A stretch of 64,000 nucleotides of DNA, taken from Hornefia butyriciproducens (lineage in GTDB: Bacteria > Bacillota > Clostridia > Peptostreptococcales > Anaerovoracaceae). The notes below the pieces were generated by a model. The model ran no database searches. It had not been told where the DNA came from and was given only the letters and a program-made list of their open reading frames with translations. Every line of letters starts with the position of its first letter. Within the stretch, counting starts at the first letter, position 1. This document shows positions 1-64,000 of the stretch, piece after piece. The stretch is from positions 81,653 through 145,652 of the forward strand of contig NZ_VUMZ01000007.1 in assembly GCF_009695915.1 (NCBI RefSeq). Reading direction: 5' to 3'. A program made the translations under genes and the position numbers.

Positions 1-464
1 TCTTCTCTCTGCTCAGGATCGCCGATGCGCCACATGATGACCGCATCCTCTCCATCGTCTTCGTAATAATTCGGCCGGGTTCCCACAGAGCGGAAGCCGA
101 ACTTTTCATAGAGATGCTGCGCCGCCACATTCCCGGCCCGCACCTCCAGCGTATGACTTTTGACGCCTGAATCCTCCGTCACACGAATCAGCGCACTCAT
201 CAACAGAGAAGCCACATGCTTTCCCTGATACTCCGGGAGCACCGCCACATTGTTGATATGACCTTCCTCCCGGATATTCCAGACACTCACATATCCGATC
301 AGGCAGCCGTCCTTCTCCGCCACAATATACAGAGCCTTTGGATTCTCTTCCAGATCCCGGCGGAGGGAATCGAGGCTCCAGGGCACGCTGAAACAGGCCT
401 GCTCAATGCGTTCCAGACCTTCTGCATCTGCCGGTTCTCCTTTTCGTATGATCAGCTGTATCAT
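1..464 (-). CDS. rimI: Ribosomal-protein-alanine N-acetyltransferase RimI (3' end outside window)
   Basis: GNAT-fold acetyltransferase expected to acetylate the N-terminal alanine of ribosomal protein S18 using acetyl-CoA. The visible 154 residues begin MIQLIIRKGEPADAEGLERI and include a GNAT acetyl-CoA loop of the Q-x-K-x-V-A type near residues 82-87 and the tail pattern NVAAQHLYEKFGF typical of RimI. The ATG follows the tsaB stop codon directly, so the two are translationally coupled. No stop appears before the window edge; family proteins are about 150 residues, so only a few residues are missing. The tsaE-tsaB-rimI order is a widespread bacterial cluster, which supports the assignment over a generic GNAT. 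Confidence 0.9.
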   Translation of the reverse strand, partial: MIQLIIRKGEPADAEGLERIEQACFSVPWSLDSLRRDLEENPKALYIVAEKDGCLIGYVSVWNIREEGHINNVAVLPEYQGKHVASLLMSALIRVTEDSGVKSHTLEVRAGNVAAQHLYEKFGFRSVGTRPNYYEDDGEDAVIMWRIGDPEQRE

Positions 465-1184
465 TTACCTGCTCCTGAATTTCGCCATTTTTGCTTCCCT
501 CAGCCTAGCCAGGGTCCCGTCGCGCAGCTTCTGCTCCGCCTCGGTCTCCCTCATATACCGGGGAAGCAGTTCCTGATAGCTCACGATTTCGCCGGCCTCC
601 AGCTTCTCCGCCGCCATCCGCACAGTAAGCGCCGCCGTCGGATACCGTTCTTCCTTGTCCGCGAGATCGAACCCTGTCAGCAGTTCACGGCCCGCGTCGA
701 TTCCGTCTCCGTAGAACAAAGGCCTCACCGACTCCTCACGGATCCTGTCCAGAACCTCTGTCAGCATATACGGACCCGGCTTCAGAATATCTTCTCCGTT
801 CGCATCGAAAACAGCCCCGTAGACCTGTCCCCGACGGGCGTTGAAAATCACCGCGACAGGCCTGGTCCCGTCACAGCAGAGGCGAAACTGGTCCAGCGCT
901 CCCACCGCCACAGCAGGAATTGACAGCGCCTGCGCCATCGCCCGCGCCGTGGAAACGCCGATTCGTATGCCGGTATACGAGCCCGGTCCTACAGAAGCCG
1001 CGACCGCCCGTAGCTCCCGGGGTGATATTCCATTCTCCGTGAGCAGCTCCTGCGCCATCTCTGCCAGCCTTCGCAGATGCCCCATCGGCTCCTCCATCCG
1101 CTTCATCGACAGCTGTCCGGTCTGCGGATCATACAGCGCCACCGAGCCGACCGGTCCGGTGGTTTCGATTCCTAAAATGTACAT
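465..1184 (-). CDS. tsaB: tRNA threonylcarbamoyladenosine biosynthesis protein TsaB
   Basis: Cytoplasmic partner of TsaD in forming t6A37 on ANN-decoding tRNAs. The 239-residue product starts MYILGIETTGPVGSVALYD, the ASKHA-fold opening strand of TsaB, and has the VAASVGPGSYTGIRIGVSTA segment characteristic of the family near residues 60-80. Length is normal. Its start overlaps the end of tsaE by 13 bp and its stop abuts rimI, so the three form one transcript. It carries the usual TsaB role as a TsaD-binding scaffold without the TsaD metal site. Confidence 0.95.
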   Translation of the reverse strand: MYILGIETTGPVGSVALYDPQTGQLSMKRMEEPMGHLRRLAEMAQELLTENGISPRELRAVAASVGPGSYTGIRIGVSTARAMAQALSIPAVAVGALDQFRLCCDGTRPVAVIFNARRGQVYGAVFDANGEDILKPGPYMLTEVLDRIREESVRPLFYGDGIDAGRELLTGFDLADKEERYPTAALTVRMAAEKLEAGEIVSYQELLPRYMRETEAEQKLRDGTLARLREAKMAKFRSR

Positions 1185-1591
1185 TGACAGATCCGCTCTC
1201 CTTCCTGTTCTCCGTAGCTTATGAAGATTACCTTTGTCTCATCGGGCAGAAGTTCCGCAATCTGATCCGCCCACTCTATGACGCAGACCCCGCCGGCATC
1301 GAAATATTCCTGCGCACCGGTCTCCAGCAGTTCTTCGCCGTCCTTCAGCCGATACACATCGAAATGAAACAGCGGGATCCGTCCGCTGCGGTATTCCTTC
1401 ACGATTGTAAAAGTAGGGCTGGTGACAGGTTCAGTAACCCCCAACCCCCGGGCAATCGCACGGGTCAGCGTCGTTTTCCCCGTTCCCAGATCACCCACCA
1501 GCGCTACAATATCTCCGGGATTCAGCTGTTCAGCCAGCTGCCTCCCGAACTCTCCGGTCTCCCGTTCGTTTCTGATCCGGACAGTTCTCAT
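1172..1591 (-). CDS. tsaE: tRNA threonylcarbamoyladenosine biosynthesis ATPase TsaE
   Basis: Small P-loop ATPase that drives turnover of the TsaBD complex in t6A synthesis. Walker A GDLGTGKTT lies at residues 33-41, followed by the family pattern VTSPTFTIVKEY and the HFDVYRL strand; a tryptophan-containing VIEWADQ segment follows. At 139 residues it is full length. The start codon overlaps the upstream S-component gene by 4 bp (ATGA type) with a GGAGG site just before it, and the end overlaps tsaB by 13 bp. Coupled translation with tsaB fits their joint function. Confidence 0.95.
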   Translation of the reverse strand: MRTVRIRNERETGEFGRQLAEQLNPGDIVALVGDLGTGKTTLTRAIARGLGVTEPVTSPTFTIVKEYRSGRIPLFHFDVYRLKDGEELLETGAQEYFDAGGVCVIEWADQIAELLPDETKVIFISYGEQEGERICQCTF

Positions 1592-2145
1592 CGGGCTCCG
1601 TCCTCCGCCCTGTGTATCACGTTGGATATTTTTTTGTACACAAAGAATGTTACGACCGCGTTTATCCCCGCCTTGGAGAGGTTAAAGGGAATGATGGCCG
1701 GCAGCATAAGCGCCACCACCGCCTGGCGCTGCATTCCGTAAAACAGCGGGTCGATGATGTAATTCATCAGCGCCATCACCGCTGTCATCGTCAGCGTTCC
1801 CAGAATCAGCGCAAGCACCGCACTCTTCTTTGTACGGTTCCTCCGGTACAGAAGCCCCGCCACAACAGCGAAGCATCCCGTCGCCGCCACATGCATCAGA
1901 AACCCGACCCATGTGTCCTGCCCCAGGATAAACGCCTGAACAAAAGCCGCGAGCACCGTGACAAGCAGTCCGGCAAGCGGGCCGAAGGCAAAAGTCGCGA
2001 TCAGAACCGGCACGTCCGCCAGCTCGTATTTGAACGCGGGGAACAGCGGAAAGGGGAAGGACAGAAAGACCAGCACGCAGGAAATTGCGGTCAGCATGGC
2101 CAGCGTCGTCATCTTCACCCGGTTATATCTTGAATTCATTCTCAT
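1588..2145 (-). CDS. ECF transporter S component, RibU-like (riboflavin uptake)
   Basis: Predicted integral membrane substrate-binding subunit of an energy-coupling factor transporter. It has about six hydrophobic segments in 185 residues and the pattern SFPFPLFPAFKYELADVP, followed by FAFGPLAGLLVT, which matches riboflavin-type RibU S-components. No EcfA/EcfT genes are nearby, so it would use the shared group II module encoded elsewhere. GGAG lies 9 nt before the ATG. It sits 20 bp after pepV and overlaps tsaE by 4 bp, so it is cotranscribed with housekeeping genes. No FMN riboswitch fits in the 20-bp gap. Substrate is inferred from family resemblance only. Confidence 0.82.
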   Translation of the reverse strand: MRMNSRYNRVKMTTLAMLTAISCVLVFLSFPFPLFPAFKYELADVPVLIATFAFGPLAGLLVTVLAAFVQAFILGQDTWVGFLMHVAATGCFAVVAGLLYRRNRTKKSAVLALILGTLTMTAVMALMNYIIDPLFYGMQRQAVVALMLPAIIPFNLSKAGINAVVTFFVYKKISNVIHRAEDGAR

Positions 2146-2165
2146 ACAGGTTACTCCGAAACAAA

Positions 2166-3602
2166 TTACTTCAGCGAGAAATCCTCACTGCTGAGACGAT
2201 ACAGCGTCTCAGTATAAATATCGATCATCTGGAAGAAACGGTCCGCTGCAATCTTCTCATTTCTCTGATGCATGATGTCCGGATCCCCCGGGAAAAGACC
2301 TCCGAAGGCCACCATATTGGGACACGCCTTCGCATAGGTTCCTCCGCCGATGACCATAGGGCCGTGCTCTGTATCCCCCGTCTTCGTCCGGTAAATATCC
2401 ATCAGTGTTGTGATCAGCGGGCTGTCCGGCGGGAAGTAAAGCGGGTTCTGGTTCCCGTTCTTCACCAGCCCGAGATTGTACCTGTCCAGAATCGGCATGA
2501 CAGCCTGATAGAGCTGCTCCACGTCCACAGTGACCGGGTAGCGAACGTTCAGTTCTATGGCGATGCTCTCCTGATCGTAGGTGACGATGCCGTTGTTCAT
2601 GGTCAACTTTCCGGAGGCCTCGTCCTCGAATCCGATATTCATCCCCTCGCCGCTGCACTGAAAGCCGATGTGATGATTGTAGAATTCGATGAATTCGTTG
2701 ATGTCGTCACTGGCGAAATTCAGCCTTCCCAGGAATCCGAACAGTACGGATATCGCGTTCAGTCCGTCCTGCGGGGATGCGCCGTGACAGGCCTTTCCCT
2801 CTGCGGTGATCTCCAGCGCCTGACCGACACCCTTCGCCTTCAGCCGGTATCCGGTCTCCTCGCGGTATTCGGCCAGTTCGTTCCGGATATGGTCGTAGGT
2901 CTCTTTGAAATCACTTTTCACAACAGCTCTCGCGGCGTCCGGAACGATGTTCCGTGCGGTGCCTCCTGACAGGCGGCTGAGCTGCAGACCCTTCGCAGGG
3001 CTCTTTGGAAGCTTCTTTGCAATTTCCAGATCACAAAGCCCTTTTTCGCCGTTGATTACCGGGAAATCCCCGTCCGGCGTGATTCCGAAGTCAGGCGCCT
3101 TGACACGTTCCAGGTAATAATCCATTCCCTTCCAGTTGGTCTCCTCATCCAGACCCAGAATCAGGCGGATCCGCCGCTTCGGTTCGTACCCCGCGTCCTT
3201 CAGCGCCTTCATAGCGTAGAACGCCGCTACCACGGGGCCTTTGTCGTCCGTCGTGCCTCTGCCTGTAATAAATCCGTCTTTTTCTTCTCCGCCGTAGGGA
3301 TCGAAATCCCACTCGCCGAGGGCCGGCACCACATCCAGGTGTCCGACCACGCCAAGGGTCTCCTCACCTTCGCCGAAATCGATGTGCCCGCCGTAATGAT
3401 CGATGTCCTCTGTCCGGAATCCATACTCTTCTGCCTTCGAAAGCATATACGCAAAAGCATCCTGTACGCCCTGCCCGAATGGAAAAAATTCCCCGGACGC
3501 AGACGTGACAGGATCCCCCGCATCGCTTTTGATTCTGATCAGTTCCTTCAGAGTACGGACCGCCGGGCCTTTCTGCTGTTCCACATACTGCGCCAGGTTC
3601 AT
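2166..3602 (-). CDS. pepV: Dipeptidase PepV (M20 family metallopeptidase)
   Basis: Cytoplasmic di-zinc peptidase that cleaves dipeptides and some N-blocked amino acids. Motifs in order: GHLDVVPALGEWDFDPYGG (zinc His and Asp), GRGTTDDKGP (bridging Asp), and LGLDEETNWKGMDYYL (general-base and ligand Glu pair), all in the Sapep/PepV pattern; the lid domain follows and a late IGGGTYAK-type segment is present. About 478 residues, normal for PepV. The ATG at 3602 was chosen over an in-frame GTG two codons earlier because AAGGAG lies 5 nt before it. First gene of the run that continues through the S-component to rimI. Confidence 0.93.
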   Translation of the reverse strand: MNLAQYVEQQKGPAVRTLKELIRIKSDAGDPVTSASGEFFPFGQGVQDAFAYMLSKAEEYGFRTEDIDHYGGHIDFGEGEETLGVVGHLDVVPALGEWDFDPYGGEEKDGFITGRGTTDDKGPVVAAFYAMKALKDAGYEPKRRIRLILGLDEETNWKGMDYYLERVKAPDFGITPDGDFPVINGEKGLCDLEIAKKLPKSPAKGLQLSRLSGGTARNIVPDAARAVVKSDFKETYDHIRNELAEYREETGYRLKAKGVGQALEITAEGKACHGASPQDGLNAISVLFGFLGRLNFASDDINEFIEFYNHHIGFQCSGEGMNIGFEDEASGKLTMNNGIVTYDQESIAIELNVRYPVTVDVEQLYQAVMPILDRYNLGLVKNGNQNPLYFPPDSPLITTLMDIYRTKTGDTEHGPMVIGGGTYAKACPNMVAFGGLFPGDPDIMHQRNEKIAADRFFQMIDIYTETLYRLSSEDFSLK

Positions 3603-3711
3603 GTCCACTCCTTCCGATTCACGATTCTGCCGTTTCCTGTTTTCCTTTCGCTCCGTCAGCGCTCTCCCGCGGTTTCACCGCCGTGACGCGCATCCCTGAA
3701 GCGGCGCGGAA

Positions 3712-3936
3712 TCAATCAACAGCCTCTACACCTTTAATTTCAGGAACTGCCTCCTGCAGGATCTGCTCCACGATTCCCTTCAGCGTCATTCTGGCGCCCG
3801 GGCATCCCGCGCAGTGTCCCATCAGTCTGACCCTGGCGATATTGTCGCCGGTAACCTCGACCAGCTCGATATCTCCGCCGTCTCTGGCAAGCACCTGTTT
3901 TACATCGGCCAATGCCGCATTGATTTTCTCTTCCAT
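3712..3936 (-). CDS. NifU-like C-terminal domain Fe-S scaffold protein
   Basis: A 74-residue stand-alone NifU C-terminal (Nfu-type) domain. The core is MGHCAGCPGARMTLKGIVEQ with the CxxC pair that binds a bridging Fe-S cluster at a dimer interface. Such proteins are thought to carry or deliver Fe-S clusters; which enzymes it serves is not shown here, although this anaerobe encodes several Fe-S proteins in the window. A GGAGG site lies about 9 nt before the ATG. It has its own upstream sigma-A promoter and is followed by 109 bp before pepV. Confidence 0.92.
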   Translation of the reverse strand: MEEKINAALADVKQVLARDGGDIELVEVTGDNIARVRLMGHCAGCPGARMTLKGIVEQILQEAVPEIKGVEAVD

Positions 3937-4057
3937 ATTATATATCCTCCATTTTTCAGTCTGTGATTTTCGCTTATGTAATGTCTATACCCACAACCCG
4001 CTCTCCGCAAACACAAAGTATTTCCCGTTCCGCCGGCGCGGGCTTCAACACTCATTC

Positions 4058-4086
4058 ATTATACTAATCCCGGCGAGGAATGTAAA
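4058..4086 (-). promoter_or_regulatory. Sigma-A promoter of the NifU-like gene
   Basis: On the minus strand TTTACA (4086-4081) and TATAAT (4063-4058) are separated by exactly 17 bp. Transcription would start near 4051, giving a leader of roughly 115 nt before the NifU-like gene. Confidence 0.75.
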
Positions 4087-4118
4087 CCCTGTTGAAACCG
4101 TTTTTAATCTTTTCACCC

Positions 4119-4157
4119 AAAAAACCGCGGCAATATTTTTCATCCGAAAAGCCGCGG
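4119..4157 (-). terminator. Intrinsic terminator of the ECF-regulated cluster
   Basis: Minus-strand stem GCCGCGG/CCGCGGC-type arms (7 bp, at 4125-4131 and 4151-4157) followed by six T residues. It lies about 50 bp after the last gene of the 4.2-7.4 kb cluster. Confidence 0.8.
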
Positions 4158-4204
4158 CAATAACAACGTCTCTCTCCGAATCCCATTCTGAAGGCGCCTT
4201 AATT

Positions 4205-4492
4205 TTATCCTTCGCCGTAATACTTCACAAATTTCAAAGGTCCGAAGTGATATACAATCCAGGTTGTCAGTGTCCCCTGCGTGGCCTTTTCAACCGGCGC
4301 ATTCTTTGTAATAACATACAGATCTCTGTCGCGGGTCGCTGCGTCAGACGCTTTATACTGCATCGTAACTGCACTCGCAGGCGAATGCGTAAACACCGCG
4401 GCCCTGAACATGAATCCTGTAGAGCAGACTGCAGATACAGCAAGAATCAAAACAACACCCAGAATCACAACAGTTTTTTCCTTTTTTGTCAT
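4205..4492 (-). CDS. Small membrane-anchored or secreted protein, function unknown
   Basis: A 95-residue protein with positively charged N terminus MTKKEK and one hydrophobic segment (about residues 7-27) that could be a signal or anchor. The remaining ~65 residues are polar and end in FGPLKFVKYYGEG. I recognise no domain. The start at 4492 is preceded by AGGGGGTG at good spacing; a longer reading to 4546 has no ribosome site. It is the last gene of the ECF sigma cluster, 19 bp after the amidase and just before a terminator, which suggests it acts with the secreted products of that cluster. Confidence 0.7.
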   Translation of the reverse strand: MTKKEKTVVILGVVLILAVSAVCSTGFMFRAAVFTHSPASAVTMQYKASDAATRDRDLYVITKNAPVEKATQGTLTTWIVYHFGPLKFVKYYGEG

Positions 4493-4511
4493 AACTTTCA
4501 CCCCCTGTTGA

Positions 4512-5141
4512 TTAGAACTTAAGAGCCCTATATGAAACTGCACCACTTATATTTTTTACCGGTTCATCCAATCTGTCCTTACTATGCCCACAGTACTTTC
4601 TTGCTCCTTTAGAACCTCCTGTAATAATAATCGAATGGAACCATTTCCCATCACCATTTTTTAATTGAACTACGTCGCCTATTTTTGCGCCATTATGAAG
4701 CTTCGCCTTGCTCGAATAGCTCGCAGTTGCTATACCCTTATTTTTCCAGTATGTATAAAAATCACTTACACGAATAAATGATGTACTTTCCTTCCACCTA
4801 TATATGTAATGATTTGTATGCCATTCTTCATAACGCACACTATACCAGTACTTTGTAGTGTCTTTCACTCCCACCGGAATTGAAGACGGTTTACTCATAG
4901 ATTTGCCGCCCGCTTTTACACACTGTGAAACAAAGTTCGTGCAATCAGCGCTATGAGACTTATATTTAGAATTCCTTGATTTTGCCCATTTCTTGGCATA
5001 TTTTACCGCATCCGAGTCATTATATCCATTTGGTTCTATGGATTCATTAAGAACATTATCATACTTTTCTTCTGCGGCCATTTCCTCACGAGCCTCTTCT
5101 TTGATTAAATCAATAGTTTTATCTTGCTCGTCTTTATTCAA
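4512..5141 (-). pseudogene. Amidase_6-type cysteine amidase domain, downstream half of a frameshifted secreted protein
   Basis: This frame carries a putative amidase domain (PF12671 type): an AVKYAKKWAKS...DCTNFVSQCVKAGG segment with the likely catalytic Cys, aromatic substrate-pocket residues, and a later WFHSIIITGG segment with the likely catalytic His. Such domains cleave peptide or cell-wall-related amide bonds outside the cell. In this frame the only possible start is a TTG with no ribosome site, directly at a run of seven T residues. A -1 shift at that run joins the upstream frame (signal peptide plus linker) seamlessly to this one. It is therefore either a frameshifted gene, an assembly error, or a product of ribosomal slippage; described as a broken gene here. 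Confidence 0.72.
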
Positions 5142-5518
5142 AAAAACTTTTTATCTTTTTCAACAACTGCTTCTTGAACATTCAAATTGCTCAGATACTC
5201 ACTCGCATAAATCTTAATATCTTCATATTGAGGTAATTCCTTCAGGTTTTTATCATCTTCAAACATCAATAAGTCTGTCAAGTAGTCTACATACTCAATA
5301 CTACCAATTTCAATTTTTACATTATTTTTTTTAAAAAACAGTTCAATAAATTTTTCAGCATCTGAAACCCTATTTACTTTAAATGTGGTTAGCCGAGTAC
5401 TCCCGTTTAAATTCTCTTCAGTATCATCTGCAAAGGAAACTATACTCATCGCAAAAATAACTAGTAAACAGGACACAACACAAATAACTGAATATCTTTT
5501 AATACGATTTATTTTCAT
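5138..5518 (-). pseudogene. N-terminal half (signal peptide and linker) of the frameshifted secreted amidase
   Basis: Begins MKINRIKRYSVICVVSCLLV, a clear signal peptide with a likely cleavage after VSFA, then about 95 residues of charged linker ending VVEKDKKFF. AGAGGAG lies 5 nt before the ATG at 5518 (another ATG lies one codon upstream). The frame stops at UUU UUU UGA; the following sequence continues in the -1 frame as Leu-Asn-Lys-Asp-Glu into the amidase domain. Full-length relatives combine export signal, linker and amidase domain in a single chain of about this total size, so the two halves belong together. Confidence 0.7.
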
Positions 5519-5697
5519 CATCGCTCCTCTCTGATATTGTATTCTATAACGCATAATATATCAACTCAAACTGCAGCCGTCTCCTAAGTCATCGTCCTCA
5601 CCTCCCGCTTATAATAAAAACATTGCAGCTATATCCTTCTTTTCCAAATACACCCTTGCTATGTTTCTAACAGGCACACGGTATACATACACAACAT

Positions 5698-6132
5698 TCA
5701 ATGTTTCTTAGTTTTGCTGTAAATCTTTATAGTTTCGCTATCATCTCCGGTATATGTTATGACTTTTGTATATACGCGATATAGCCCGCCGGACACCGTC
5801 TTTGTTTTCTCTATGTACGTGACCCTGCTCGAACTGTTCTTCCCCCAGCTTTTGACAGTATTCCATTCATTGTCTTTTTTTTGCTGAAGATTCATCGTGA
5901 TTTTCACTCTATCTGCACTGGATTTACGAGTTATTTTAGCTGATGCTGTCGCCATGTCCCCTGAAATCGACAAATTCGTTGAGGCTGAGCTGATATATTC
6001 ATATTCATCTATTATTTTCTCCCCAGCCTGATGTTCAACATCTACCGCATAAACAGCCACAGTCCCCGATAAAACAACCACCAGCATAAAGCAAATAGCG
6101 AATAATGCTCCTCTGCTTACATTCTTTTTCAT
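5698..6132 (-). CDS. Small secreted protein, DUF6147-like
   Basis: A 144-residue exported protein: MKKNVSRG, a hydrophobic core (about residues 9-28) and an Ala-rich cleavage region, then the mature part with a stretch EYISSASTNLSISGDMATAS and beta-rich repeats ending in a basic tail. It resembles small secreted proteins of clostridia annotated as DUF6147; that name is from memory and not checked. GAGGAGGG precedes the ATG. The bipartite motif at 6178-6209 would start transcription about 40 nt upstream, so it is probably the first gene controlled by the cluster's own ECF sigma factor. Confidence 0.75.
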   Translation of the reverse strand: MKKNVSRGALFAICFMLVVVLSGTVAVYAVDVEHQAGEKIIDEYEYISSASTNLSISGDMATASAKITRKSSADRVKITMNLQQKKDNEWNTVKSWGKNSSSRVTYIEKTKTVSGGLYRVYTKVITYTGDDSETIKIYSKTKKH

Positions 6133-6177
6133 AATGCAAAACCCTCCTCGCTGTATTCTGAAATAACATTTCTATAC

Positions 6178-6209
6178 ATAATAACGAGGAGAGTCTCTGA
6201 AACGTGACA
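6178..6209 (-). promoter_or_regulatory. Candidate ECF sigma promoter upstream of the secreted genes
   Basis: Minus strand TGTCACG, 15 bp, TCGTTATTAT. The same two blocks with the same 15-bp gap occur at 7182-7213. Position about 45 bp upstream of the secreted protein start and downstream of the anti-sigma-like gene fits a promoter read by the sigma factor encoded in the cluster. No direct proof. Confidence 0.6.
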
Positions 6210-6234
6210 TCTTATTTTATTTTTTTTAATTTTT

Positions 6235-6882
6235 TCACTCTATCACCCGAATCAGCTCATCATAACTCACGTTGCCTGTCAAATCATAGACATACTTTCC
6301 ATCATCCCAAACGATTACCCAGGTATCTTCATCATGTATTGCAATTGCATCATGCCCATCAACTTTGAAGGTCTTACGTTCGTCGCTCTCAGCATTCAGA
6401 TACATCTTTGTATCATCTGCCACAGACTGCTGGAGCGCAATGAATTTACCGTCATGGTTCTCATAATTTACATAATAACCGCTGTCGTGCCTGCTCTCTT
6501 CCTTCACCGTGAACCCGTCGGGAATTTTCAGTTTTCGGATCTTAAATCCGCCAGTTTCACTGTCCGTATTCTCCCGATGGAATTCTATTATCCATTCTAC
6601 AGCCTTTTTTTGAATGTTCCAGATAACAGACGGCTTTACGATTGCGATTGAGACCACTGCCGAGGTCATCACAAGCGCTGCAATCACAGCGATAACCGCG
6701 GCTTTTCTTATTCTGAAATGCGGCACAGGGACATAGTGTCGCTCGGAGAACCTCACATAAGACAAAATTTTTTCTTCAAATTCCTCAGTGAAACTGTGTT
6801 CCGGCGAATTGACGGAGTCCTTTTCAATTGTGTTGATTTCTTCATCATATATCAATACAAGTGCTTCCCTTATTCTTTCCAT
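6235..6882 (-). CDS. DUF4367 single-pass membrane protein, probable anti-sigma partner
   Basis: 215 residues: an N-terminal cytoplasmic region of about 60 residues, one membrane segment (AVIAVIAALVMTSAVVSIAIV, about residues 62-83), and an extracytoplasmic DUF4367-like domain with IPDGFTVKEES and a YENHDGKFIALQQS strand, ending in WDDGKYVYDLTGNVSYDELIRVIE. DUF4367 proteins are commonly encoded directly after ECF sigma genes and are thought to hold the sigma factor until an external signal arrives. Its start lies 1 bp after the sigma gene stop, so expression is coupled. The anti-sigma role is inferred from arrangement and topology. Confidence 0.82.
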   Translation of the reverse strand: MERIREALVLIYDEEINTIEKDSVNSPEHSFTEEFEEKILSYVRFSERHYVPVPHFRIRKAAVIAVIAALVMTSAVVSIAIVKPSVIWNIQKKAVEWIIEFHRENTDSETGGFKIRKLKIPDGFTVKEESRHDSGYYVNYENHDGKFIALQQSVADDTKMYLNAESDERKTFKVDGHDAIAIHDEDTWVIVWDDGKYVYDLTGNVSYDELIRVIE

Positions 6883-6883
6883 C

Positions 6884-7408
6884 TTATTCTCCCAACCGTT
6901 TTTTCAGCATTTCCCGTCCTCGATGCAGACGTTTGCGAATTGTTTCCGGACTCACTCCGAGGAAAGCTGCTATTTCGACAGCGCGATATCCTGCCACCGC
7001 ATTCAGCCACAAAACATCTCTGTATTTTGCCGGCATTTCCTTCAAAACATCAACAACATCTCTCAGTTTTTCTGGCGTATTTTCGTCCGTCCCTGCATAA
7101 CCTCTGACCGGCTGTTCTTCATTTAACTCACCTGTAAAAGCCTTTCTTTTACGAAGCAAATCAATTGAAATGTTCTTAATAATAATAACGAGAAAATTTC
7201 TAGTTTCGTGACATTCAATCTCACCGATTTTTGAAAAATTCTTTGCCACGCGAAAAAAGGTTTCATTTACAGCATCTTCAGCATCTTCATAGTCTTCAAG
7301 GGCATTATACGCAACGTAAAACAACAGATTCTTATATCTGTGATACAGTTTCTCAAATTTTGTCTGTTCCTCAGGCGTATCTACAATCTGTAAGAAAATA
7401 GCGAGCAT
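6884..7408 (-). CDS. ECF-family RNA polymerase sigma factor
   Basis: 174-residue sigma-70 family protein with the two ECF domains only. Region 2 covers FEKLYHRYKNLLFYVAYNALEDYEDAEDAVNETF-type helices up to NISIDLLRKRK; region 4 contains MPAKYRDVLWLNAVAGYRAVEIAAFLGVSPETIRKRLHRGREML, the -35-reading helix-turn-helix. Coupled to the DUF4367 gene. A sigma-A promoter lies upstream at 7476-7504. Inside this gene, at 7182-7213, lies a copy of the same bipartite motif that precedes the secreted genes, which suggests an internal autoregulated promoter. Confidence 0.93.
   Translation of the reverse strand: MLAIFLQIVDTPEEQTKFEKLYHRYKNLLFYVAYNALEDYEDAEDAVNETFFRVAKNFSKIGEIECHETRNFLVIIIKNISIDLLRKRKAFTGELNEEQPVRGYAGTDENTPEKLRDVVDVLKEMPAKYRDVLWLNAVAGYRAVEIAAFLGVSPETIRKRLHRGREMLKKRLGE
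7182..7213 (-). promoter_or_regulatory. Second copy of the candidate ECF promoter, inside the sigma gene
   Basis: Minus strand TGTCACG-N15-TCGTTATTAT, identical in both blocks and spacing to the site at 6178-6209 although the 15-bp spacers differ. It lies in coding sequence for a conserved part of region 2, so codon constraint could contribute. If active, the transcript would contain the DUF4367 gene but no complete sigma gene. Confidence 0.5.
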
Positions 7409-7475
7409 CTGTCATCCCTCTCATGTTGCTGTCAAGGCTGCACAATATCGACAAAAAAGAAAATTTCTTCCTTTT

Positions 7476-7504
7476 ATTATAATTCTGCAGCAAAATAAAT
7501 GCAA
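7476..7504 (-). promoter_or_regulatory. Sigma-A promoter of the ECF sigma operon
   Basis: Minus strand TTGCAT (7504-7499), 17 bp, TATAAT (7481-7476). It lies about 70 bp upstream of the sigma factor start, which is preceded by GAGAGGG. Confidence 0.72.
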
Positions 7505-7623
7505 TATTTCCCCATATCACATAACTGCGTCGATAAGTTCTTTTTTCAGCTTTACCGCCGTCTTTAACCTGTTTCCCCCGCATCATTTTCCTCGCTTCTG
7601 TAATTTATTTGTAAAAAAATAAA

Positions 7624-7640
7624 ATTAGACTGTTTCTAAT
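7624..7640 (+). promoter_or_regulatory. Inverted repeat at the rubrerythrin promoter (possible operator)
   Basis: ATTAGA and TCTAAT arms (6 bp) around CTGTT, placed where the -35 element would be relative to TAGAAT at 7654-7659. Position suits a repressor such as a peroxide or iron regulator; it is not a clean PerR box. Confidence 0.4.
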
Positions 7641-7734
7641 CCTGATTCTGTGGTAGAATAAAAGTGTTACAGCAAATGATTGTGACAAACCGACATAAAA
7701 GTTTATATATTTTCAACCAAGGAGGTACATGATT

Positions 7735-8277
7735 ATGAAATGGGTATGTTCAGTTTGCGGATACGTTTATGAAGGACCGGAACCCCCGGCACAGTGCCCG
7801 GTATGCAAGGTTCCTGCAGATAAGTTTGTGAAGCAGGAGGACGAGGTTTCCTGGGCGGACCAGCATGTGGTCGGCGTTGCCAAGGGCGTAGATCAGGAGA
7901 TCGTAGACGGTCTGAAGGCGAACTTTGAGGGCGAGTGCTCCGAAGTCGGAATGTATCTTGCGATGGCGAGAGTAGCGCACAGAGAAGGTTATCCGGAAGT
8001 CGGCCTGTACTACGAAAAGGCCGCTTACGAGGAGGCTGAGCACGCAGCGAAATTTGCAGAGCTGCTGGGCGAAGTCCTGACGGATTCCACCGAAAAGAAC
8101 CTGTCCATGAGAGTGGATGCGGAAGCAGGTGCCTGCAAGGGCAAGAAGGATCTGGCGACCAGAGCCAAGGAGCTTGGTCTTGACGCGATCCATGACACCG
8201 TCCACGAAATGTGCAAGGACGAGGCGAGACACGGTGCGGCCTTCAAGGGACTGCTTGACAGATACTTCGGCAAATAA
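7735..8277 (+). CDS. Reverse-type rubrerythrin (N-terminal rubredoxin, C-terminal ferritin-like di-iron domain)
   Basis: Peroxide-reducing non-haem iron protein of anaerobes. Residues 1-35 form a rubredoxin domain with two CxxC pairs ([12 protein letters not shown] and CPVC). The rest is a four-helix di-iron domain with [25 protein letters not shown] and [15 protein letters not shown], giving the two ExxH ligand sets. The rubredoxin-first order is that of clostridial revRbr proteins, which act as NADH-peroxidase terminal components. 180 residues. Start at 7735 because GGAGGT is 8 nt away; the ATG at 7729 is only 2 nt from it. Single-gene unit with a strong terminator. Confidence 0.95.
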
Positions 8278-8363
8278 AAATATACAGAGAAGGATGAAAT
8301 TCCTGTCAGTCGCTCGTCCGCAGGCGAGCCCGGGACAGGTACCATCCCCGAGCTCATAAAAGG

Positions 8364-8406
8364 AGCCGCTGCATCAGACGGTTTAGCGATGATGCAGCGG
8401 CTTTTT
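8364..8406. terminator. Intrinsic terminator after rubrerythrin, possibly bidirectional
   Basis: 13-bp stem beginning AGCCGCTGCATCA (8364-8376) paired with 8390-8402, followed by T residues on the plus strand. On the minus strand CCTTTTATG follows, so it may also stop the dusB transcript. Confidence 0.85.
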
Positions 8407-8521
8407 ACGTCCTTATATTATCTTGTCTTGTGTCTTTTCTTCTCTCTTCGGTGCCTGCGGGGCTGCAGCCGTTATGGGTTCAGTCTCAAGCGCTCAGCGA
8501 ATTCGCAGACAAAGCCTGGCG

Positions 8522-9526
8522 CTAAAGTCCTTTGATGATCCTTCGCAGCTCGTCCACATCCGTAATCTGGTTCACCTGCCGGCGAAAGGCTGCGCTTCCC
8601 GGAATTCCGCGGATATACCATCCGCAGATCTTGCGCATCTCCCGAACCGCCGTGTAGTCGCCCTTCCAGCCGGTCAGGTCATCCAGATGGCGCAGCAGCA
8701 TTTCCCGGATCTCCTGAAGCGATGGCGGCGGAACAGGCGGAAGTCCCTGCCAGTCGCGGCTGAGATCGCGGAAAAGCCATGGATTTCCCAGCGCACCCCG
8801 GCCGATCATCACCAGGTCGCAGCCCGTCTGTTCCATCATCGCGCGGGCAGAGGAAACATCGGTCACATCGCCGTTTCCGATGACCGGAATCTTTACCGCC
8901 TGCTTAACTGCCGCAATCGCGTCCCAATCCGCCTTTCCGGTATATAACTGTGCACGGGTCCTTCCGTGAACCGCTACCGCGGCTCCGCCGCCGGCTTCAA
9001 TCGCCTTGGCCGTTTCCACTGCGTTATTCTCGCCTGCACCGTAGCCGATCCGGATCTTCGCCGTAACAGGCTTTGTCGTATGCGCCACCGCCGTAGCAAC
9101 GATCCTCTCAATCCTGACGGGATCCTTCAGCAGCGCGGAACCGTCACCGTTGCGCACCACCTTCGGCATGGGACAGCCCATATTGATATCCAGCAGAGCG
9201 TGGCCGTACTGCTCCAGTTTCTCCGCCGCGAAGGCGATGACCTCCGGTTCGCTGCCGAAAATCTGACAGGCGGTCGGGCCCTCGTCATCATACAGCGCCA
9301 GAAGCTTTTCCGTCTTCCGGTCGCCGTAATACATTCCCTTGGCGCTGACCATTTCCGAATACGTCAAAGACGCCCCCATCTGCCGGCAGATGCGCCGCAT
9401 GGGAGCGTCGGTAATTCCCGCCAGAGGTGCGAGGACAAAGGGATTCTCCAGCTTCAGTTTCCCGATGGATACACATTCCCCTGCCTTCGCTTCTCTCGTT
9501 CCGATGTCTGTTTCGTTATGATTCAT
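8522..9526 (-). CDS. dusB: tRNA-dihydrouridine synthase, DusB type
   Basis: Flavin enzyme that reduces uridines in the tRNA D-loop. TIM-barrel motifs: VLAPLAGITDAPMRRICRQMGA (FMN site), the YSEMVSAKGM strand, DINMGCPMPKVVRNGDGSALL with the catalytic Cys, AVHGRTRAQLYTGKADW, and PVIGNGDV...MIGRGALGNPWLF for phosphate binding. 334 residues, normal. Its ATG overlaps the coaX stop by 4 bp. It ends the tilS-ftsH-pucR-coaX-dusB run, an order seen in many Firmicutes. Confidence 0.94.
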   Translation of the reverse strand: MNHNETDIGTREAKAGECVSIGKLKLENPFVLAPLAGITDAPMRRICRQMGASLTYSEMVSAKGMYYGDRKTEKLLALYDDEGPTACQIFGSEPEVIAFAAEKLEQYGHALLDINMGCPMPKVVRNGDGSALLKDPVRIERIVATAVAHTTKPVTAKIRIGYGAGENNAVETAKAIEAGGGAAVAVHGRTRAQLYTGKADWDAIAAVKQAVKIPVIGNGDVTDVSSARAMMEQTGCDLVMIGRGALGNPWLFRDLSRDWQGLPPVPPPSLQEIREMLLRHLDDLTGWKGDYTAVREMRKICGWYIRGIPGSAAFRRQVNQITDVDELRRIIKGL

Positions 9527-10362
9527 CGCGTCTCTTTATCACAATCACATTTCATTTTATCTTTGTGGATATGGCGGCTGCGGCGGTTCTTGCGGTAAAT
9601 GATCTCCAGACCCTCGAGAGTCAGAAGCTTGTCCACATAATCGATGCATCCGACGCCGCTTTCAATCATGGAGGCCAGACCGCCGGTGGCGACCACCTTG
9701 ACCGGCCTGTCTGTATCGGTCAGTTCCTCCAGTTCCTTCTTCATCTTACGCACCATGAATTCCACCATACCCATGTGTCCGTATATCAGTCCCGACTGCA
9801 TACTCTGAATAGTGTTTCTGCAGATGGCCGTTCCCGGCTCCTCCAGTTCCACCTTCGGAAGCATCGCAGTCTTCTGGAAAAGCGCCTCCGAGGAAATTTT
9901 CAGTCCCGGCGCGATAGTTCCGCCGAGATATTCCGCCTTGTCGGTAATCGCGCAGAACGTGGTCGCGGTGCCGAAATCGATGATGATCAGAGGCCCGCCG
10001 TACTTGTTATATGCGGCGACGGCGTTCACGATCCGGTCCGCCCCCACCTGCTTGGGATTGTCATACTTCACAATCAGCCCGGTCTTGACACCGGACTCCA
10101 CCACGATGGCTCTCCTGTTGAAATACTTCTGCGACATGTGCTGTACCGTAAACAGCACTGACGGGACGACGGTGGAAATAATCACATCCCGGACCTCGCT
10201 CATCACCAGTCCTTCATAATCAAAGAGCTGGCGGACAAGCATGCCGTATTCGTCCGCGCTTTTGTTGGGATCCGTCTCGATCCTCCAGTTCGTCACCAGC
10301 TTTCCGTCTTTGAACACTCCAAGTACGGTATTGCTGTTTCCAATGTCAAAGGCTAATAACAT
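9523..10362 (-). CDS. coaX: Type III pantothenate kinase CoaX
   Basis: First enzyme of coenzyme A synthesis: ATP plus pantothenate to 4'-phosphopantothenate. The ASKHA-fold signature begins LLAFDIGNSNTVLGVF (phosphate-binding Asp), with the later IIIDFGTATTFCAI and GGTIAPGLKISSEALF segments and a VVATGGLASMIESG strand. Residues GVKTGLIVKYDNPKQVGADR are the pantothenate/monovalent cation region. 279 residues with an extra basic tail of about 20. AAGGAG precedes the ATG. Sits 18 bp after the pucR-type gene and overlaps dusB. Confidence 0.94.
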   Translation of the reverse strand: MLLAFDIGNSNTVLGVFKDGKLVTNWRIETDPNKSADEYGMLVRQLFDYEGLVMSEVRDVIISTVVPSVLFTVQHMSQKYFNRRAIVVESGVKTGLIVKYDNPKQVGADRIVNAVAAYNKYGGPLIIIDFGTATTFCAITDKAEYLGGTIAPGLKISSEALFQKTAMLPKVELEEPGTAICRNTIQSMQSGLIYGHMGMVEFMVRKMKKELEELTDTDRPVKVVATGGLASMIESGVGCIDYVDKLLTLEGLEIIYRKNRRSRHIHKDKMKCDCDKETR

Positions 10363-10380
10363 CTTCTCCTTATCCTTCAG

Positions 10381-11961
10381 TTATTTAACGACTCTCTCCA
10401 GTCTTTTCAGCGCCAGGGCCATCGTGAGACCCGGGATAACACGATTCCCGGTAATCTCCGCGCCCAGAATCTCATTAATTCTCTTCAGTCTGTACTGAAC
10501 TGTATTCGTATGGATTCCCATAAACACACTGGTCTTGCTGCTGTTCATGCCCGCATCGAGCACAAAGGTCTCCAGCGTTTCCAGAAGCTGTCGCGCTTTA
10601 TTCTCTCCGACCTCACGCCTGAACGGCTCCAGAAGATCCATATAGTTTTTCTTCAGGTAACCTCCCTGTACCTGCAGGTTGATGCAGTTGGAAACCAGCG
10701 CCAGCTCATATTTTGTAAACACCCTCTTGTACGGGAAGACGCTCTCCACGAAGGTCCAGGTCTCACCGATCAGACGGAACGCATCCGCCGCACCCTCGAT
10801 ACCGTCGATTCCGGTGGCGTGGAAAATCCGCACTGTCTTGTTGCCCTCCTTCAGGCGGTCAAACAGATGAAGAACGCCCATTTTCTGTGTGGTTTCGCTG
10901 TCCTCCGGTTTGTTCCCGTTTTTCAGGATCACGCCGTAGGTTTCCTCACCCTCCGCGATACACATGACTTCGAGATTTTCCTCCCGCTCGCAGGCCGCTA
11001 TGATTTCATGCCCCTCAGGAGTCTCGATCCCTTTCGCATAGAACACGCCGAGGATGTTCTCACTCACGATTTCCATCTCGTCCTTGAGCGAGTAGGCAAG
11101 ACTTTTGTTGGAGCGGATCAGCGCCTTGATAAATTCCGCCCTCACATCCCGCTCCGGCGTGTACTTCCACATACCCATGGCCAGCTCGATGATTTCCGCC
11201 AGTTTAGTGATCTCTCCGGCAGAATAATTGTCGTCGTTATCCACGATGAACAAAAAATATTTCTCACTGTTTATGGTAATCGGGCCCCAGTAGGTGAGCA
11301 CACCGTTGACATCGATAAAGGTGTAGATGCCCGACTTCTCCACGTCTCGTTCTTTTCCGGCGCGTATGGCGTCAGCGATGGTTGTCCTCTGCCGCGTCTC
11401 CACCGTCAGAATCGGGTTGAAATCTCTGGACAGGAGCACCACCTGAAATTCATTGCTGACCGCCGCCTCCTTCAATGCTGCCTGGAAACTGTTATGCTTT
11501 TCAAAATCCAGCAGATGGTAGATCGTGTTGTTAATCAGCCCGTTCTTGAAATTATCGCCGTAGAGCAGCTTGTCCATCACCTGCTCGATCGCTTCGGAAT
11601 ACACCGCTTTGTTATCCGGCGGAATCACGATAAGCGGAAGCCCGGACTCCTCAGCCGCCGCCACAACGGCTTTGTTCAAAGAGTCCGCTCCCTGAGGCAG
11701 ATGAAACACCGCCAGCGCGGCGACGCCGGCTTTCCCCAGCGCCTGAACGATCCTCGTCTTCTCCTCGTCCGTGGGCACGCCGCGGAAAGAGGTGAGCAGA
11801 AGCTGCTCCCTGACGCCGTTCTCCGCTGCTGCTGCATCAGCATTGTCAGCGTCAAGAAAGGAAATGGACCGCACTCTGTTGTCAATATTCCTTTTGCCTG
11901 CCAGCAATACGCCCGGTGTAAACGCTTCCAGCTCCAGGCAATCCTTTACAGTAACTTTCAC
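10381..11961 (-). CDS. PucR-family transcriptional regulator
   Basis: 526 residues. N-terminal PucR-like ligand domain (about residues 5-125), a variable middle region, and C-terminal helix-turn-helix (HTH_30) LLETLETFVLDAGMNSSKTSVFMGIHTNTVQYRLKRINEILG near residues 455-500. Family members sense purine or amino-acid-related metabolites, but the ligand cannot be inferred. GTG start overlaps the ftsH stop (GTGA). Its position inside a housekeeping operon, between ftsH and coaX, is unusual for a PucR regulator and may mean it has a general nutritional role. Confidence 0.88.
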   Translation of the reverse strand: MKVTVKDCLELEAFTPGVLLAGKRNIDNRVRSISFLDADNADAAAAENGVREQLLLTSFRGVPTDEEKTRIVQALGKAGVAALAVFHLPQGADSLNKAVVAAAEESGLPLIVIPPDNKAVYSEAIEQVMDKLLYGDNFKNGLINNTIYHLLDFEKHNSFQAALKEAAVSNEFQVVLLSRDFNPILTVETRQRTTIADAIRAGKERDVEKSGIYTFIDVNGVLTYWGPITINSEKYFLFIVDNDDNYSAGEITKLAEIIELAMGMWKYTPERDVRAEFIKALIRSNKSLAYSLKDEMEIVSENILGVFYAKGIETPEGHEIIAACEREENLEVMCIAEGEETYGVILKNGNKPEDSETTQKMGVLHLFDRLKEGNKTVRIFHATGIDGIEGAADAFRLIGETWTFVESVFPYKRVFTKYELALVSNCINLQVQGGYLKKNYMDLLEPFRREVGENKARQLLETLETFVLDAGMNSSKTSVFMGIHTNTVQYRLKRINEILGAEITGNRVIPGLTMALALKRLERVVK

Positions 11962-14099
11962 AGCCGTTCGCCTTCTTTCTCATCCGCAGAATTCTCCCCC
12001 TCCGGGTTATTCTCCTCTGTCCGGCGCGGTGCATCCTGAGCCTCCGGTGCATCCTGCTCCGGGCTCTCTGCCTCCGGCTCCGGCTCACTCTGTGCCGGAG
12101 TGCTCTGTACCTCCGGTTCGTCCGGTTCGTCGTCATCGTTCAGGTAATCGGTGTCGTATCTGGCAAGTTCCGCTGCCAGGCGCGCCTCCTCTTCCCTGCG
12201 CAGACGCTCTGACTCTTCCGCCTCCCGGGCATTCTGCCGACGGATCTCAGCCTCTTTTTCCATGACCTGCTGCTCCAGTTCCTCCGCGGTCACCTTCCCC
12301 GTGTACAGAGCCTCAAACTGCTCACCGTCCAGGGTTTCGACACGCATCAGAGCCTGTGCAACACGTTCCAGCTTGTCCATATTCTCCTGCAGGATTTTTT
12401 CCGTCATGCTGTACGCTTCCTCAATAATCCTGCGCACCTCGGTATCGATCTCCATCGCGACGCCCTCTGAATAGGACTTTGTCTTAGAATAGTCCCGTCC
12501 GAGGAAGACATCGCTGGAATCACTGTAATTCACCGGTCCGATCTTGGAGCTGAACCCGTACTTGGTAACCATGTCGCGGGCCGTCTCCGTCGCCCTCTGA
12601 ATATCGTTGCTCGCTCCGGTGCTGATATCATCCAGCGTCAGCGCTTCTGCCACTCGGCCGCCCAGAAGGTGCTGGATCTCATGCTCCATGTCCTTCTTGG
12701 TTCCATAAGAGCGATCCTCCGTAGGCAAAGACATCGTGAAACCTCCGGCCTGCCCTCTGGGGATGATGGTGATCTGATGAACCGGATCGGAACCCGGAAT
12801 ACTCCGCATCACAATCGCGTGGCCCGCCTCGTGATACGCCGTCAGTCTCTTTTCTTTTTCGCTGATCACACGGCTCTTCTTGGCGGGGCCGGCGATCACC
12901 TTGGTCGTCGCCTCCTCGATTTCCGCCATGCGGATTCTCCTGCCGTTTCTTCTGGCCGTAATCAGCGCCGCCTCGTTCAGCAGATTCTCCAGGTCCGCCG
13001 GCGTGAAGCCCGGAGTTCTTCTGGCCAGGATCTCCGGCGAAACCTCCTCTGACAGCGGTTTGTCCTTGGAGTGAACACGGATTATCTCCTCTCTGCCCTT
13101 AACGTCCGGAATGCCGATGACAATCTGACGGTCAAAGCGTCCCGGTCTCAGCAGAGCCGGATCCAGAACGTCCGGACGGTTTGTCGCGGCCAGAATGATG
13201 ATACCGGAATTCTCTCCGAATCCGTCCATCTCAACCAGCAGCTGATTCAGCGTCTGCTCCCGCTCGTCGTTGCCGCCGCCCAGTCCGGCGCCTCTCTGAC
13301 GTCCCACCGCGTCGATCTCGTCGATAAACACGATGCAGGGCGCATTTTTCTTGGCCTGCTCGAACAGGTCTCTGACACGGGACGCACCGACGCCGACAAA
13401 CATTTCAACAAAGTCGGAGCCGCTGATCGTAAAGAACGGCACTCCCGCTTCGCCCGCTGTCGCCCGCGACACGTAGGTTTTTCCTGTTCCCGGAGGGCCG
13501 ACCAGCAGGATTCCCTTGGGGATTCGCGCGCCGACCTCCTGATATTTCCTCGGATCCTTGAGGAAGTCCACGACCTCTTCAAGTTCCTCCTTCTCCTCTT
13601 TCAGACCCGCGACATCCGCGAAGGTAATCACCTTCCCGTCGCCCTTATACAGTCTGGCCTTGCTCTTTCCGAACTGGAACGCCTTGCCGTTGCCTCCCTG
13701 ATTCATCATCAGATAGAACAGGAAGCCGAGGGCGATCACCATAATAATGGTGGGCAGTATCTGCAGAATCGCACTGCCTGAGCTCGGCGGCTTGCTGTAA
13801 TAGGAAATTTTGCCGCTGCTGATTCCCTTGGTGATATATTTCTGGAACAGCCACTGCTCATCCACGATGTTGTTGCAGTAGGCGTACACATATTCCTTGT
13901 CGCCGATCTTTCCCGTAACCTTATAGTCCGAGCCGATGCTGATTTCGGTAATCTTTCCCTGCTCCAGGTACTGCACCAGCGTGGAATATCTTACCTTCTT
14001 GTTGCTGGCGCCGGCGCCGCCCTTGTACAGAACTGCCGCACCGAGAACCAGTCCGAATATCACGAGATATATGACGATGTTCTTCGCAAATCGTTTCAA
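11958..14099 (-). CDS. ftsH: ATP-dependent zinc metalloprotease FtsH
   Basis: Membrane-bound AAA protease that degrades misfolded membrane proteins and short-lived regulators. Two membrane segments flank a ~80-residue external domain; then Walker A GPPGTGKT (about residue 201), Walker [12 protein letters not shown], second-region-of-homology [23 protein letters not shown], and the zinc site HEAGH (about residues 423-427). The last ~75 residues are a Glu/Pro/Asp-rich tail, longer than usual. I chose a TTG at 14099 because GGAGGG lies 10 nt upstream and family proteins start at this point; an in-frame TTG at 14156 (732 residues) has no ribosome site. Confidence 0.94.
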
Positions 14100-14174
14100 T
14101 TTTCTGTTTCCCTCCGCTGTATTCTCTTTGAGTTTTAATTTGTTTTTTTCTAACAAATTAACTCATTAATTTTA

Positions 14175-15575
14175 TCATACTATACCAATTATTTCAACCG
14201 TAATCACTCTTTTTGTATCCGGAGACAAAGCATAATTCGCACTGTACCGCGGCCGCGACGGACCGCAGTCTCCCCGGGGAATGAACAGAACCTCCCTGCC
14301 GATGGCGACAAGCGGGATCCGATCTCGTTTTTCCTTCGGAATCTTCTCGTCCACAAAGAGATCCTGGATTTTCTTCCGACCCCCGCGGATTCCCAGAAAA
14401 TCTCCGCTCCCACGCGTCCGCAGCGTGATTTTTGTAACAAAATCCGATCCGTATGCGTCTTCAAGCGCATCCGCGTCAAACACCGCGGCCCCCGGCGGAA
14501 AATCCGCTTCCTCTGCAGGAAGAACGGTCAGCGCAAGCCTGACATGCGCCGGTTCCGCTTCCGCGGCCCGTGACGGCGCACGCAGCACCAGCCGGCCGTA
14601 TTCCATACAGGCCCGATAGCCGTGAGGCAGATCTGCCGAGGCAGATGGTGACCCGCTTCGGAGAATTGCTTCAATCCCACTGTAATGGGCAGATGTCATA
14701 TCCTGAAACAGTCCCAGCGTTCCCAGCGCCTTCCCGATTATATGCTTCCGCAGCGCAGGATGCAGCTCCGCCAGATCTTTGCGGAAGCACAGTCCGGTCT
14801 CGCCCCGACGCTCCATTCCCTCTTTCATGTATGCCGCCGCCATCGTGTCCAGATAATCTCTGGTCTCTGCCGCCGATCGTCCCAGCCTCAGAATCGCCTC
14901 CCGTATATGGGGGTTGTACTGCCTGAGCGCCGGCATCAGCTCCAGCCGGATCCGGTTTCTGGCGTACTCGGTCGACGCGTTGGTCCGGTCTGTCCGGGGC
15001 TGCAGGTCGTGTTCTCTGCAATACTCCAGTATCCGGGATTTGGGGATCTCCAGCAGAGGACGGATGATCCGGAAACCGGCCTCGTCCTCCCGTTCTGCCG
15101 CCATCCCCGAGAGGCCGCCGACTCCCGTGCCCCGCATCAGGCGGAACATAATCGTTTCTGCCTGATCGTCCGCATTATGAGCCAGAGCGACGGCGATATC
15201 CTTCCGATCTACGCCCTGTTCGCAGAGAGCCTCTGCCCTGGCGCGGAAGGCTTCATAACGCATCCATCTTCCGGTTTCCTCTGTCGTTTCACCCCGGGCC
15301 TCCGCCGCGGCGCGGCAGTCAAACTCCACTGAATAGCAGTCCAGCCCGCTCTCCCGGCAGAGCCGTTCTACAAAGGCCTGGTCTGCCTCCGCCTCTCCCG
15401 GGCGGATTTTGTGATTGACGTGAACCGGATACAGCTTCAGGTCCAGCTCTGCGGAAAGATTTTTCAACACACTAAAAAGGCACATAGAATCCGGACCTCC
15501 TGAAAGTCCGATCACAATGTGCTGGTGTTCTCTTATCAGGCTGCTGTTTCTGACAGCGTCTACTACGGTATTCAT
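14175..15575 (-). CDS. tilS: tRNA(Ile)-lysidine synthase TilS
   Basis: Converts C34 of the CAU-anticodon tRNA-Ile to lysidine with ATP and lysine, essential for AUA decoding. N-type ATP pyrophosphatase PP-loop IGLSGGPDSMCLF is at about residues 22-34, followed by the HVNHKIRPGEAEADQAF and ALAHNADDQAETIMFRLMRGTG segments. The C-terminal domain has LRTRGSGDFLGIRGGRKKIQDLFVDEKIPKEKRDRIPL, normal for full-length TilS (466 residues). There is no ribosome site: the -10 box lies only 6 nt before the ATG, so the mRNA is probably leaderless. Confidence 0.93.
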   Translation of the reverse strand: MNTVVDAVRNSSLIREHQHIVIGLSGGPDSMCLFSVLKNLSAELDLKLYPVHVNHKIRPGEAEADQAFVERLCRESGLDCYSVEFDCRAAAEARGETTEETGRWMRYEAFRARAEALCEQGVDRKDIAVALAHNADDQAETIMFRLMRGTGVGGLSGMAAEREDEAGFRIIRPLLEIPKSRILEYCREHDLQPRTDRTNASTEYARNRIRLELMPALRQYNPHIREAILRLGRSAAETRDYLDTMAAAYMKEGMERRGETGLCFRKDLAELHPALRKHIIGKALGTLGLFQDMTSAHYSGIEAILRSGSPSASADLPHGYRACMEYGRLVLRAPSRAAEAEPAHVRLALTVLPAEEADFPPGAAVFDADALEDAYGSDFVTKITLRTRGSGDFLGIRGGRKKIQDLFVDEKIPKEKRDRIPLVAIGREVLFIPRGDCGPSRPRYSANYALSPDTKRVITVEIIGIV

Positions 15576-15581
15576 GGTTGT

Positions 15582-15609
15582 ATTATACCATTCCGGCGGG
15601 CAGATTCAA
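15582..15609 (-). promoter_or_regulatory. Promoter of the tilS-dusB operon, placed for a leaderless mRNA
   Basis: Minus strand TTGAAT (15609-15604), 16 bp, TATAAT (15587-15582). The last base of the -10 is 6 nt before the tilS ATG (15575), so transcription should start at or next to the A of the start codon. Confidence 0.6.
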
Positions 15610-15686
15610 ACAGAAAATCGGTTTCAGCCGGAACATTTCACAGTACCTTCACATCCTGTCTCCGCCTGTCACATCCGGGAAGAAAA

Positions 15687-15908
15687 TCACTTCTCTTCTG
15701 CAGCATCATCGTCCGGAATATACTTCACGATTCCTTCGATAGGACATTGATAAATATTGCAGAGATCGTTCAGCGTCGTCGTGTTCACCGGTTTGTTATG
15801 CCGCAACCGGTCGATTGTGGACGAGCTGAAATGATACTCGTTGATCAGAGCATACGTAGTGATTCCCGATTCTTTTGTCCGTTCCCAGAATGGTTCATAA
15901 CTGATCAT
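15687..15908 (-). CDS. Small XRE/Cro-type helix-turn-helix protein (HTH_26 type)
   Basis: 73 residues beginning MISYEPFWERTKESGITTYAL, then a compact helix-turn-helix INEYHFSSSTIDRLRHNKPVNTTTLNDLCNIYQCPIEGIVKYIPDD, the pattern of short Cro/C1-like regulators. Probably a DNA-binding protein of unknown target. The start at 15908 was chosen because family members begin here; only a weak AGGT precedes it, and 8 more in-frame residues could be read from 15932. It sits about 110 bp upstream of tilS on the same strand and is followed by the tilS promoter. Confidence 0.75.
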   Translation of the reverse strand: MISYEPFWERTKESGITTYALINEYHFSSSTIDRLRHNKPVNTTTLNDLCNIYQCPIEGIVKYIPDDDAAEEK

Positions 15909-16037
15909 ACAACCTGCACCGTCCCGGAACAATTATAAAAGGTCAGTCGGCAGGTTGACTATGCTCTATAAAACGACTATACTGTAAAGTACAGGTAACT
16001 CGCGGTTCTCTTCCGCGCAGTCGCTCTGTCTAAAAAT

Positions 16038-16083
16038 CGAAAGAAGCCGTTGCCCCGCCTGTGCGGGGGGACGGCTTCTTTCG
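16038..16083 (-). terminator. Intrinsic terminator of the metG-tatD transcript
   Basis: 13-bp stem CGAAAGAAGCCGT/ACGGCTTCTTTCG with a GC-rich loop that can form an inner hairpin; on the minus strand it is followed by ATTTTTAG. It begins 2 bp after the tatD stop. Confidence 0.85.
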
Positions 16084-16084
16084 T

Positions 16085-16927
16085 TCAGATCCCGTAAAAT
16101 CGTTTTGCATTTTCGCAGGTGATCGCTGCGATATCCTCGTAGCTCATCCCTTTCAATACTGCGACCCGGCGGGCCACATATTCCACATATGGAGGCATGT
16201 TCGGTCTCCCGCGTTTCGGTTCCGGTGCCAGATACGGCGAATCTGTCTCAACCGTCAGAAACTCGGGCGGAATCGTCTGTGCGACCTCGACGGTTCTGCG
16301 GTTGTTCCGGAAGGTGACCGGACCGCAGATCGAAATCGTCGCACCCAGCTTCACATACTGCTCTGCGGTCTCCCGGCTTCCGGAGAAGCAGTGAATCAGC
16401 ACCCTGCTGTCCGGCAGTTCATCCCCGTCCGGCCCCTTTCTGGTCGGAAAGGCCGACTGCCGTTCCCGGCTGAACGCGCCCTCCTCCTTCAGAATCTCCA
16501 TCGTCTCCTGTTCCGCATCTCTGGAATGGATCACGATGGGCAGGGACAGCTCATTGGCCATGCGGATCTGCTCCCGGAACCACTTCCGCTGCACGTCCCG
16601 TTCAGAATTATCATAGTAGAAATCCAGTCCGATCTCACCGATCCCCTTCACCTTCGGATGTTCCGCAAGACTCCGTATTTCCTCCAGCGTGGCGGCGCCG
16701 CTCTCTAGATCCTTTGCATCGTGAGGATGTACGCCGACAACGGCGTAGCACCACTCCCAGGTATCCGCGTCTCTGACCGCCTGCCGGGAAGTCGCGATGT
16801 TTGAGCCTCCGTCCATAACATAAGCTACCGGCGAAGCCTCGATAGCCTCCGCCAGCTTTTTCCGATCCTCCTCTGAAAAGGATTCCTCGTTGATATGCGC
16901 ATGCGCGTCAAATAATATTTTGTCCAT
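16085..16927 (-). CDS. TatD-family metal-dependent hydrolase
   Basis: Metal-dependent hydrolase of the TatD (YcfH-like) family, which act as 3'-5' DNA/RNA exonucleases or D-aminoacyl-tRNA deacylases. Ligand motifs in order: LFDAHAHI, GEIGLDFYYD, PIVIHSRDA, VLIHCFSGS and TVETDSPYLAPEPKRGRPN, all present. 280 residues, slightly longer than usual because of a loop near residues 160-175. AGAGG precedes the ATG. It starts 10 bp after metG stops; the metG-tatD pair is conserved in Firmicutes. Confidence 0.92.
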   Translation of the reverse strand: MDKILFDAHAHINEESFSEEDRKKLAEAIEASPVAYVMDGGSNIATSRQAVRDADTWEWCYAVVGVHPHDAKDLESGAATLEEIRSLAEHPKVKGIGEIGLDFYYDNSERDVQRKWFREQIRMANELSLPIVIHSRDAEQETMEILKEEGAFSRERQSAFPTRKGPDGDELPDSRVLIHCFSGSRETAEQYVKLGATISICGPVTFRNNRRTVEVAQTIPPEFLTVETDSPYLAPEPKRGRPNMPPYVEYVARRVAVLKGMSYEDIAAITCENAKRFYGI

Positions 16928-16937
16928 GGAAATGCCT

Positions 16938-18881
16938 CTAATTCACCGCGTTCCCGTCGGGAGCCTCTGTGGTCACCAGCTTCACATGCTTTCCGTCCTC
17001 TGCGAACAGAATCATTCCCTTCGACTCCATGCCCCGGAACATACGCGGCTTCAGGTTCGCCACAACGATGACCTTCTTTCCGACCATCTCCTCCGGACTG
17101 AAGTCCTTCGCGACGCCGGAAATAATCTGGCGTTTTTCCGTTCCCATCTGCACCTGGAATACAAGCAGGCGATCTGCATCCGGATGCTTCTCTGCGGACA
17201 GAATCGTTCCCACGCGGAAGTCCATTTTGTCGAAATCTCCATATTCGATTTCCGGCTTCAGCTTCAGCGGAACGTTCTCTCCGGCTCCGTCCTTCGCCGC
17301 TGCCTGCTGTTTTTTCAACTCGTCCAGCTCCTTCAGCTCTTTTTCGATGTCAAGGCGCGGGAAGATAGCCTCACCGCGGCACACTTTGTTCCCCTCCAGC
17401 AGGTCAAAGACGAAGGTGTCTTCCCACCGGATCTCCCCGGTGATTCCGAGCTGCTCCCGGATCTTCTCTGTGGTGGTGTGCATATACGGATAGATCAGAA
17501 TGGAAATAATCCGCAGCGACTCCGCCAGGTTATGCATACATGTGTCCAGCTCCGCCTTCCGGCTCTCGTCCTTCGCAAGAATCCACGGCGTCTTCTCATC
17601 GATATATTTGTTGGCGCGGCGTACCAGCACCCAGATATTCTCCAGCGCGCTGTTGAAGGCAAACCGGTCCATGTCTTTCTCCACTTCAGGCGCGACACTG
17701 ACCGCCAGGCTCTTCAGTTCACGGTCGATCTCATCCTCAGTCTCCGCCTTCGGGATAACGCCTCCGCAGTATTTCTCGATCATGGCTGTGGTTCTGGACA
17801 CCAGATTCCCCAGGTCGTTGGCCAGATCGAAGTTCATCCTCTTCAGCATCACTTCATTGGTAAATACGCCGTCCTGCCCAAAGGTATATTCCCGCAGCAG
17901 GAAATATTTCAGCGCATCGATGCCGTAGCGGTCGATCAGGACCACCGGATCCACAACGTTCCCCTTGGACTTGCTCATTTTGCCGCCGTCGATGAGCAGC
18001 CAGCCGTGCCCCAGCACCTGTTTCGGAAGCGGAAGGTCCAGCGACATCAGCATCGCGGGCCAGATGATGGAGTGGAAACGGACGATTTCCTTCCCCACCA
18101 GATGAACATCCGCCGGCCAATATTTGTTATACAGCTCCGGGTCGTCGGGATAGCCCAGCGCCGTAATATAATTCGTGAGCGCATCCAGCCAGACATAGAT
18201 AACGTGCTCCGGATCGCCGGGCACCGGAATCCCCCACTTAAAGGTCGAACGGGAGATGCAGAGGTCCTCCAGGCCCTGTCTGACGAACTCCTCCATCTCA
18301 TGTCTTCTGGTATCCGGCTTCAGGAAATCCGGATTTTTCTCAAAAAGCTCCAGAATCCGGTCCTGGTATTTGGAAAGACGGAAGAAATACGCCTTCTCAT
18401 GGGCTTTTTCCACCGGTCTTCCGCAGTCCGGGCAGCAGCCGTTCACCAGCTGGCTCTCCGTCCAGAAGGATTCACAGGGCGTACAGTACCAGCCCTCGTA
18501 CTCGCCTTTGTAAATATCTCCCTTCTCGTTCATTTTGTTGAAGATCGCCTGCACGCGGCGGACGTGCCGCGGCTCCGTCGTGCGGATAAAGTCATCGTAG
18601 GAAATCTCCATGGTAGCCCAGAGTTTTTTCACTCCGGCAACGATCTCATCTACATATTCCTGAGGCGTAACGCCCTTCTCCTCCGCGATTTTCTGGATCT
18701 TCAGACCGTGCTCGTCCGTTCCCGTCAGAAAATGTACATCATAGCCGGACAGGCGCTTGAATCTGGCAACCGCATCCGCCATGACGGTGCAGTAGGTATG
18801 GCCTATATGCAGATTCGAACTCGGATAATAGATCGGGGTTGAGATGTAATATGTCCCCTTGCTAGCTTTGTTTTCAGACAT
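16938..18881 (-). CDS. metG: Methionine-tRNA ligase MetG
   Basis: Class I aminoacyl-tRNA synthetase that charges tRNA-Met. Opens with TYYISTPIYYPSSNLHIGHTY containing the HIGH signature, has a zinc knuckle CTPCESFWTESQLVNGCCPDCGRP, the KMSKSKGN signature, the anticodon-binding helical domain, and a C-terminal tRNA-binding OB domain (FDKMDFRVGTILSAEKHPDADRLLVFQV onward). 647 residues. The ATG at 18881 follows AAGGAA; a TTG one codon earlier was rejected. No T-box leader was found in its upstream region. Confidence 0.96.
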   Translation of the reverse strand: MSENKASKGTYYISTPIYYPSSNLHIGHTYCTVMADAVARFKRLSGYDVHFLTGTDEHGLKIQKIAEEKGVTPQEYVDEIVAGVKKLWATMEISYDDFIRTTEPRHVRRVQAIFNKMNEKGDIYKGEYEGWYCTPCESFWTESQLVNGCCPDCGRPVEKAHEKAYFFRLSKYQDRILELFEKNPDFLKPDTRRHEMEEFVRQGLEDLCISRSTFKWGIPVPGDPEHVIYVWLDALTNYITALGYPDDPELYNKYWPADVHLVGKEIVRFHSIIWPAMLMSLDLPLPKQVLGHGWLLIDGGKMSKSKGNVVDPVVLIDRYGIDALKYFLLREYTFGQDGVFTNEVMLKRMNFDLANDLGNLVSRTTAMIEKYCGGVIPKAETEDEIDRELKSLAVSVAPEVEKDMDRFAFNSALENIWVLVRRANKYIDEKTPWILAKDESRKAELDTCMHNLAESLRIISILIYPYMHTTTEKIREQLGITGEIRWEDTFVFDLLEGNKVCRGEAIFPRLDIEKELKELDELKKQQAAAKDGAGENVPLKLKPEIEYGDFDKMDFRVGTILSAEKHPDADRLLVFQVQMGTEKRQIISGVAKDFSPEEMVGKKVIVVANLKPRMFRGMESKGMILFAEDGKHVKLVTTEAPDGNAVN

Positions 18882-18934
18882 CAAATCATTCCTTTCTTCT
18901 CCCCGTCGAATGGGACGGGGGCATTGACACTATT

Positions 18935-18963
18935 AGGATAGCACACGGAGAAACAAAATTCAA
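18935..18963 (-). promoter_or_regulatory. Sigma-A promoter of metG-tatD
   Basis: Minus strand TTGAAT (18963-18958), 17 bp, TATCCT (18940-18935). Leader of about 45 nt; it contains a short hairpin with CCCCGTC and GACGGGG arms near 18901-18920. Confidence 0.55.
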
Positions 18964-19083
18964 TTCCGACCGTCGCAGATCAATGAGCAATTGAACCGGA
19001 AACCCGCACATGTTATTATGATATGTATGTTTTTTTAATGCGTGCTCAGCAAGTACTGTATTTTGTTCCACAGGAGGCATAAC

Positions 19084-20250
19084 ATGAATCAGAAAGAGCT
19101 CAATGAAATCCGCCGGCGTTTCAAGCCGGATCACAATGCCATCAGCAGGATCTACGGCTGCTATGTCAACGGCAACAAAGAACCGATTACATATATTGAC
19201 ACTTCCCTGGGGCTAATGCCGGAGGAAGAGCAGGATATGTACCTGGGACTTCTGAAGAAGTCTCTGTCCGGTGCGCTCGGACGGAATCTGATCGATATTG
19301 AATTCTCCACTGCGCAGGTGGAGGACAGTGAGGAGCATCGCCTGCTTCAGACTGTGCGCCAGTCAGGTCTGGAGAACAAAGACGCCCGTGAAGAGCTTTG
19401 CCGCCGCATCATTGACGCCATGGATCCGAGAGACACAAACTACCTCATCCTCCTGGCTTCAGACACTTATGACGTACCCTTCCGCGGCAGCGACGGTGCG
19501 GTCATGGATGACGCCTCTGAGTCGGTCTACCAGTATTTTGTCTGCAGTGTCTGTCCGGTGAAGGATCCGAAGCTGGAACTGATCTACAACAGTCAGGAGC
19601 ACTCGTTCCGCAGCACATCCACAGGTCATATCGCTCTCGCACCGGAGCTGGGATTTCTGTTCCCCGCCTTCGACGACCGTTCGGCGAATATATACAACGC
19701 TCTTTTTTACAGCAAAAATCCCGACGAGGTACACCAGAACATCATTGACGCACTGTTTCACGTAGACCCGCCCATGTCTGCCGAGGAACAGAAGATTCTG
19801 TTCGACGATGCTCTGAGCAGTGCGCTGCAGGAGGACTGCTGCTACGACGTCGTACAATCCGTTCACGAGCAGGTGCGCTGCCGCATCGCGGAGCACAAAG
19901 AGAGCAAAGATCCTGAGCCTCTCGTCCTGTCCATTCCCGAAGTCGGCGATGTCCTGAGACACAGCGGAGTTCCTGCCGAAAAGGCCGAAGCGTTCCAGCA
20001 GGAGTGCCGCGAACGCTATGGAGAATTTGCGGAGCTGAACCCGCGTAATATCATCGAAAGCGGGAAATTCCGGATCGAGACGCCCGACGTAAAGATTTCC
20101 GTGGCACCGGAGTACAGCAGCATGATCGAGACCCGCATCATAGACGGAAGTTCCTATATTCTGATTCCGGCCGGCGACGGCGTGGAGATCAACGGCATTC
20201 CGGTAAATGTTTCCGGCGTTTCCGGCGAGACAGAAGACAGCGGAGAGTAG
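19084..20250 (+). CDS. DUF4317 family protein, function unknown
   Basis: 388-residue soluble protein without signal or membrane segments. It begins MNQKELNEIRRRFKPDHNAI and includes the segment ISRIYGCYVNGNKEPITYID characteristic of the DUF4317 family found in clostridia. I know of no established function. AGGAGG lies about 7 nt before the ATG at 19084; a longer in-frame reading to 19042 has no ribosome site. It is transcribed divergently from metG and followed by its own terminator, so it forms a single-gene unit. Confidence 0.88.
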   Translation: MNQKELNEIRRRFKPDHNAISRIYGCYVNGNKEPITYIDTSLGLMPEEEQDMYLGLLKKSLSGALGRNLIDIEFSTAQVEDSEEHRLLQTVRQSGLENKDAREELCRRIIDAMDPRDTNYLILLASDTYDVPFRGSDGAVMDDASESVYQYFVCSVCPVKDPKLELIYNSQEHSFRSTSTGHIALAPELGFLFPAFDDRSANIYNALFYSKNPDEVHQNIIDALFHVDPPMSAEEQKILFDDALSSALQEDCCYDVVQSVHEQVRCRIAEHKESKDPEPLVLSIPEVGDVLRHSGVPAEKAEAFQQECRERYGEFAELNPRNIIESGKFRIETPDVKISVAPEYSSMIETRIIDGSSYILIPAGDGVEINGIPVNVSGVSGETEDSGE

Positions 20251-20294
20251 TTGTCTCCGCCGTCCATCGTCTTCCTCCGCACGCATATCCCCAC

Positions 20295-20333
20295 GAAAGA
20301 AGGGTCGCAGTTTCCCGCGACCCTTCTTTCTGT
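20295..20333. terminator. Bidirectional terminator between the DUF4317 gene and pflA
   Basis: Arms GAAAGAAGGGTCGC and GCGACCCTTCTTTC around a short loop. T-rich sequence lies on both outer sides, so it can serve both convergent transcripts. Confidence 0.75.
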
Positions 20334-20357
20334 TAAAGAATATATAGATAAGATGAT

Positions 20358-21068
20358 TTACACGATTTGTGTCAGACTGCTGAGCTGCTGCAGTCTGTTC
20401 CGGTTCATGGGTCTGACTCCCTGAAGACGGTAGCGCAGCCCCATCCTGTCATATTTGTTCTCCGCCATGTTATGATACCCCAGCAGCTCGATCTTCTTCA
20501 CGGAACGGATCTTCCTGAGGAACTCGTTCAGACTGTAAATATACTGCTCGTCATCGTTAAAGCCGGGAACGATCACCTGACGGATCCAGATCGGCTTGTC
20601 CAGACGGTTGATCACCTCGATCAGACGAAACAGAGGACTCTGCTCCCGGCCGGTCAGCTCCCGGAACTTTTTCGGATCAATATGCTTGATGTCAAGCAGC
20701 AGCATATCTGCCGCATCGATGACCTTCTCCGACATATCGTCAAAATACGTTCCGCTGGTGTCAATCGCCGAGGAGATTCCTTCTCTCTTCAGCGCACGTA
20801 CCGCTTCCAGAACGAATTCGCCCTGCAGCAGCGGTTCGCCGCCGGAAAATGTAACGCCGCCGTTGGCGCCGTAATACGGTCTTCCCCGTTTTGCGCGGCG
20901 CACGACCTCTTCCACGGTGATTTCCTGTCCGCCTGCCGGATTCCACGTGTCCGGATTATGGCAATAGGCGCACCGGGCAGGGCAGCCCTGCAGAAAGAAT
21001 ACGGTACGGATTCCCGGACCGTCAACCGCTCCGAACGTCTCTATTGAGTGTAATCTACCTGTCGCCAT
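20358..21068 (-). CDS. pflA: Pyruvate formate-lyase activating enzyme
   Basis: Radical SAM enzyme that installs the glycyl radical on PflB. Near the N terminus FGAVDGPGIRTVFFLQGCPARCAYCHNPDTW contains the CxxxCxxC cluster motif; a glycine-rich VTFSGGEPLLQ segment for SAM binding follows. 236 residues. GAGGAG precedes the ATG. It lies 131 bp downstream of pflB on the same strand, as in most fermenters, with a strong hairpin in the gap. Confidence 0.95.
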   Translation of the reverse strand: MATGRLHSIETFGAVDGPGIRTVFFLQGCPARCAYCHNPDTWNPAGGQEITVEEVVRRAKRGRPYYGANGGVTFSGGEPLLQGEFVLEAVRALKREGISSAIDTSGTYFDDMSEKVIDAADMLLLDIKHIDPKKFRELTGREQSPLFRLIEVINRLDKPIWIRQVIVPGFNDDEQYIYSLNEFLRKIRSVKKIELLGYHNMAENKYDRMGLRYRLQGVRPMNRNRLQQLSSLTQIV

Positions 21069-21152
21069 GTGTCAACCTGCTCCTCTGAATTCAAAATACT
21101 TTGCAAATACTCTTTCTTCTGCCGCGGCGCTGCCGACAGACTGCCGTCAGCA

Positions 21153-21181
21153 CCCGCAGAACCCGCGCGGAGTTCTGCGGG
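21153..21181 (-). other. Hairpin between pflB and pflA
   Basis: Perfect 10-bp arms CCCGCAGAAC and GTTCTGCGGG with a 9-nt loop, 19 bp after the pflB stop. No T run follows. It may protect the pflB mRNA 3' end or lower pflA expression relative to pflB. Confidence 0.55.
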
Positions 21182-21199
21182 AGGACATTATCCGATATC

Positions 21200-23431
21200 T
21201 TAAATCGCCTCGTGGAAGGTTCTCTCGATGACTTCCTTCTGATGAGCCTTGGACAGTGCGTTGAAGCGCACCGCGTATCCGGAAACGCGAACGGTCAGGC
21301 TCGGATACTTATCCGGATTATTGTACGCATCAATCAGCGTCTCGCGATTCAGCACATTCACATTGAGATGGTGCGCACCCTGATTGAAGTACCCGCTCAG
21401 CAGCGTAACCAGATTGTCTGTCCTCTGCTCCTTGTCCTTGCCAAGGGAGTCCGGTGTGATGCTGAAGGTGTTGGAGATTCCATCCTGGCAGGTGTTCCAG
21501 TCGATTTTGGCCACCGAGTTCAGCGACGCAACCGCTCCGTGGGTATCACGCTGGTGCATCGGGTTGGCTCCCGGTGCGAACGGCGTCGTCGCCCGGCGTC
21601 CGTCCGGTGTGTTTCCGGTCTTCTTTCCGTACATTACATTGGATGTGATCGTAAGCACCGACAGCGTGGTGACCGCGTTTCTGTAGGCAGGATGCTTTCT
21701 CAGTTCCGCGATGGACTTTTCCGAAATCGCGACCGCGATATCGTCTACTCTGTCGTCGTCATTGCCGTACTTGGGGAAGTCGCCCTCGGTTTTGTAGTCC
21801 ACGATAATGCCTCTCTCATCGCGGATCGGCGTAACCTTCGCGTATTTGATCGCGGACAGGGAATCCGCCGCTACCGAGAATCCCGCAACGCCGAACGCCA
21901 TCAGCCTCTTCACCTCGGAATCCAGGAACGCCATCTGCGATCTCTCATAATCATATTTGTCGTGCATGAAGTGGATGATGTTCATGATGCGTGCATATAC
22001 GCCCATGAGCCACTCCAGATAAATGTTATATCTTCTCCATACCTCATCGAAGTCCAGCGGGCCGTCGCCCATGGGCTCCATCTGCGGTCCGATACGTTCA
22101 CCTGTACGCTCGTCAATTCCGCCGTTGATAGCCAGCAGCAGGCACTTGGCGAGGTTGCACCGCGCGCCGAAGAACTGCATCTGTTCTCCCATCTGAATCG
22201 CAGAAACACAGCAGGCGATGGAATAATCGTCTCCGTAATTCGGTCTCATTTTATCGTCATTCTCGTACTGGATCGAATCCGTGTCGATGGAGACCTGCGC
22301 ACAGAATCTCTTGAACGGCTCCGGCAGCTTCTCCGACCAGAGAACTGTCAGATTCGGTTCCGGCGCGGGCCCCAGATTGTACAAAGTATTCAGGTAGCGG
22401 TAGGTCATCTTGGTGACTCTGTGTCTGCCGTCTGCACCGATACCGCCCAGACCCTCTGTGATCCACATGGGGTCGCCGCCGAACAGCTCGTTATATTCAT
22501 TGGTTCTCAGATGTCTCGCCACTCTGAGTTTGAGGATGAAGTCGTCAACGAATTCCTGAATCTGCTCTTCAGTGTATCTTCCTGACGCAAGGTCTCTCTC
22601 CGCATAGACATCCAGGAAGGTGGCGGTTCTTCCCAGCGACATCGCCGCTCCGTTCTCCTCCTTGATACCCGCAAGATATGCGAAGTACACCCACTGAATC
22701 GCTTCCTTCACATCCTGAGCCGGACGGGAGATATCAAAGCCGTAGCTCTCCGCCATCTTCTTGATCTCCTTCAGCGCGGCAATCTGGTTCCAGACCTCTT
22801 CAGCCAGCCGCACATTCTCCTCCGTCATCTCCTCGCGGGAACTGATTTCATCGTGATCCTTCTGCTTCTGCTCAATCAGATAATCCAGACCGTAAAGCGC
22901 GGCTCTTCTGTAATCGCCGATGATTCTTCCGCGTCCGTAGGCGTCCGGAAGACCGGTAATGAATCCAAGGTGTCTCGCCTTTCTCATTTCAGGAGAGTAG
23001 GCCTTGAACACGCCGTCATTGTGGGAAGTCATATAGTTGAACAGGAACTGAATGTTCTCGGGAAGTTCTTCACCGTACTCCGCAACCTCTTCCCGAACCA
23101 TTTTGATTCCGCCAAAGGGGCAGATTCCTCTTTTCAGCGGTTCATCCGTCTGCAGTCCCACGATGATGTCTTTGTCCTTGTCAATGTACCCGGGCTCAAA
23201 CGCGTTGATCCGCATGATTCTGCTGGCGTCCACCTTCAGTGTTCCACCGTTCTTCCTCTCTCTGACCAGGAGATCCTTCACCTTTTCATTGACCTCGGCC
23301 GTCCTTTCCGTGGGTCCCGCCAGGAAGCTGCTGTCGCCGTTGTACTGGGTGAAATTCAGATTGATGAAATCATCCACAAAGATCTGATCCTGCCAGAGGC
23401 CTCCTTTGAACCCTTCCCATTCTTTTCTCAT
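21200..23431 (-). CDS. pflB: Formate C-acetyltransferase (pyruvate formate-lyase)
   Basis: Glycyl-radical enzyme that converts pyruvate and CoA to acetyl-CoA and formate. The active-site Cys pair is in [16 protein letters not shown]; the radical Gly is in [19 protein letters not shown] close to the C terminus; the substrate region [28 protein letters not shown] precedes it. 743 residues, typical of PflB rather than glycerol or choline lyases. AAAGGAG precedes the ATG. With pflA next to it and an upstream promoter overlapping a palindrome at its start point, this is the main anaerobic pyruvate-cleavage locus of the window. Confidence 0.96.
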
Positions 23432-23505
23432 ACGATTACTCCTTTCAGCTGTCTATGTCAAATGCTTTCTATCAGCCGCGAAATGCGCCGCGCGGCTGCC
23501 TGTAT

Positions 23506-23517
23506 CTTGTATACAAG
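23506..23517 (-). promoter_or_regulatory. Palindrome at the pflB transcription start
   Basis: Perfect 12-bp palindrome CTTGTATACAAG, located just downstream of the predicted -10 box so that it would cover the start site. Suitable as a repressor site; the regulator is unknown. Confidence 0.45.
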
Positions 23518-23520
23518 AGC

Positions 23521-23550
23521 ATATTAACATCTTGCCAGTATTCTCGTCAA
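23521..23550 (-). promoter_or_regulatory. Promoter of pflB
   Basis: Minus strand TTGACG (23550-23545), 18 bp, TAATAT (23526-23521). It would give a leader of about 80 nt before pflB. Confidence 0.6.
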
Positions 23551-23748
23551 CCCCCTTTATCAGAATAAAATCATGTATTTTTATCCATACATTGAAAGTT
23601 TCCCCTATCCCCGCAGTTGGAACGGTTATAGGCGTTTTGACGGTTATTTTTCCGGGTATGTTTTTGCTTTGGGAAGAATCCGTACCGGATTTTCTTTGTT
23701 ATCCGGTTTTTATACAGTTTTTCCCATTAAAAGTATTTTTATCCCATT

Positions 23749-23777
23749 TTGCATTTCCGCAGCGGCCGCAGTATAAT
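23749..23777 (+). promoter_or_regulatory. Sigma-A promoter of the DUF554 gene
   Basis: TTGCAT (23749-23754), 17 bp, TATAAT (23772-23777), 26 bp upstream of the ATG at 23803. Confidence 0.75.
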
Positions 23778-23802
23778 AGTATCAGCAAAGGGAGGGTCTG
23801 TT

Positions 23803-24510
23803 ATGTTTGCAGTTATCATCAATACTATAGCGATCGTCATCGGCACGAGTCTCGGGCTGATATTCAAAAAAGGGATTCCGGAGCGCGTTTCAGACATCAT
23901 GATGAAGGTGATGGGACTGTGCGTCGTTATCATCGGCCTGCAGGGCTGTATACAGGAGAAAAACGCACTGATTCTCATCCTTTCCTGTGTGGCCGGTGCC
24001 GCTGTCGGCGAACTCTGCGATCTGGACGGCCGGATCAGCCGCGGAACAGAACGGCTCACGAAACGTTTCGAGACAAAAGAAGCAGAAGACGGACGAATCA
24101 CAGCAGCGGAGGCCTTTATCAATTCCTGCCTGATCATGAGCGTCGGTGCCATGATGATCGTCGGTTCTCTGGACGCGGGCCTGAAGGGCAACTATACGAT
24201 GCTTTACACAAAATCTCTGCTGGATCTCATCACCGGCGTCATGCTGGGCGCCACGATGGGCGCGGGCGTCTACGGATCCGCGCTCTTCACACTGATCGCA
24301 CAGGGCGCCATCGTGCTGCTGTCTTCGTCCCTCGCGCCGTTTCTGTCAGACGCTCTGATCCTGGAACTTTCCTGCAGCGGAAGCCTGATGATCGTCGCCA
24401 TCGGCACCAACATGCTTGAACTCACCAGTCTGAAGGTCATCAACCTTCTGCCCGCATTCCTCGCAGTGCCATTCGCTCTTCAGCTGATGCAGGCACTGGG
24501 GCTGTACTGA
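23803..24510 (+). CDS. DUF554 family integral membrane protein
   Basis: 235 residues with about seven hydrophobic segments. It begins MFAVIINTIAIVIGTSLGLIF, the N-terminal pattern of DUF554 (YdfK-like) proteins, and has the segments AAVGELCDLDGRI, FINSCLIMSVGAMMIVGSL and MLGATMGAGVYGSALF. The biological role of the family is not established. GGGAGG lies just before the ATG; longer in-frame readings start inside the promoter. It converges with the YeiH gene, only 15 bp apart. Confidence 0.9.
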   Translation: MFAVIINTIAIVIGTSLGLIFKKGIPERVSDIMMKVMGLCVVIIGLQGCIQEKNALILILSCVAGAAVGELCDLDGRISRGTERLTKRFETKEAEDGRITAAEAFINSCLIMSVGAMMIVGSLDAGLKGNYTMLYTKSLLDLITGVMLGATMGAGVYGSALFTLIAQGAIVLLSSSLAPFLSDALILELSCSGSLMIVAIGTNMLELTSLKVINLLPAFLAVPFALQLMQALGLY

Positions 24511-24525
24511 CGCGGCGGACGGGCA

Positions 24526-25566
24526 TTACCAGATACCCATCACCCGCTGAAGCACCAGACTCACCACCGTAATTCCGCTCCAGCAGCAGAGTCCCATGAG
24601 AATCGGTTTGCCTCCTTTCTTCACCAGTTCCACAACGTTCGTATTCAGTCCGATTGCCGCCATCGCCATGATGATGAAAATCTTGCTGAGTTCCTTCAGC
24701 GGCGTGAATATGTCCGCAGGAACGCCGGCGCCTGTCGCGGCCGTCGTGATGACAGATGCGAGGATAAAATAGAGAATGAACATCGGGAAAACACTGAGAA
24801 CCGAAACGTTTTTACCTTCCGCGCGTTCCCTGACATCCTCCTTCCGCGTCTGCATGAATGCGATCGCCATCGTAATCGGAATAATCGCCAGAGTCCTGGT
24901 CAGTTTGACCGTAACCGCCTTGTCCAGTGTCGCCGTTCCGAGATTCCACATGCTGTCCCAGGTCGCCGCTGTCGCAGTCACCGACGACGTATCGTTCACC
25001 GCCGTTCCGGCGAAAACGCCAAACGCCTCTCCGCTGGCGGTATCAAAGCCAAGCAGATGTCCGAGAGGCGGAAACAGAACCGCAGCCAGAACGTTGAAGA
25101 AGAAAATCACTGAAATCGCCTGGGCGATATCCTCGTCTTTCGCATCAATTACACTTGCCGTTGCCGCCACTGCTGAACCCCCGCAGATGGACGATCCCAC
25201 CCCGATCAGCATGGAAATCTGCCCCGGCGTGCCGGTCGCTTTATGAAAAAGCCAGGCGATGACCAGGGACGTGGTAATCGTACAAATGATGATCGGCAGC
25301 GACTGTTTCCCTGTCTGCGCGATAACGCCGAGATTCAGACCGAATCCCAGTAATACCACGGCCGCCTGCAGAATCTTCTTTGAGGTAAAAGCAATTCCCG
25401 CACGGTACACCTCTTTGTCACGCAAAGCCAGACAGAGTGCCATCCCGATCAGAATCCCGAAAATCGGTCCTCCCACAACAGGAAACGCCCTCCCCAGCAG
25501 CCATGCCGGCGCGGCGATTCCGATACAGAGCAGAATTCCTCTTCCATTCGTTTTCATAAATTCCAT
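24526..25566 (-). CDS. YeiH-family putative sulfate/sulfonate exporter (UPF0324)
   Basis: Polytopic membrane protein of about 346 residues with roughly ten hydrophobic segments. Typical YeiH patterns: VVGGPIFGILIGMALC, LLGFGLNLGVI, IGVGSSICGGSAVAATASVIDAKDEDIAQAISVIF and FAGTAVNDTSSVTATAATW. Family members are tentatively linked to export of sulfur oxyanions. The LysR gene encoded divergently (26013) is the usual partner of yeiH. The start is uncertain among GTG 25587, ATG 25566 and ATG 25557; none has a strong ribosome site. Confidence 0.88.
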   Translation of the reverse strand: MEFMKTNGRGILLCIGIAAPAWLLGRAFPVVGGPIFGILIGMALCLALRDKEVYRAGIAFTSKKILQAAVVLLGFGLNLGVIAQTGKQSLPIIICTITTSLVIAWLFHKATGTPGQISMLIGVGSSICGGSAVAATASVIDAKDEDIAQAISVIFFFNVLAAVLFPPLGHLLGFDTASGEAFGVFAGTAVNDTSSVTATAATWDSMWNLGTATLDKAVTVKLTRTLAIIPITMAIAFMQTRKEDVRERAEGKNVSVLSVFPMFILYFILASVITTAATGAGVPADIFTPLKELSKIFIIMAMAAIGLNTNVVELVKKGGKPILMGLCCWSGITVVSLVLQRVMGIW

Positions 25567-25700
25567 TCTCTTTTTCTGTTTCCTCACTTTCTCAGTTTAT
25601 CCGCCTTCAGCGGACTTCTCACATCATACCTTCTTTCAGCTATAATGTAAAATCATATTTTTTCATATATCCATACGGAAATTTTATGATACAATAATAT

Positions 25701-25960
25701 AGTGTCTGCCCATTAAGTCCCCGCCGGACTTAATGGGCGCTGACGGCAGTTTATCAGCAGCGCCGCGGCGCACCATCTAATGGAAGAAGGCGCCGGCAGA
25801 CACTAATTGATGCCTGTGCTCAGGGATTCGGCCGTTTCCGAATCCCACTGCCGCAGGGTTTTCGGATGAAACGCTTGAAAACCTTGCGGCAGGCTACCGA
25901 ATATGCTCTTTGTATTATTGATATTTCAAGCATATTCGGTGGCTGAGCACGCATTAATAT
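25701..25960 (+). repeat. Hairpin-rich repeated element, copy A
   Basis: Full copy of about 260 bp in the gap between the YeiH and LysR genes. It is built of two multi-branched inverted-repeat modules. Left module: outer arms AGTGTCTGCC (25701-25710) and GGCAGACACT (25795-25804) enclosing CATTAAGTCC/GGACTTAATG and GC-rich hairpins. Right module: outer arms TGATGCCTGTGCTCAG (25808-25823) and CTGAGCACGCATTA (25943-25956) enclosing GGATTCGG/CCGAATCC, CTGCCGCA/TGCGGCAG and ACCGAATATGCT/AGCATATTCGGT. Related copies lie at 35381-35550 (inverted) and 36481-37110. No coding capacity is evident. Confidence 0.85.
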
Positions 25961-26012
25961 ATGTATTGTCGGCATTTCGGGCACACGCCCCCTGAGGAGG
26001 AATTTCAGCATC

Positions 26013-26891
26013 ATGTTAGATTATCGGCTGCAGACCTTTCTTACGGTCTGCGAAACCCTGAACTACACCCGTGCGGCGAAAGAACTCGGACTTACGCAGC
26101 CGGCGGTGTCCCGACACATCAGGAGCCTGGAAGTGGAATACGGCGTACCGCTCTTTGTGCACAAAAATAAACGCATCTCGCTTTCCCCTGCGGGGACTCT
26201 GCTGATGCGACACGCCCGGACGATCCGCAGCGACGGTGAACTCCTGCGTCAGCAGCTGAAGGACACGAATGCTCAGGTTCGGGAACTTCATATGGGCACC
26301 ACCAAAACCATCGCCGACTTTGTCATCGGCCGCCCGATAGTTCGTTTTCTGCGCGAAAATCCCGATCTCAGACTTCATCTGTCCGTCTCCAACACAACAG
26401 AACTGCTGGAACGGATCCGTCAGGGCACGCTGGATGTGGCACTGGTCGAAGGGCACTTTGACTCCGGGGAATTCGATTTCTGCCGGTACAGCACTGAGGA
26501 ATTTATTGCGGTAGCGTCAGCGAAGCATGCTTTTGCACACGAACCGCTGAATCTCCGTGAGGTTCTGAATGAACCTCTGCTGATCCGGGAACCGGGCTCG
26601 GGCACGAGGGATATTCTTGAGAAAAACCTCGCCGCAGCGGAGCTGAACATCGGCGATTTCAGGCGGTGCGTTGAAATCGGAAGTATGCACATCATCCTGC
26701 AGCTGCTGGAGGCGGATATGGGAATCTCCTTTATGTACCGCGCGGCCGCAGCAGAGGCACTGTCACGGGGAAGTCTGCGACAGCTCCGACTGTGCGATTT
26801 CCGGGTGAAGCATGATTTCAGTTTCGTATGGAACAAAGGAAGCCTTTTCGCGGATACGTTTCGCAAAATCTGCCGGGAACTGCGAGAGTAG
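26013..26891 (+). CDS. LysR-family transcriptional regulator
   Basis: 292 residues. N-terminal winged helix-turn-helix FLTVCETLNYTRAAKELGLTQPAVSRHIRSLE (about residues 9-40), then a periplasmic-binding-like effector domain with SNTTELLERIRQGTLDVALVEG and EPGSGTRDILEKNL. It resembles YeiE/CysL-type regulators found divergent to yeiH, so the YeiH transporter is the probable target. AGGAGG precedes the ATG. The promoter region between the two genes is occupied by repeat copy A, which may supply or displace control elements. Confidence 0.92.
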   Translation: MLDYRLQTFLTVCETLNYTRAAKELGLTQPAVSRHIRSLEVEYGVPLFVHKNKRISLSPAGTLLMRHARTIRSDGELLRQQLKDTNAQVRELHMGTTKTIADFVIGRPIVRFLRENPDLRLHLSVSNTTELLERIRQGTLDVALVEGHFDSGEFDFCRYSTEEFIAVASAKHAFAHEPLNLREVLNEPLLIREPGSGTRDILEKNLAAAELNIGDFRRCVEIGSMHIILQLLEADMGISFMYRAAAAEALSRGSLRQLRLCDFRVKHDFSFVWNKGSLFADTFRKICRELRE

Positions 26892-26921
26892 TCCACCCGA
26901 CCGCCCGCACCGCATCAGACA

Positions 26922-26968
26922 GAAAGCCGCCGCACCTGCGCCTCTCAGCGCCCGGTACGGCGGCTTTC
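26922..26968. terminator. Bidirectional terminator between lysR-type gene and the small membrane protein gene
   Basis: 11-bp arms GAAAGCCGCCG and CGGCGGCTTTC with a 25-nt loop, between converging genes. T-rich tracts are short on both sides. Confidence 0.65.
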
Positions 26969-27007
26969 CCGTCTTCCGACATATCATTTCTGTCTGCTTT
27001 CGCAGAC

Positions 27008-27223
27008 TTAATCCTCCAGATCCTCGCCGGCCCAGTCGTCGCTGGACCATTCCTCGTCCGGCCAGTCCTCGTTGACGAAAATACGTTTCATGACCTGATC
27101 CATTCCGATAACCAGAGTCACCCCGGTGACTACTCCGACGCCAATGACAGCCAGCATCACCTTCGCGGCTTTGGACGTGGTCTTTCTGCCCTGATCCGCT
27201 TTATTCGCGCTCATTTTGTTCAT
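27008..27223 (-). CDS. Small single-pass membrane protein with acidic tail
   Basis: 71 residues: basic N terminus with Ser/Thr/Lys (cytosolic), one hydrophobic segment VMLAVIGVGVVTGVTLVIGM (about residues 22-41) and a strongly acidic C-terminal tail rich in Asp, Glu and Trp. No domain recognised. Gene status is supported by a perfect GAAGGAGGT site 5-6 nt before the ATG. It follows the cytidylate kinase-like gene by 17 bp on the same strand, so the two are probably cotranscribed. Confidence 0.75.
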   Translation of the reverse strand: MNKMSANKADQGRKTTSKAAKVMLAVIGVGVVTGVTLVIGMDQVMKRIFVNEDWPDEEWSSDDWAGEDLED

Positions 27224-27240
27224 GTTCTACCTCCTTCAGA

Positions 27241-27855
27241 TCACCTGTACGTTCTTGTCTTAACAAAGTCAACTACCAGATCCGCAGCCGCTTCTTCGGA
27301 GATATAGCTGCTGTTAATGCTGAGATTGTAGTTTTCATACGCTCCCCATTTCTGGCAGGTGTGATAATTATAGTAATTCGCCCGGGCTTTGTCGTAGGTC
27401 GTGATCTTTTTTCTGACCTCCTCCGGGTCGTCCCCGTATACCTCCACACAGCGTTTGACCCGATCCGGAAGCTCCGCATAGATGAAGACATTAGTCACAT
27501 TCGGAATATTCTTCAGAATGTAATCCGCGCAGCGTCCGACAATGACGCCCTCGCCGAGCTCGCCGATCTGCTCGATGATATCGAACTGTGTCAGAAAGAG
27601 TTTCTCGTTCATGGAAATCGGTTCGCGGTAGATATTATCGCCGAACACCATCGCGGATGACAGCGTGTAAGTAAACGCACTCTTCGCTCTCAGTTCTGCC
27701 GATTCAATCACCTCGCGGGAAAGACCGCTTTTCTTGACAGCGATGTCGATGATTTCCTTATCATAACACGGGACGCCCAGCTTCTCCGCAATCATGGCGC
27801 TGATCTGTCTGCCGCCGCTTCCATATTCTCTGCTTACTGTGACTAGTTTCTTCAT
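27241..27855 (-). CDS. Cytidylate kinase-like family protein
   Basis: 204-residue P-loop kinase-like protein beginning MKKLVTVSREYGSGGRQISAMIAEKLGVPCYDKEII, the pattern of the cytidylate_kin2 family common in clostridia. The phosphate loop is EYGSGGRQI. A later GEGVIVGRCADYIL segment and an AELPDRVKRC helix are also typical. True substrate is unproven; family members are often next to unrelated genes. AGGGGTGAGG precedes the ATG at 27855, chosen over an upstream in-frame start. Confidence 0.9.
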   Translation of the reverse strand: MKKLVTVSREYGSGGRQISAMIAEKLGVPCYDKEIIDIAVKKSGLSREVIESAELRAKSAFTYTLSSAMVFGDNIYREPISMNEKLFLTQFDIIEQIGELGEGVIVGRCADYILKNIPNVTNVFIYAELPDRVKRCVEVYGDDPEEVRKKITTYDKARANYYNYHTCQKWGAYENYNLSINSSYISEEAAADLVVDFVKTRTYR

Positions 27856-28073
27856 TTGCCTCACCCCTTCTTTGTATATCATCATTATATACTAAATGCG
27901 GCGGAAAAGAAACAGCATTTTTCAGACAATATTTTCGCAGGGCACGGGCGCGGGCACTCGACCGTCTTTGATTCCGCCGTCGTCATGCGGATGACGCAGA
28001 TGCGAGACCGGCTGGCCTCGCATTCACAGATATCAAGCGGTACAGAGCTCGCCCGGCCGCGCCGCCGTTGTCC

Positions 28074-29945
28074 TCAGGACACCTTTTCGAACTGGGAATT
28101 GTAGAGTTCCGCGTAGAATCCGTTTTGTGCCAGAAGCTCCTCATGAGTCCCCTGTTCAATGATATCGCCGTGGTTCATGACCAGAATCAGATCCGCGTTC
28201 CGTATCGTGGAAAGGCGATGAGCGATGACAAAGCTGGTCCGCCCCTCCATCAGAGTGTCCATGGCGGTCTGGATCTGCTCCTCTGTACGGGTATCCACCG
28301 ATGAGGTGGCCTCGTCCAGAATCAGCACACGATTATCCGCCAGAATCGCGCGGGCGATAGTGAGCAGCTGCTTCTGCCCTTGTGAGACATTGGTGGCGTC
28401 CTCGTTCAGCTCCATATCGTAACCTCCCGGAAGAGTCCGGATGAAGTGATCAGCGTGAGCCGCCTTCGCCGCAGCGACGACCTCCTCATCCGTCGCATCC
28501 AGACGCCCGTAACGGATATTTTCCATAATCGTTCCGGAAAACAACCATGTGTCCTGCAACACCATACCGAAGTTCTCCCGCAGCTCGTGACGATCGAACC
28601 GGCGTATATCCACGCCGTCCAGCGTGATACTTCCGGCATTCACATCGTAGAAGCGCATCAGCAGCTTGACCATCGTGGTCTTGCCGGCGCCGGTCGGGCC
28701 GACAATGGCGATTTTCTGGCCGGGCTCGGCCACCGCGCTGAAGTCGTTGATGACAATCTGATCCTCACTGTATCCAAACCGGACATGGTCAAACCGGACG
28801 CGTCCCTCAACCTTCTCCAGATGAACCGGATCCGGAGGCGTCAGCTCCTCCTCTTCCTCTGCGAGGAATTCAAAGACACGTTCCGAGGCCGCCGTCATAG
28901 ACTGCACCTGATTCATGACCTGTGCGATCTGGGCGATGGGCTGCGTCAGATTCTTGACGTACTGGATAAACGCCTGAATATCTCCGATTCCGATGGTTCC
29001 GCGTATCGCCAGGAATCCCCCGGAAATAGCGACACCTGCGTATCCCAGATTTCCGACAAACATCATCAGAGGCTGCATGATTCCCGAAAGGCACTGCGAC
29101 TTCCAGGCAGAATCATAGAGCACGTCGTTGGTCTGCCCGAAAGTTTCAATCACATCGTCCTCTTTGCTGAACGCTTTGATAACCTGCTGCCCGGCGAAAT
29201 TCTCCTCTACCTGTCCGTTGATGTGGCCCAGATAATTCTGCTGTGTCTTGAAATATTTCTGCGAGAAGCGGATCAGAAGAGTCATCAGCACCGCAGAAAC
29301 CGGAATGACGACAAGTGCGATCAAAGTCATCAGCGGAGAGATGGTCAGCATCATCACGATCACGCCGATGATGGTCGCCACAGATGTGATAATCTGCGTA
29401 ATGCTCTGATTCAGTCCGGTTCCAAGTGTATCGACATCATTGGTGATGCGGGAGAGAACCTCGCCGTAGGTTCTGCTCTCAAAGTATTTCATGGGCATGC
29501 GGTCAATTTTCTCTGCAATCTCCCGGCGCATGCGATAGCAGATTTTCTGGGTGATTCCCGTCATGATCCAGCCCTGCAGAAACGCGAACACCGCGCTTGC
29601 GATATACAGACTCAGCGTTATCAGGAGAATACGGGCGATCGTTCCGAAATCAATTCCTCCGGTTCCGCTGATCTTCCGCATGAGCCCCTCGGCAATCTCC
29701 GTGGTGGCGTTTCCCATGATTTTCGGTCCCATCACGTTGAACACCGTGGATGCAGCCGCGAATATCATCACGAAAAACACGCCGATTCTGTATCTTCCCA
29801 TATACCGGAGCAAGTCCCCGAAGGACTTCCGGAAATGCTTCGGTTTTTCACCGGGGATCATCCCCGCGGGTCCGCCGTGGCCTCCGGGTCCCCCCGGCCC
29901 GGGATGTCTGCGGGGCGCCGTTTTCATCGAACTGTCTTCCTTCAT
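28074..29945 (-). CDS. ABC exporter half-transporter with canonical ATPase site (permease-ATPase fusion)
   Basis: 623 residues: a Gly/Pro-rich N-terminal stretch, six membrane helices (about 45-340) and an ATPase domain with Walker A GPTGAGKTT, a signature NVSQGQKQ and Walker B ILDEATSSVDTRTE with the catalytic Glu. Its start follows the stop of the 769-residue partner directly, preceded by GGAGGGG. The two are transcribed together and would form a heterodimeric exporter for drugs, lipids or peptides; the substrate is unknown. The partner has a degenerate catalytic residue, so this subunit should carry out most ATP hydrolysis. Confidence 0.93.
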   Translation of the reverse strand: MKEDSSMKTAPRRHPGPGGPGGHGGPAGMIPGEKPKHFRKSFGDLLRYMGRYRIGVFFVMIFAAASTVFNVMGPKIMGNATTEIAEGLMRKISGTGGIDFGTIARILLITLSLYIASAVFAFLQGWIMTGITQKICYRMRREIAEKIDRMPMKYFESRTYGEVLSRITNDVDTLGTGLNQSITQIITSVATIIGVIVMMLTISPLMTLIALVVIPVSAVLMTLLIRFSQKYFKTQQNYLGHINGQVEENFAGQQVIKAFSKEDDVIETFGQTNDVLYDSAWKSQCLSGIMQPLMMFVGNLGYAGVAISGGFLAIRGTIGIGDIQAFIQYVKNLTQPIAQIAQVMNQVQSMTAASERVFEFLAEEEEELTPPDPVHLEKVEGRVRFDHVRFGYSEDQIVINDFSAVAEPGQKIAIVGPTGAGKTTMVKLLMRFYDVNAGSITLDGVDIRRFDRHELRENFGMVLQDTWLFSGTIMENIRYGRLDATDEEVVAAAKAAHADHFIRTLPGGYDMELNEDATNVSQGQKQLLTIARAILADNRVLILDEATSSVDTRTEEQIQTAMDTLMEGRTSFVIAHRLSTIRNADLILVMNHGDIIEQGTHEELLAQNGFYAELYNSQFEKVS

Positions 29946-32255
29946 CTATATCCCCTCCAATTCTGTACTGGAAAGCTGCGATTCCGCGATCTGGCGATAC
30001 ACTTCACAGTTCTCCATCAGCTCCTGATGGGTTCCCTTTCCCACCATATGTCCTTCGTCCAGCACCAGGATCTGATCCGCGTTCAGGATCGTGCTTATCC
30101 GCTGTGCCACAACAATCGTCGTCGCATCCTTTACCTTCTCAGACAGCTTTTTCCGCAGCTTCGCATCTGTCTTCATGTCAAGCGCCGAAAAGCTGTCGTC
30201 GAAAATCAGTATCCTCGGCCGCCGGGCGATGGCTCTGGCAATGGCAAGCCGCTGCTTCTGTCCGCCGGACACGTTGCTTCCTCCCTGTGACACATCACTT
30301 TCAAAGCCCATATTTTTCTCTTCAATGAAGTCTGCCGCCTGGGCGATCTCTGCGGCCTCCCGCATTTCCTCGTCGGATGCGTCTTTGTTCCCGAAACGTA
30401 TGTTGGAGGCGATGGTTCCGGAGAACAGCACTCCCTTCTGAGGAACAAAGCCTATTTCACCGCGCAGAGCGCGCAGGCTCAGATCCCGGATCTCCACACC
30501 GTCCACCTTCAGCCTTCCTCCGGTAATATCGTAGAAGCGGGGAATCAGATTCACCAGAGTACTTTTTCCGGAACCCGTGCTCCCGATAATGGCAGTAGTC
30601 TTTCCCGGCTCCGCCGTAAAGGTGATATCCGTCAGCACATTATGCTCCGCGTCCGGATAACGGAAGTCCACATGCTCGAATTCCACAACACCCTTCGGCG
30701 CGCTGATTTCCCGGGGATGCTCCGGGTCCTGAATCGAAGATCCGGTCCGGATGACCTCATCGATCCGTTCCGCTGCAACACCTGCTCTGGGAAGTATGAT
30801 GGACATGACCGTGATGATTAAGAAGGACATGACGATCATCATCGAATATGTGATGAATGCGGTCATCGCGCCCACCTGAAGTGTCCCGTCGTCAATGCGG
30901 TGTGCCGATACCCAGGTTATCAGCACGATCAGCGCGAACATAAACATCTGCATGGATGGCTGCATCAGTGTCATGACGCGGTTGGTAAACAGCTGCGTCC
31001 TCTTCAGCCTCTCGTTGGCGACATCAAATCGCTTCTCTTCCTCCTTCTCTCTCCCGAAGGCGCGGATTACCGAAAGTCCGGTGAGGATCTCCCGCGAGAC
31101 CCGGTTCAGACCGTCCACAAGCTTCTGCATGATCCGGAACTTCGGAAGCGTGACTGCGAAAAGAACGCCCACAAACGCAATGATCATCAGAATCGCCAGA
31201 GCGATGATATATCCCATATGAGCGCCGGTCTGTGCCACCTTGATAATGCCCCAGATTCCCATAATCGGTGCATACATGACCATGCGCAGCATCATGGTCG
31301 TCACCATCTGTATCTGCTGCACGTCGTTGGTACAGCGTGTAATCAGCGACGCAGAGGAAAATCTGCCGATTTCCGCATTGGAAAAGCTCATCACGTTCCG
31401 GAACAGCTTTCCTCTCAGATCACGTCCCACAGAAGCTCCGATCCGCGCCGCGAAGAAAGAAGCCACCGCCGCGGCGATAAACATCATCAGCGCCATCAGA
31501 AACATCCTGCCGCCTTCTCTCCATAGATACTGTTTCTGGATCCGGTTTACGTTCATCCCCGCCGCTTTGTCACATCCGGCCGCATAGGCGATTCCCATGG
31601 ATTTCAAAGTCTGTGTCCCCACTGAATCGATGGTCTTCTCCATCTGTTTCTTCGCATTCGTCACCGCCGAATCCGACATAACTCCGGAATCGATCATGCT
31701 CTGCATCATCGAACGCATATCCACATATGTCTTCACTTTTCCGTTCTCGTCCTCCGCCCGGAAGGTGTCGATGTCATAATGAAGAAGTTCTCCGATTTCC
31801 TTTACCGACATATCGTCAATACGCGATGCGACAGCCCTGCTCTGAGAATTCTTCTGCTGCAGCAGAAAAGAACGGATGATTTTTCTGAACTGGGATACAC
31901 TGGTATGTCCCATCTCGTAGGTGAGTACGATCGGAGTCAGAAGTTCCTGATCTAGTTCGTCCAGCCTGTCTCCATCCGTGACGTTCAGAACATACCGGCT
32001 CCCCTGTCTGGTGTAGATGCTATTCCACGTCTTTTTCTCCGTCTTTGTCATGAAGATTCCCGCGGCTTTATACTCCTCCGCCGTTACCTTCTCCGGCACG
32101 ATATGCTCAATGCCCTTGTTCTGAATCCCCACATCGATGATATCCTGTGTGTACTCCGGCAGCGCCAGGTCACAGTAGGCCTGAATGCAGAGCATCAGCG
32201 CCAGAATTATAACGGTAACTCGGTAGGGCTTCAGATTCCCTATTATTTTCCTCAT
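29946..32255 (-). CDS. ABC exporter half-transporter with large extracellular insert and degenerate Walker B
   Basis: 769 residues. The first membrane helix is followed by an insert of roughly 190 residues (about 45-240), predicted outside the cell, before the remaining helices. The ATPase domain has Walker A GSTGSGKST and signature NVSGGQKQ, but Walker B reads ILIFDDSFSALD with Asp in place of the catalytic Glu, the usual sign of the degenerate site in heterodimeric exporters such as BmrCD. It overlaps the marR-type stop by 4 bp (ATGA) and is followed immediately by the 623-residue partner. Confidence 0.92.
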   Translation of the reverse strand: MRKIIGNLKPYRVTVIILALMLCIQAYCDLALPEYTQDIIDVGIQNKGIEHIVPEKVTAEEYKAAGIFMTKTEKKTWNSIYTRQGSRYVLNVTDGDRLDELDQELLTPIVLTYEMGHTSVSQFRKIIRSFLLQQKNSQSRAVASRIDDMSVKEIGELLHYDIDTFRAEDENGKVKTYVDMRSMMQSMIDSGVMSDSAVTNAKKQMEKTIDSVGTQTLKSMGIAYAAGCDKAAGMNVNRIQKQYLWREGGRMFLMALMMFIAAAVASFFAARIGASVGRDLRGKLFRNVMSFSNAEIGRFSSASLITRCTNDVQQIQMVTTMMLRMVMYAPIMGIWGIIKVAQTGAHMGYIIALAILMIIAFVGVLFAVTLPKFRIMQKLVDGLNRVSREILTGLSVIRAFGREKEEEKRFDVANERLKRTQLFTNRVMTLMQPSMQMFMFALIVLITWVSAHRIDDGTLQVGAMTAFITYSMMIVMSFLIITVMSIILPRAGVAAERIDEVIRTGSSIQDPEHPREISAPKGVVEFEHVDFRYPDAEHNVLTDITFTAEPGKTTAIIGSTGSGKSTLVNLIPRFYDITGGRLKVDGVEIRDLSLRALRGEIGFVPQKGVLFSGTIASNIRFGNKDASDEEMREAAEIAQAADFIEEKNMGFESDVSQGGSNVSGGQKQRLAIARAIARRPRILIFDDSFSALDMKTDAKLRKKLSEKVKDATTIVVAQRISTILNADQILVLDEGHMVGKGTHQELMENCEVYRQIAESQLSSTELEGI

Positions 32256-32758
32256 ATATTTTCATCTCCCTTCCCTTTATCGCAGCACTCTGCTTTCTCC
32301 GCCTCCGCGGCGTCCATCAGCTGCGCCAGAGAATCCAGCAGCGTTCTGACATTCTCCTGTCCCATCCGGAGAAAAATACCCCGAAAGAACCGGTCCATCT
32401 GCGACCTGCACTGTCCGCATTTTTCCCAGCCTTTTTCAGTAAGGCGCACCAGCGTATTTCTCCGGTCACCGGGATCCGCAGATCTCTGGGTATATCCCTT
32501 CAGCTCGAGATTCCGGAGACTCCGTGAAACGGCCGGAGGCGGCACCGGTAGTGCCTGCACGATATCCGATACTCTGACGAAATCTCTGTCTCTCATCTCA
32601 TGGCCGATAGCGATCATGGTATGCAGATCCCCCTGATTCAGATCACAGTCCTTTATCTGCGGATGGAGCCGTTTGATGCGTCCGATCAGATGAATCAGTT
32701 CCCGCTGGTCTTCGCGAATCCGTTCACTTTCTTCATTTTCTGCCTTCTTTCTTTCCAT
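32252..32758 (-). CDS. MarR-family transcriptional regulator of the exporter operon
   Basis: 168 residues with a winged helix-turn-helix: DIVQALPVPPPAVSRSLRNLELKGYTQRSADPGDRRNTLVRLTEKG is the recognition helix and wing with the DxRxxxVxLT pattern. First gene of the exporter operon, overlapping the 769-residue subunit gene. A perfect palindrome at the predicted transcription start (32810-32826) is the likely operator, so it probably represses its own operon until a ligand binds. Two Cys residues near the C terminus and two mid-protein could allow redox sensing, which is speculation. AAGGAG precedes the ATG. Confidence 0.93.
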   Translation of the reverse strand: MERKKAENEESERIREDQRELIHLIGRIKRLHPQIKDCDLNQGDLHTMIAIGHEMRDRDFVRVSDIVQALPVPPPAVSRSLRNLELKGYTQRSADPGDRRNTLVRLTEKGWEKCGQCRSQMDRFFRGIFLRMGQENVRTLLDSLAQLMDAAEAEKAECCDKGKGDENI

Positions 32759-32809
32759 ACGTTCTCCTTCCGCGCCGCTCTGACTGCCCGCGTCTGCATA
32801 TCATTATCT

Positions 32810-32826
32810 TTGTTAATAATTAACAA
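32810..32826. promoter_or_regulatory. Palindromic operator of the MarR-exporter operon
   Basis: Perfect 17-bp palindrome TTGTTAATAATTAACAA, beginning 1-2 bp after the predicted start site (about 32828). A further GTTAAC half site lies next to it at about 32828-32833. Confidence 0.7.
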
Positions 32827-32834
32827 TGTTAACG

Positions 32835-32863
32835 ATTCTAGCACTGTGCCTTCACCGTGTCAA
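32835..32863 (-). promoter_or_regulatory. Sigma-A promoter of the MarR-exporter operon
   Basis: Minus strand TTGACA (32863-32858), 17 bp, TAGAAT (32840-32835), a near-consensus promoter. Confidence 0.8.
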
Positions 32864-32911
32864 GAAAAAACTCGCAAAGATCACATAAACTTTTATAAAA
32901 AAATCCGCTGC

Positions 32912-32925
32912 GTAACATTTGTTAC
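32912..32925 (+). promoter_or_regulatory. Crp/Fnr-type operator upstream of hcp (HcpR-like)
   Basis: Inverted repeat GTAAC-ATTT-GTTAC. Its centre (32918.5) is 41.5 bp upstream of the start site predicted from the -10 TATTAT at 32948-32953, and no good -35 is present. This is the standard position for a class II Crp/Fnr activator; HcpR-type regulators control hcp in many anaerobes. Confidence 0.6.
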
Positions 32926-33062
32926 CGTCATTTTCCCGCTGACGTGATATTATGCAGACAACATACGAAATCGATACGCAGTGACGGCGCCCCGGGATCC
33001 GGCTTTTCCGAGCCTCTCAGAGCGCACGCTCAGCAAACGCCATGAAAACGGAGGTAATCAAT

Positions 33063-34697
33063 ATGGAAAACAAAATGTTCTGCTATCAGTGTCAGGAAAC
33101 CGCCGGCTGCACGGGCTGCACCGTGTCCGGAGTATGCGGCAAGAAGCCGGAGGTCGCTGCGATGCAGGATCTTCTGATTTATGTCACAAAGGGACTTTCC
33201 GCGGTCGCCTGCCGGCTCCGTCAGGAGGGAACCGCAGTCAGCAAGGATGTCAATCATCTGGTGACTCTCAACCTGTTTACTACAATCACAAATGCAAACT
33301 TCGACAAGGACGCCATCGTGGCCAGAGTCAAGGAAACACTGGCAGTCAAGCAGCAGCTTCTGGATCAGGTCCGCAACAACAACGACCTGCCTCCGGCTGC
33401 GCTGTGGAACGGAAGCGAGGACGAGTATGCGGCTAAAGCCGCCGCCAACGGAGTTTTGTCCACCAAAGACGAGGATGTGCGCTCCCTGCGCGAACTGATC
33501 ACCTACGGTCTCAAGGGGCTCTCTGCCTATACAAAGCATGCGAATGCACTGCTGGAGGATGACGCCGACGTCGATGTGTTCATCCAGGAGACGCTGGCAA
33601 AGACTCTGGACGATTCGCTGTCCGTGGACGACCTGGTCGCACTGACACTGGAAACCGGAAAATACGGCGTACAGGGCATGGCGCTGCTGGACAAGGCCAA
33701 CACCGGCGCTTACGGAAATCCGGAAATCACCACGGTGAATCTGGGTGTCCGCAGCAACCCGGGAATTCTGGTCTCCGGTCACGACCTGAAGGATCTGGAG
33801 ATGCTTCTGGAGCAGACAAAGGGAACCGGCGTGGACGTCTACACTCACTCCGAGATGCTGCCGGCCCACTACTATCCGTTCTTCAAGAAATATGACAACT
33901 TCGTAGGCAACTACGGAAATGCCTGGTGGCAGCAGAAGGACGAGTTCGAGAAATTCAACGGACCGATCCTGATGACAACCAACTGCATCGTCCCGCCGAA
34001 AGACAGTTACAAAGACCGTCTTTGGACCACCGGCGCCGCCGGATATCCGGGATGCAGGCACATCGACGCGGCCTACGGCGAGGTAAAGGACTTCTCGCCC
34101 ATCATCGAGCAGGCGAAGAGCTGTTCCGCTCCCACAGAACTGGAGCAGGGTGAGATTGTCGGCGGATTCGCGCACGAGCAGGTGTTCGCGCTGGCCGATC
34201 AGGTGGTGGACGCCGTCAAGTCCGGTGCGATCAGGAAGTTCGTCGTAATGGCAGGCTGCGACGGCCGTCAGAAGACGAGAAGCTACTATACGGACTTCGC
34301 GAAGGCTCTGCCGGAGGATGCGGTGATCCTGACCGCAGGATGCGCCAAGTACAAATATAACAAGCTGGGACTGGGCGACATCAACGGAATCCCCCGTGTT
34401 CTCGACGCCGGTCAGTGCAACGATTCCTATTCTCTGGCGCTGATCGCGCTGAAGCTGAAGGAAGTGTTCGGACTGGACGATGTCAACGATCTGCCGATCG
34501 TCTACAACATCGCGTGGTATGAGCAGAAGGCAGTCATCGTACTGCTGGCGCTCCTGTCCCTGGGCGTGAAGAACATCCACCTCGGACCGACCCTTCCGGC
34601 CTTCCTGTCGCCGAACGTGACCAACGTTCTGGTGGAGAACTTCGGAATCGGCGGAATCGGCACAGTCGAGGACGACATTCAGAAATATTTCGGCTGA
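33063..34697 (+). CDS. hcp: Hydroxylamine reductase / hybrid-cluster protein Hcp
   Basis: Fe-S protein with a 4Fe and a hybrid Fe-S-O cluster, linked to nitric oxide and hydroxylamine detoxification. The N-terminal motif [22 protein letters not shown] supplies the first cluster cysteines; hybrid-cluster ligands appear in [31 protein letters not shown] and [12 protein letters not shown]. 544 residues, class I-like length. GGAGGT precedes the ATG at 33063; an earlier in-frame ATG at 33042 overlaps that site. Single-gene unit with a possible HcpR-type activator site and a strong terminator. Confidence 0.95.
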
Positions 34698-34744
34698 TAT
34701 TCAACAGCCCGGCGGCTTCCGCGGCCGCGGAAGCCGATACAGTC

Positions 34745-34787
34745 AAAAGCGCCCCGTGCGATACAGTTCGCCGGGGCGCTTTTTTTA
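34745..34787 (+). terminator. Intrinsic terminator of hcp
   Basis: Arms GCGCCCCG (34749-34756) and CGGGGCGC (34772-34779) followed by eight T residues. Confidence 0.9.
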
Positions 34788-34791
34788 AGCA

Positions 34792-35091
34792 TTATTCGAA
34801 AATCCTCGTAATATCCTGATACCGATTGATTACTCGATAAATCTCAACATACTCTTTACTTGCCTTGTAGATAATCACATAATCTTCCCATATCGCATAT
34901 TTATAATCTGTCCTGAAACTGACTCGTTTTGAAAGATCTGATCCCATTCCCGGAAGCATCTGGAGATTTTCAAATTTACCGTAAATTTCCTTTATAGTCT
35001 TTGCCGCATATTCCTCATTGTCTTCAGCAATATAATCCCGAATATTCTTCAGTTCCTTTGCAACAATCGGGTTAATCCGCAGTTTTAACAT
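34792..35091 (-). CDS. RelE/ParE-family toxin
   Basis: 99-residue type II toxin with the compact RelE fold pattern: LKLRINPIVAKELKNIRDYIAEDNEEYAAKTIKEI, then a middle GMGSDLSKRVSFRTDYKYAIWEDYVIIYKASKEYVEIYRVINRYQDIT strand set. RelE-type toxins cleave ribosome-bound mRNA, ParE types poison gyrase; which applies is not decidable here. The start at 35091 lies 2 bp after the antitoxin stop with GGAGAA in front; an in-frame start 5 codons earlier would overlap the antitoxin. More AT-rich than the surrounding genes, as for mobile modules. Confidence 0.9.
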   Translation of the reverse strand: MLKLRINPIVAKELKNIRDYIAEDNEEYAAKTIKEIYGKFENLQMLPGMGSDLSKRVSFRTDYKYAIWEDYVIIYKASKEYVEIYRVINRYQDITRIFE

Positions 35092-35092
35092 C

Positions 35093-35341
35093 TTATTCTC
35101 CCACAAGTGCCTTCAATTCATCCAAATTCAGCCATCCTTCACCGTCTTTCACTGCTTCTTCGGCTTCCTGCAGCTTCATCAAAAGCTTTTTTTCTGCACG
35201 ATCACGCTCATAATCTTCAAAATCCATAACCACAAAACGCCCTCTGCCGTTCTTGGTAAGATATACAGGTTCACCTTTGCGACAGTTTTTCAGGACTTCA
35301 TTATAATTTCTCAAATCAGATACCGGTAAAATACTCGCCAT
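35093..35341 (-). CDS. Phd/YefM-family antitoxin
   Basis: 82 residues beginning MASILPVSDLRNYNEVLKNCRKGEPVYLTKNGRGRFVVMDFEDYER, the N-terminal DNA-binding domain of Phd/YefM antitoxins, with an acidic C-terminal toxin-binding tail. It precedes the RelE/ParE toxin gene and would neutralise the toxin and repress the pair. GGAAGGAG lies before the ATG. An inverted copy of the hairpin-rich repeat begins 40 bp upstream, so it may contribute the promoter region. Confidence 0.92.
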   Translation of the reverse strand: MASILPVSDLRNYNEVLKNCRKGEPVYLTKNGRGRFVVMDFEDYERDRAEKKLLMKLQEAEEAVKDGEGWLNLDELKALVGE

Positions 35342-35380
35342 ATACTTTCAGCTCCTTCCTTGATTTTATCTTGTTTCTGC

Positions 35381-35550
35381 TACTTGATGCGTGCTCAGCT
35401 ACCGAATATGTTTGAAATATCAATAGTACAAAGAGCATATTTGGTAGCCTGCCGGCGCATCCTTCCATTGGATGGTCACCGCAGCGCTGTTGACAAACTG
35501 TCGTCAACGCTCGTTAAGTCCGACGAGGATTTAATGAGCAGACACTACTT
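35381..35550 (-). repeat. Hairpin-rich repeated element, copy E (inverted, internally deleted)
   Basis: Read on the minus strand it starts AGTGTCTGCTCATTAA and ends CTGAGCACGCATCAAGTAG, matching both ends of copies A-C, but about 90 bp of the middle (the right outer arm and its first two hairpins) is missing; the join lies at a short GGCA/GCCGGCA repeat. Many substitutions show it is older than copies B and C. It lies directly upstream of the toxin-antitoxin pair. Confidence 0.75.
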
Positions 35551-35561
35551 ATATTATACAC

Positions 35562-35600
35562 AAAAGCTGTAAAATTCAACGTGAATTTTTACAGCTTTTT
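35562..35600 (+). terminator. Rho-independent terminator-like hairpin
   Basis: 14-bp near-perfect stem beginning GCTGTAAAA with TTTTTACAGC on the other arm and five T residues after it. No gene on the plus strand directly precedes it; it may belong to a lost gene or to the repeat. Confidence 0.55.
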
Positions 35601-35941
35601 CAAGCGATAATTCAGTCTTTGTTGTTACAGAATTCCGAATCCGAATAACGAATAAGATATCATTCTTTATTGAATATAAACTACATTTGCTATTAATATT
35701 CGTGCCAATCACTCTTATTACTTAAGCACCGCTCCGCGCAAAGATGTATTGAATTATTCAGAAAAATACGTTTAGATGTTATTGTGCACTCTATCTGTTA
35801 AAAAAATCCGGATGTCTGCAACGCTTGATACAAATGTTAAATTACGTTGCTTGATTAGCAGGAAATCCGGTGACATAATGGAAATAGAATACAGAGAAGC
35901 CGACTGCAAAACGGCAAAGACAAATAGGAAAGGCAGGATCT
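35601..35941. other. AT-rich intergenic stretch without recognised gene
   Basis: About 340 bp, noticeably more AT-rich than the genome average. It holds no open frame with a ribosome site and no recognised RNA; the HTH membrane protein gene starts at its right end. Confidence 0.5.
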
Positions 35942-36325
35942 ATGACGCTCAGTGAAAATATAAAAAATTTGCGCAAACGAGCAGTAATGACTCAGGAACA
36001 ACTTGCTGATAAGCTCGGCGTTACAAGACAGACCGTGTCAAAATGGGAAAATAACATGTCTGTTCCGGATGCAGATATATTGTCTGAGATGGCAGATGTT
36101 TTTGACGTTTCGGTAAGCGAACTTCTCGGATACGGCGCGAACAACGGTTCAACAAAAGACTATGCCAAAATTTTAGCCTCATTGAATGGAGAACTTGCAG
36201 AAAAGAGCCGATTCCGGAAATCAATCCTACGGATTATAAAAGCGGTGCTGATACTATTGGGTGTGGGGTTCGCAGCACTGATACTGTATATTTTATTTTG
36301 GATGTTCATTGCCGCAGGCATGTAA
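35942..36325 (+). CDS. XRE-family regulator with C-terminal membrane helix
   Basis: 127 residues. An N-terminal helix-turn-helix LSENIKNLRKRAVMTQEQLADKLGVTRQTVSKWENNMSVPDADILSEMADVFDVSVSELLG (about 3-62), a short linker, and one hydrophobic segment near the C terminus (about 98-124). This is the layout of membrane-tethered Cro/C1-type regulators in clostridia, often linked to local stress or transport genes. AGGCAGGA precedes the ATG. It lies between the toxin-antitoxin pair and the tandem repeat array in an AT-rich patch, which suggests acquisition, but the target is unknown. Confidence 0.85.
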   Translation: MTLSENIKNLRKRAVMTQEQLADKLGVTRQTVSKWENNMSVPDADILSEMADVFDVSVSELLGYGANNGSTKDYAKILASLNGELAEKSRFRKSILRIIKAVLILLGVGFAALILYILFWMFIAAGM

Positions 36326-36480
36326 TCAATGTACAAACATTGCCTGAAAAGCTCCGACAAAAGCTTACAAGGTTTTGTGCTCATGCAACGAGAGTACGAA
36401 CCCTTTTTTGTGAACAGGTACAAATCAGAACAGTATTTTTTCCTCTGTCCGCTTGTTATCTTTCCGCGTCGTGCTATTAT

Positions 36481-36743
36481 AATTAGTATCTGCTCATTAA
36501 GTCCCCGTTGGACTTAATGGGCGCTGACGGCAGTTTATCAGCAGCGCCGCGGCGCACAATCTATCCAACGGTAGTGTGCGCCGGCAGACACTACTTGATG
36601 CCTGTGCTCAGGGATTCGGCCGTTTCCGAATCCCGCTGCCGCAGGAGTTTCGGATGAATCGCTTGAAAACCTTGCGGCAGGCTACCGAATATGCTCTTTG
36701 TATTATTGATATTTCAAGCATATTCGATAGCTGAGCACGCATT
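36481..36743 (+). repeat. Hairpin-rich element, copy B (tandem unit 1)
   Basis: First full 263-bp unit of the array, starting AATTAGTATCTGCTC. It differs from unit 2 at only two visible positions (in the first and second hairpins). It keeps all hairpins of copy A, including GGCGCACA/TGTGCGCC arms that differ from copy A while remaining paired. Confidence 0.88.
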
Positions 36744-37006
36744 AATTAGTATCTGCTCATTAAGTCCCCGTCGGACTTAATGGGCGCTGACGGCAGTTTG
36801 TCAGCAGCGCCGCGGCGCACAATCTATCCAACGGTAGTGTGCGCCGGCAGACACTACTTGATGCCTGTGCTCAGGGATTCGGCCGTTTCCGAATCCCGCT
36901 GCCGCAGGAGTTTCGGATGAATCGCTTGAAAACCTTGCGGCAGGCTACCGAATATGCTCTTTGTATTATTGATATTTCAAGCATATTCGATAGCTGAGCA
37001 CGCATT
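36744..37006 (+). repeat. Hairpin-rich element, copy C (tandem unit 2)
   Basis: Second full 263-bp unit, otherwise identical to unit 1, so the duplication is recent. The 263-bp period is exact (AATTAGT at 36481, 36744 and 37007). Confidence 0.88.
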
Positions 37007-37110
37007 AATTAGTATCTGCTCATTAAGTCCCCGTCGGACTTAATGGGCGCTGACGGCAGTTTGTCAGCAGCGCCGCGGCGCACGATCCGACGGCTGAACG
37101 CGCATTAATA
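37007..37110 (+). repeat. Hairpin-rich element, copy D (partial, abuts racemase gene)
   Basis: Keeps the first ~80 bp of the unit and the last ~25 bp (GCTGAACGCGCATTAATATA); the middle is deleted. The racemase ribosome site (AAGGAG) follows within 10 bp, so the promoter of that gene must lie in or before this copy. Confidence 0.8.
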
Positions 37111-37130
37111 TATAAGGAGTGTGAATAAAT

Positions 37131-37847
37131 ATGAACAGGAAAATTGGCGTAATCGGCGGCATGGGACCCATGGCCAGTCAACTTTTTTATAAGATGGTCA
37201 CGGAGAAAACGGTTGCGGACAGAGACCAGGATCACGTCCCGATGATGATTCTGAGCGACCCCCAGATGCCGGACCGCACGCAGGCGATTCTCAGCGGGAA
37301 GACAGATGAGGTCACAGCGCGTCTCCTTGAGGACGCACGGACGCTGGAAAACTGCGGCTGCGACGCCATCGCGATCACCTGCAACACGGCTCATTACTTT
37401 GCGGACAAAATCGCCGGCGAACTGCGTATTCCGATCATCCATATGATCCGGGAGACTGCCGAAGAAACTGCAAAGGAGGCGGCAGCAACAGGAAACCGCA
37501 GGGTCGCCATACTTGCCACGGACGGAACCATCCGAACCGGACTTTACCAGAAGGCGCTGGAAGCGCAGGGACTTGAGCCTTTTGTTCCCGGCCCCGAAGG
37601 TCAGGCGCTGGTCATGCATGAGATTTACGACTGTGTCAAGGCGGGTCTTCCATACGATCGGGAGGCCTGGACGGACATCCACAGAGAACTGACCGGGCAC
37701 GGATGCGGGCGGGCGCTTCTGGCCTGCACGGAGCTTTCCGTCATCGGCAGCGACAACGACCTTGGCGATATGTATAAAGACCCGCTGGAGGTTCTGGCGC
37801 GCCGCGTCATTGAATTTTCCGGTCACAAAGTAAAACCGGATCGGTAA
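37131..37847 (+). CDS. Aspartate/glutamate racemase family protein
   Basis: Cofactor-independent amino-acid racemase, cytoplasmic, 238 residues. It begins MNRKIGVIGGMGPMASQLFY and has the two catalytic-Cys segments AIAITCNTAHYF (about residue 83) and LLACTELSVI (about residue 195). The pattern fits aspartate racemase/YgeA-type enzymes better than MurI; the exact substrate is not certain. AAGGAG lies 10 nt before the ATG. It is followed by an amino-acid permease and an M20 enzyme on the same strand, suggesting a role in using amino acids or acylated amino acids. Confidence 0.9.
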   Translation: MNRKIGVIGGMGPMASQLFYKMVTEKTVADRDQDHVPMMILSDPQMPDRTQAILSGKTDEVTARLLEDARTLENCGCDAIAITCNTAHYFADKIAGELRIPIIHMIRETAEETAKEAAATGNRRVAILATDGTIRTGLYQKALEAQGLEPFVPGPEGQALVMHEIYDCVKAGLPYDREAWTDIHRELTGHGCGRALLACTELSVIGSDNDLGDMYKDPLEVLARRVIEFSGHKVKPDR

Positions 37848-37897
37848 TGCCGATGTGACACCTGCTGATTTCGCCGCTCCGGCTCACCGGCGAGCTC

Positions 37898-38032
37898 GCG
37901 GAGCAGTCTGTGTACGACCGGCACGGCAGCCACGGTATGTCGGCGCGCTCGCGAGCCAGACCGGGCACAATAGACGCGGCATATCGGTGCGCTTGCGGAA
38001 CAGTCTGTGTACGACCGGCACGGCAGCCACGG
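37898..38032 (+). repeat. Pair of 38-bp direct repeats in the permease leader
   Basis: Two nearly identical 38-bp copies at 37898-37935 and 37995-38032, starting GCGGAGCAGTCTGTGTACG in the first and GCGGAACAGTCTGTGTACG in the second, 97 bp apart. The second copy lies inside a potential stem with GGTGCGC and GCGCACC arms. No gene spans them. They sit between the racemase stop and the permease ribosome site. Confidence 0.7.
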
Positions 38033-38108
38033 CGCACCGGTGCGTTTACATATTTTCATTTTTTATTTTGTTTTATGTTTTATGTTTTTCTTGCAGGAGG
38101 TAAGTTTT

Positions 38109-39518
38109 ATGAGTAAGAAAGTGCCATGCATTCAACATGTGATGGACACCAGCCAGGGTCTGAACAGACACATGACGACCCGCGCCGCAGTCATGACCGG
38201 CGTCGGCGGCACCATCGGAACGGGACTGTTTCTGAGTTCCGGAGACGTTATTTCCACAGCCGGGCCGGGCGGAGCCATCGTGATGTACCTCATCGGCGGT
38301 CTGATCGTCTGGCTGATGACCACCTGCCTGGGCGAAATGTCTGCCGCCATGCCGGTTTCCGGAAGCCTGCAGGCCTATTCCACAGAATTCGTAGGGCCGG
38401 CCATGGGCTTCACCATCGGCTGGGTCAACTGGATCGGCGGTGCTATGACCATCACCGCACAGGTTGTGGCCTCCGCCATCATCATGCGGGACATCATCCC
38501 CAATTCCCCTACATGGCTTTGGATCGTTGTATTCTCCGCACTGCTGTTCGGCGTCAATATGCTGGACGTCAAGATTTTCGGAAACATCTCCTTCTGGGCC
38601 TCATCCATTAAACTGATCATGATCGTCGCCTTTGTCATCGTAGGCGCAGGAATGATGGGCGGTCTCGGAAGCGGAGACGCAGTAGGCTTTTCCAACTTCA
38701 GTGACGGTGCGTTCCCGACCGGTCTCGCCGGAATGGGAGCAGTCATTCTGACATCCTTCTACGCCTATGCCGGAACGGAGATCGTTGCGTCTACAGCCGG
38801 CGAGATTCAGGATGAGAACAAAATGGGCCGGGCCATCAACATCACTCTTCTGGTACTGATCGGCTCCGTCGTAATCAGCATCGCCATCGTCGCAGCTCTG
38901 CTCCCCTGGCAGCAGGCAAATGTTCTGGGCAGCCCCTTTGTCTACGTGTTCCGCAACGCCGGAATGCCCAGCGCAGCCCTGATCGTCAACATCGTCGTTC
39001 TGACCTCTGCGCTGACCTCAGGCAACTACTTCACCTTCGCCTGCGCGCGGTACCTGTGGTCCATGGCCAAGTTTGAGCAGGCGCCGAAGTATTTCGCAAA
39101 GACCAACAAAAACGGCGTGCCGGCAAGATCGCTGATCGTCTCCATGCTCTTCGCGATGATCGGCATCGTCGCTCAGTTCGTCGCAGAAGACACCGTATAT
39201 CTGTTTATCGTTTACTTCATCGGAGGCGCCAACATCTTCATGTATTCCGTAATCTGCATCTCCCAGTACAGATTCAGAAAGCGTTATATCGCAGAGGGCG
39301 GTGATCTGAAGGATCTGAAATTCCGGGTCGCGAGTTATCCTCTGGTACCGATTCTGGGCGTCCTGGCCTTCCTGGTCATGCTGGTCGTATCCCTTATTGA
39401 CGCCTCACAGCGTACAGGAATCATCGTCAGCGCGATCTGCTACATCGGCATCTACATCCTTGCAACGCTTTACGTGAAGAAGCACGGCGACGCGAGAGCG
39501 AAGAATATCGATATGTAG
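38109..39518 (+). CDS. Amino acid permease, APC superfamily
   Basis: 469 residues with about twelve membrane helices. The N-terminal TTRAAVMTGVGGTIGTGLFLSSGDVISTAGPGGAIVMYLIGG is the APC signature region (consensus GGxIGxGLF), followed by CLGEMSAAMPVSGSLQAYSTEFVGPAMGFTIGWVNW. This AAT-type subgroup imports neutral, basic or acidic amino acids with protons. GCAGGAGG precedes the ATG at 38109; an upstream in-frame ATG at 38007 lacks one. Directly upstream of the RocB-like M20 gene, so the transported compound may be its substrate. Confidence 0.92.
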   Translation: MSKKVPCIQHVMDTSQGLNRHMTTRAAVMTGVGGTIGTGLFLSSGDVISTAGPGGAIVMYLIGGLIVWLMTTCLGEMSAAMPVSGSLQAYSTEFVGPAMGFTIGWVNWIGGAMTITAQVVASAIIMRDIIPNSPTWLWIVVFSALLFGVNMLDVKIFGNISFWASSIKLIMIVAFVIVGAGMMGGLGSGDAVGFSNFSDGAFPTGLAGMGAVILTSFYAYAGTEIVASTAGEIQDENKMGRAINITLLVLIGSVVISIAIVAALLPWQQANVLGSPFVYVFRNAGMPSAALIVNIVVLTSALTSGNYFTFACARYLWSMAKFEQAPKYFAKTNKNGVPARSLIVSMLFAMIGIVAQFVAEDTVYLFIVYFIGGANIFMYSVICISQYRFRKRYIAEGGDLKDLKFRVASYPLVPILGVLAFLVMLVVSLIDASQRTGIIVSAICYIGIYILATLYVKKHGDARAKNIDM

Positions 39519-39642
39519 TGAACAAAACCATGCGGCAACGCACGGCGCAGTTTACTGCCGTCACAAACATGACCCGTGTGCGGATTCTCTCCGCGCGCGG
39601 GACTTCTCTTATCTGATGATCTGACATGCAGGAGGTAATCAT

Positions 39643-41301
39643 ATGATTGAGAAAAACAGAATGTATGACAACATGAAAAGGCTCGTCGAGGTTCCCAGCG
39701 TTTCCGGCACAGAGGATGAGATTCTGGCCGCACGGAAGCTGGAGGAGCTGCTTTATGAGATTCCTTATTTCGCGGAGCACAAAGACAACGTCCGGCTGGT
39801 TCCCCTGGAAAACGATCCCTTCAACAGAGTCATCGTCACCGCTTATCTGGAATGCTGTCCGCAGAGCAAAAAGACCGTCATCCTGACCGGTCATTATGAC
39901 GTGGTAGACGTCGAGGAGTTCGGCAGCCTCCAAAAGGATGCATACGATATCGAAAAAATCAGCCGCGAGATCAACCGGATCCCGCTGGATGACAGCGCCC
40001 GAGAGGATTTCGAGAGCGGTGAATGGTTCTTCGGCAGAGGTACCGCGGATATGAAATTCGGCCACGCTTTGTGTCTGGAGCTCCTTCGCTATTATTCCGA
40101 AAACGGCGGTATCAACGGCAATCTTCTGTACACCGCGGTCTGCGGCGAAGAAACCAATTCGGAGGGAATGCTCCGGGCGGTTCCCTTCTTCAATCAGATG
40201 ACCGATGAGAAGGGGCTGGACTACCAGGCCCTCCTGCTGACCGAATGCTATACTGTGGACGACAAATCCAAGGAGGACGTTCACTATGTCCACATGGGCG
40301 CTTCCGGGAAAATCATGCCCATGTTCTTCTTTGTCGGCGAATCCACCCACGGCGAAGCACCCTTCATGGGCATTGACCCCAACCTCCTCTCCGCAGAGGT
40401 TTACAGGCGCATGAGCCTCAACGTCGATTTCTGTCAAACTGCGCGGGGCGAAGCGACGCCGGCTCCGGTATGCCTGAAAAGCATGGATCTGAAATCGACC
40501 TACTCCGTCTCAATCCCGATGTACGCAGCATCCTACTACAACATCATCAGCGTGGATCTGGATCCGGAGGTGGCGATGAGCAAGCTGAAGGAAATCGCCT
40601 TCGAGAGCTTCAATGCGGCGAATGAGCTGTACGACCGGAGAATCAGCGAATATGAGGCGCGCTTCGGTATCCGCTCTCAGCGTCATCGCCCGCAGCCCTG
40701 CGTCATGACCTTCCGAGAGGTGAACGACGCCGCAAGGTCGAACTACGAGCGGGACCGCAGCGCCGACGAACCGGACTACGATGCCTATATCGACCGGCTG
40801 ATTCACGAATGGCAGGCCGAAAATCCGGAAATGCAGACCACAGCCATCCGGACCATGAAAAAAATCTATGAGATGTCCGGATTCAACAGGCCGATGATCA
40901 TCATTTCCATTATTCCTCCATATTATCCGGATGTTTACCCCGATACCGGCGATCCGAAGGTGAAGAATCTGCTGGAATGCCTGGATCGAACCATTGAATA
41001 CGCCCGGACAGAGTACGACACGACGCTTGAGGAGCGGGACTACTACATGGGGCTGTCCGACCTGAGCTACACCGGGCTGGACTCGTCCAAGAACTTTGAC
41101 CAGCTTTTCCAGAACGTAATCGGCGTGAACCACATGTATTCTCTGCCCGAGGAGGATCTCAAGCGTTTCTCGGTCCCCGGCATCGTGCTGGGCGGCTACG
41201 GCAAGGACTTCCACAAGAGCACCGAACGCCTTAACAAAAAATACAACTTCGAGGTGCTCCCGTATCTGTACATCAACCTGATTAACGATCTGCTGAAGTG
41301 A
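39643..41301 (+). CDS. M20-family peptidase, RocB-like
   Basis: 552-residue metallopeptidase of the M20 family, RocB (arginine utilisation) branch. Metal-site patterns: LTGHYDVVDVEEFG (His, Asp), GEWFFGRGTADMKFG (bridging Asp), YTAVCGEETNSEGM (Glu pair), and a HMGASGKIMPMFFFVGESTHGEAPF segment near the lid. RocB function is not biochemically settled; amidohydrolase or aminoacylase activity is plausible. GCAGGAGGT precedes the ATG. A longer-diverged paralogue lies at 56733-58394. The gene is followed by a strong terminator. Confidence 0.9.
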   Translation: MIEKNRMYDNMKRLVEVPSVSGTEDEILAARKLEELLYEIPYFAEHKDNVRLVPLENDPFNRVIVTAYLECCPQSKKTVILTGHYDVVDVEEFGSLQKDAYDIEKISREINRIPLDDSAREDFESGEWFFGRGTADMKFGHALCLELLRYYSENGGINGNLLYTAVCGEETNSEGMLRAVPFFNQMTDEKGLDYQALLLTECYTVDDKSKEDVHYVHMGASGKIMPMFFFVGESTHGEAPFMGIDPNLLSAEVYRRMSLNVDFCQTARGEATPAPVCLKSMDLKSTYSVSIPMYAASYYNIISVDLDPEVAMSKLKEIAFESFNAANELYDRRISEYEARFGIRSQRHRPQPCVMTFREVNDAARSNYERDRSADEPDYDAYIDRLIHEWQAENPEMQTTAIRTMKKIYEMSGFNRPMIIISIIPPYYPDVYPDTGDPKVKNLLECLDRTIEYARTEYDTTLEERDYYMGLSDLSYTGLDSSKNFDQLFQNVIGVNHMYSLPEEDLKRFSVPGIVLGGYGKDFHKSTERLNKKYNFEVLPYLYINLINDLLK

Positions 41302-41321
41302 TGGCAGACTCAATTACAAAC

Positions 41322-41367
41322 GCCGCACATGGACGACAGTTTCAGCCGTCCGTGTGCGGCTTTTTTT
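41322..41367 (+). terminator. Intrinsic terminator after the RocB-like gene
   Basis: Long stem with GCCGCACATGGACG and CGTCCGTGTGCGGC arms and seven T residues. Confidence 0.88.
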
Positions 41368-41384
41368 CTTCATCCGCTCCCCTC

Positions 41385-41413
41385 TTGTCATTCCCGCGCA
41401 GATTTCGTATAAT
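41385..41413 (+). promoter_or_regulatory. Sigma-A promoter of the IclR-type gene
   Basis: TTGTCA (41385-41390), 17 bp, TATAAT (41408-41413), about 58 bp upstream of the ATG. Confidence 0.78.
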
Positions 41414-41470
41414 AACCGTAGCAACGCGCTGGCTCCGGCGCATTCTGAGTAAACGGAAGCGAGTTTATTT

Positions 41471-42235
41471 ATGAAATCTGATAACAATGTACAGTCTGTG
41501 GATCGAGCTCTGGACATCATTGAAGTTCTCTCCGAGGAAAGCGGCGGATTGGGGATCACTGAAATCGCGAAACGCCTGAACATGAACAAAAGCACCGTAC
41601 ACCGCATTGCCGCGACTCTGCTGAATCGGGGATATCTGGCGAAGGATCGGGACGGCAGTTATAAAATCGGACTGGAGCTTATCCGTGCGGTCGGATGTTA
41701 TATCAACAGTCTGGAGCTCCAGACGGAGGCCAGGCCCTATGTCGCCAAAATTACCGGCGAACTGGGACTGACCTGCCATCTCGGCGTACTCGACGGTGAC
41801 GAGGTCGTATACATCGAAAAAATGGACGTCTTCTCCAATGTGCGGCTCTATTCCCAGATCGGCGTCCACGTTCACGCTTATTCCTGCTCTCTGGGGAAAT
41901 GCCTTCTTTCCAACTATTCCGCAGAGGAGGTGCGACACATCATGTCGAACTGCAGGTTCGTCCGGTTTACGGACAAAACGCTTTCCTCCATGGACGAACT
42001 GATCGCCGACCTGGACACCGTGCGACGCCGCGGCTGGGCCCTTGACGATGAGGAGTCTGAAATCGGTCACCGCTGCCTGGGTGCTCCCATCTACGACTAT
42101 CGGGGCGATATCATCGCCGCCATATCTGCGAGCGGACCCACCAGCGTCTTCACTGAAGACCGGATTGAGAGTGTCGCATCGTATCTGACCGCACAGGCGA
42201 TGGAGATCTCCCGCACCATGGGGTATACCGGCTGA
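41471..42235 (+). CDS. IclR-family transcriptional regulator
   Basis: 254 residues: N-terminal helix-turn-helix DRALDIIEVLSEESGGLGITEIAKRLNMNKSTVHRIAATLLNRGYL (about 10-57) and C-terminal effector-binding domain with LGLTCHLGVLDGDEVVYIEKMD and CSLGKCLLSNYSAEEV. IclR members often control catabolic genes next to them; the permease-M20 genes just upstream are the most likely targets. The ribosome site (GGAAGCGAG) is weak. It has its own promoter and converges with the aldehyde dehydrogenase gene. Confidence 0.92.
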   Translation: MKSDNNVQSVDRALDIIEVLSEESGGLGITEIAKRLNMNKSTVHRIAATLLNRGYLAKDRDGSYKIGLELIRAVGCYINSLELQTEARPYVAKITGELGLTCHLGVLDGDEVVYIEKMDVFSNVRLYSQIGVHVHAYSCSLGKCLLSNYSAEEVRHIMSNCRFVRFTDKTLSSMDELIADLDTVRRRGWALDDEESEIGHRCLGAPIYDYRGDIIAAISASGPTSVFTEDRIESVASYLTAQAMEISRTMGYTG

Positions 42236-42282
42236 CTTCTCTCACAGGTACAAAGACCACTGCGCATAGCGTGGACGAAGAA

Positions 42283-42357
42283 CGCTGAGCCTTCACAGCA
42301 CAAAACGCGCTGAGCCTTCACAGCACAAAGCGCGCCGAACCTTCACGGTACAAAGGA
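42283..42357. repeat. Three tandem 25-bp repeats
   Basis: Units at 42283-42307, 42308-42332 and 42333-42357. The first two begin CGCTGAGCCTTCACAGCACA and differ at one position; the third is diverged (CGCCGAACCTTCACGGTACA). No spacers, no coding role evident; in the gap between converging genes. Confidence 0.7.
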
Positions 42358-42379
42358 CGCCGCGCTCGCCGGGCGCATC

Positions 42380-42435
42380 ACAAAAAAGCCCGCCGCCGGA
42401 GTCTGTGACACTGTCATCACAGACTCCGGCGGCGG
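42380..42435 (-). terminator. Intrinsic terminator of the aldehyde dehydrogenase gene
   Basis: 19-bp perfect stem starting CCGCCGCCGGAGTCTGTGA (42390-42408 against 42417-42435), followed on the minus strand by six T residues. Confidence 0.88.
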
Positions 42436-42456
42436 TGTTATGTTTTGAGTCGGAGA

Positions 42457-43887
42457 TCAGAAAATATTTTTCAGTACAATCGTCTTGCTGCGGGTCATCT
42501 CATTGAAGGTTGAGAATACGCCCTCGGTACCGATTCCGCTGTCTTTGTAGCCTCCGAACGGCTGCTCGAAGGCGCGGAAGAAGCTTGCCCCGTTGATGAC
42601 TGCACCGCCGGCCTCCATTTTGGATGCAACGCGGAACGCCGTCTTCTGGTCACGGGTGAATACGCAGCTGGAAAGTCCGAATCTGGAGCGGTTCGCGATA
42701 GCAATCGCTTCTTCCTCGGTGTCGAATCCGATAATCGGAACGACCGGTCCGAAGATTTCCATATCGGACGCCACATCCGCGTCGGCCGGTACATCCACGA
42801 TGACCGTCGGCTCATAAAATGCGCCGTCCCTGTGACCGCCGAGAATGATCTTTCCGCCCTGCTCCACGGTTTTGTTCACCTGTGCCTCCACCTTGACGGC
42901 CGCCTTCTCACTGATCAGGCATCCGATCTCAGTGTCCGGATCATCCGGCTGCCCCACCTTCAGACGCTTAATCCGTGCGACGGCCTTCTCTGCGAATTCA
43001 TCCTTCAGAGAGTTATGAATCAGGAACCGCTTGCTCGCGCAGCAGACCTGACCGGTATTGTACATTCTGCCCCAGACAAGTTCTTCGACAGCCAGATCCA
43101 CATCGCCGTCCTCCATGACAATGAACGCATCGTTGCCGCCCAGCTCCAGAGCAGTATGGGTCAGATTGTCCGCGCAGAGCCTCGCGGTGGAAATTCCCAC
43201 TTCTGTGCTGCCCGTCAAAGTTACCAGATGCACCCTGGGATCTGTAATCGCAGCCTCCTTGACCGCGCCAGGCGCAGTCAGGCACTGAATCGCGCCGTTG
43301 GGAACGCCGGCCTCACAGAGCAGTCCGGTCAGCTTCAGCAGCGTCAGCGGATTGTCCGAGCTGGGAAGCACGATCGCCGCATTCCCCATCATCAGCGCCG
43401 GCGCCACCTTCTGATCAAACAGGTCGCAGGGGAAATTGAACGGAATGACACAAGCCACGACGCCGATCGGTTCGCGGGTGATCAGCTGCAGATTCGTATC
43501 CTGCCCCTGCTCTGTGCCCTGCGGAATAATGCTCCCGTAATAATGCTTGGCGTGCTCCATGAATCCGCTGAACCCAATGGGAATATTTCCGATCTCCGCC
43601 TGCGCTTCACGAATCGGCTTCCCGTTCTCCGCGCAGAGCGTCTGCGCCAGGTCATCTTTGTTCACCTCTACCAGCTGAAGGAACTTCTTCAGTACCTCAG
43701 CGCGCTTCCAGACCGGAAACTCCGCCCAGATCTTCTGCCCTTCAACTGCGGCATCCACCGCAGATTTCACATCCGCTTCCGTCGCGCGGGGCACGGATTC
43801 AATAACCGCTCCCGTCGCCGGATTGATGACATCAAAGGTTTTTCCGCTTTCACTGTCTACATACTTTCCGTTTATTACCATTTTCAT
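42457..43887 (-). CDS. NAD(P)-dependent aldehyde dehydrogenase family protein
   Basis: 476-residue ALDH-fold oxidoreductase. It has the catalytic Glu in THTALELGGNDAFIV (near residue 250), the catalytic Cys in YNTGQVCCASKRFL (near 285), the cofactor segment VVACVIPFNFPCDLF, and the C-terminal FEQPFGGYKDSGIGTEG. It resembles succinate-semialdehyde or lactaldehyde-type dehydrogenases; substrate not assignable. GGAGGTGATTTTGT precedes the ATG. It lies 39 bp after the FIST protein gene on the same strand, so the two probably form one transcript. Confidence 0.9.
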   Translation of the reverse strand: MKMVINGKYVDSESGKTFDVINPATGAVIESVPRATEADVKSAVDAAVEGQKIWAEFPVWKRAEVLKKFLQLVEVNKDDLAQTLCAENGKPIREAQAEIGNIPIGFSGFMEHAKHYYGSIIPQGTEQGQDTNLQLITREPIGVVACVIPFNFPCDLFDQKVAPALMMGNAAIVLPSSDNPLTLLKLTGLLCEAGVPNGAIQCLTAPGAVKEAAITDPRVHLVTLTGSTEVGISTARLCADNLTHTALELGGNDAFIVMEDGDVDLAVEELVWGRMYNTGQVCCASKRFLIHNSLKDEFAEKAVARIKRLKVGQPDDPDTEIGCLISEKAAVKVEAQVNKTVEQGGKIILGGHRDGAFYEPTVIVDVPADADVASDMEIFGPVVPIIGFDTEEEAIAIANRSRFGLSSCVFTRDQKTAFRVASKMEAGGAVINGASFFRAFEQPFGGYKDSGIGTEGVFSTFNEMTRSKTIVLKNIF

Positions 43888-43926
43888 ACAAAATCACCTC
43901 CGTATGCTTCCGTCGTATGCTCTGTC

Positions 43927-45090
43927 CTATTTTTCAAATCCCGCAAAGGAAAGCATCAGCCCTCCACAGGTGTTTCTTCCATCGTCCTCATATCCGAACT
44001 CGCCGAAGGTGAACTCGGTAATGAACGGGACGCCGCCGGCAGCATCTTTCAGTGCTTTTGCCACCTCATCGATGCGATCGCCGATGCCCGCTCTTCTGCC
44101 GCCACAGTGAACCAGCATGTAGGCTCCGGGTTCTTTCCCGAGCTTTGTCTTCAGTTTCTCCAGCGTCTCACCGGTAGAGGAGATCAGCTGATCGACAGAC
44201 CCTTCCATCAGAATCATCGCTGTACCGACCGCCGCGTTGTTGCCGATATTGAAGGTCATGTCCTCGTTCGCACTCTGGGGATGCCGGATCGCAATCAGGT
44301 CGCCAAGCGGATCCTTCACTCCCACCGGAGCGGTAACCGAATATCCCAGGAGATTTCCGCCCTCGATTTCCTCTTTCTTAGCGCCAGTCCACTCCATGTA
44401 TTTCTCCAGCGCCGGAACTCCGTCAATCTCGCAGATCTTCCGGTAATCCTCGACCTTCGTGATGATGCCGGCCTTCTCAGTCTCCTTATATGCACCTGTA
44501 TATACATCGGCAAAGGCTTTGTCGGTGTAGAAAAAGGCTACCGCAACGCCGTCCGGTGTAACCATGTCCGAGGTGTACAAAACCCACTCTCCTGTAATCG
44601 TATTGTCCGCGGCGCTTCCGCCGAACATCGGAACGCGTCCGATGACCTCCGTGATTCCCTTCAGATAGAATTCCTCTTCACCCGGAGAGGCTACCATGAA
44701 GAAATAATCCGGAGCGCAGTCCTTTCCGGCGTTTTTCATCGCCTCGACTGCGACCTTGTGGCCTGTCGTCCGTGCATCGCCCTCCTTCGGTGATCCCGCG
44801 ACTCCGACGGTCATGTCCGCATCCCCCATCGCCATGATTCCTACGAATCCGTCATCTCCGGTCACAAAGCCCTGATCTGTAATGACTCCCGTAAAGGAAG
44901 TGTTGCCGATCAGAGGTACCCCGGGAAGCTCTTTACTGACCGCTCCCAGCAATGCCTTTGTGTCATACTGAACGCCGCTGTAAACGAACGCCACCTTCGC
45001 GTCCTCAACCGCCTTTACTGCAGCCGCAGCTTCTTTTCCCGCCAGTTCCGGGCTGGCGTTCACACTTGTTCCGGTTTTTGCATTCAACAT
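43927..45090 (-). CDS. FIST N/C domain sensor-like protein
   Basis: 387-residue soluble protein with FIST domains: N-terminal KVAFVYSGVQYDTKALLGAVSKELPGVPLIGNTSFTGV, a middle GRVPMFGGSAADNTITGEWVLY, and a C-terminal YMLVHCGGRRAGIGDRIDEVAKAL...FITEFTFGEFG segment. FIST domains are thought to sense small ligands such as amino acids and are usually attached to signalling proteins; here it stands alone. GGAGGG precedes the ATG and a promoter is visible upstream. Followed by the aldehyde dehydrogenase. Confidence 0.87.
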   Translation of the reverse strand: MLNAKTGTSVNASPELAGKEAAAAVKAVEDAKVAFVYSGVQYDTKALLGAVSKELPGVPLIGNTSFTGVITDQGFVTGDDGFVGIMAMGDADMTVGVAGSPKEGDARTTGHKVAVEAMKNAGKDCAPDYFFMVASPGEEEFYLKGITEVIGRVPMFGGSAADNTITGEWVLYTSDMVTPDGVAVAFFYTDKAFADVYTGAYKETEKAGIITKVEDYRKICEIDGVPALEKYMEWTGAKKEEIEGGNLLGYSVTAPVGVKDPLGDLIAIRHPQSANEDMTFNIGNNAAVGTAMILMEGSVDQLISSTGETLEKLKTKLGKEPGAYMLVHCGGRRAGIGDRIDEVAKALKDAAGGVPFITEFTFGEFGYEDDGRNTCGGLMLSFAGFEK

Positions 45091-45135
45091 ATAGATCCCT
45101 CCAATCTGATTTTTCGAAATTCTTTATTTGTTTAG

Positions 45136-45163
45136 ATAATACTCCATTCACGGGAAAAGTCAA
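45136..45163 (-). promoter_or_regulatory. Promoter of the FIST-aldehyde dehydrogenase operon
   Basis: Minus strand TTGACT (45163-45158), 16 bp, TATTAT (45141-45136). Confidence 0.6.
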
Positions 45164-45347
45164 CGAACCCGGTTTTGTTCTGAGATACTCCTGTTTCACG
45201 ATGCGGAACGACAGATTTTCTTCCGGCATACATATCTAGCACAGAACCGCTTTCAATCCCGTCGACGTAAGAAATACAGCCGTCTCCCATTCCTTCAGTT
45301 CCGGGCAAATTATCCGATAACTCATCCGGAAAACCTTTCGAAATTCT

Positions 45348-45376
45348 TTGTTTTCCGCCGAAAAACAGCGTATAAT
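45348..45376 (+). promoter_or_regulatory. Promoter of the small conserved protein gene
   Basis: TTGTTT (45348-45353), 17 bp, TATAAT (45371-45376), giving a leader of about 80 nt. Confidence 0.65.
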
Positions 45377-45463
45377 GAAGAAACAGTTAACGCACACGCA
45401 GCACCGGCAGCACAGGATTATCTTCGTGGCGCCGCCGGGCCGCAGCTGAAAGGAATTCTGAAA

Positions 45464-45679
45464 ATGAACAATCTCACTGTTATGGACATCAGCCGCCTGC
45501 AGCTTGAAATCGAACGCCGCTTCGATGTGCACATTCACATCCACGACACCTGCAGCGGCTTCGACCTGTCGCTTGACGAACCGAATGCGGAGGTGTCCGC
45601 CTGGATACAGGATTTCATGCGGAAAAACGGAGAGCCCCTGTTCATCTCCGACGACGGGCTGACATTTGTTGTCGGATAG
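45464..45679 (+). CDS. Small soluble protein, possibly RDAC-family
   Basis: 71 residues without membrane or signal segments: MNNLTVMDISRLQLEIERRF, a VHIHIHDTCSGFDLSLDEPN segment and a C-terminal ISDDGLTFVVG. The HDTC position and the overall shape recall short clostridial proteins annotated as RDAC family, a resemblance from memory and unchecked. Function unknown. Its gene status rests on AAAGGAAT before the ATG and a good promoter. It converges with the gamma-glutamylcyclotransferase-like gene. Confidence 0.7.
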   Translation: MNNLTVMDISRLQLEIERRFDVHIHIHDTCSGFDLSLDEPNAEVSAWIQDFMRKNGEPLFISDDGLTFVVG

Positions 45680-45706
45680 AGGCTTTCTCTCCGCACGCAG
45701 CCGTGC

Positions 45707-46687
45707 TCAGTCCCGGTACGGCTGCTGTTCGAAAGGAATTTCTCTCAGCCCTTCTACACCGCAGAGATACTCATAGACGATGGCATAACACGCCGCGGCT
45801 CCGCCGTCGTCCCCGCAGCGGCTTTTGTCCGTGTATGCTTCCGCCGCCACGCGCACGCGCCTTCTGACGTAGAGGCTGCCGTTACCCTCGAGCATATCCA
45901 GCCGCTCCAGAGTTCTCCTGTTCACGCGGTAAAGCTCGCCTCTGACGCGCCCCTCACCCGGCACAATCGCAGGAAAACTCCCGACATCGTACATATCAAA
46001 CCCTTCCAGGATTCCACGCCCGATGCACGGACATCCCCGCAGATAGCCGAGGTGGTTGCTCCGTCCCCGCAGCAGCGTACCGTACACAAATACGGTGTAA
46101 TGCAGCGCCTCATCAATGCGACGGATATCCTCCCCGTAGTCCTCGCCCCATGCGCCGCGGAAATTCTCTTTACGGACCATCATCGCGAACTGCCCGCCTA
46201 TCCGGTCAAACATCTCAGTAAACTTCCGCGACATATCCGGATGGTCTGACAGAAAATCCATCACTCCTGCCGTCAGGAAGAAATCGACAGCGCGAATCTG
46301 TTCACGCAGCCCCTCATAACCATGGCCGCTCAGCCCCCTTCCCGTACAGCAGTCCAGGCCCCTCGCCAGCGCTCTTCCCACTGCACCCTCAAGAAGTCCG
46401 GGGTCAGTTCTGTACGCCTTCATCAGCACCGCCGAACAAAGATAAGTCGGGATGTAAATAAAATCCACCCTCGCATCCGACGGAACCCAGAAGTCCTCCA
46501 GCAGCGCGAAAAAGCCGTCCTCCCTCTGAAATTCCACGATGCTCCGTATTCCCGCCATCCACGCAGGGTCGGACGCATCCGGCGCCCAGTGCAGGAAGCC
46601 TTCCAGGTCTCTGACAGTGTTCAGCATCTCCTTAGTATCTACATTTCCTTCAGTTCTTCTCTCCAGCTTTAATACATTTCTCAGCAT
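45707..46687 (-). CDS. Gamma-glutamylcyclotransferase-like protein with N-terminal helical domain
   Basis: 326 residues with two parts. The C-terminal ~125 residues match the GGCT-like fold: HYTVFVYGTLLRGRSNHLGYL (the YGTL substrate loop), PAIVPGEGRVRGELYRV, and LDMLEGNGSLYVRRRV with the likely catalytic Glu. The N-terminal ~200 residues are helical, with FQREDGFFALLED reminiscent of alpha/alpha-barrel repeats, but unassigned. GGCT enzymes release 5-oxoproline from gamma-glutamyl amines. AAAGGAGG precedes the ATG at 46687; a longer reading to 46738 lacks a ribosome site. Confidence 0.78.
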   Translation of the reverse strand: MLRNVLKLERRTEGNVDTKEMLNTVRDLEGFLHWAPDASDPAWMAGIRSIVEFQREDGFFALLEDFWVPSDARVDFIYIPTYLCSAVLMKAYRTDPGLLEGAVGRALARGLDCCTGRGLSGHGYEGLREQIRAVDFFLTAGVMDFLSDHPDMSRKFTEMFDRIGGQFAMMVRKENFRGAWGEDYGEDIRRIDEALHYTVFVYGTLLRGRSNHLGYLRGCPCIGRGILEGFDMYDVGSFPAIVPGEGRVRGELYRVNRRTLERLDMLEGNGSLYVRRRVRVAAEAYTDKSRCGDDGGAAACYAIVYEYLCGVEGLREIPFEQQPYRD

Positions 46688-46771
46688 ATCGGTCCTCCTT
46701 TGTACCACCAGCGCCCGTAATGTCCGACGGGAGCTCAATCAGCAGATATTGTTTATGGCATCATTATCGCA

Positions 46772-46812
46772 CAAAAAAAAGGCGCTTACCCTGCAACGGG
46801 TGCGCCGCTTTT
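46772..46812 (-). terminator. Terminator after the DNA-binding-like gene at 46920-47807
   Basis: Arms GGCGCTTACCC and GGGTGCGCC type with nine T residues on the minus strand. Confidence 0.75.
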
Positions 46813-46840
46813 CTCTATATGCCGATTTTGCACGCCGGGG

Positions 46841-46915
46841 CGATGCGCATGACATGTGCATGAACTATGCGTGGTATGGACAGTTTACCCATGTCGACGC
46901 ATGCACTGCGCATCG
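46841..46915. repeat. Long imperfect inverted repeat
   Basis: Outer arms CGATGCGCA (46841-46849) and TGCGCATCG (46907-46915), both perfect, enclosing ATG/CAT-rich inner segments that pair partly. It directly follows the stop of the gene at 46920. Might be an mRNA 3' structure. Confidence 0.5.
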
Positions 46916-46919
46916 TGTT

Positions 46920-47807
46920 TCATTTGTATACAAAAGAATCCCTGATGACCTCGATATCCCGGGGGTCGGCGTCAAGAATCTCTCCGCTCTCCGTCCGGAA
47001 TACATATCCCCTGCCTTCTCCGGATCGACGCGGTTCAAACGTCCCGGTGTATTCCTTTCCCATCCACAGAATGCGGCAGGAACTTCTGCGCTTCATCAGA
47101 TACATCTGCACATGCCGGTCGTCGGTGGAGAAGAACCGGTCGTCTCTGTAATCGTTGCTCACATCCGGACGTCCATCCGCCGGACAGATCCTGTCGATCG
47201 CGTAGTCGGACAGCTGAAGCTCGATGCGCCGGACGATATCCCACACCAGCTGTGAATTAGGGTCATCCGGAGGCAGAACGTTTTTCAGATACTCTGTCAT
47301 TGCGTATACCTCTGTGAGATTCAGCGGCAGGAAAATGGGATGAAGCGTCGATTCGTAAAAGACTCTGCCGTCTTCGCGAGTCTTCGTGATCTTAATCTCC
47401 GCTCCGAAAACCTCCAGTCCGTTCTCGAGCGCCTGCAGATCTTCCCGTCTGGTCCGTTCGTCGATATGAAAGTGCTCGTCGATCTCCCTCAGCGTCCGCC
47501 TCTGCTGCAGAAATTTGGCCATCTCCAGCTGTCTCATGAATGCATAATCGTAGAAGGACACATCGTACAAAGGCGATTCGACCTCAACGCCTTCCGTCCT
47601 CCGCAGATAATCATAAAAAGCGACAATCAGCGCCCTGGTGGTTTCCTTACGGGACCGCAGCGTCAGAACATATTCATCAATCTGCACGGTATCTGTCCAC
47701 CGCTCCATCCTTCGTTCGAGGTTATCATAAAAGCGTTCCGGATTGTGGGAAATCATATACTTTCCCTCCGTCCTCCAGAAGTTAACAAAACTCTCATGCA
47801 GGCTCAT
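46920..47807 (-). CDS. Probable DNA-binding regulator with WYL-like architecture, uncertain
   Basis: 295-residue soluble protein. A region QQRRTLREIDEHFHIDERTRREDLQALENGLEVFG near residues 105-140 looks like a DeoR-type winged helix, and the C-terminal part (ILWMGKEYTGTFEPRRSGEGRGYVFRTESGEILDADPRDIEVI) is beta-rich, comparable to WYL-type proteins, but no WYL motif is clear. I do not claim a function. GGAGGTGACGGA precedes the ATG at 47807; an open frame continues upstream to 48113 but that part overlaps the small membrane protein gene in another frame and has no ribosome site. Confidence 0.6.
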   Translation of the reverse strand: MSLHESFVNFWRTEGKYMISHNPERFYDNLERRMERWTDTVQIDEYVLTLRSRKETTRALIVAFYDYLRRTEGVEVESPLYDVSFYDYAFMRQLEMAKFLQQRRTLREIDEHFHIDERTRREDLQALENGLEVFGAEIKITKTREDGRVFYESTLHPIFLPLNLTEVYAMTEYLKNVLPPDDPNSQLVWDIVRRIELQLSDYAIDRICPADGRPDVSNDYRDDRFFSTDDRHVQMYLMKRRSSCRILWMGKEYTGTFEPRRSGEGRGYVFRTESGEILDADPRDIEVIRDSFVYK

Positions 47808-47821
47808 TCCGTCACCTCCGG

Positions 47822-48043
47822 TCAGGCAGAGACCAGCGCCGTGCACAGGGCAGCCACCAGAATCACAGGAACCACGATCCATCCGATCAGGAAAATTCCC
47901 AGTCCGAGCATGCCGATGATGAGCAGCGGAGCCAGCAGAATTCCCATCACCACATACGCCGCCTTGAACAGAAATACGATTAATTTGAAGATAATAATCC
48001 CGACGGCAAACAGTAATATTACTGAAAACAACATTGTAAGCAT
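47822..48043 (-). CDS. Small hydrophobic membrane protein
   Basis: 73 residues, almost wholly hydrophobic: two to three membrane helices (about residues 3-30 and 32-70) with a few Lys residues between. No family recognised. AAGGGAGG precedes the ATG with good spacing and it lies 14 bp upstream of the regulator-like gene at 47807, on the same strand, so the pair is probably cotranscribed. A holin-like or membrane-stress role is possible but unsupported. Confidence 0.7.
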   Translation of the reverse strand: MLTMLFSVILLFAVGIIIFKLIVFLFKAAYVVMGILLAPLLIIGMLGLGIFLIGWIVVPVILVAALCTALVSA

Positions 48044-48240
48044 AATCGTTCCTCCCTTGTAAAACCTTGAGTTTCGAGCAGATCACCCTTCCGGTACAAT
48101 AATGATATCCCATCTGGCGCCTTTAGTAAACAGAATTCTGCGCCCGTCCCTCATTTCAGATACGCTTCACATTTCTCAACGCATCACAAAACGCCTCCGG
48201 CGTCCTTGGACATCGAAGGCGAATACCGTGCGAATTCAGA

Positions 48241-49851
48241 TTAATTCTGACCGTGTCTGCTGTAAACTTTCTCCCCTCTGATATACGTCTCATCAACTCT
48301 GATCTGATCTATTTCATCCGGATCTGCGGTCATGATATCATCAGACAGTATTATGAAATTCGCTTTGAAGCCTTTCTTCAGCTGTCCAGTTTCCCGAAAT
48401 CCGGCAGCAGCCGCAGCCTCCTTTGTATAGAGGCGGATTGCCGTTTCAACATCAATTCTCTGGTCCCGGCCGCAGTCAGTTCCATCATAGGCCTTCCGCG
48501 TCACTGCACTTTTAATATTAGGAAAAGGATCCGACGGAACCGCCCAGGATGTTGCCGGCGCGTCTGTGGAAATCGAAAGATGTACGCCCGCATCCAACAT
48601 GTCCCTGACAGGATAGCATTTCCGCATACGTTCCTCCCCGAGATTCTTCAGATAGCTTTCAATCTCCGCATACATGAAGATCGGCTGTGTAACGAAGGCT
48701 ACCTTTTTTTCGGCCGCCTTCCGCACGGCTGACTCTGAGGGTTCTGTAACATGTTCAATGCGGACATAAGGAACGTCCTCCGGCGTCCATGAGGCCTCAG
48801 GATATATAAAATCCAGGACGCGATCGATGGCTTTTCCGCCCATGGCGTGAACTGACAGCTGCAGCCCGTGAGCTTTGCAATAATCAATCGCCGTTTTGAT
48901 CTGTTCATCTGTACACACTGAAATTCCACATTCATTTGTTCCGAGATAGGGTTCATTCATCCATGCCGTTCGACCTGATACACTTCCGTCGCCAATAAGT
49001 TTCAGCCCCGCAACAAAGATTTGCCGGTTTCTGTCGAGTCGTTCCGCAGGAATTTGAAATTCCGGATCATCATAGTAATACTCCCAGAAATAATATACAG
49101 CAACCTCCTGACGGAAACCCTTCTTCTTCGCTTCAGCAAAGAATCGGTAGTTATCCACCTTTTCAATCGCTCCCATATCGGCAACCGCTACAATTCCCTG
49201 AGACGCCAGTAATTCGCCAAGCGCTGTCAGATTTTTCACCTTACTGTTAAAATCGTCCTCCGGAATAAACGGTGTGATGAGGTTCCGGGCATTTTCTTTT
49301 AAGACACCTGTGGGCTCACCATGCTCATCCCTCTCAATCTCTCCCCCCTCGGGGTCCGGCGTATCCTTTGTAATACCTGCAATCTCCAGCGCCCGGCTGT
49401 TCACACAGCGAATATGCCCACAGGTGCGGAGGATGGAAACAGGTGCATCCGGACTGCCTGCGTCCAGATCATAACGGTTAGGCGAACGTTTCTCTGCGAA
49501 TTTGCCTTCGTCATATCCCCAGCCCTGTATCCACTGTTCCCCATCCTGCCGTGACCGGAATTCAGCAACAGCCGCTGTCAGTTCTGCAATCGAATTCACC
49601 GCCGGCGGCAGTGCGGAAATCTGTGTACTGAAATCCGCAAGCATTACAGGGTGCATATGCGCATCAACAAATCCCGGGAGCACCCTCCTGCCCCCCAGAT
49701 CAACTTTAGTGCAGTCGGCGACTGAAGGGATATCCTCCTCGCGGCCGACCCATTGAATCCTGCCATCTTCCACAATCATTGCATCCGCATGAAATGCTTC
49801 CGGATCGGAAGTGAAGATTTTTCCGTTCAAGTATGCTTTTCTCTCTGACAT
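48241..49851 (-). CDS. YtcJ-type metal-dependent amidohydrolase
   Basis: 536 residues, amidohydrolase superfamily 3. N-terminal beta domain SERKAYLNGKIFTSDPEAFHADAMIVEDGRIQWVG, the metal site PGFVDAHMHPVM, a later IRCVNSRALEIAGI, QLSVHAMGGKAIDRVLDFI with the second His group, and SISTDAPATSW with the metal Asp. Enzymes of this branch hydrolyse N-acyl amino acids, amides or related compounds; substrate unknown. CAGGAGGG precedes the ATG. It starts 15 bp after brnQ, in the operon that the sigma-54 promoter at 51318-51333 serves. Confidence 0.9.
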   Translation of the reverse strand: MSERKAYLNGKIFTSDPEAFHADAMIVEDGRIQWVGREEDIPSVADCTKVDLGGRRVLPGFVDAHMHPVMLADFSTQISALPPAVNSIAELTAAVAEFRSRQDGEQWIQGWGYDEGKFAEKRSPNRYDLDAGSPDAPVSILRTCGHIRCVNSRALEIAGITKDTPDPEGGEIERDEHGEPTGVLKENARNLITPFIPEDDFNSKVKNLTALGELLASQGIVAVADMGAIEKVDNYRFFAEAKKKGFRQEVAVYYFWEYYYDDPEFQIPAERLDRNRQIFVAGLKLIGDGSVSGRTAWMNEPYLGTNECGISVCTDEQIKTAIDYCKAHGLQLSVHAMGGKAIDRVLDFIYPEASWTPEDVPYVRIEHVTEPSESAVRKAAEKKVAFVTQPIFMYAEIESYLKNLGEERMRKCYPVRDMLDAGVHLSISTDAPATSWAVPSDPFPNIKSAVTRKAYDGTDCGRDQRIDVETAIRLYTKEAAAAAGFRETGQLKKGFKANFIILSDDIMTADPDEIDQIRVDETYIRGEKVYSRHGQN

Positions 49852-49865
49852 TTTTCCCTCCTGGT

Positions 49866-51266
49866 TTAGAATTCTACGCTTGTATCATCACGATATTCTG
49901 CCGATGTCGCACATTCCCCGGCCTTTTCATCTGCCGCATAAGGCAGACTCTCTTTTCCCAGGATTTTGTAGATTACAGCACCGATCACAAATCCTGCCAC
50001 AGACGGAATCAGCCATGCGAATCCGCTGGACGCAAACGGTATCATGCCGAGGAAACGATTCATTACATCAAGATTCATCCGGATCAGCCCTGAAGCCTTT
50101 GCTACATTCAGAGCATCAAAGAACGCCATAACAAAGCTGACGATCACTGCTCCCTTCCAGGCGCCGTCATTCGGTACAAATTTGCGAAACAGACCCAGAA
50201 ATGTCATGACGACACACATCGGAAAAAGCAGGGTGAACAGCGGTCCGGAAATAATCAGCACATTAGCCACCCCCGAAGAGGACACAAGAAACATTATTAC
50301 TGTCAGCATAAGCGCTGCCTTTGTATAGGGAAGTTTTCCCCGGCTCCAGTCCTCAATCCACTCACCAACCGTTGCAATCATACCAATAGCCGTTGTCAGT
50401 GTTGCGAAGATTACTGCGAGCGACAGAACCACAAGTCCGCCATACCCTGCTAATCTCTTTACAAGGGATGTCAGAAGGAATGTCGTATCCACATCAAGTC
50501 TGTAAATCGATGTTCCCTGTGCTCCCAGGTATGCCAGGCCTGCATAAATGATAAAAAGAAGAATGAATCCAGTGGCGATGATTCCAAACATCATTCTGCG
50601 GGTTTCTACCTTTTCCCTGTATCCCTTCTGTCGGAAGGTTTCAATGAAAAGCCCCGCAACAAGAATGCCTGTGCCGATATCCCCTGTGTTATATCCGGTC
50701 TTGAACGCATTGATAAATGATTCTCCCGGGCTGCTCATAACCCCGCCGTGTATAGAATCAACAGGATTGACTATGGCAAGAACGATTACGATCAGCAGAG
50801 TAATCAGTAGCACCGGCGTCAAATAGTTGCCGATTTTGTCAATCACATTCGATTTATTCATGGCAAAGTAATATGCGACAGCGAAAAACACAAACAGAAA
50901 GGCTACTCTTCCTGCAACAGGAATCTTGCCGAAAATACCTTCAAACCCTGCCTCAAAGGCAACTCCTCCGCACCGGGGAACCGTTCCAAAGCACACGATC
51001 AGAATACCCAGCGCCATGAACAGTCGATGCCACCAGGGAGTGACATGCTTCATCATATCCTCCAGGGTATTGCCCACATTCCCTACAGACGCCACCGCCA
51101 GCATCGGAAACAAAATTCCCGAGAGGGCAAGTCCTATGATCGCAGGAAATATCTGCGCCCCGGACTGAAGGCCGATATACGGCGGGAAAATCAGATTTCC
51201 CGATCCGAAAAAAATTGCAAACATTGCAAAACCAACGACAACAACGTCCTTCATTCTCTGTTTCAT
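49866..51266 (-). CDS. brnQ: Branched-chain amino acid transport system II carrier protein BrnQ
   Basis: Sodium-coupled symporter of the LIVCS family for leucine, isoleucine and valine. The N terminus VVVVGFAMFAIFFGSGNLIFPPYIGLQSG is the BrnQ signature, followed by about eleven more membrane helices, including NYLTPVLLITLL. 466 residues from the ATG at 51266, whose GAGG site lies 6 nt away; ATG 51272 is too close to it. A sigma-54 promoter precedes it, and the sigma-54 activator gene lies just beyond. Cotranscribed with the amidohydrolase, whose product may be a branched-chain amino acid. Confidence 0.93.
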   Translation of the reverse strand: MKQRMKDVVVVGFAMFAIFFGSGNLIFPPYIGLQSGAQIFPAIIGLALSGILFPMLAVASVGNVGNTLEDMMKHVTPWWHRLFMALGILIVCFGTVPRCGGVAFEAGFEGIFGKIPVAGRVAFLFVFFAVAYYFAMNKSNVIDKIGNYLTPVLLITLLIVIVLAIVNPVDSIHGGVMSSPGESFINAFKTGYNTGDIGTGILVAGLFIETFRQKGYREKVETRRMMFGIIATGFILLFIIYAGLAYLGAQGTSIYRLDVDTTFLLTSLVKRLAGYGGLVVLSLAVIFATLTTAIGMIATVGEWIEDWSRGKLPYTKAALMLTVIMFLVSSSGVANVLIISGPLFTLLFPMCVVMTFLGLFRKFVPNDGAWKGAVIVSFVMAFFDALNVAKASGLIRMNLDVMNRFLGMIPFASSGFAWLIPSVAGFVIGAVIYKILGKESLPYAADEKAGECATSAEYRDDTSVEF

Positions 51267-51317
51267 TTTCATCCTCACTTTCGATTATTTTCGAATCACA
51301 TTTTCTCCAATATGATT

Positions 51318-51333
51318 AGCAGTATGTATGCCA
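51318..51333 (-). promoter_or_regulatory. Sigma-54 (-24/-12) promoter of brnQ-amidohydrolase
   Basis: Minus strand TGGCATACATACTGCT: GG and GC dinucleotides have the required 12-bp offset (TGGCA-N7-TGC form). The predicted start near 51307 leaves a leader of about 40 nt. A sigma-54 activator gene lies just upstream, which strongly supports the call. Confidence 0.75.
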
Positions 51334-51393
51334 AACTCGCCAGTCAATGAAAGAAAATTCCCCCGAATCAGAAAAGCCGTTGGAATTGCAGCA

Positions 51394-51420
51394 ATAAAAA
51401 ACTCCGCCGGCCCGGCGAAG
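51394..51420 (-). terminator. Terminator of the sigma-54 activator gene
   Basis: Minus-strand GC-rich hairpin with CGCCGG/CCGGCG arms followed by GGAG and a six-T run. Confidence 0.6.
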
Positions 51421-51464
51421 CTCTCAATATCGTCTCTGCGTCTGTTTTATCGTTTGAAAAGGAT

Positions 51465-51512
51465 AAAATATTTTTTAAATTCTTTTTCATCTTTTTAAAA
51501 ATATTTTTTAAA
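51465..51512. promoter_or_regulatory. Pair of upstream activator sites for the sigma-54 regulator
   Basis: Two exact 15-bp copies AAAATATTTTTTAAA at 51465-51479 and 51498-51512, offset by 33 bp (about three helical turns), 130-180 bp upstream of the -24/-12 promoter. AT-richness makes a chance match possible, but spacing and place suit an enhancer. Confidence 0.5.
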
Positions 51513-51525
51513 CGCCGCTGCAAAA

Positions 51526-52965
51526 TTATTTTAACCCCAGTTTGCGTAAATGATAATCCAGCCTCTGTGGAGACATCCCCAGCAATCTCCCCGCTGCAGT
51601 CAGCGTTTTACTCTGTTGAACCGCACGTTGAATGATGAGCCTTTCATACTCCTGCAGTGCGGATGACAGCGTTCTCTGTCCCGACAACACCTGATTGATG
51701 TTTTTGTCCGCCTCTGTAACCAGCCGCTCCGGCACGTTTCCTTCACAGACCGTATGATCATTGCCCGGATGTTTTTTCTGTCCACGTTCCCTTTGCTGCC
51801 ACAGAGCAACCCGTTCAATCAGATCAGGGATTGAGTCCATCGTAATCAGTGTGCTCTTTTCAATGTTAAAAGCATTTTCGACAGTATTCTTCAATTCACG
51901 AACATTTCCTGGCCAACACCATTGGTGAAAAAAATCACGCGCCATCTGGGAGAGTCCCTGAATATTCTTATGCATTTTATGATTGAAATAATCAATATAA
52001 TACTTTGTAAGCAGATCCAGATCATCTGCTCGCTCCCTTAACGGAGGAATAGTCAGATTTACAACGGCGATACGATAATAGAAATCTGATCGCATTCTTC
52101 CACTGTCGATCAGAGCTGAAGGAGCTTCATTCGATGCGGCGACCACACGAACATCGAACGAAATATCCTTTTCTCCGCCGATACGCCGGACCCTCTGCTC
52201 TTCTATAACCTTTAATAATTTGGCCTGAATATCTAAAGGCATGGAATTCACCTCGTCAAGGAACAGCGTGCCGCCATCTGCGAGCTCGAACAATCCCGCT
52301 TTTCTTTCCGCACCGGTGAAACTTCCCTTCTCTGTGCCGAAAAAAATGCTTTCCAGCAGACTGCCGGGAATTGCCGCACAGTTTTGTGTGACGAACGGTC
52401 GGTCTCTTCTCTTTCCGAGATCATGCAGCGCCTCAGCAAACAGTTCCTTGCCGGTTCCTGTTTCGCCGTACAGGAATACTGCCGAATCGCTCTTTGCGAT
52501 TTCAGAAATTCTCTTTTTCAGGCGAACCATCCCATCATCACCGGTGACGATGCGGTTCAGCGCATCGCTTTCCAGACACACATCACTGCATTCTCTCTGC
52601 TTCTGGACCTTCACTGTCCGGACGATATCTGCCGCGCCCTGAATATCCCCGGTTTCATCTCGAATCGGACATGTAGTTCCCGATATTATCAGATCAAAGT
52701 CCCTGTAGACCAATCGCTGTTCATTCGTAACAGACGATTCCCCCGTCTGCAGCGCCTTCACTACAGTGCTGTTTGTTTCGTTAAGATTTTCATATATGTC
52801 ACAAATACTCTTTCCGACCACCTCGTCCGCAAAATTCCCCAGGTTCTCATCGCCTTTTTTGTAATACTCCAGTATCCCCTCTTTATTAAAAATCATCACA
52901 CTCTGCACCATCCCGTCATTTTTTGTTCGGATGATACGGAGAATCTCCTGAATATAATTGTTCAT
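51526..52965 (-). CDS. Sigma-54-dependent transcriptional activator (PAS-AAA-Fis type)
   Basis: 479 residues: a PAS-like sensor (about 10-120, MIFNKEGILEYYKKGDENLGNF), a sigma-54 interaction AAA domain with Walker A YGETGTGKELFAEAL, the loop KGSFTGAERKAGLFE (a GSFTGA variant of the sigma-54 contact loop), Walker B DGGTLFLDEV, and a C-terminal Fis-type helix-turn-helix LTAAGRLLGMSPQRLDYHLRKLGLK. It resembles RocR-type activators of amino-acid catabolism. AGAGGT precedes the ATG. Most likely target: the brnQ operon directly downstream. Confidence 0.94.
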   Translation of the reverse strand: MNNYIQEILRIIRTKNDGMVQSVMIFNKEGILEYYKKGDENLGNFADEVVGKSICDIYENLNETNSTVVKALQTGESSVTNEQRLVYRDFDLIISGTTCPIRDETGDIQGAADIVRTVKVQKQRECSDVCLESDALNRIVTGDDGMVRLKKRISEIAKSDSAVFLYGETGTGKELFAEALHDLGKRRDRPFVTQNCAAIPGSLLESIFFGTEKGSFTGAERKAGLFELADGGTLFLDEVNSMPLDIQAKLLKVIEEQRVRRIGGEKDISFDVRVVAASNEAPSALIDSGRMRSDFYYRIAVVNLTIPPLRERADDLDLLTKYYIDYFNHKMHKNIQGLSQMARDFFHQWCWPGNVRELKNTVENAFNIEKSTLITMDSIPDLIERVALWQQRERGQKKHPGNDHTVCEGNVPERLVTEADKNINQVLSGQRTLSSALQEYERLIIQRAVQQSKTLTAAGRLLGMSPQRLDYHLRKLGLK

Positions 52966-52981
52966 CAGCCTACCTCTAATA

Positions 52982-53338
52982 TCAGAAAAGCCCGGAAATC
53001 AGCGTCAGGATTGCCAGTCCGCCCTGCATGAGTATGATCCGGGGATTGCTGGTGATACTGCCGTAGAGCGCTACAAGCACAATATAGCCCATCAGAAGCA
53101 TGACCGCGGTTTTACTGACAAACAGAAACGCAGCCAGCAGAATCAGCACCGCAAGCAGGCCGTTGTATATACCCTGATTTTTGAACAGAGTATTAACCGA
53201 CTTCCGTTCCAGTTCGTCTCTCTCCATCCCGAAAACCTTCGATGTTCTTTCCGATGCCGTCGCAAAGGTCTCAAGATACATGATATACAGAAATTCCAGC
53301 GCTGTCAGCGCCGCCAGTACTTTTGTGAGTATCGTCAT
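52982..53338 (-). CDS. DUF1304 family membrane protein
   Basis: 118 residues with about four membrane helices, starting MTILTKVLAALTALEFLYIMYLETFATASERTSKVFGM and then NQGIYNGLLAVLILLAAF and YIVLVALYGSITSNPRIILMQGGLAILTLISGLF, the DUF1304 pattern. Function of the family is unknown. It lies 16 bp before the sigma-54 activator gene on the same strand, so cotranscription is likely. AGGAGG lies within the upstream 33-codon frame, whose stop overlaps this ATG. Confidence 0.9.
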   Translation of the reverse strand: MTILTKVLAALTALEFLYIMYLETFATASERTSKVFGMERDELERKSVNTLFKNQGIYNGLLAVLILLAAFLFVSKTAVMLLMGYIVLVALYGSITSNPRIILMQGGLAILTLISGLF

Positions 53339-53436
53339 TCTCTGTCCCTCCTGTAATGCAAACAGTTTCTGCTTTTTTCCGGATTGGTCTTCAGTTCTGT
53401 ATCAGTCGGTCTCTCAGCTTCCGTTGCGTTTGCCAT
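53335..53436 (-). CDS. Possible 33-residue leader peptide coupled to the DUF1304 gene
   Basis: Short frame MANATEAERPTDTELKTNPE and on to a Tyr-Arg-Arg-Asp-Arg-Glu end, whose TGA overlaps the ATG of the DUF1304 gene (ATGA). AAGGGGCG precedes its ATG. Hydrophilic, no motif recognised. The overlap and ribosome site suggest real translation, but the frame is short and could be chance. Confidence 0.3.
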   Translation of the reverse strand: MANATEAERPTDTELKTNPEKSRNCLHYRRDRE

Positions 53437-53601
53437 GCTTTCACGCCCCTTTAGTCATAGTATTATATCCCACGACATGCTTTTTTGCAAGCAGCGGCAT
53501 GCACAAAACACGACGCACATAAAAAACCAGCAAGACTGTCCCTGCCGGTTCTGCATTGCATTTTGCGGTTTGAAATTCGAAAAACCGAAAGTCCGCCGGC
53601 A

Positions 53602-53778
53602 TCACCCCTCCGACGAAGTGTCCGAAGTCTCCGCGAGAATAATCGCCTTTCCGCTGTTTGTAACGGAAAACGAAAGCACCTTGAAACCCGCTCCCGCGAT
53701 CTCATTCGCTTTTTCCTCCACCGCTTCGGCCATTTTGGAGGTCTGCGGATTGTAGTCGATAACAAAAGTTTTATACAT
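53602..53778 (-). CDS. Small 58-residue soluble protein, function unknown
   Basis: Starts MYKTFVIDYNPQTSKMAEAV, continues with an amphipathic helix and two beta-like segments (GAGFKVLSFSV, GKAIILAE) and ends SDTSSEG. A strong AAAGGAGGAG lies before the ATG. The beta-alpha-beta-beta look suggests a compact ferredoxin-like or dodecin-size fold; no family is recognised. It is an isolated unit between the flavodoxin-family gene and the DUF1304 genes. Confidence 0.65.
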   Translation of the reverse strand: MYKTFVIDYNPQTSKMAEAVEEKANEIAGAGFKVLSFSVTNSGKAIILAETSDTSSEG

Positions 53779-53882
53779 GACAAATCTCCTCCTTTCTCGA
53801 AAGATACCAGATCAGAGAAGCTTCATCTACCCGGAAAAGGAAAAAGGAATATCAAATCTTTGTAAAAGCGGGACATTTCCGT

Positions 53883-54509
53883 CTACCGGCCGCCGATGAA
53901 ATCCGTAAAGACATCTGTCACTGTTGCGGGCGCGCCGTATCTGTCCTTTCCGTCTGCAATAGATTTAATCATAAACGCCATATTCAATGCGAGGTTGCGA
54001 ACAGTCTGCAGTCCCTCTTCATCCCTGTAGACGTCTTCTTTTGTATAACCATGCACATCGTTCCAGTAGGACGACGGTGCCGTCGGCATGCCGCAGATTC
54101 CAAAGAACTGGTTCAGCGCCTCAAAGGTCGCGCTGTTTCCGCCGCGCCTGCAGGAAACGATGGACGCGCCTACCTTCATGCGGAGATCCAGGCCGCAGCT
54201 GTAGAACAGACGCTGAACAAAGGAAAGAATTGTGCCGTTGGGGTTCCCGTAATAAACCGGAGAACCAAGAATCAGGCCGGACGCTCCTGCCAGCTTGGGC
54301 GCAGTTTCGTTGACCAGATCATTAAAGACGCATTTCCCTGTTTCCTTGCACTTTCTGCAGGCGATGCACCCACGGATGTCTCTGCTCCCGATCTGCAGCT
54401 CCTCCGCCTCAATTCCCTGCTCCGCGAGAATCGCTGCAGCCTCCTCCATCGCTGTATGTATACAGCCTGCAGGATCCGGGCTTCCGTTAATCATCAGAAC
54501 CTTTGCCAT
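53883..54509 (-). CDS. Flavodoxin-family NAD(P)H-dependent oxidoreductase
   Basis: 208 residues of the NADPH-dependent FMN reductase/flavodoxin-like fold. MAKVLMINGSPDPAGCIHTAMEEAAAIL carries the FMN phosphate loop, then a CIACRKCKETGKCVFND segment with four cysteines resembling the IsfA/WrbA-like iron-sulfur flavoprotein pattern, and GLILGSPVYYGNPNGTILSFVQRLF. It may be an iron-sulfur flavoprotein of anaerobes; substrate unknown. GGAGG lies 5 nt before the ATG at 54509. Stands alone between CrcB and the 58-residue gene. Confidence 0.87.
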   Translation of the reverse strand: MAKVLMINGSPDPAGCIHTAMEEAAAILAEQGIEAEELQIGSRDIRGCIACRKCKETGKCVFNDLVNETAPKLAGASGLILGSPVYYGNPNGTILSFVQRLFYSCGLDLRMKVGASIVSCRRGGNSATFEALNQFFGICGMPTAPSSYWNDVHGYTKEDVYRDEEGLQTVRNLALNMAFMIKSIADGKDRYGAPATVTDVFTDFIGGR

Positions 54510-54564
54510 AAATACCTCCAAACCTTGCCTGAACTATAAATCATCATCCCACGCTTATCGCGCC

Positions 54565-54933
54565 CTACCTCGAGAATACGACCTGAGGCAGTTCCACCGC
54601 CAGAACCCCGAGAATCATGCTGGCAGCAACATAAACGATCGCAGTCGCCGTCCTTCCGTTCGCCACAAGCTCGCTGGTTTCAAGCGCAAAGGTCGAAAAA
54701 GTCGTGAATCCGCCGCAGAGTCCCGCCTTGAGGAGCAGTTCCACCTGAGGACTGAAATTTTCGTGCTCCGCCACCATAGCCGCCAGAAAGCCGATCAGAA
54801 ACGCGCCCGCCACATTGATAACGAGCGTGTTGACAGGGAAAGCCGTATGCTCCCTGACCGGAATAAGACTCACCAGGTACCGGAGCACCGAACCGACAAA
54901 GCCCCCGCACCCCACCAGCAGACAATTGTACAT
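54565..54933 (-). CDS. crcB: Fluoride exporter CrcB/FluC subunit
   Basis: 122-residue four-helix membrane protein forming dual-topology fluoride channels. Signature segments: GCGGFVGSVLRYLVSL near the N terminus, FPVNTLVINVAGAFLIGF and LKAGLCGGFTTFSTFALE with the conserved Gly-Gly-Phe-Thr-Thr-Phe-Ser-Thr motif. GGAGGG lies about 9 nt before the ATG. A promoter about 110 bp upstream is visible. No second crcB gene follows, so the protein should homodimerise. I could not fit a fluoride riboswitch in the leader. Confidence 0.94.
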   Translation of the reverse strand: MYNCLLVGCGGFVGSVLRYLVSLIPVREHTAFPVNTLVINVAGAFLIGFLAAMVAEHENFSPQVELLLKAGLCGGFTTFSTFALETSELVANGRTATAIVYVAASMILGVLAVELPQVVFSR

Positions 54934-55043
54934 AATAAAATTCCCTCCGTTTCCGACACGGCTGCGGTGTCTTCACACTATCCAATCAATTTTTCAATCG
55001 CTTCTTCCTTTGTGGCGACAAAGAATGCGTTATTTCCTTTTCT

Positions 55044-55072
55044 ATTATAGGACAGGCTTTTGACAGTCGCAA
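55044..55072 (-). promoter_or_regulatory. Sigma-A promoter of crcB
   Basis: Minus strand TTGCGA (55072-55067), 17 bp, TATAAT (55049-55044). Leader of about 100 nt with small hairpins but no recognised riboswitch. Confidence 0.65.
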
Positions 55073-55091
55073 GCGTCTGTCGGGATTTAGC

Positions 55092-55123
55092 GCAAAAGGA
55101 GCATCCGCAGATGCCCCTTTTGC
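55092..55123 (-). terminator. Terminator-like hairpin after the AGCS symporter gene
   Basis: Arms GCAAAAGGAGCATC and GATGCCCCTTTTGC (one mismatch) with a 4-nt loop; the T-rich portion lies in the stem. It lies between the AGCS stop and the crcB promoter. Confidence 0.6.
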
Positions 55124-55179
55124 TCATAATTTCTCTTATCATATGTAGTATGATTCGCATTACAATTTATCTTACTGCG

Positions 55180-56571
55180 TTACTTGTTTGCCTTCCGAGT
55201 TTCCTTAGCAGCGATATCGGCCAGGTAATACTTACCCGGAGTACTGTAGTACTCATTTTGCAGTTCTTTAACCTCCTTCACCATAAAAATGACTCCAATC
55301 ATATTCAGAATAACAATGATTGCCATGAAACCATCCAGAATCATGTACATAGTGGTTACATTGGAAAATGCACAGGCAATTGCAATGAAGATAGGATACA
55401 CAAAAACCCATACTTTGGAGAATTTCAATCCAAACAAAATTTCTGCCTGAACCTGCCCGAAAAATCCCGCTGAAATGATTGTGGAAAATACGAACAGGAA
55501 CACCGTCACCGCAATGAAAATAGATCCGAAACTTCCGAATACGCTAGAAAATGCAGCCAGTGCCAACTGACTGGAATCTAGTCCTTTTTGCGTCCAAACA
55601 CCAGAAGCCAGTACAGCAAAAGCGGTGATACTGCATATGATGATTGTATCTACAAATACTTCAAATATACCAAACTGTGCCTGCCGAATCGGATGATCTG
55701 TTTCCGCAGTACAGTGTCCGGCGACAGTGGAGCCCACACCTGCCTCGTTGGAATATACGCCGCGCGCAGCACCCCAACGAATGGCCGCCATAACTGTGGC
55801 ACCGGTAAATCCACCAACAGCCGCATGTCCAGTGAATGCATCTTTAAAGATCAATATAAAAACCTTGGGTATTTCTGTTACATTGGCAAAAATAATAATC
55901 AAGGCTCCTGCCACGTACAAAACTGCCATTGTAGGCACCAATATATCTGTTACACTGGATACCCGCTTGAACCCGCCTGCCAGAATTACACCGACCAGAA
56001 TCGCAATAACCAAACCACTGATAGTCTGATTAGCTCCAAACGCATTGAATTGAGATGCAGCAGATACGCCTTGCGAGGCCAGCGAAGGAACGAGTTCAAT
56101 CATAAAGAAGAATGCGTATCCGATGCCGAAAACAAGACCGATTTTCTTGCCAAGCCCGCGCAGATAATAAGCAGGCCCACCAATCCACTCTCCATCTTCA
56201 TTCCTACGACGATACTTGATTCCCAGTGCAACCTCACAGTACTTGGTACACATCCCGAGGATTGCCAAAATCCAAATCCAAAATACTGCACCGGGGCCTC
56301 CTAATGCAATTGCCACCGGTACGCCAACGATATTTGACGCGCCTACTGCACATGCCAACGCAGCCAGTGCACCACTAATGGGCCGCACCTTCCCCTCTTC
56401 CTTCTTGGCAAAGAATTGTCCAAAGGTCTGACCCATGGCATAGCCAAAATGACGTATCTGAGGAAATCCCAGATAGCAGGTAAGAAACAACCCTCCTCCT
56501 CCGATGAGAATCAGGATCGGAACGCCCCAAAACCAATTTCCAAAGTCCTGAATCAATTGCAAAATAACCAT
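55180..56571 (-). CDS. Sodium:alanine symporter, AGCS family
   Basis: 463-residue symporter with about eleven membrane helices. Family motifs: GGGGLFLTCYLGFPQIRHFGYAM, ALACAVGASNIVGVPVAIALGGPGAVFWIW, and RWGAARGVYSNEAGVGSTVAGHCTAETDHP, which matches AGCS. It would import alanine or glycine with Na+. AAAGGAGC precedes the ATG at 56571. The stretch has visibly more A and T in third positions than neighbours to the left. A 9-bp palindrome lies upstream at 56616-56639. It is the last gene of the island that includes the M20 enzyme and amidohydrolase. Confidence 0.93.
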   Translation of the reverse strand: MVILQLIQDFGNWFWGVPILILIGGGGLFLTCYLGFPQIRHFGYAMGQTFGQFFAKKEEGKVRPISGALAALACAVGASNIVGVPVAIALGGPGAVFWIWILAILGMCTKYCEVALGIKYRRRNEDGEWIGGPAYYLRGLGKKIGLVFGIGYAFFFMIELVPSLASQGVSAASQFNAFGANQTISGLVIAILVGVILAGGFKRVSSVTDILVPTMAVLYVAGALIIIFANVTEIPKVFILIFKDAFTGHAAVGGFTGATVMAAIRWGAARGVYSNEAGVGSTVAGHCTAETDHPIRQAQFGIFEVFVDTIIICSITAFAVLASGVWTQKGLDSSQLALAAFSSVFGSFGSIFIAVTVFLFVFSTIISAGFFGQVQAEILFGLKFSKVWVFVYPIFIAIACAFSNVTTMYMILDGFMAIIVILNMIGVIFMVKEVKELQNEYYSTPGKYYLADIAAKETRKANK

Positions 56572-56615
56572 AATTGCTCCTTTCTCGTGATATGATTGCG
56601 TATTCCTCATATTCA

Positions 56616-56639
56616 ACATTTTGCAATATAGCAAAATGT
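56616..56639 (-). promoter_or_regulatory. Inverted repeat upstream of the AGCS gene
   Basis: Perfect arms ACATTTTGC and GCAAAATGT with a 6-bp gap. On the minus strand TTGAAC and TATCTT lie just before it, so it would overlap a transcription start. Operator candidate. Confidence 0.5.
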
Positions 56640-56732
56640 AAGATATCAATTCTCTATAAGGTTCAATTCGCCTACTCCCGACTCAGAACAACACAACCCC
56701 GTTGTCTCATTCCATACAGACGAAGTTTTCTG

Positions 56733-58394
56733 CTATTCCAATAACCGAGTCACTACCTCGTAAGTAATATTGGGCACATTTTGGAATGTATGACGCATGT
56801 CCACTCGCTCTGTCAGCATATGACCGTCATGACCGAACGTACCAATGTTTACCACCGGAACATCTACCTGTTGTATCTTTTCTACCGGATGGCTGTACTT
56901 GACTCCGTACTGAGGCATATTGGCAATCATTTCCTGAATGGCCAAAGTATCATCGCAGACAGCCATAAAACTAGAGTCTGAAATGTACGGATAGAACATC
57001 CTGGTCTTTATTTGCCTATCAGCCTCAGGTCGAATCTTCTCAATGGCAGCCTCTACTGCATCAAGAAGCGCTTTTTCTTTCTCCGTGCGCCCAGTCATTT
57101 CTATTCTGGCACTAAAGATGGAGCCGAAATACACAATAACGGCTGGAGATTTGTCCTCAGACCATTCCCACGCTTCCTGGATAACACGCAGCCCGAACAG
57201 CCGTAAATCCAGAGTAGGATCTTCTCGATGCAGCCTGACCGTGAAGTCACGGATGGCAGTTGTAAAGGCCTCCCCATGTTCTTCTGCCAGCATGTTGTAA
57301 AACTCACTCCACGTATAGACTTTAGTCTCCCACGGAAGCTGACAGAAGTCTACCTTACTCAGCTCACAAAATCGTCGGTACTGATCGTTCAGATAATCGA
57401 TAGTTTCATCGAAAGCCTTTTCCGCAATACTTCTGCTCTTGTCCAACACTACGGAAGGATCCCATCCGTGGGTGAAAAAATTATAATATCCCAATGCCGT
57501 CAATGCAGTCTGTACCGTATAAGATACTTTGGTATCCATCTGCTTCAAAGAAATGGGCGGTATTGTAACTTCCCCATGAGCAATATCACAGAGTTCCGTG
57601 TTTAAGGATATCTTTCGAGTTATGTTCGCCAGGAGCAAATTCGGGTCAAATGCGCTGAAAGCCTGACCTACGTGAGCTTCCTTACCGAACACTGCGAAAC
57701 AGGGCAGAAGTTTGCCGATGCTGCCATAATACACATAACGGTTTTCATCCCCGGGCGCATAGTTGGTTGAATAATCTGCATTGACACAAGCCACATACTC
57801 AAACCCCTCAGTCCGTTTCAGTTCCGCCAGGATATCTAATGCTGTAATAATGCCTTTAGAATTATCCTCCTCATCACACTCAGCGATAGCCAACAAATTT
57901 CCATTTAATTCCTCGGGATGCTCTGAGAAGTACTGAATCAGATACATATGCCCTGCAACTCCGGATTTCATATCCAGTACACCACGTCCGAACATATACT
58001 CTCCAGATTCTATGTCATCAATAACTTCCTGAGATAGTACAAATGACTCCCGCAGTTTTTCCGGTAATTCCCCACACCGAAAAGCATATTCTCGAATCGT
58101 ACCGAAATCATCTACCCCTACGGTATCAATATGTCCAATGAGAATCACAGTTCGATTCGAAGTTCCCTTAGTGCCCTTTACATACGCCATAGTGCTGTGA
58201 CGTTCCACAAAGTCTTCTTTAGTCTGAAAATAATTCACCTGATTTGGATATTTCCGGAAATACGGCAAGGATAAGTAGAAATCTCGCACATAGCGAGCCA
58301 CTGCACTCTCTCCCCCTGGCTCCTTATTAATACTGGGGATTGCCACCATATTCTGTGTAAGTTCCTTCACACGCTCATACGAATTAAGATTCAT
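56733..58394 (-). CDS. M20-family peptidase, RocB-like (second paralogue)
   Basis: 553-residue M20 metallopeptidase like the one at 39643-41301. Motifs: LIGHIDTVGVDDFG, GEYMFGRGVLDMKSGVAG, LAIAECDEEDNSKGI (Glu pair), then a segment GKLLPCFAVFGKEAHVGQAFSAFDPN at the lid. GAAAGGAGGG precedes the ATG at 58394. It lies between the AGCS symporter and a YtcJ-type amidohydrolase on the same strand and shares their AT-richer codon use, so all three probably process the same class of compound. Exact substrate unknown. Confidence 0.9.
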   Translation of the reverse strand: MNLNSYERVKELTQNMVAIPSINKEPGGESAVARYVRDFYLSLPYFRKYPNQVNYFQTKEDFVERHSTMAYVKGTKGTSNRTVILIGHIDTVGVDDFGTIREYAFRCGELPEKLRESFVLSQEVIDDIESGEYMFGRGVLDMKSGVAGHMYLIQYFSEHPEELNGNLLAIAECDEEDNSKGIITALDILAELKRTEGFEYVACVNADYSTNYAPGDENRYVYYGSIGKLLPCFAVFGKEAHVGQAFSAFDPNLLLANITRKISLNTELCDIAHGEVTIPPISLKQMDTKVSYTVQTALTALGYYNFFTHGWDPSVVLDKSRSIAEKAFDETIDYLNDQYRRFCELSKVDFCQLPWETKVYTWSEFYNMLAEEHGEAFTTAIRDFTVRLHREDPTLDLRLFGLRVIQEAWEWSEDKSPAVIVYFGSIFSARIEMTGRTEKEKALLDAVEAAIEKIRPEADRQIKTRMFYPYISDSSFMAVCDDTLAIQEMIANMPQYGVKYSHPVEKIQQVDVPVVNIGTFGHDGHMLTERVDMRHTFQNVPNITYEVVTRLLE

Positions 58395-58538
58395 GTTCTC
58401 CCTCCTTTCCTGACTATCCAATTCTGCTTTGTACGGGGATCCTGTCTGAGCGCATTCCTTGTACGAGGATTAAAGTCCCCGATCTCGCGCCGTCCCTGAA
58501 TCGTGAAATGTTGTAATTGCATTGTTTCAGCATATAGA

Positions 58539-60185
58539 CTACTGCCGTTCATAAGTTGTACGTCCGGCCAGGTAAGTATGCAACACCTGGATATCTTTGA
58601 TTTCATTTTCCTGAATTTGGAAAATATCACGGTCGATAACCACCATATCAGCAAATTTACCTGTCTCGATAGTACCCATAAGATCCTGTTCTCCCGCAGC
58701 ATATGCCACATTCTTGCAGTACATGCTGACAGCCTCATAAACAGAAACCTTCTCTGCAGGATGGTAACCTCCCGGGGGATATTCGTTCATGTCCTGACGG
58801 GTTACAGCTGCGTAGATACCGAGCCATGGGCTGAAACTTTCCACCGGTGAGTCTGACCCTCCTGCGAGAATAATCCCCTCATCCAAATAAGTTCTCCAGG
58901 TATAACTCATTTCTGCCCGTTTCTTTCCCACCCGCTCTTCAATCCAGTGAAGATCTGTCATGAGAAAAACAGGTTGAATATCTAATACGACTGGAAGTTT
59001 CTTCATCCTTTCGATTAACCCCGGTGTAGCCATCTGTGCATGAATTATCCGAAAAGGAAGGCGCATATTTTGTTCCTCCTGAGTCATACCGTCTTTACGC
59101 CCCTGCTCAAGGCAATATTCCACCGCACTTAATGTAACGTCCAGTGCCTGATCGCCGATGCAATGAGTTGCGGGCTGCAGGCCATGACGATAGGCCTCGT
59201 ACATTCGTTCTTTCAGGCCTTCGGGAGTAATTACCAGGATGCCGCTGTTCCCGGGATCGTCACTGTAATCGTCATAGAGTTTAGCAGATCTGGATCCTAA
59301 TGAGCCATCGGAAAAACTTTTAAAACTTCCCAAATGCGCCGTGCAGTAAGGATCATTCCGCTCTTTTTCCGTAATTTTCGGTTTTTCAAACATGTAATCC
59401 AGGCACACCGTCATACGCACCGGCAGCTCTCCCCGTTTGCTGCGAGCTGCATAATCCTCAAAATCCTCATCATAATGCCAAATTTCCGCGGCATAAGTGT
59501 GCATCATGGTGAGGCCATAACCGGCTGCCAGTTCTAGCCCTTTTTTCATGCAGGCCTCTCTGGTATCGGGTACCAAAAAGGGATCCGGGATCAGATTATC
59601 ATAAATTTTGGATGCCTGCTCACGAAAGACTCCAGTGGGCTCACCATCCTTATCCAGTTCCACCAGACCTCCGGGACCAAAGACATATCCGTTGGTTATC
59701 CCTGCACGTTCCAGAGCCATCGTATTTGCCACCGCCGTATGCAGACAAACTCGCTTAATTACAATGGGATGCTCCATGCTGGCCTGATCCAAATCCTGAC
59801 GGGTCGGCAGCCTATCTTCACTATCAGACCATTTGGACTGATCGAAATTAGATCCTTTAATCCACTCCCCCTTGGGGGTTTCAGCTGCCCGTTCGCGAAG
59901 TAGTTGCAGGGCTTCTGCCTTGGATTTCGCTTTACCCAGGTCTACGGTAGTATAAGTCTGACAAAAAGCGAAAAAATGCAGATGGGAATCCCCCATTCCC
60001 GGCAGAACAGTCTTTCCTTCCAAATCAATGACTTCAGCACAGTCAAATTGCTCCCGAGCCTGTTCTTCGGTTCCTACATATGCAAATTTCCCATCCTTAA
60101 TCACTACTGCTTCTTTACAAACACCCTCTTCTTCCATGGTATATATCTTACCGCCGTAAAATAATGTATCCGCTTTCTTTCTCAT
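58539..60185 (-). CDS. YtcJ-type metal-dependent amidohydrolase (second paralogue)
   Basis: 548-residue amidohydrolase superfamily 3 enzyme, paralogous to 48241-49851. It has LFYGGKIYTMEEEGVCKEAVVIKDGKFAYVG, VLPGMGDSHLHFF (metal His pair), ATHCIGDQALDVTLSAVEY, FRIIHAQM and ILAGGSDSPVE (metal Asp). GGAGAGG lies 9 nt before the ATG at 60185. The divergent promoter region carries repeated TTGACAA motifs shared with the XRE gene, which is the probable regulator. First gene of the island's minus-strand operon. Confidence 0.9.
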   Translation of the reverse strand: MRKKADTLFYGGKIYTMEEEGVCKEAVVIKDGKFAYVGTEEQAREQFDCAEVIDLEGKTVLPGMGDSHLHFFAFCQTYTTVDLGKAKSKAEALQLLRERAAETPKGEWIKGSNFDQSKWSDSEDRLPTRQDLDQASMEHPIVIKRVCLHTAVANTMALERAGITNGYVFGPGGLVELDKDGEPTGVFREQASKIYDNLIPDPFLVPDTREACMKKGLELAAGYGLTMMHTYAAEIWHYDEDFEDYAARSKRGELPVRMTVCLDYMFEKPKITEKERNDPYCTAHLGSFKSFSDGSLGSRSAKLYDDYSDDPGNSGILVITPEGLKERMYEAYRHGLQPATHCIGDQALDVTLSAVEYCLEQGRKDGMTQEEQNMRLPFRIIHAQMATPGLIERMKKLPVVLDIQPVFLMTDLHWIEERVGKKRAEMSYTWRTYLDEGIILAGGSDSPVESFSPWLGIYAAVTRQDMNEYPPGGYHPAEKVSVYEAVSMYCKNVAYAAGEQDLMGTIETGKFADMVVIDRDIFQIQENEIKDIQVLHTYLAGRTTYERQ

Positions 60186-60229
60186 GGTTTGTATCCTCTC
60201 CACATAATATACAGTTCTTTGTCAAGGTC

Positions 60230-60258
60230 ATTATATCGCTGTAATAAAATTTTGACAA
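60230..60258 (-). promoter_or_regulatory. Promoter of the amidohydrolase-M20-AGCS operon with adjacent TTGACAA motif
   Basis: Minus strand TTGTCA (60258-60253), 17 bp, TATAAT (60235-60230). CTTGACAAAG follows near the start site. The same heptamer occurs again at the divergent XRE promoter. Confidence 0.7.
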
Positions 60259-60302
60259 TTCAGCTATATTTCCCGCGGAGAAACATTTTGTTCTGAATCG
60301 TT

Positions 60303-60349
60303 TCTTGACAATAGAATTTCTTGACTATAGAACTTAACTTTTGTATAAT
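60303..60349 (+). promoter_or_regulatory. Promoter of the XRE gene and duplicated TTCTTGAC operator
   Basis: TTGACT (60321-60326), 17 bp, TATAAT (60344-60349). Overlapping direct repeat TTCTTGACAATAGAA/TTCTTGACTATAGAA (60303-60317 and 60319-60333). Likely operator for autoregulation by the XRE protein. Confidence 0.7.
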
Positions 60350-60403
60350 TCAAAATATGTTAGAGAATTAGAGTCACATGTGATTTTTAGGACACACAGT
60401 ACT

Positions 60404-61120
60404 ATGGAGAAAAATGTTGCAGCTGAAATCGGAGCTCAGATCCGCTATCTGCGGAAATTACGTCATATGTCAATGGAGGATCTGGCAAAATCCATATGTA
60501 AAACTCGGTCCACCGTTTCCAAATATGAAAACGGGCAGATTGCTGTTGATGTGGTGACCCTTTATGACATCGCCAACGCCTTGAATGTAAATGTGTTTGA
60601 TCTAATGCACCGCAACAAAGTGGAAACAAATCATTCTCCGGAGGATGCTGAGGTTCCAGCCTTCTTCCGAAACGTTACCCAACTGCACTTGTATTTTTTT
60701 GATGGAAGAGTTGACCGTTCTCAATACACTGTTATAGATATTTTCCCTCAGGAGAACCATCCCAGTGAGTCAGACGTGCTCATGTATATGAACGTCAATG
60801 ATCCAGCCCATTACAAGGTATGTGAAAGTACCTTCCACGGTAAACTGAACCATTACGGCACTATCAGCAATATGCTTCTGCAGAACGATGACATGCCCAT
60901 GGATCTGTATCAAATCACTATTCCATCTCCTTATATGGATGCCGATTACAAATGGGTCCTGACCTACGGCATTTCCTGTCGCCCATTGATGCCTTCTGCC
61001 GCCAAACGTCTGCTCAGCAAACGGCCCATGGATATGAACAAAGAACTCATCCGTGAATTAAAAATCTCTAAGGAAGATATCCGCCTGATGAAGCATTATA
61101 ACATGTTCGTTATGCTGTAG
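60404..61120 (+). CDS. XRE-family regulator of the catabolic island
   Basis: 238 residues: helix-turn-helix IGAQIRYLRKLRHMSMEDLAKSICKTRSTVSKYENGQIAVDVVTLYDIANALNV (about residues 10-62) plus a C-terminal ~160-residue domain of unknown fold (ligand sensing is possible). The ATG at 60404 is chosen because upstream in-frame starts fall inside the promoter; the ribosome site is weak (AGGA). Divergent from the amidohydrolase gene and flanked by duplicated TTGACAA motifs, so it probably controls that operon and itself. Confidence 0.88.
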   Translation: MEKNVAAEIGAQIRYLRKLRHMSMEDLAKSICKTRSTVSKYENGQIAVDVVTLYDIANALNVNVFDLMHRNKVETNHSPEDAEVPAFFRNVTQLHLYFFDGRVDRSQYTVIDIFPQENHPSESDVLMYMNVNDPAHYKVCESTFHGKLNHYGTISNMLLQNDDMPMDLYQITIPSPYMDADYKWVLTYGISCRPLMPSAAKRLLSKRPMDMNKELIRELKISKEDIRLMKHYNMFVML

Positions 61121-61379
61121 CCTACACAATCCCAACAGAAAAAAGGGCGGAGGCCTTTTTCAGCATTTTTTCTCAAGGGTTCCTTCCGCCCGTCCTATAA
61201 CGAATCCGTATTTGTGCCGGAAGGTCTCGGATATTTTCTAACCTTCGTCCGCCTGATTGATATAAGGAAAACCGTCCATTTTCAACCACCCCTCCAGGTT
61301 CAAACCCTGTCTCCATAAAATACACCTGCTTGCTGAACGCATAACAGGCGTATTTTTACGCTCTCCGGCATCGGTATCA
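61121..61379. other. Region with tRNA-3'-end-like fragment and hairpins
   Basis: Holds a hairpin near 61145-61192 (GGGCGGA/TCCGCCC arms, T run on the minus strand), a T-arm-like CAGGTTCAAACCCTG at 61295-61309 followed by TCTCCA, and directly after it the hairpin AAAATACACCTG/CAGGCGTATTTTT (61317-61357) with T residues. No acceptor, D or anticodon arms are found, so this is not a working tRNA. Confidence 0.5.
61317..61357. terminator. Bidirectional terminator between the XRE and flavodoxin genes
   Basis: 12-bp stem with one mismatch and five T residues on the plus strand; TATTTTATGG on the minus strand. Confidence 0.65.
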
Positions 61380-61772
61380 TCAGAGAAATTTCTTTGCGAA
61401 TTTTTCTGCCTCTGCCTGCTGTTTTTCGTTAGGCTTCCCGCGGAAATACAGCGTTTCCTCAGAAACCCTGATCCCCTGCTTTTTCAATTCCTCCCGGATC
61501 AGGTCGAGCGCATGTTTGGAAACCCATGACGTGGAAAATACCACCGCTTTTGCAACATTCTCCTTCTTCAGGCTTCTGATATACTCTTTCAGATTCGTAT
61601 CTATCCCATATGCATATAATGCGCCCCCGATGAACAGGACGTCCACAGGTTCCCGGACTTCCGCATCCGCGGCATCTACAGAAACCGCCTGCGTGCCTGT
61701 TCCTTTCGCAATTGCCTCTGCAACCAATCTGGTATTCCCTGATCTTGAATAATATCTCACTGCGGATTTCAT
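61380..61772 (-). CDS. Flavodoxin
   Basis: 130-residue short-chain flavodoxin, an FMN electron carrier. It begins MKSAVRYYSRSGNTRLVAEAIAKG with the Ser-Gly-Asn-Thr phosphate loop, then VDVLFIGGALYAYGIDTNLKEYI and VVFSTSWVSKHALDLIREELKKQG. AAAGGAGC precedes the ATG at 61772. Length is at the short end for flavodoxin but contains all fold elements. No partner reductase is next to it; it stands alone between the XRE and HD genes. Confidence 0.9.
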   Translation of the reverse strand: MKSAVRYYSRSGNTRLVAEAIAKGTGTQAVSVDAADAEVREPVDVLFIGGALYAYGIDTNLKEYIRSLKKENVAKAVVFSTSWVSKHALDLIREELKKQGIRVSEETLYFRGKPNEKQQAEAEKFAKKFL

Positions 61773-61926
61773 GATAAAAGCTCCTTTCATTTTTTACAAA
61801 TATATTTTACTAAATATTATTTTATTCAACCTTAATAATGATTCTATCCGGTTCATAAGAAAAATCAACTGATAATCTGCACAATATCTCTCATAATAAG
61901 AGAAACCAGCGAAAGTCTCTCATTTG

Positions 61927-62415
61927 TCACAAGATCCCGAACACCGCTTTTATCAGCCTCTTACCGGATTCCGTTTTCGCAGCCTTCTCCAGAAATTTCC
62001 GGATACTCTGTCCGGAGTATCCGTTTTCGGAAGCGTTTGCGATGTAGTCAGCCTCAACGAGAATCTGCCAGTCGGGACCGTCAATCCCCTCAAGGGTATG
62101 GTGATGTCCAACCAGAAAAGCGACCCTGTCAATCTGCGTTTCTGTCATCCCGGTGTTTGCCAGAAATTCCCTCACCAGCGGCCCGCCTTCCTTCTCCTGG
62201 TTTTTTCCGTCAGTATTCCCATACTTTTCACGGCACAAAGGACAGGCGATATCATGTGTCACAGCAGCGACTTCAAGAATAAACTGACGTTCATTGTCCA
62301 GCCCCTCCAGTTCGCCTATCGTCTTCGCATATGTCCACACCCGTATCAGATGGTCTATATCGTGAATGTTGCCGTCCGAACAGGTAATCATTTTTTCCAT
62401 TATTGCCGCAATCAT
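61927..62415 (-). CDS. HD-domain phosphohydrolase
   Basis: 162-residue HD-superfamily protein. Metal-binding motif: HDIDHLIRVWTYAKTIGELEG with the first His, then AAVTHDIACPLC with the HD doublet, and VGHHHTLEGIDGPDWQILVEADYIANA. It probably hydrolyses phosphomono- or diesters (nucleotide-type); substrate unknown. GGGAG lies about 8 nt before the ATG at 62415; an in-frame earlier ATG lacks a site. It follows the 88-residue membrane protein gene by 36 bp. Confidence 0.88.
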   Translation of the reverse strand: MIAAIMEKMITCSDGNIHDIDHLIRVWTYAKTIGELEGLDNERQFILEVAAVTHDIACPLCREKYGNTDGKNQEKEGGPLVREFLANTGMTETQIDRVAFLVGHHHTLEGIDGPDWQILVEADYIANASENGYSGQSIRKFLEKAAKTESGKRLIKAVFGIL

Positions 62416-62451
62416 CCTTACACTCCCTTTCATCGATGCGATCAACCGTTA

Positions 62452-62718
62452 CTATTTGTCGATCCACAGATGATGCTTGTCATAATATTCGTCTTCATCC
62501 GGGGCAGGCATCCTGACATTCATAGCGTCCAGCTCCTCCGGCTTGTTCATTCCCGTCACGCTGCCCGGCAGGTCATTCGCAACCCCGACCGGAGGAATGC
62601 TCCCCCTCACCGGTTGTTTTGTTACCAGCCGATAAACAAGTCCCCCGACGACAATTCCCGCTATCAGAAGCAGAAACCAGTAATCCAGAAGAAACAACAG
62701 TATTTTCATTATTTTCAT
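62452..62718 (-). CDS. Small single-pass membrane protein
   Basis: 88 residues with one strong hydrophobic segment (ILLFLLDYWFLLLIAGIVVGGLVY, about 6-29) and a polar C-terminal tail with acidic Asp/Glu and Tyr, ending HLWIDK. No domain recognised. GGGGTG precedes the ATG. It sits between the GNAT gene (13 bp upstream) and the HD gene on the same strand, so all three form a small operon. Confidence 0.75.
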   Translation of the reverse strand: MKIMKILLFLLDYWFLLLIAGIVVGGLVYRLVTKQPVRGSIPPVGVANDLPGSVTGMNKPEELDAMNVRMPAPDEDEYYDKHHLWIDK

Positions 62719-62731
62719 TTGTACTCACCCC

Positions 62732-63262
62732 TTATCGTACCACCTTTTCAAACCGGAACATCCCGGCAGGGAACTGCTCATCCTTGTCCTGTGCCATGTC
62801 AGGATCGTTCGGATCGGGATGATGGCTGTTATAGAATTCCACGATGTGAAAACCGCAGCGATTCACATAAAAGTGGATATTCCTTTGTTCAAAATAAGGT
62901 GTAACAGTCTCCCATACCCTGACTTCCGGATGAAGTCTCTCCACTTCACACCAGGCGGCGTAACCGATTCCTCTGCTGTGAGCATGCGGCGAAACAAACA
63001 GAAGCTCCAGTTCGCCCTCATCGCCATCGACCTTGATGACAAGCCCTCCAACCGGCTTCCCGCTCTGCATGATTCGATACGTCTCGCCATCTCTGACAGA
63101 CATCTCAATCGTCGCCCGCGATATAATCTGTTCATCCTCTTCAAAGTGATTGTCGCGCAGACCGAATTCTTCCAGGGCTCCAAAATTAAAGGCCTCCTGA
63201 TTATCCCGCACAAACCGGTTCAGTTCCTCCGCTTCCAATGGCTTCAGTTCAATACAATTCAT
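62732..63262 (-). CDS. GNAT-family N-acetyltransferase
   Basis: 176-residue acetyltransferase. It includes GLVIKVDGDEGELELLFVSPHAHSRGIGYAAWCEVERLHPEV with the acetyl-CoA pyrophosphate loop (SRGIGYAA), then TPYFEQRNIHFYVNRCGFHIVEFY with the conserved N-x-H-F-Y acceptor-side pattern. Substrate unknown. AGGA precedes the ATG at 63262 at usable spacing; upstream in-frame starts are weaker. First gene of the GNAT, membrane protein and HD run. Confidence 0.85.
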   Translation of the reverse strand: MNCIELKPLEAEELNRFVRDNQEAFNFGALEEFGLRDNHFEEDEQIISRATIEMSVRDGETYRIMQSGKPVGGLVIKVDGDEGELELLFVSPHAHSRGIGYAAWCEVERLHPEVRVWETVTPYFEQRNIHFYVNRCGFHIVEFYNSHHPDPNDPDMAQDKDEQFPAGMFRFEKVVR

Positions 63263-63484
63263 CATTGATCCTGTGCTCACCGTCATGCCGCTGTATAACC
63301 TTTCTGCTTTATCATGTCCTGCGATATATTTTCTTTCATACTAACACACTTCAGTGACGGATTCTATAACAAAACAAAGGGAAATTACGCCGCACAAAGT
63401 TCATTCGAATCGCATTGACTCTCTTGAAAGCGGATGATAATTCCGGCAGAATTATAGCAGAATTATGCAAAAGGAGACTGGCCT

Positions 63485-63795
63485 ATGATTATTAAATCCT
63501 CCTCTGCGCTTCGGAACGATTACAGCATGATCTCCGATCTGGCACATGATGAGGCTGAGCCTATCTATATCACAAAAAACGGCGAAGGCGATCTGCCAGT
63601 GTGGCTAACCTTGCGATTCTTGAATCCGCGCAACGGGAACTTGAGGAAATCGCCAAAATCCACATGAATCTCGCGGGCCAAATTCCGCAAAAAAATTCAA
63701 CGAACCTGATTCTGGGTACGCTTTCCGGTTCGGAACCGTTTCCGCTATCAGGAGCGCAGCGCTTCAGCGCGTGGCGCTCTACGGTCAGGGTTTGA
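63485..63795 (+). pseudogene. Decayed Phd-type antitoxin / RelE-type toxin remnant
   Basis: The first frame (63485-63667) starts MIIKSSSALRNDYSMISDLAHDEAEPIYITKNGEGDL, the N terminus of a Phd/YefM-type antitoxin with an AAGGAG site, then runs into unrelated sequence. The second frame (63601-63795) carries LAILESAQRELEEIAKIHMNLAGQ, the opening helix of a RelE toxin, then LILGTLSGSEPFPLSG, a mid-toxin segment. The C-terminal domain of the antitoxin and the C-terminal part of the toxin are missing, so a deletion has fused the two. Not functional as a pair. Confidence 0.7.
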
Positions 63796-63812
63796 TTCCC
63801 TTTTTTTCTGTT

Positions 63813-63854
63813 CCACGAAAAAAAGACATCCTTTTCGGGATGTCTTTTTCGTGG
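63813..63854. terminator. Long bidirectional terminator
   Basis: About 17 bp of stem with CCACGAAAAA and TTTTTCGTGG outer parts and GACATCC/GGATGTC inner parts, loop TTTTC. T runs on both sides. Confidence 0.85.
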
Positions 63855-63896
63855 AGCGGGCGAAGGGAATTACGGTTCTAAAAAATATGTTGGGGT

Positions 63897-63994
63897 GGCT
63901 CACTGTCTGTGAGCCATCTTTAGATTGAAAAAGTAAGAGCATCAAATACCAAAATCCTGTAGAATAAAGCTGCGAAACAAAACCCTCAGGAGGT
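63897..63994 (+). promoter_or_regulatory. Leader and ribosome site of a gene beyond the right edge
   Basis: Hairpin GGCTCAC/GTGAGCC near 63897-63916, a TAGAAT box at about 63960-63965, and AGGAGGT at 63988-63994. The start codon should lie just past position 64000. Confidence 0.5.
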
Positions 63995-64000
63995 AATCAA

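Follow-up and report, generated by a model that had tools for sequence, protein, structure and literature searches.

A miniature inverted-repeat element of Hornefia butyriciproducens with a predicted two-module fold, polarity towards -10 boxes and a candidate IS5-family mover

An intergenic repeat with a predicted fold, found in many copies in Hornefia butyriciproducens, is a miniature inverted-repeat transposable element (MITE), and it jumped after the split between this species and its sister species. Our preferred explanation, which we regard as probable with good confidence, is that the element inserts at TAATTA-like sites, follows a two-module predicted fold and is moved in trans by a candidate transposase, a DDE enzyme of the IS5 family. 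Two features are unusual: the conserved two-module branch plan and the polarity of the left end, which lies behind TATAAT.

Copies, ends and insertion sites

The window (the whole stretch of 64,000 nucleotides that was analyzed) had been credited with five copies by a sequence-only reading. All five were found, and the family is larger than first noted (Table 1). Copies had also been said to occur in both orientations; this holds for the plus strand, but copies A, B and C of the window all face the downstream gene. Copy B lacks its middle; the orthologous site in the sister species (genome G007) holds a full-length copy of 263 bp (L076).

Table 1. Copies of the element and neighboring features in the window
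Feature	Position	Strand	Remarks
Degraded relic of module 1	21068..21188	-	Covariance-model match, E 1.6e-6; blastn piece 21121-21155; absent from the earlier list
Predicted -10 box TACAAT (TGATACAAT)	25690..25695	+	From sequence; directly 5' of copy A
Copy A, left target duplication AATATA	25696..25701	+	
Copy A, full-length element	25702..25955	+	
Copy A, modules	module 1 about 25700-25806; module 2 25807-25955	+	
Copy A, right target duplication AATATA	25956..25961	+	
LysR-type regulator gene	26013..26891	+	Downstream of copy A; Pfam PF03466, PF00126
ParE-type toxin gene	34792-35106	-	After the antitoxin gene downstream of copy B; Pfam PF05016
Phd/YefM-type antitoxin gene	35093..35341	-	Downstream of copy B; Pfam PF02604
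Copy B, right target duplication AAGTA	35381..35385	-	TACTT on plus
Copy B, element	35386..35545	-	Internal deletion between two GGCAG repeats
Copy B, left target duplication AAGTA	35546..35550	-	TACTT on plus
Predicted -10 box TATAAT	35553..35558	-	5' of copy B
Predicted -10 box TATAAT	36478..36483	+	Before the tandem copies; overlaps AATTA
AATTA, left target-like sequence of copy C1	36481..36485	+	
Copy C1, full-length element	36486..36743	+	
AATTA linker, C1/C2	36744..36748	+	
Copy C2, full-length element	36749..37006	+	Module 1 36749-36855; module 2 36858-37006
AATTA linker, C2/C3	37007..37011	+	
Copy C3	37012..37106	+	Internally deleted, both ends kept; right end GCTGAACGCGCATT
Asp/Glu racemase gene	37131..37847	+	Downstream of the tandem copies; Pfam PF01177
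Degraded relic of left end and hairpin 1	46709..46748	-	blastn E 3e-5

At least 49 matches were detected in the own genome (G000), a lower bound since 40 of 115 candidates were scored, and further copies in relatives. When a copy from genome G005 was used as query, 39 matches were obtained in the sister species and 36 in H. butyriciproducens (40 candidates scored in each), and the load of the sister species is comparable to that of the own genome. The genus includes two further species with more distant versions, which are also found in two other genera of the family. Samples of genomes were drawn for the family and order scans: G178 was not among the positives of the order scan, presumably because it was not sampled, and neither G007 nor G012 was among those of the family scan. 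A pattern scan of genome contigs yielded three stretches. The element is present in one of them (L112, from the uncultured Clostridiales RUG409), where its flanks resemble those of L016; the other two, from an Alphaproteobacterium and a Mycobacterium, show a 20-base match each and were taken as chance.

A blastn search with copy L009 found no match among 72,556 plasmid records and 50,697 phage records, and a scan of viral contigs with the hairpin-4 pattern gave no match. No paper describing the element was found in a literature search that had most subscription papers outside its reach. The collection comprised 104 copies or fragments, 77 of them with an assignable left junction; 22 of the latter, being orthologous or tandem, were merged or left out. 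The flank comparison was made omitting copies shorter than 90 bp, and copies below 45 bp were left out of the gene-context table.

The element is about 258 bp long and has no gene of its own; short ORFs (62-123 aa) detected by simple ORF calling overlap some copies. Its terminal inverted repeats, 14 bp in length, are imperfect: TTAGTGTCTGCTCA and TTAATGCGTGCTCA match at 11 of 14 positions. The target duplication is A/T-rich, measures 5-6 bp and varies together at the two ends (AATAA, AAATA, AAGTA, AATTTA, AATATA), and it has been lost or has diverged in some copies (e.g., L013, L079 and L085). Insertion sites are A/T-rich and TAATTA-like, and the target motif alone is nearly palindromic.

Five of 12 queried sites yielded an orthologous stretch across the junction in another species. 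At two of these empty sites the target is single and unchanged (AATTTA, AATAA). At the L080 site H. butyriciproducens holds AATTA, and the right target copy beside the element has drifted to AACTA. The unoccupied site of the sister species that corresponds to window copy A (L158) also has the TACAAT box and contains one copy of the AATATA target with two base differences, and the fifth empty site is diverged at the junction. No contiguous empty site was obtained for the other seven sites; the flanks of L079, for instance, match the own genome about 94 bp apart. Altogether, further copies, target duplications and empty sites support the mobile, MITE-like folding element proposed in the sequence-only reading.

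The predicted fold and its conservation

The two multi-branched modules described at the outset are borne out by prediction: the 28 full-length copies examined, from three species, are all predicted to share the same plan, in which each module is made of one stem and three branches. One of the 28 adds a small hairpin. The predicted fold is far from chance, with a z of about -10 for copy C2 against dinucleotide shuffles, both as DNA and as RNA (either strand in the case of RNA).

Compensatory changes in the arms had also been claimed, and here the picture is mixed. Such changes are few among the close copies of H. butyriciproducens and its sister species, but they are clear when G005 is compared with the rest and also within G178. 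In 26 full copies, 13 double-changed cells were counted against 112 cells that were mismatched, GU or AC. In G178, 10 of 39 pairs are changed on both sides and 97.8% of cells are paired, a figure that none of 500 shuffles equaled.

Both modules are also present in the predicted fold of G178, and module 1 in those of G012 and G218. The three branches of module 1 are kept in five lineages (G000/G007, G005, G178, G012 and G218) and both modules in three, with differing sequences in branches 2 and 3. In other genera the predicted plan is retained and many stem sequences are changed. The apices are similar, around CCGTC (with variants) in hairpin 1 and around CCGTTT in hairpin 4. Resident copies decay mostly without compensation; hence, the fold is not preserved at the level of the single copy.

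Promoter polarity and the candidate mover

Of 55 left junctions, 18 have an exact TATAAT directly in front of the element; the corresponding figures are 1 of 35 for right ends and 13 of 458 for control sites. When left junctions were restricted to the target core of the controls, the figure was 11 of 27, and among 25 independent copies with two ends TATAAT was detected at seven left ends and at no right end. The box is also seen at 3 of 9 left junctions of G178, which belongs to another genus. The distance from box to left end is short (1-7 nt). A fixed promoter motif as target was rejected because this distance varies. At 37 of the 55 left junctions there is no exact TATAAT, and the A/T-rich target itself could contribute part of the -10 signal. 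Evidence for a -35 box is weak: 9 of 25 cases had at least four matches, and when the spacing was shifted the count was 16 of 100 (p = 0.047).

In 14 of the 18 TATAAT cases the downstream gene is in sense, a rough count because genes near the copies were identified by simple ORF calling, with errors. Other insertions are located at stop codons, at 3' ends and between convergent genes. Given its position, the element is likely transcribed as a 5' leader.

Insertion sequences (IS) with matching ends were found within the genus in G007, G012 and G003, and outside it in G154 and G260. The IS of the sister species has a 14/14 terminal repeat, TTAGTGTCTGCTCA. Comparison by eye indicated that the left end of the element matches the 3' end of the G007 and G260 IS at 14 of 14 positions, and that its right end matches the 5' end of the G003 IS at 12 of 14; against the G007 IS the latter figure is only 11 of 14. 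The G012 IS contains an open transposase frame of 479 aa, which scores 420 bits with the NCBIfam IS5 family model (cut-off 275) and has a Pfam DDE domain. Only in G012 is the frame open, and that of the G007 IS is broken by an internal stop. AATTTA is found on both sides of the G003 IS, with no clean duplication around those of G007 and G012.

Hairpin 5 of a G005 copy resembles the leader hairpin of the G007 IS (score 38, the best of 200 shuffles reaching 29), a likeness limited to G005 copies and to one of four IS 5' ends. No element of G000 or G178 compared with the IS hairpin rose above z 5 in base-composition shuffles. Judged by its matching ends, an IS5-family DDE transposase is a better candidate than the IS200/IS605 type suggested earlier. 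A search for an IS5-family transposase in the own genome, G005, G178 and G218 found none. Where the sister species differ in their insertions, the mover is therefore either missing or not assembled.

Mechanism, alternatives and significance

According to our preferred explanation, the IS5-family transposase of an IS with matching ends would move the element in trans. Each module would pair a terminal repeat with an internal inverted copy of that repeat, so that in a single folded strand the two ends would both be duplex, separated by about 3 nt; the predicted pairs in a 263-nt query are 4-113 and 117-263. Ends placed side by side would be easier for the transposase to bring together. Insertion would favor the DNA that melts easily between the -10 box and the transcription start, the left end facing the box, so that the downstream gene would often acquire the element as its 5' leader. 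A more daring version, which we consider doubtful, is that the MITE is self-synapsing: the folded strand, captured by an IS5-type DDE transposase, would enter a melted active promoter with fixed polarity and so make a mobile element the 5' leader of the gene. Selection on the fold would then act at the moment of jumping and not in resident copies, which would let the plan survive between genera while single copies decay.

Known systems offer partial parallels. According to a review (PMC10969869), bacterial MITEs are mobilized in trans by IS, and they share with this element the lack of a gene, terminal inverted repeats, a target duplication, A/T-rich intergenic sites, a stable folded transcript and an IS with similar ends. 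Unlike the MITEs described there, the present element has two fixed three-branch modules, which retain their plan across genera despite different stems, and is polarized towards -10 boxes. The Correia elements of Neisseria, also MITEs lying mostly upstream of genes and in one case (mtrCDE) directly behind a promoter, can carry a promoter of their own, whereas here the box is outside the element (PMC10969869). BOX, RUP and SPRITE of Streptococcus pneumoniae are likewise folded and intergenic, BOX being modular (boxA-boxB-boxC), and BOX and RUP have been proposed to be mobilized by ISSpn2 and IS630-Spn1, which have similar ends; they differ in sequence, species and mover, and the accessible portion of that study makes no mention of box-directed insertion or stem replacement (PMC3049150). 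IS5 of Escherichia coli (PMC5493358) shares an IS5-family transposase and a preference for easily melted DNA in promoter regions; it is, however, a full IS and not a MITE, and its target is the 4-bp Py-T-A-Pu instead of the 5-6 bp AAWWA-like target found here.

The sequence-only reading had left room for a structured RNA. In such a scenario the element would be a cis-acting 5'-leader regulator or mRNA stabilizer kept for its RNA fold, with spread as a secondary effect. Many copies lie between a -10 box and a start codon, and this location and the high stability of the RNA fold would suit such a function. Nevertheless, we judge it improbable. Rfam gave no match at gathering threshold in the window, and the best match at E up to 1 was a miRNA model with 19 bits against a cut-off of 90. 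Selection on the sense RNA would be expected to favor GU, and no sign of it was seen in stem changes: mutated pairs are GU in 37 cells and AC in 51 in the 26 full copies, and 131 and 184, respectively, in 87 rows (related rows, whose counts are not independent). In addition, some copies are located at 3' ends or between convergent genes, and copies differ between sister species, with empty sites. Far less probable still is a REP-type element whose single-stranded DNA is mobilized by a transposase of the IS200/IS605 (Y1) type. REP/BIME are palindromic intergenic repeats present in large numbers and associated with RAYT (Y1) transposases, and the long hairpins, intergenic location and high copy number of our element recall them. 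However, Y1_Tnp (PF01797) is absent from the own genome, as against matches in 5 of 14 control genomes, target duplications are present that the IS200/IS605 mechanism is not expected to produce, and the terminal inverted repeats are shared with a DDE insertion sequence.

Persistence of the fold and association with promoters admit other explanations as well. The fold might be a mutational by-product, if template switching or hairpin inversion during replication kept the hairpins perfect without any function. Quasi-palindrome correction is a known process and can generate double changes without selection, and resident copies otherwise decay. At a site shared by H. butyriciproducens (L015) and its sister species (L081), hairpin 1 reads, apart from a single base, as the reverse complement of itself. 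This pattern is as expected from hairpin inversion. We consider the by-product explanation unlikely, as it is not obvious how correction could keep branch number, branch order and the apices of hairpins 1 and 4, and five lineages retain the three branches of module 1, three of them both modules, despite differing sequences in branches 2 and 3. The promoter association, in turn, might reflect survival and not targeting: the element would insert at any TAATTA-like site in either orientation, and sense copies just behind a -10 box would be the ones tolerated. This is a serious contender, if somewhat short of an even chance. The nearly palindromic target motif and the insertions at stop codons and between convergent genes fit it; the short box distance and the strong polarity, found also in G178, speak against it. 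Survival could still produce the observed polarity.

Both the role of the fold and the promoter polarity are directly testable, since G012 offers an IS whose transposase frame is open and empty sites occur naturally. The interior of a MITE is usually regarded as leftover sequence. Conservation of the interior branch plan between genera, with many stems differing, suggests that folded DNA has a function in DDE-type transposition. With their polarity towards -10 boxes, such elements would, in turn, build 5' leaders systematically.

Copies, distribution and predicted fold

The five copies that the sequence-only reading had recognised in the window are real, and they belong to a large family. When the own genome (G000; 2.44 Mb, 28 contigs) was searched with copy C2, at least 49 matches were obtained, 13 of which, the query included, are near full length (88-100% identity). 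In a search of 40 relatives, a load similar to that of G000 was seen in the sister species (G007), and the version found in G005, a further member of the genus, shows 69% identity only. Within the genus, 4 of the 17 genomes searched gave matches, which in G012 are short. Beyond it, a module 1 model picked out G178 and G218, representatives of two other genera, in a sample of 247 genomes of the family. An order-wide sample gave 5 positives in 393 genomes, every one inside the family; G178 is absent from these five and presumably lay outside the 393-genome draw. No description of it turned up in the literature searched.

The element begins with GTGTCTGCTCA and ends with TGAGCACGCATT; with adjoining bases included, its ends form imperfect inverted repeats (TTAGTGTCTGCTCA / TTAATGCGTGCTCA). 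Two modules are predicted: module 1, with the stem TAGTRTCTGC/GCAGACACTA, bears branches H1, H2 and H3, and module 2, with the stem TTGATGCYTGTGCTCA/TGAGCACGCATTAA, bears H4, H5 and H6. This plan is predicted in all 28 full-length copies from G000, G007 and G005, one of which (L088) has a small extra hairpin. The predicted closing pairs of copy C2 are 4-113 and 117-263, so both element ends would lie about 3 nt apart on the folded strand.

Three occurrences of module 1 were found in G012, where module 2 is not recognisable. AATTA stands between tandem copies C1-C3 and the linker between the modules is a target-like CTAATTG or CTACTTG; the element thus resembles a string of units joined by sequences like the target. 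In line with this, G007 has one single-hairpin unit, which lies between two left-type ends, TTAGTGCCTGTTCA...TGAGCAGGCACTAA. From these sequences we infer that the element may have a composite origin from linked units. A solitary right-end sequence occurs in the window with no recognisable element around it, with a similar site in G007 (L116).

Positions of element copies and associated features
Feature	Location	Positions	Strand	Lies behind	Upstream of
Copy A	window	25702-25955	+	TACAAT	LysR gene
Copy B	window	35386-35545	-	TATAAT	Phd/YefM-ParE pair
Copies C1, C2, C3	window	36486-36743, 36749-37006, 37012-37106	+	TATAAT	Asp/Glu racemase gene
Solitary right end, TTAATGCGTGCTCA	window	19036-19049			
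Single-hairpin unit	L120 (G007)	about 2960-3015		TATAAT (directly)	
Element centred in a palindrome	L077 (G007)	3001-3259			
Element with inverted H1	L015 (G000)	13369-13627			
Element with inverted H1	L081 (G007)	3001-3259			
Hairpin stretch beside broken IS	L113 (G007)	5632-5710			
Second small hairpin repeat	L231 (G178)	about 1650-1790			
Long palindromes	L238 (G218)	1700-1900			

Insertion sites and promoter polarity

The 5-6 bases preceding the left end recur after the right end. These duplications covary between sites (AATAA, AAATA, AAGTA, AATTTA, AATATA and others), and the match has been lost in some copies. The sequence-only reading had proposed a comparison with empty sites; a joined-flank search of G000 and G007 recovered, for 5 of 12 sites, an orthologous stretch that lacks the element. 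In alignments, the target is single and unchanged at L152 (AATTTA, compared with L014) and at L154 (AATAA, compared with L010). The G000 counterpart of the L080 copy of G007 holds AATTA, the right duplication copy at L080 having drifted. The site of copy A is empty in G007, with a target that differs by two bases, and the junction of the fifth empty site (L009) has diverged. Copy B, which carries an internal deletion in G000, is full length at the same site of G007. The element shows the MITE features that are testable here. At L077 it is centred in another repeated palindrome, GGTTTTGTAGGTTAATTAACCTACAAAACC-like, with more matches in G000 and G007.

An exact TATAAT, a predicted -10 box, lies among the 16 bases next to the left end at 18 of 55 independent left junctions, compared with 1 of 35 right junctions read outward (Fisher p 5e-4) and 13 of 458 controls, which are intergenic, target-like sites in loaded loci (p 2e-11). 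Left junctions limited to the control target core gave 11/27 (p 3e-9), and the 25 independent two-ended copies have TATAAT on the left in 7 cases and on the right in none. Three of nine left junctions of G178 also carry it. The box lies 1-7 nt from the left end; the reversed hexamer is present in 8 of the 55 left windows, 7 of which carry TATAAT as well. A downstream gene in sense orientation accompanies 14 of the 18 exact boxes, compared with 14 of 30 junctions without any box (p 0.04), and -35 support is weak. The three window sites (A, B and C) all agree with this pattern. The box also stands, with no element behind it, at L152, L153 and L158, three of the five sites found empty. The polarity of the left end towards the box may reflect either targeting or survival. 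A further group of copies lies where the gene upstream ends in its stop codon, again a TAA-rich site.

Candidate mover

A mover of the IS200/IS605 type, suggested from sequence alone, was rejected because G000 has no Y1 transposase. A search with the end-sequence pattern led to an insertion sequence (IS) in G007 whose terminal repeat, TTAGTGTCTGCTCA, matches at 14 of 14 positions. The transposase frame of G012 is open (479 aa), scores 420 bits as NCBIfam IS5 family (cut-off 275) and contains a Pfam DDE domain; the G007 gene scores 298 bits and has one internal stop. Related IS or IS pieces are also present in G003, another genus member, where AATTTA stands at either side, and in G154 and G260, outside the genus. 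The IS of G012, G154 and G003 have the 5' end TAGTGWGTGCTCAC, that of G007 has TAGTGTCTGCTCAC. At the 3' end, G007 and G260 share TAGTGTCTGCTCAA, from which G012, G003 and G154 depart by one or two bases. The element's left end agrees with this 3' type, whereas for its right end the 5' type is the nearest.

When H5 of a G005 element was compared with the G007 IS, it aligned with the leader hairpin, in the place and orientation expected, at a score of 38 (best of 200 shuffles, 29); such likeness was not found for elements of G000 or G178, nor for other IS 5' ends. Searches of G000, G005, G178 and G218 found no IS5-family transposase, so transposition in trans can only be inferred; an IS5-type IS is the likely mover. 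Since the genomes with recent copies hold no intact transposase, the element fits an IS5 system in part. At L113, a stretch like hairpins 1 and 2 of a G005-type element adjoins the broken IS of G007, which may therefore have inserted into an old copy or next to one.

Conservation and decay of the fold

H2 and H3 of G005 have the same form as those of G000/G007 but largely different sequences, and paired changes separate the two groups in H1, H4, H5 and H6. G178 differs once more in H2 and H3 and in the H4-H6 arms, and module 1 keeps three branches in G012 and G218. Across lineages, sequence similarity remains at the ends, at the apex of H1 (around CCGTC, variants occurring) and, in lineages that have module 2, at the apex of H4 (around CCGTTT). 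Comparison of the G178 copies with each other, based on six sequences whose relatedness persists under the shuffle control, showed that both partners had changed in 10 of 39 pairs, with 97.8% of cells paired (0 of 500 shuffles as high); there were 12 further pair types, a number that 90 of 500 shuffles also reached. The G178 loci L231, L232 and L234 share a second small hairpin repeat, GGTCTTATACAGCACTTCCAAAATC..., which in L231 is nested within module 2. In G218, module 1 is followed by several long palindromes, TTTCGACGT.../...ACGTCGAAA, perhaps another repeat family.

The compensatory changes claimed from sequence alone are thus clear between G005 and G000/G007 and within G178, but few within G000/G007, where 26 full copies show 13 double-changed cells against 24 mismatches, 37 GU and 51 AC. 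Changes there being mostly uncompensated, resident copies decay while the lineage retains the plan. The same counts speak against a structured RNA, the other reading offered earlier: GU is no commoner than AC, hence no sign of sense-RNA selection is seen. Some of the conservation of the fold could come from template switching or hairpin inversion: at one site common to G000 and G007 (L015, L081), H1 equals its own reverse complement except at a single base, as an inversion of the hairpin would leave it; however, branch number and order are not obviously kept by such processes.

The nearest relatives in behaviour include the folded MITEs BOX and Correia (PMC3049150, PMC10969869) and IS5, which inserts at easily melted DNA (PMC5493358). 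By its features the element is a MITE with two traits unexpected to a specialist: a plan kept with differing stems, and polarity towards a -10 box.
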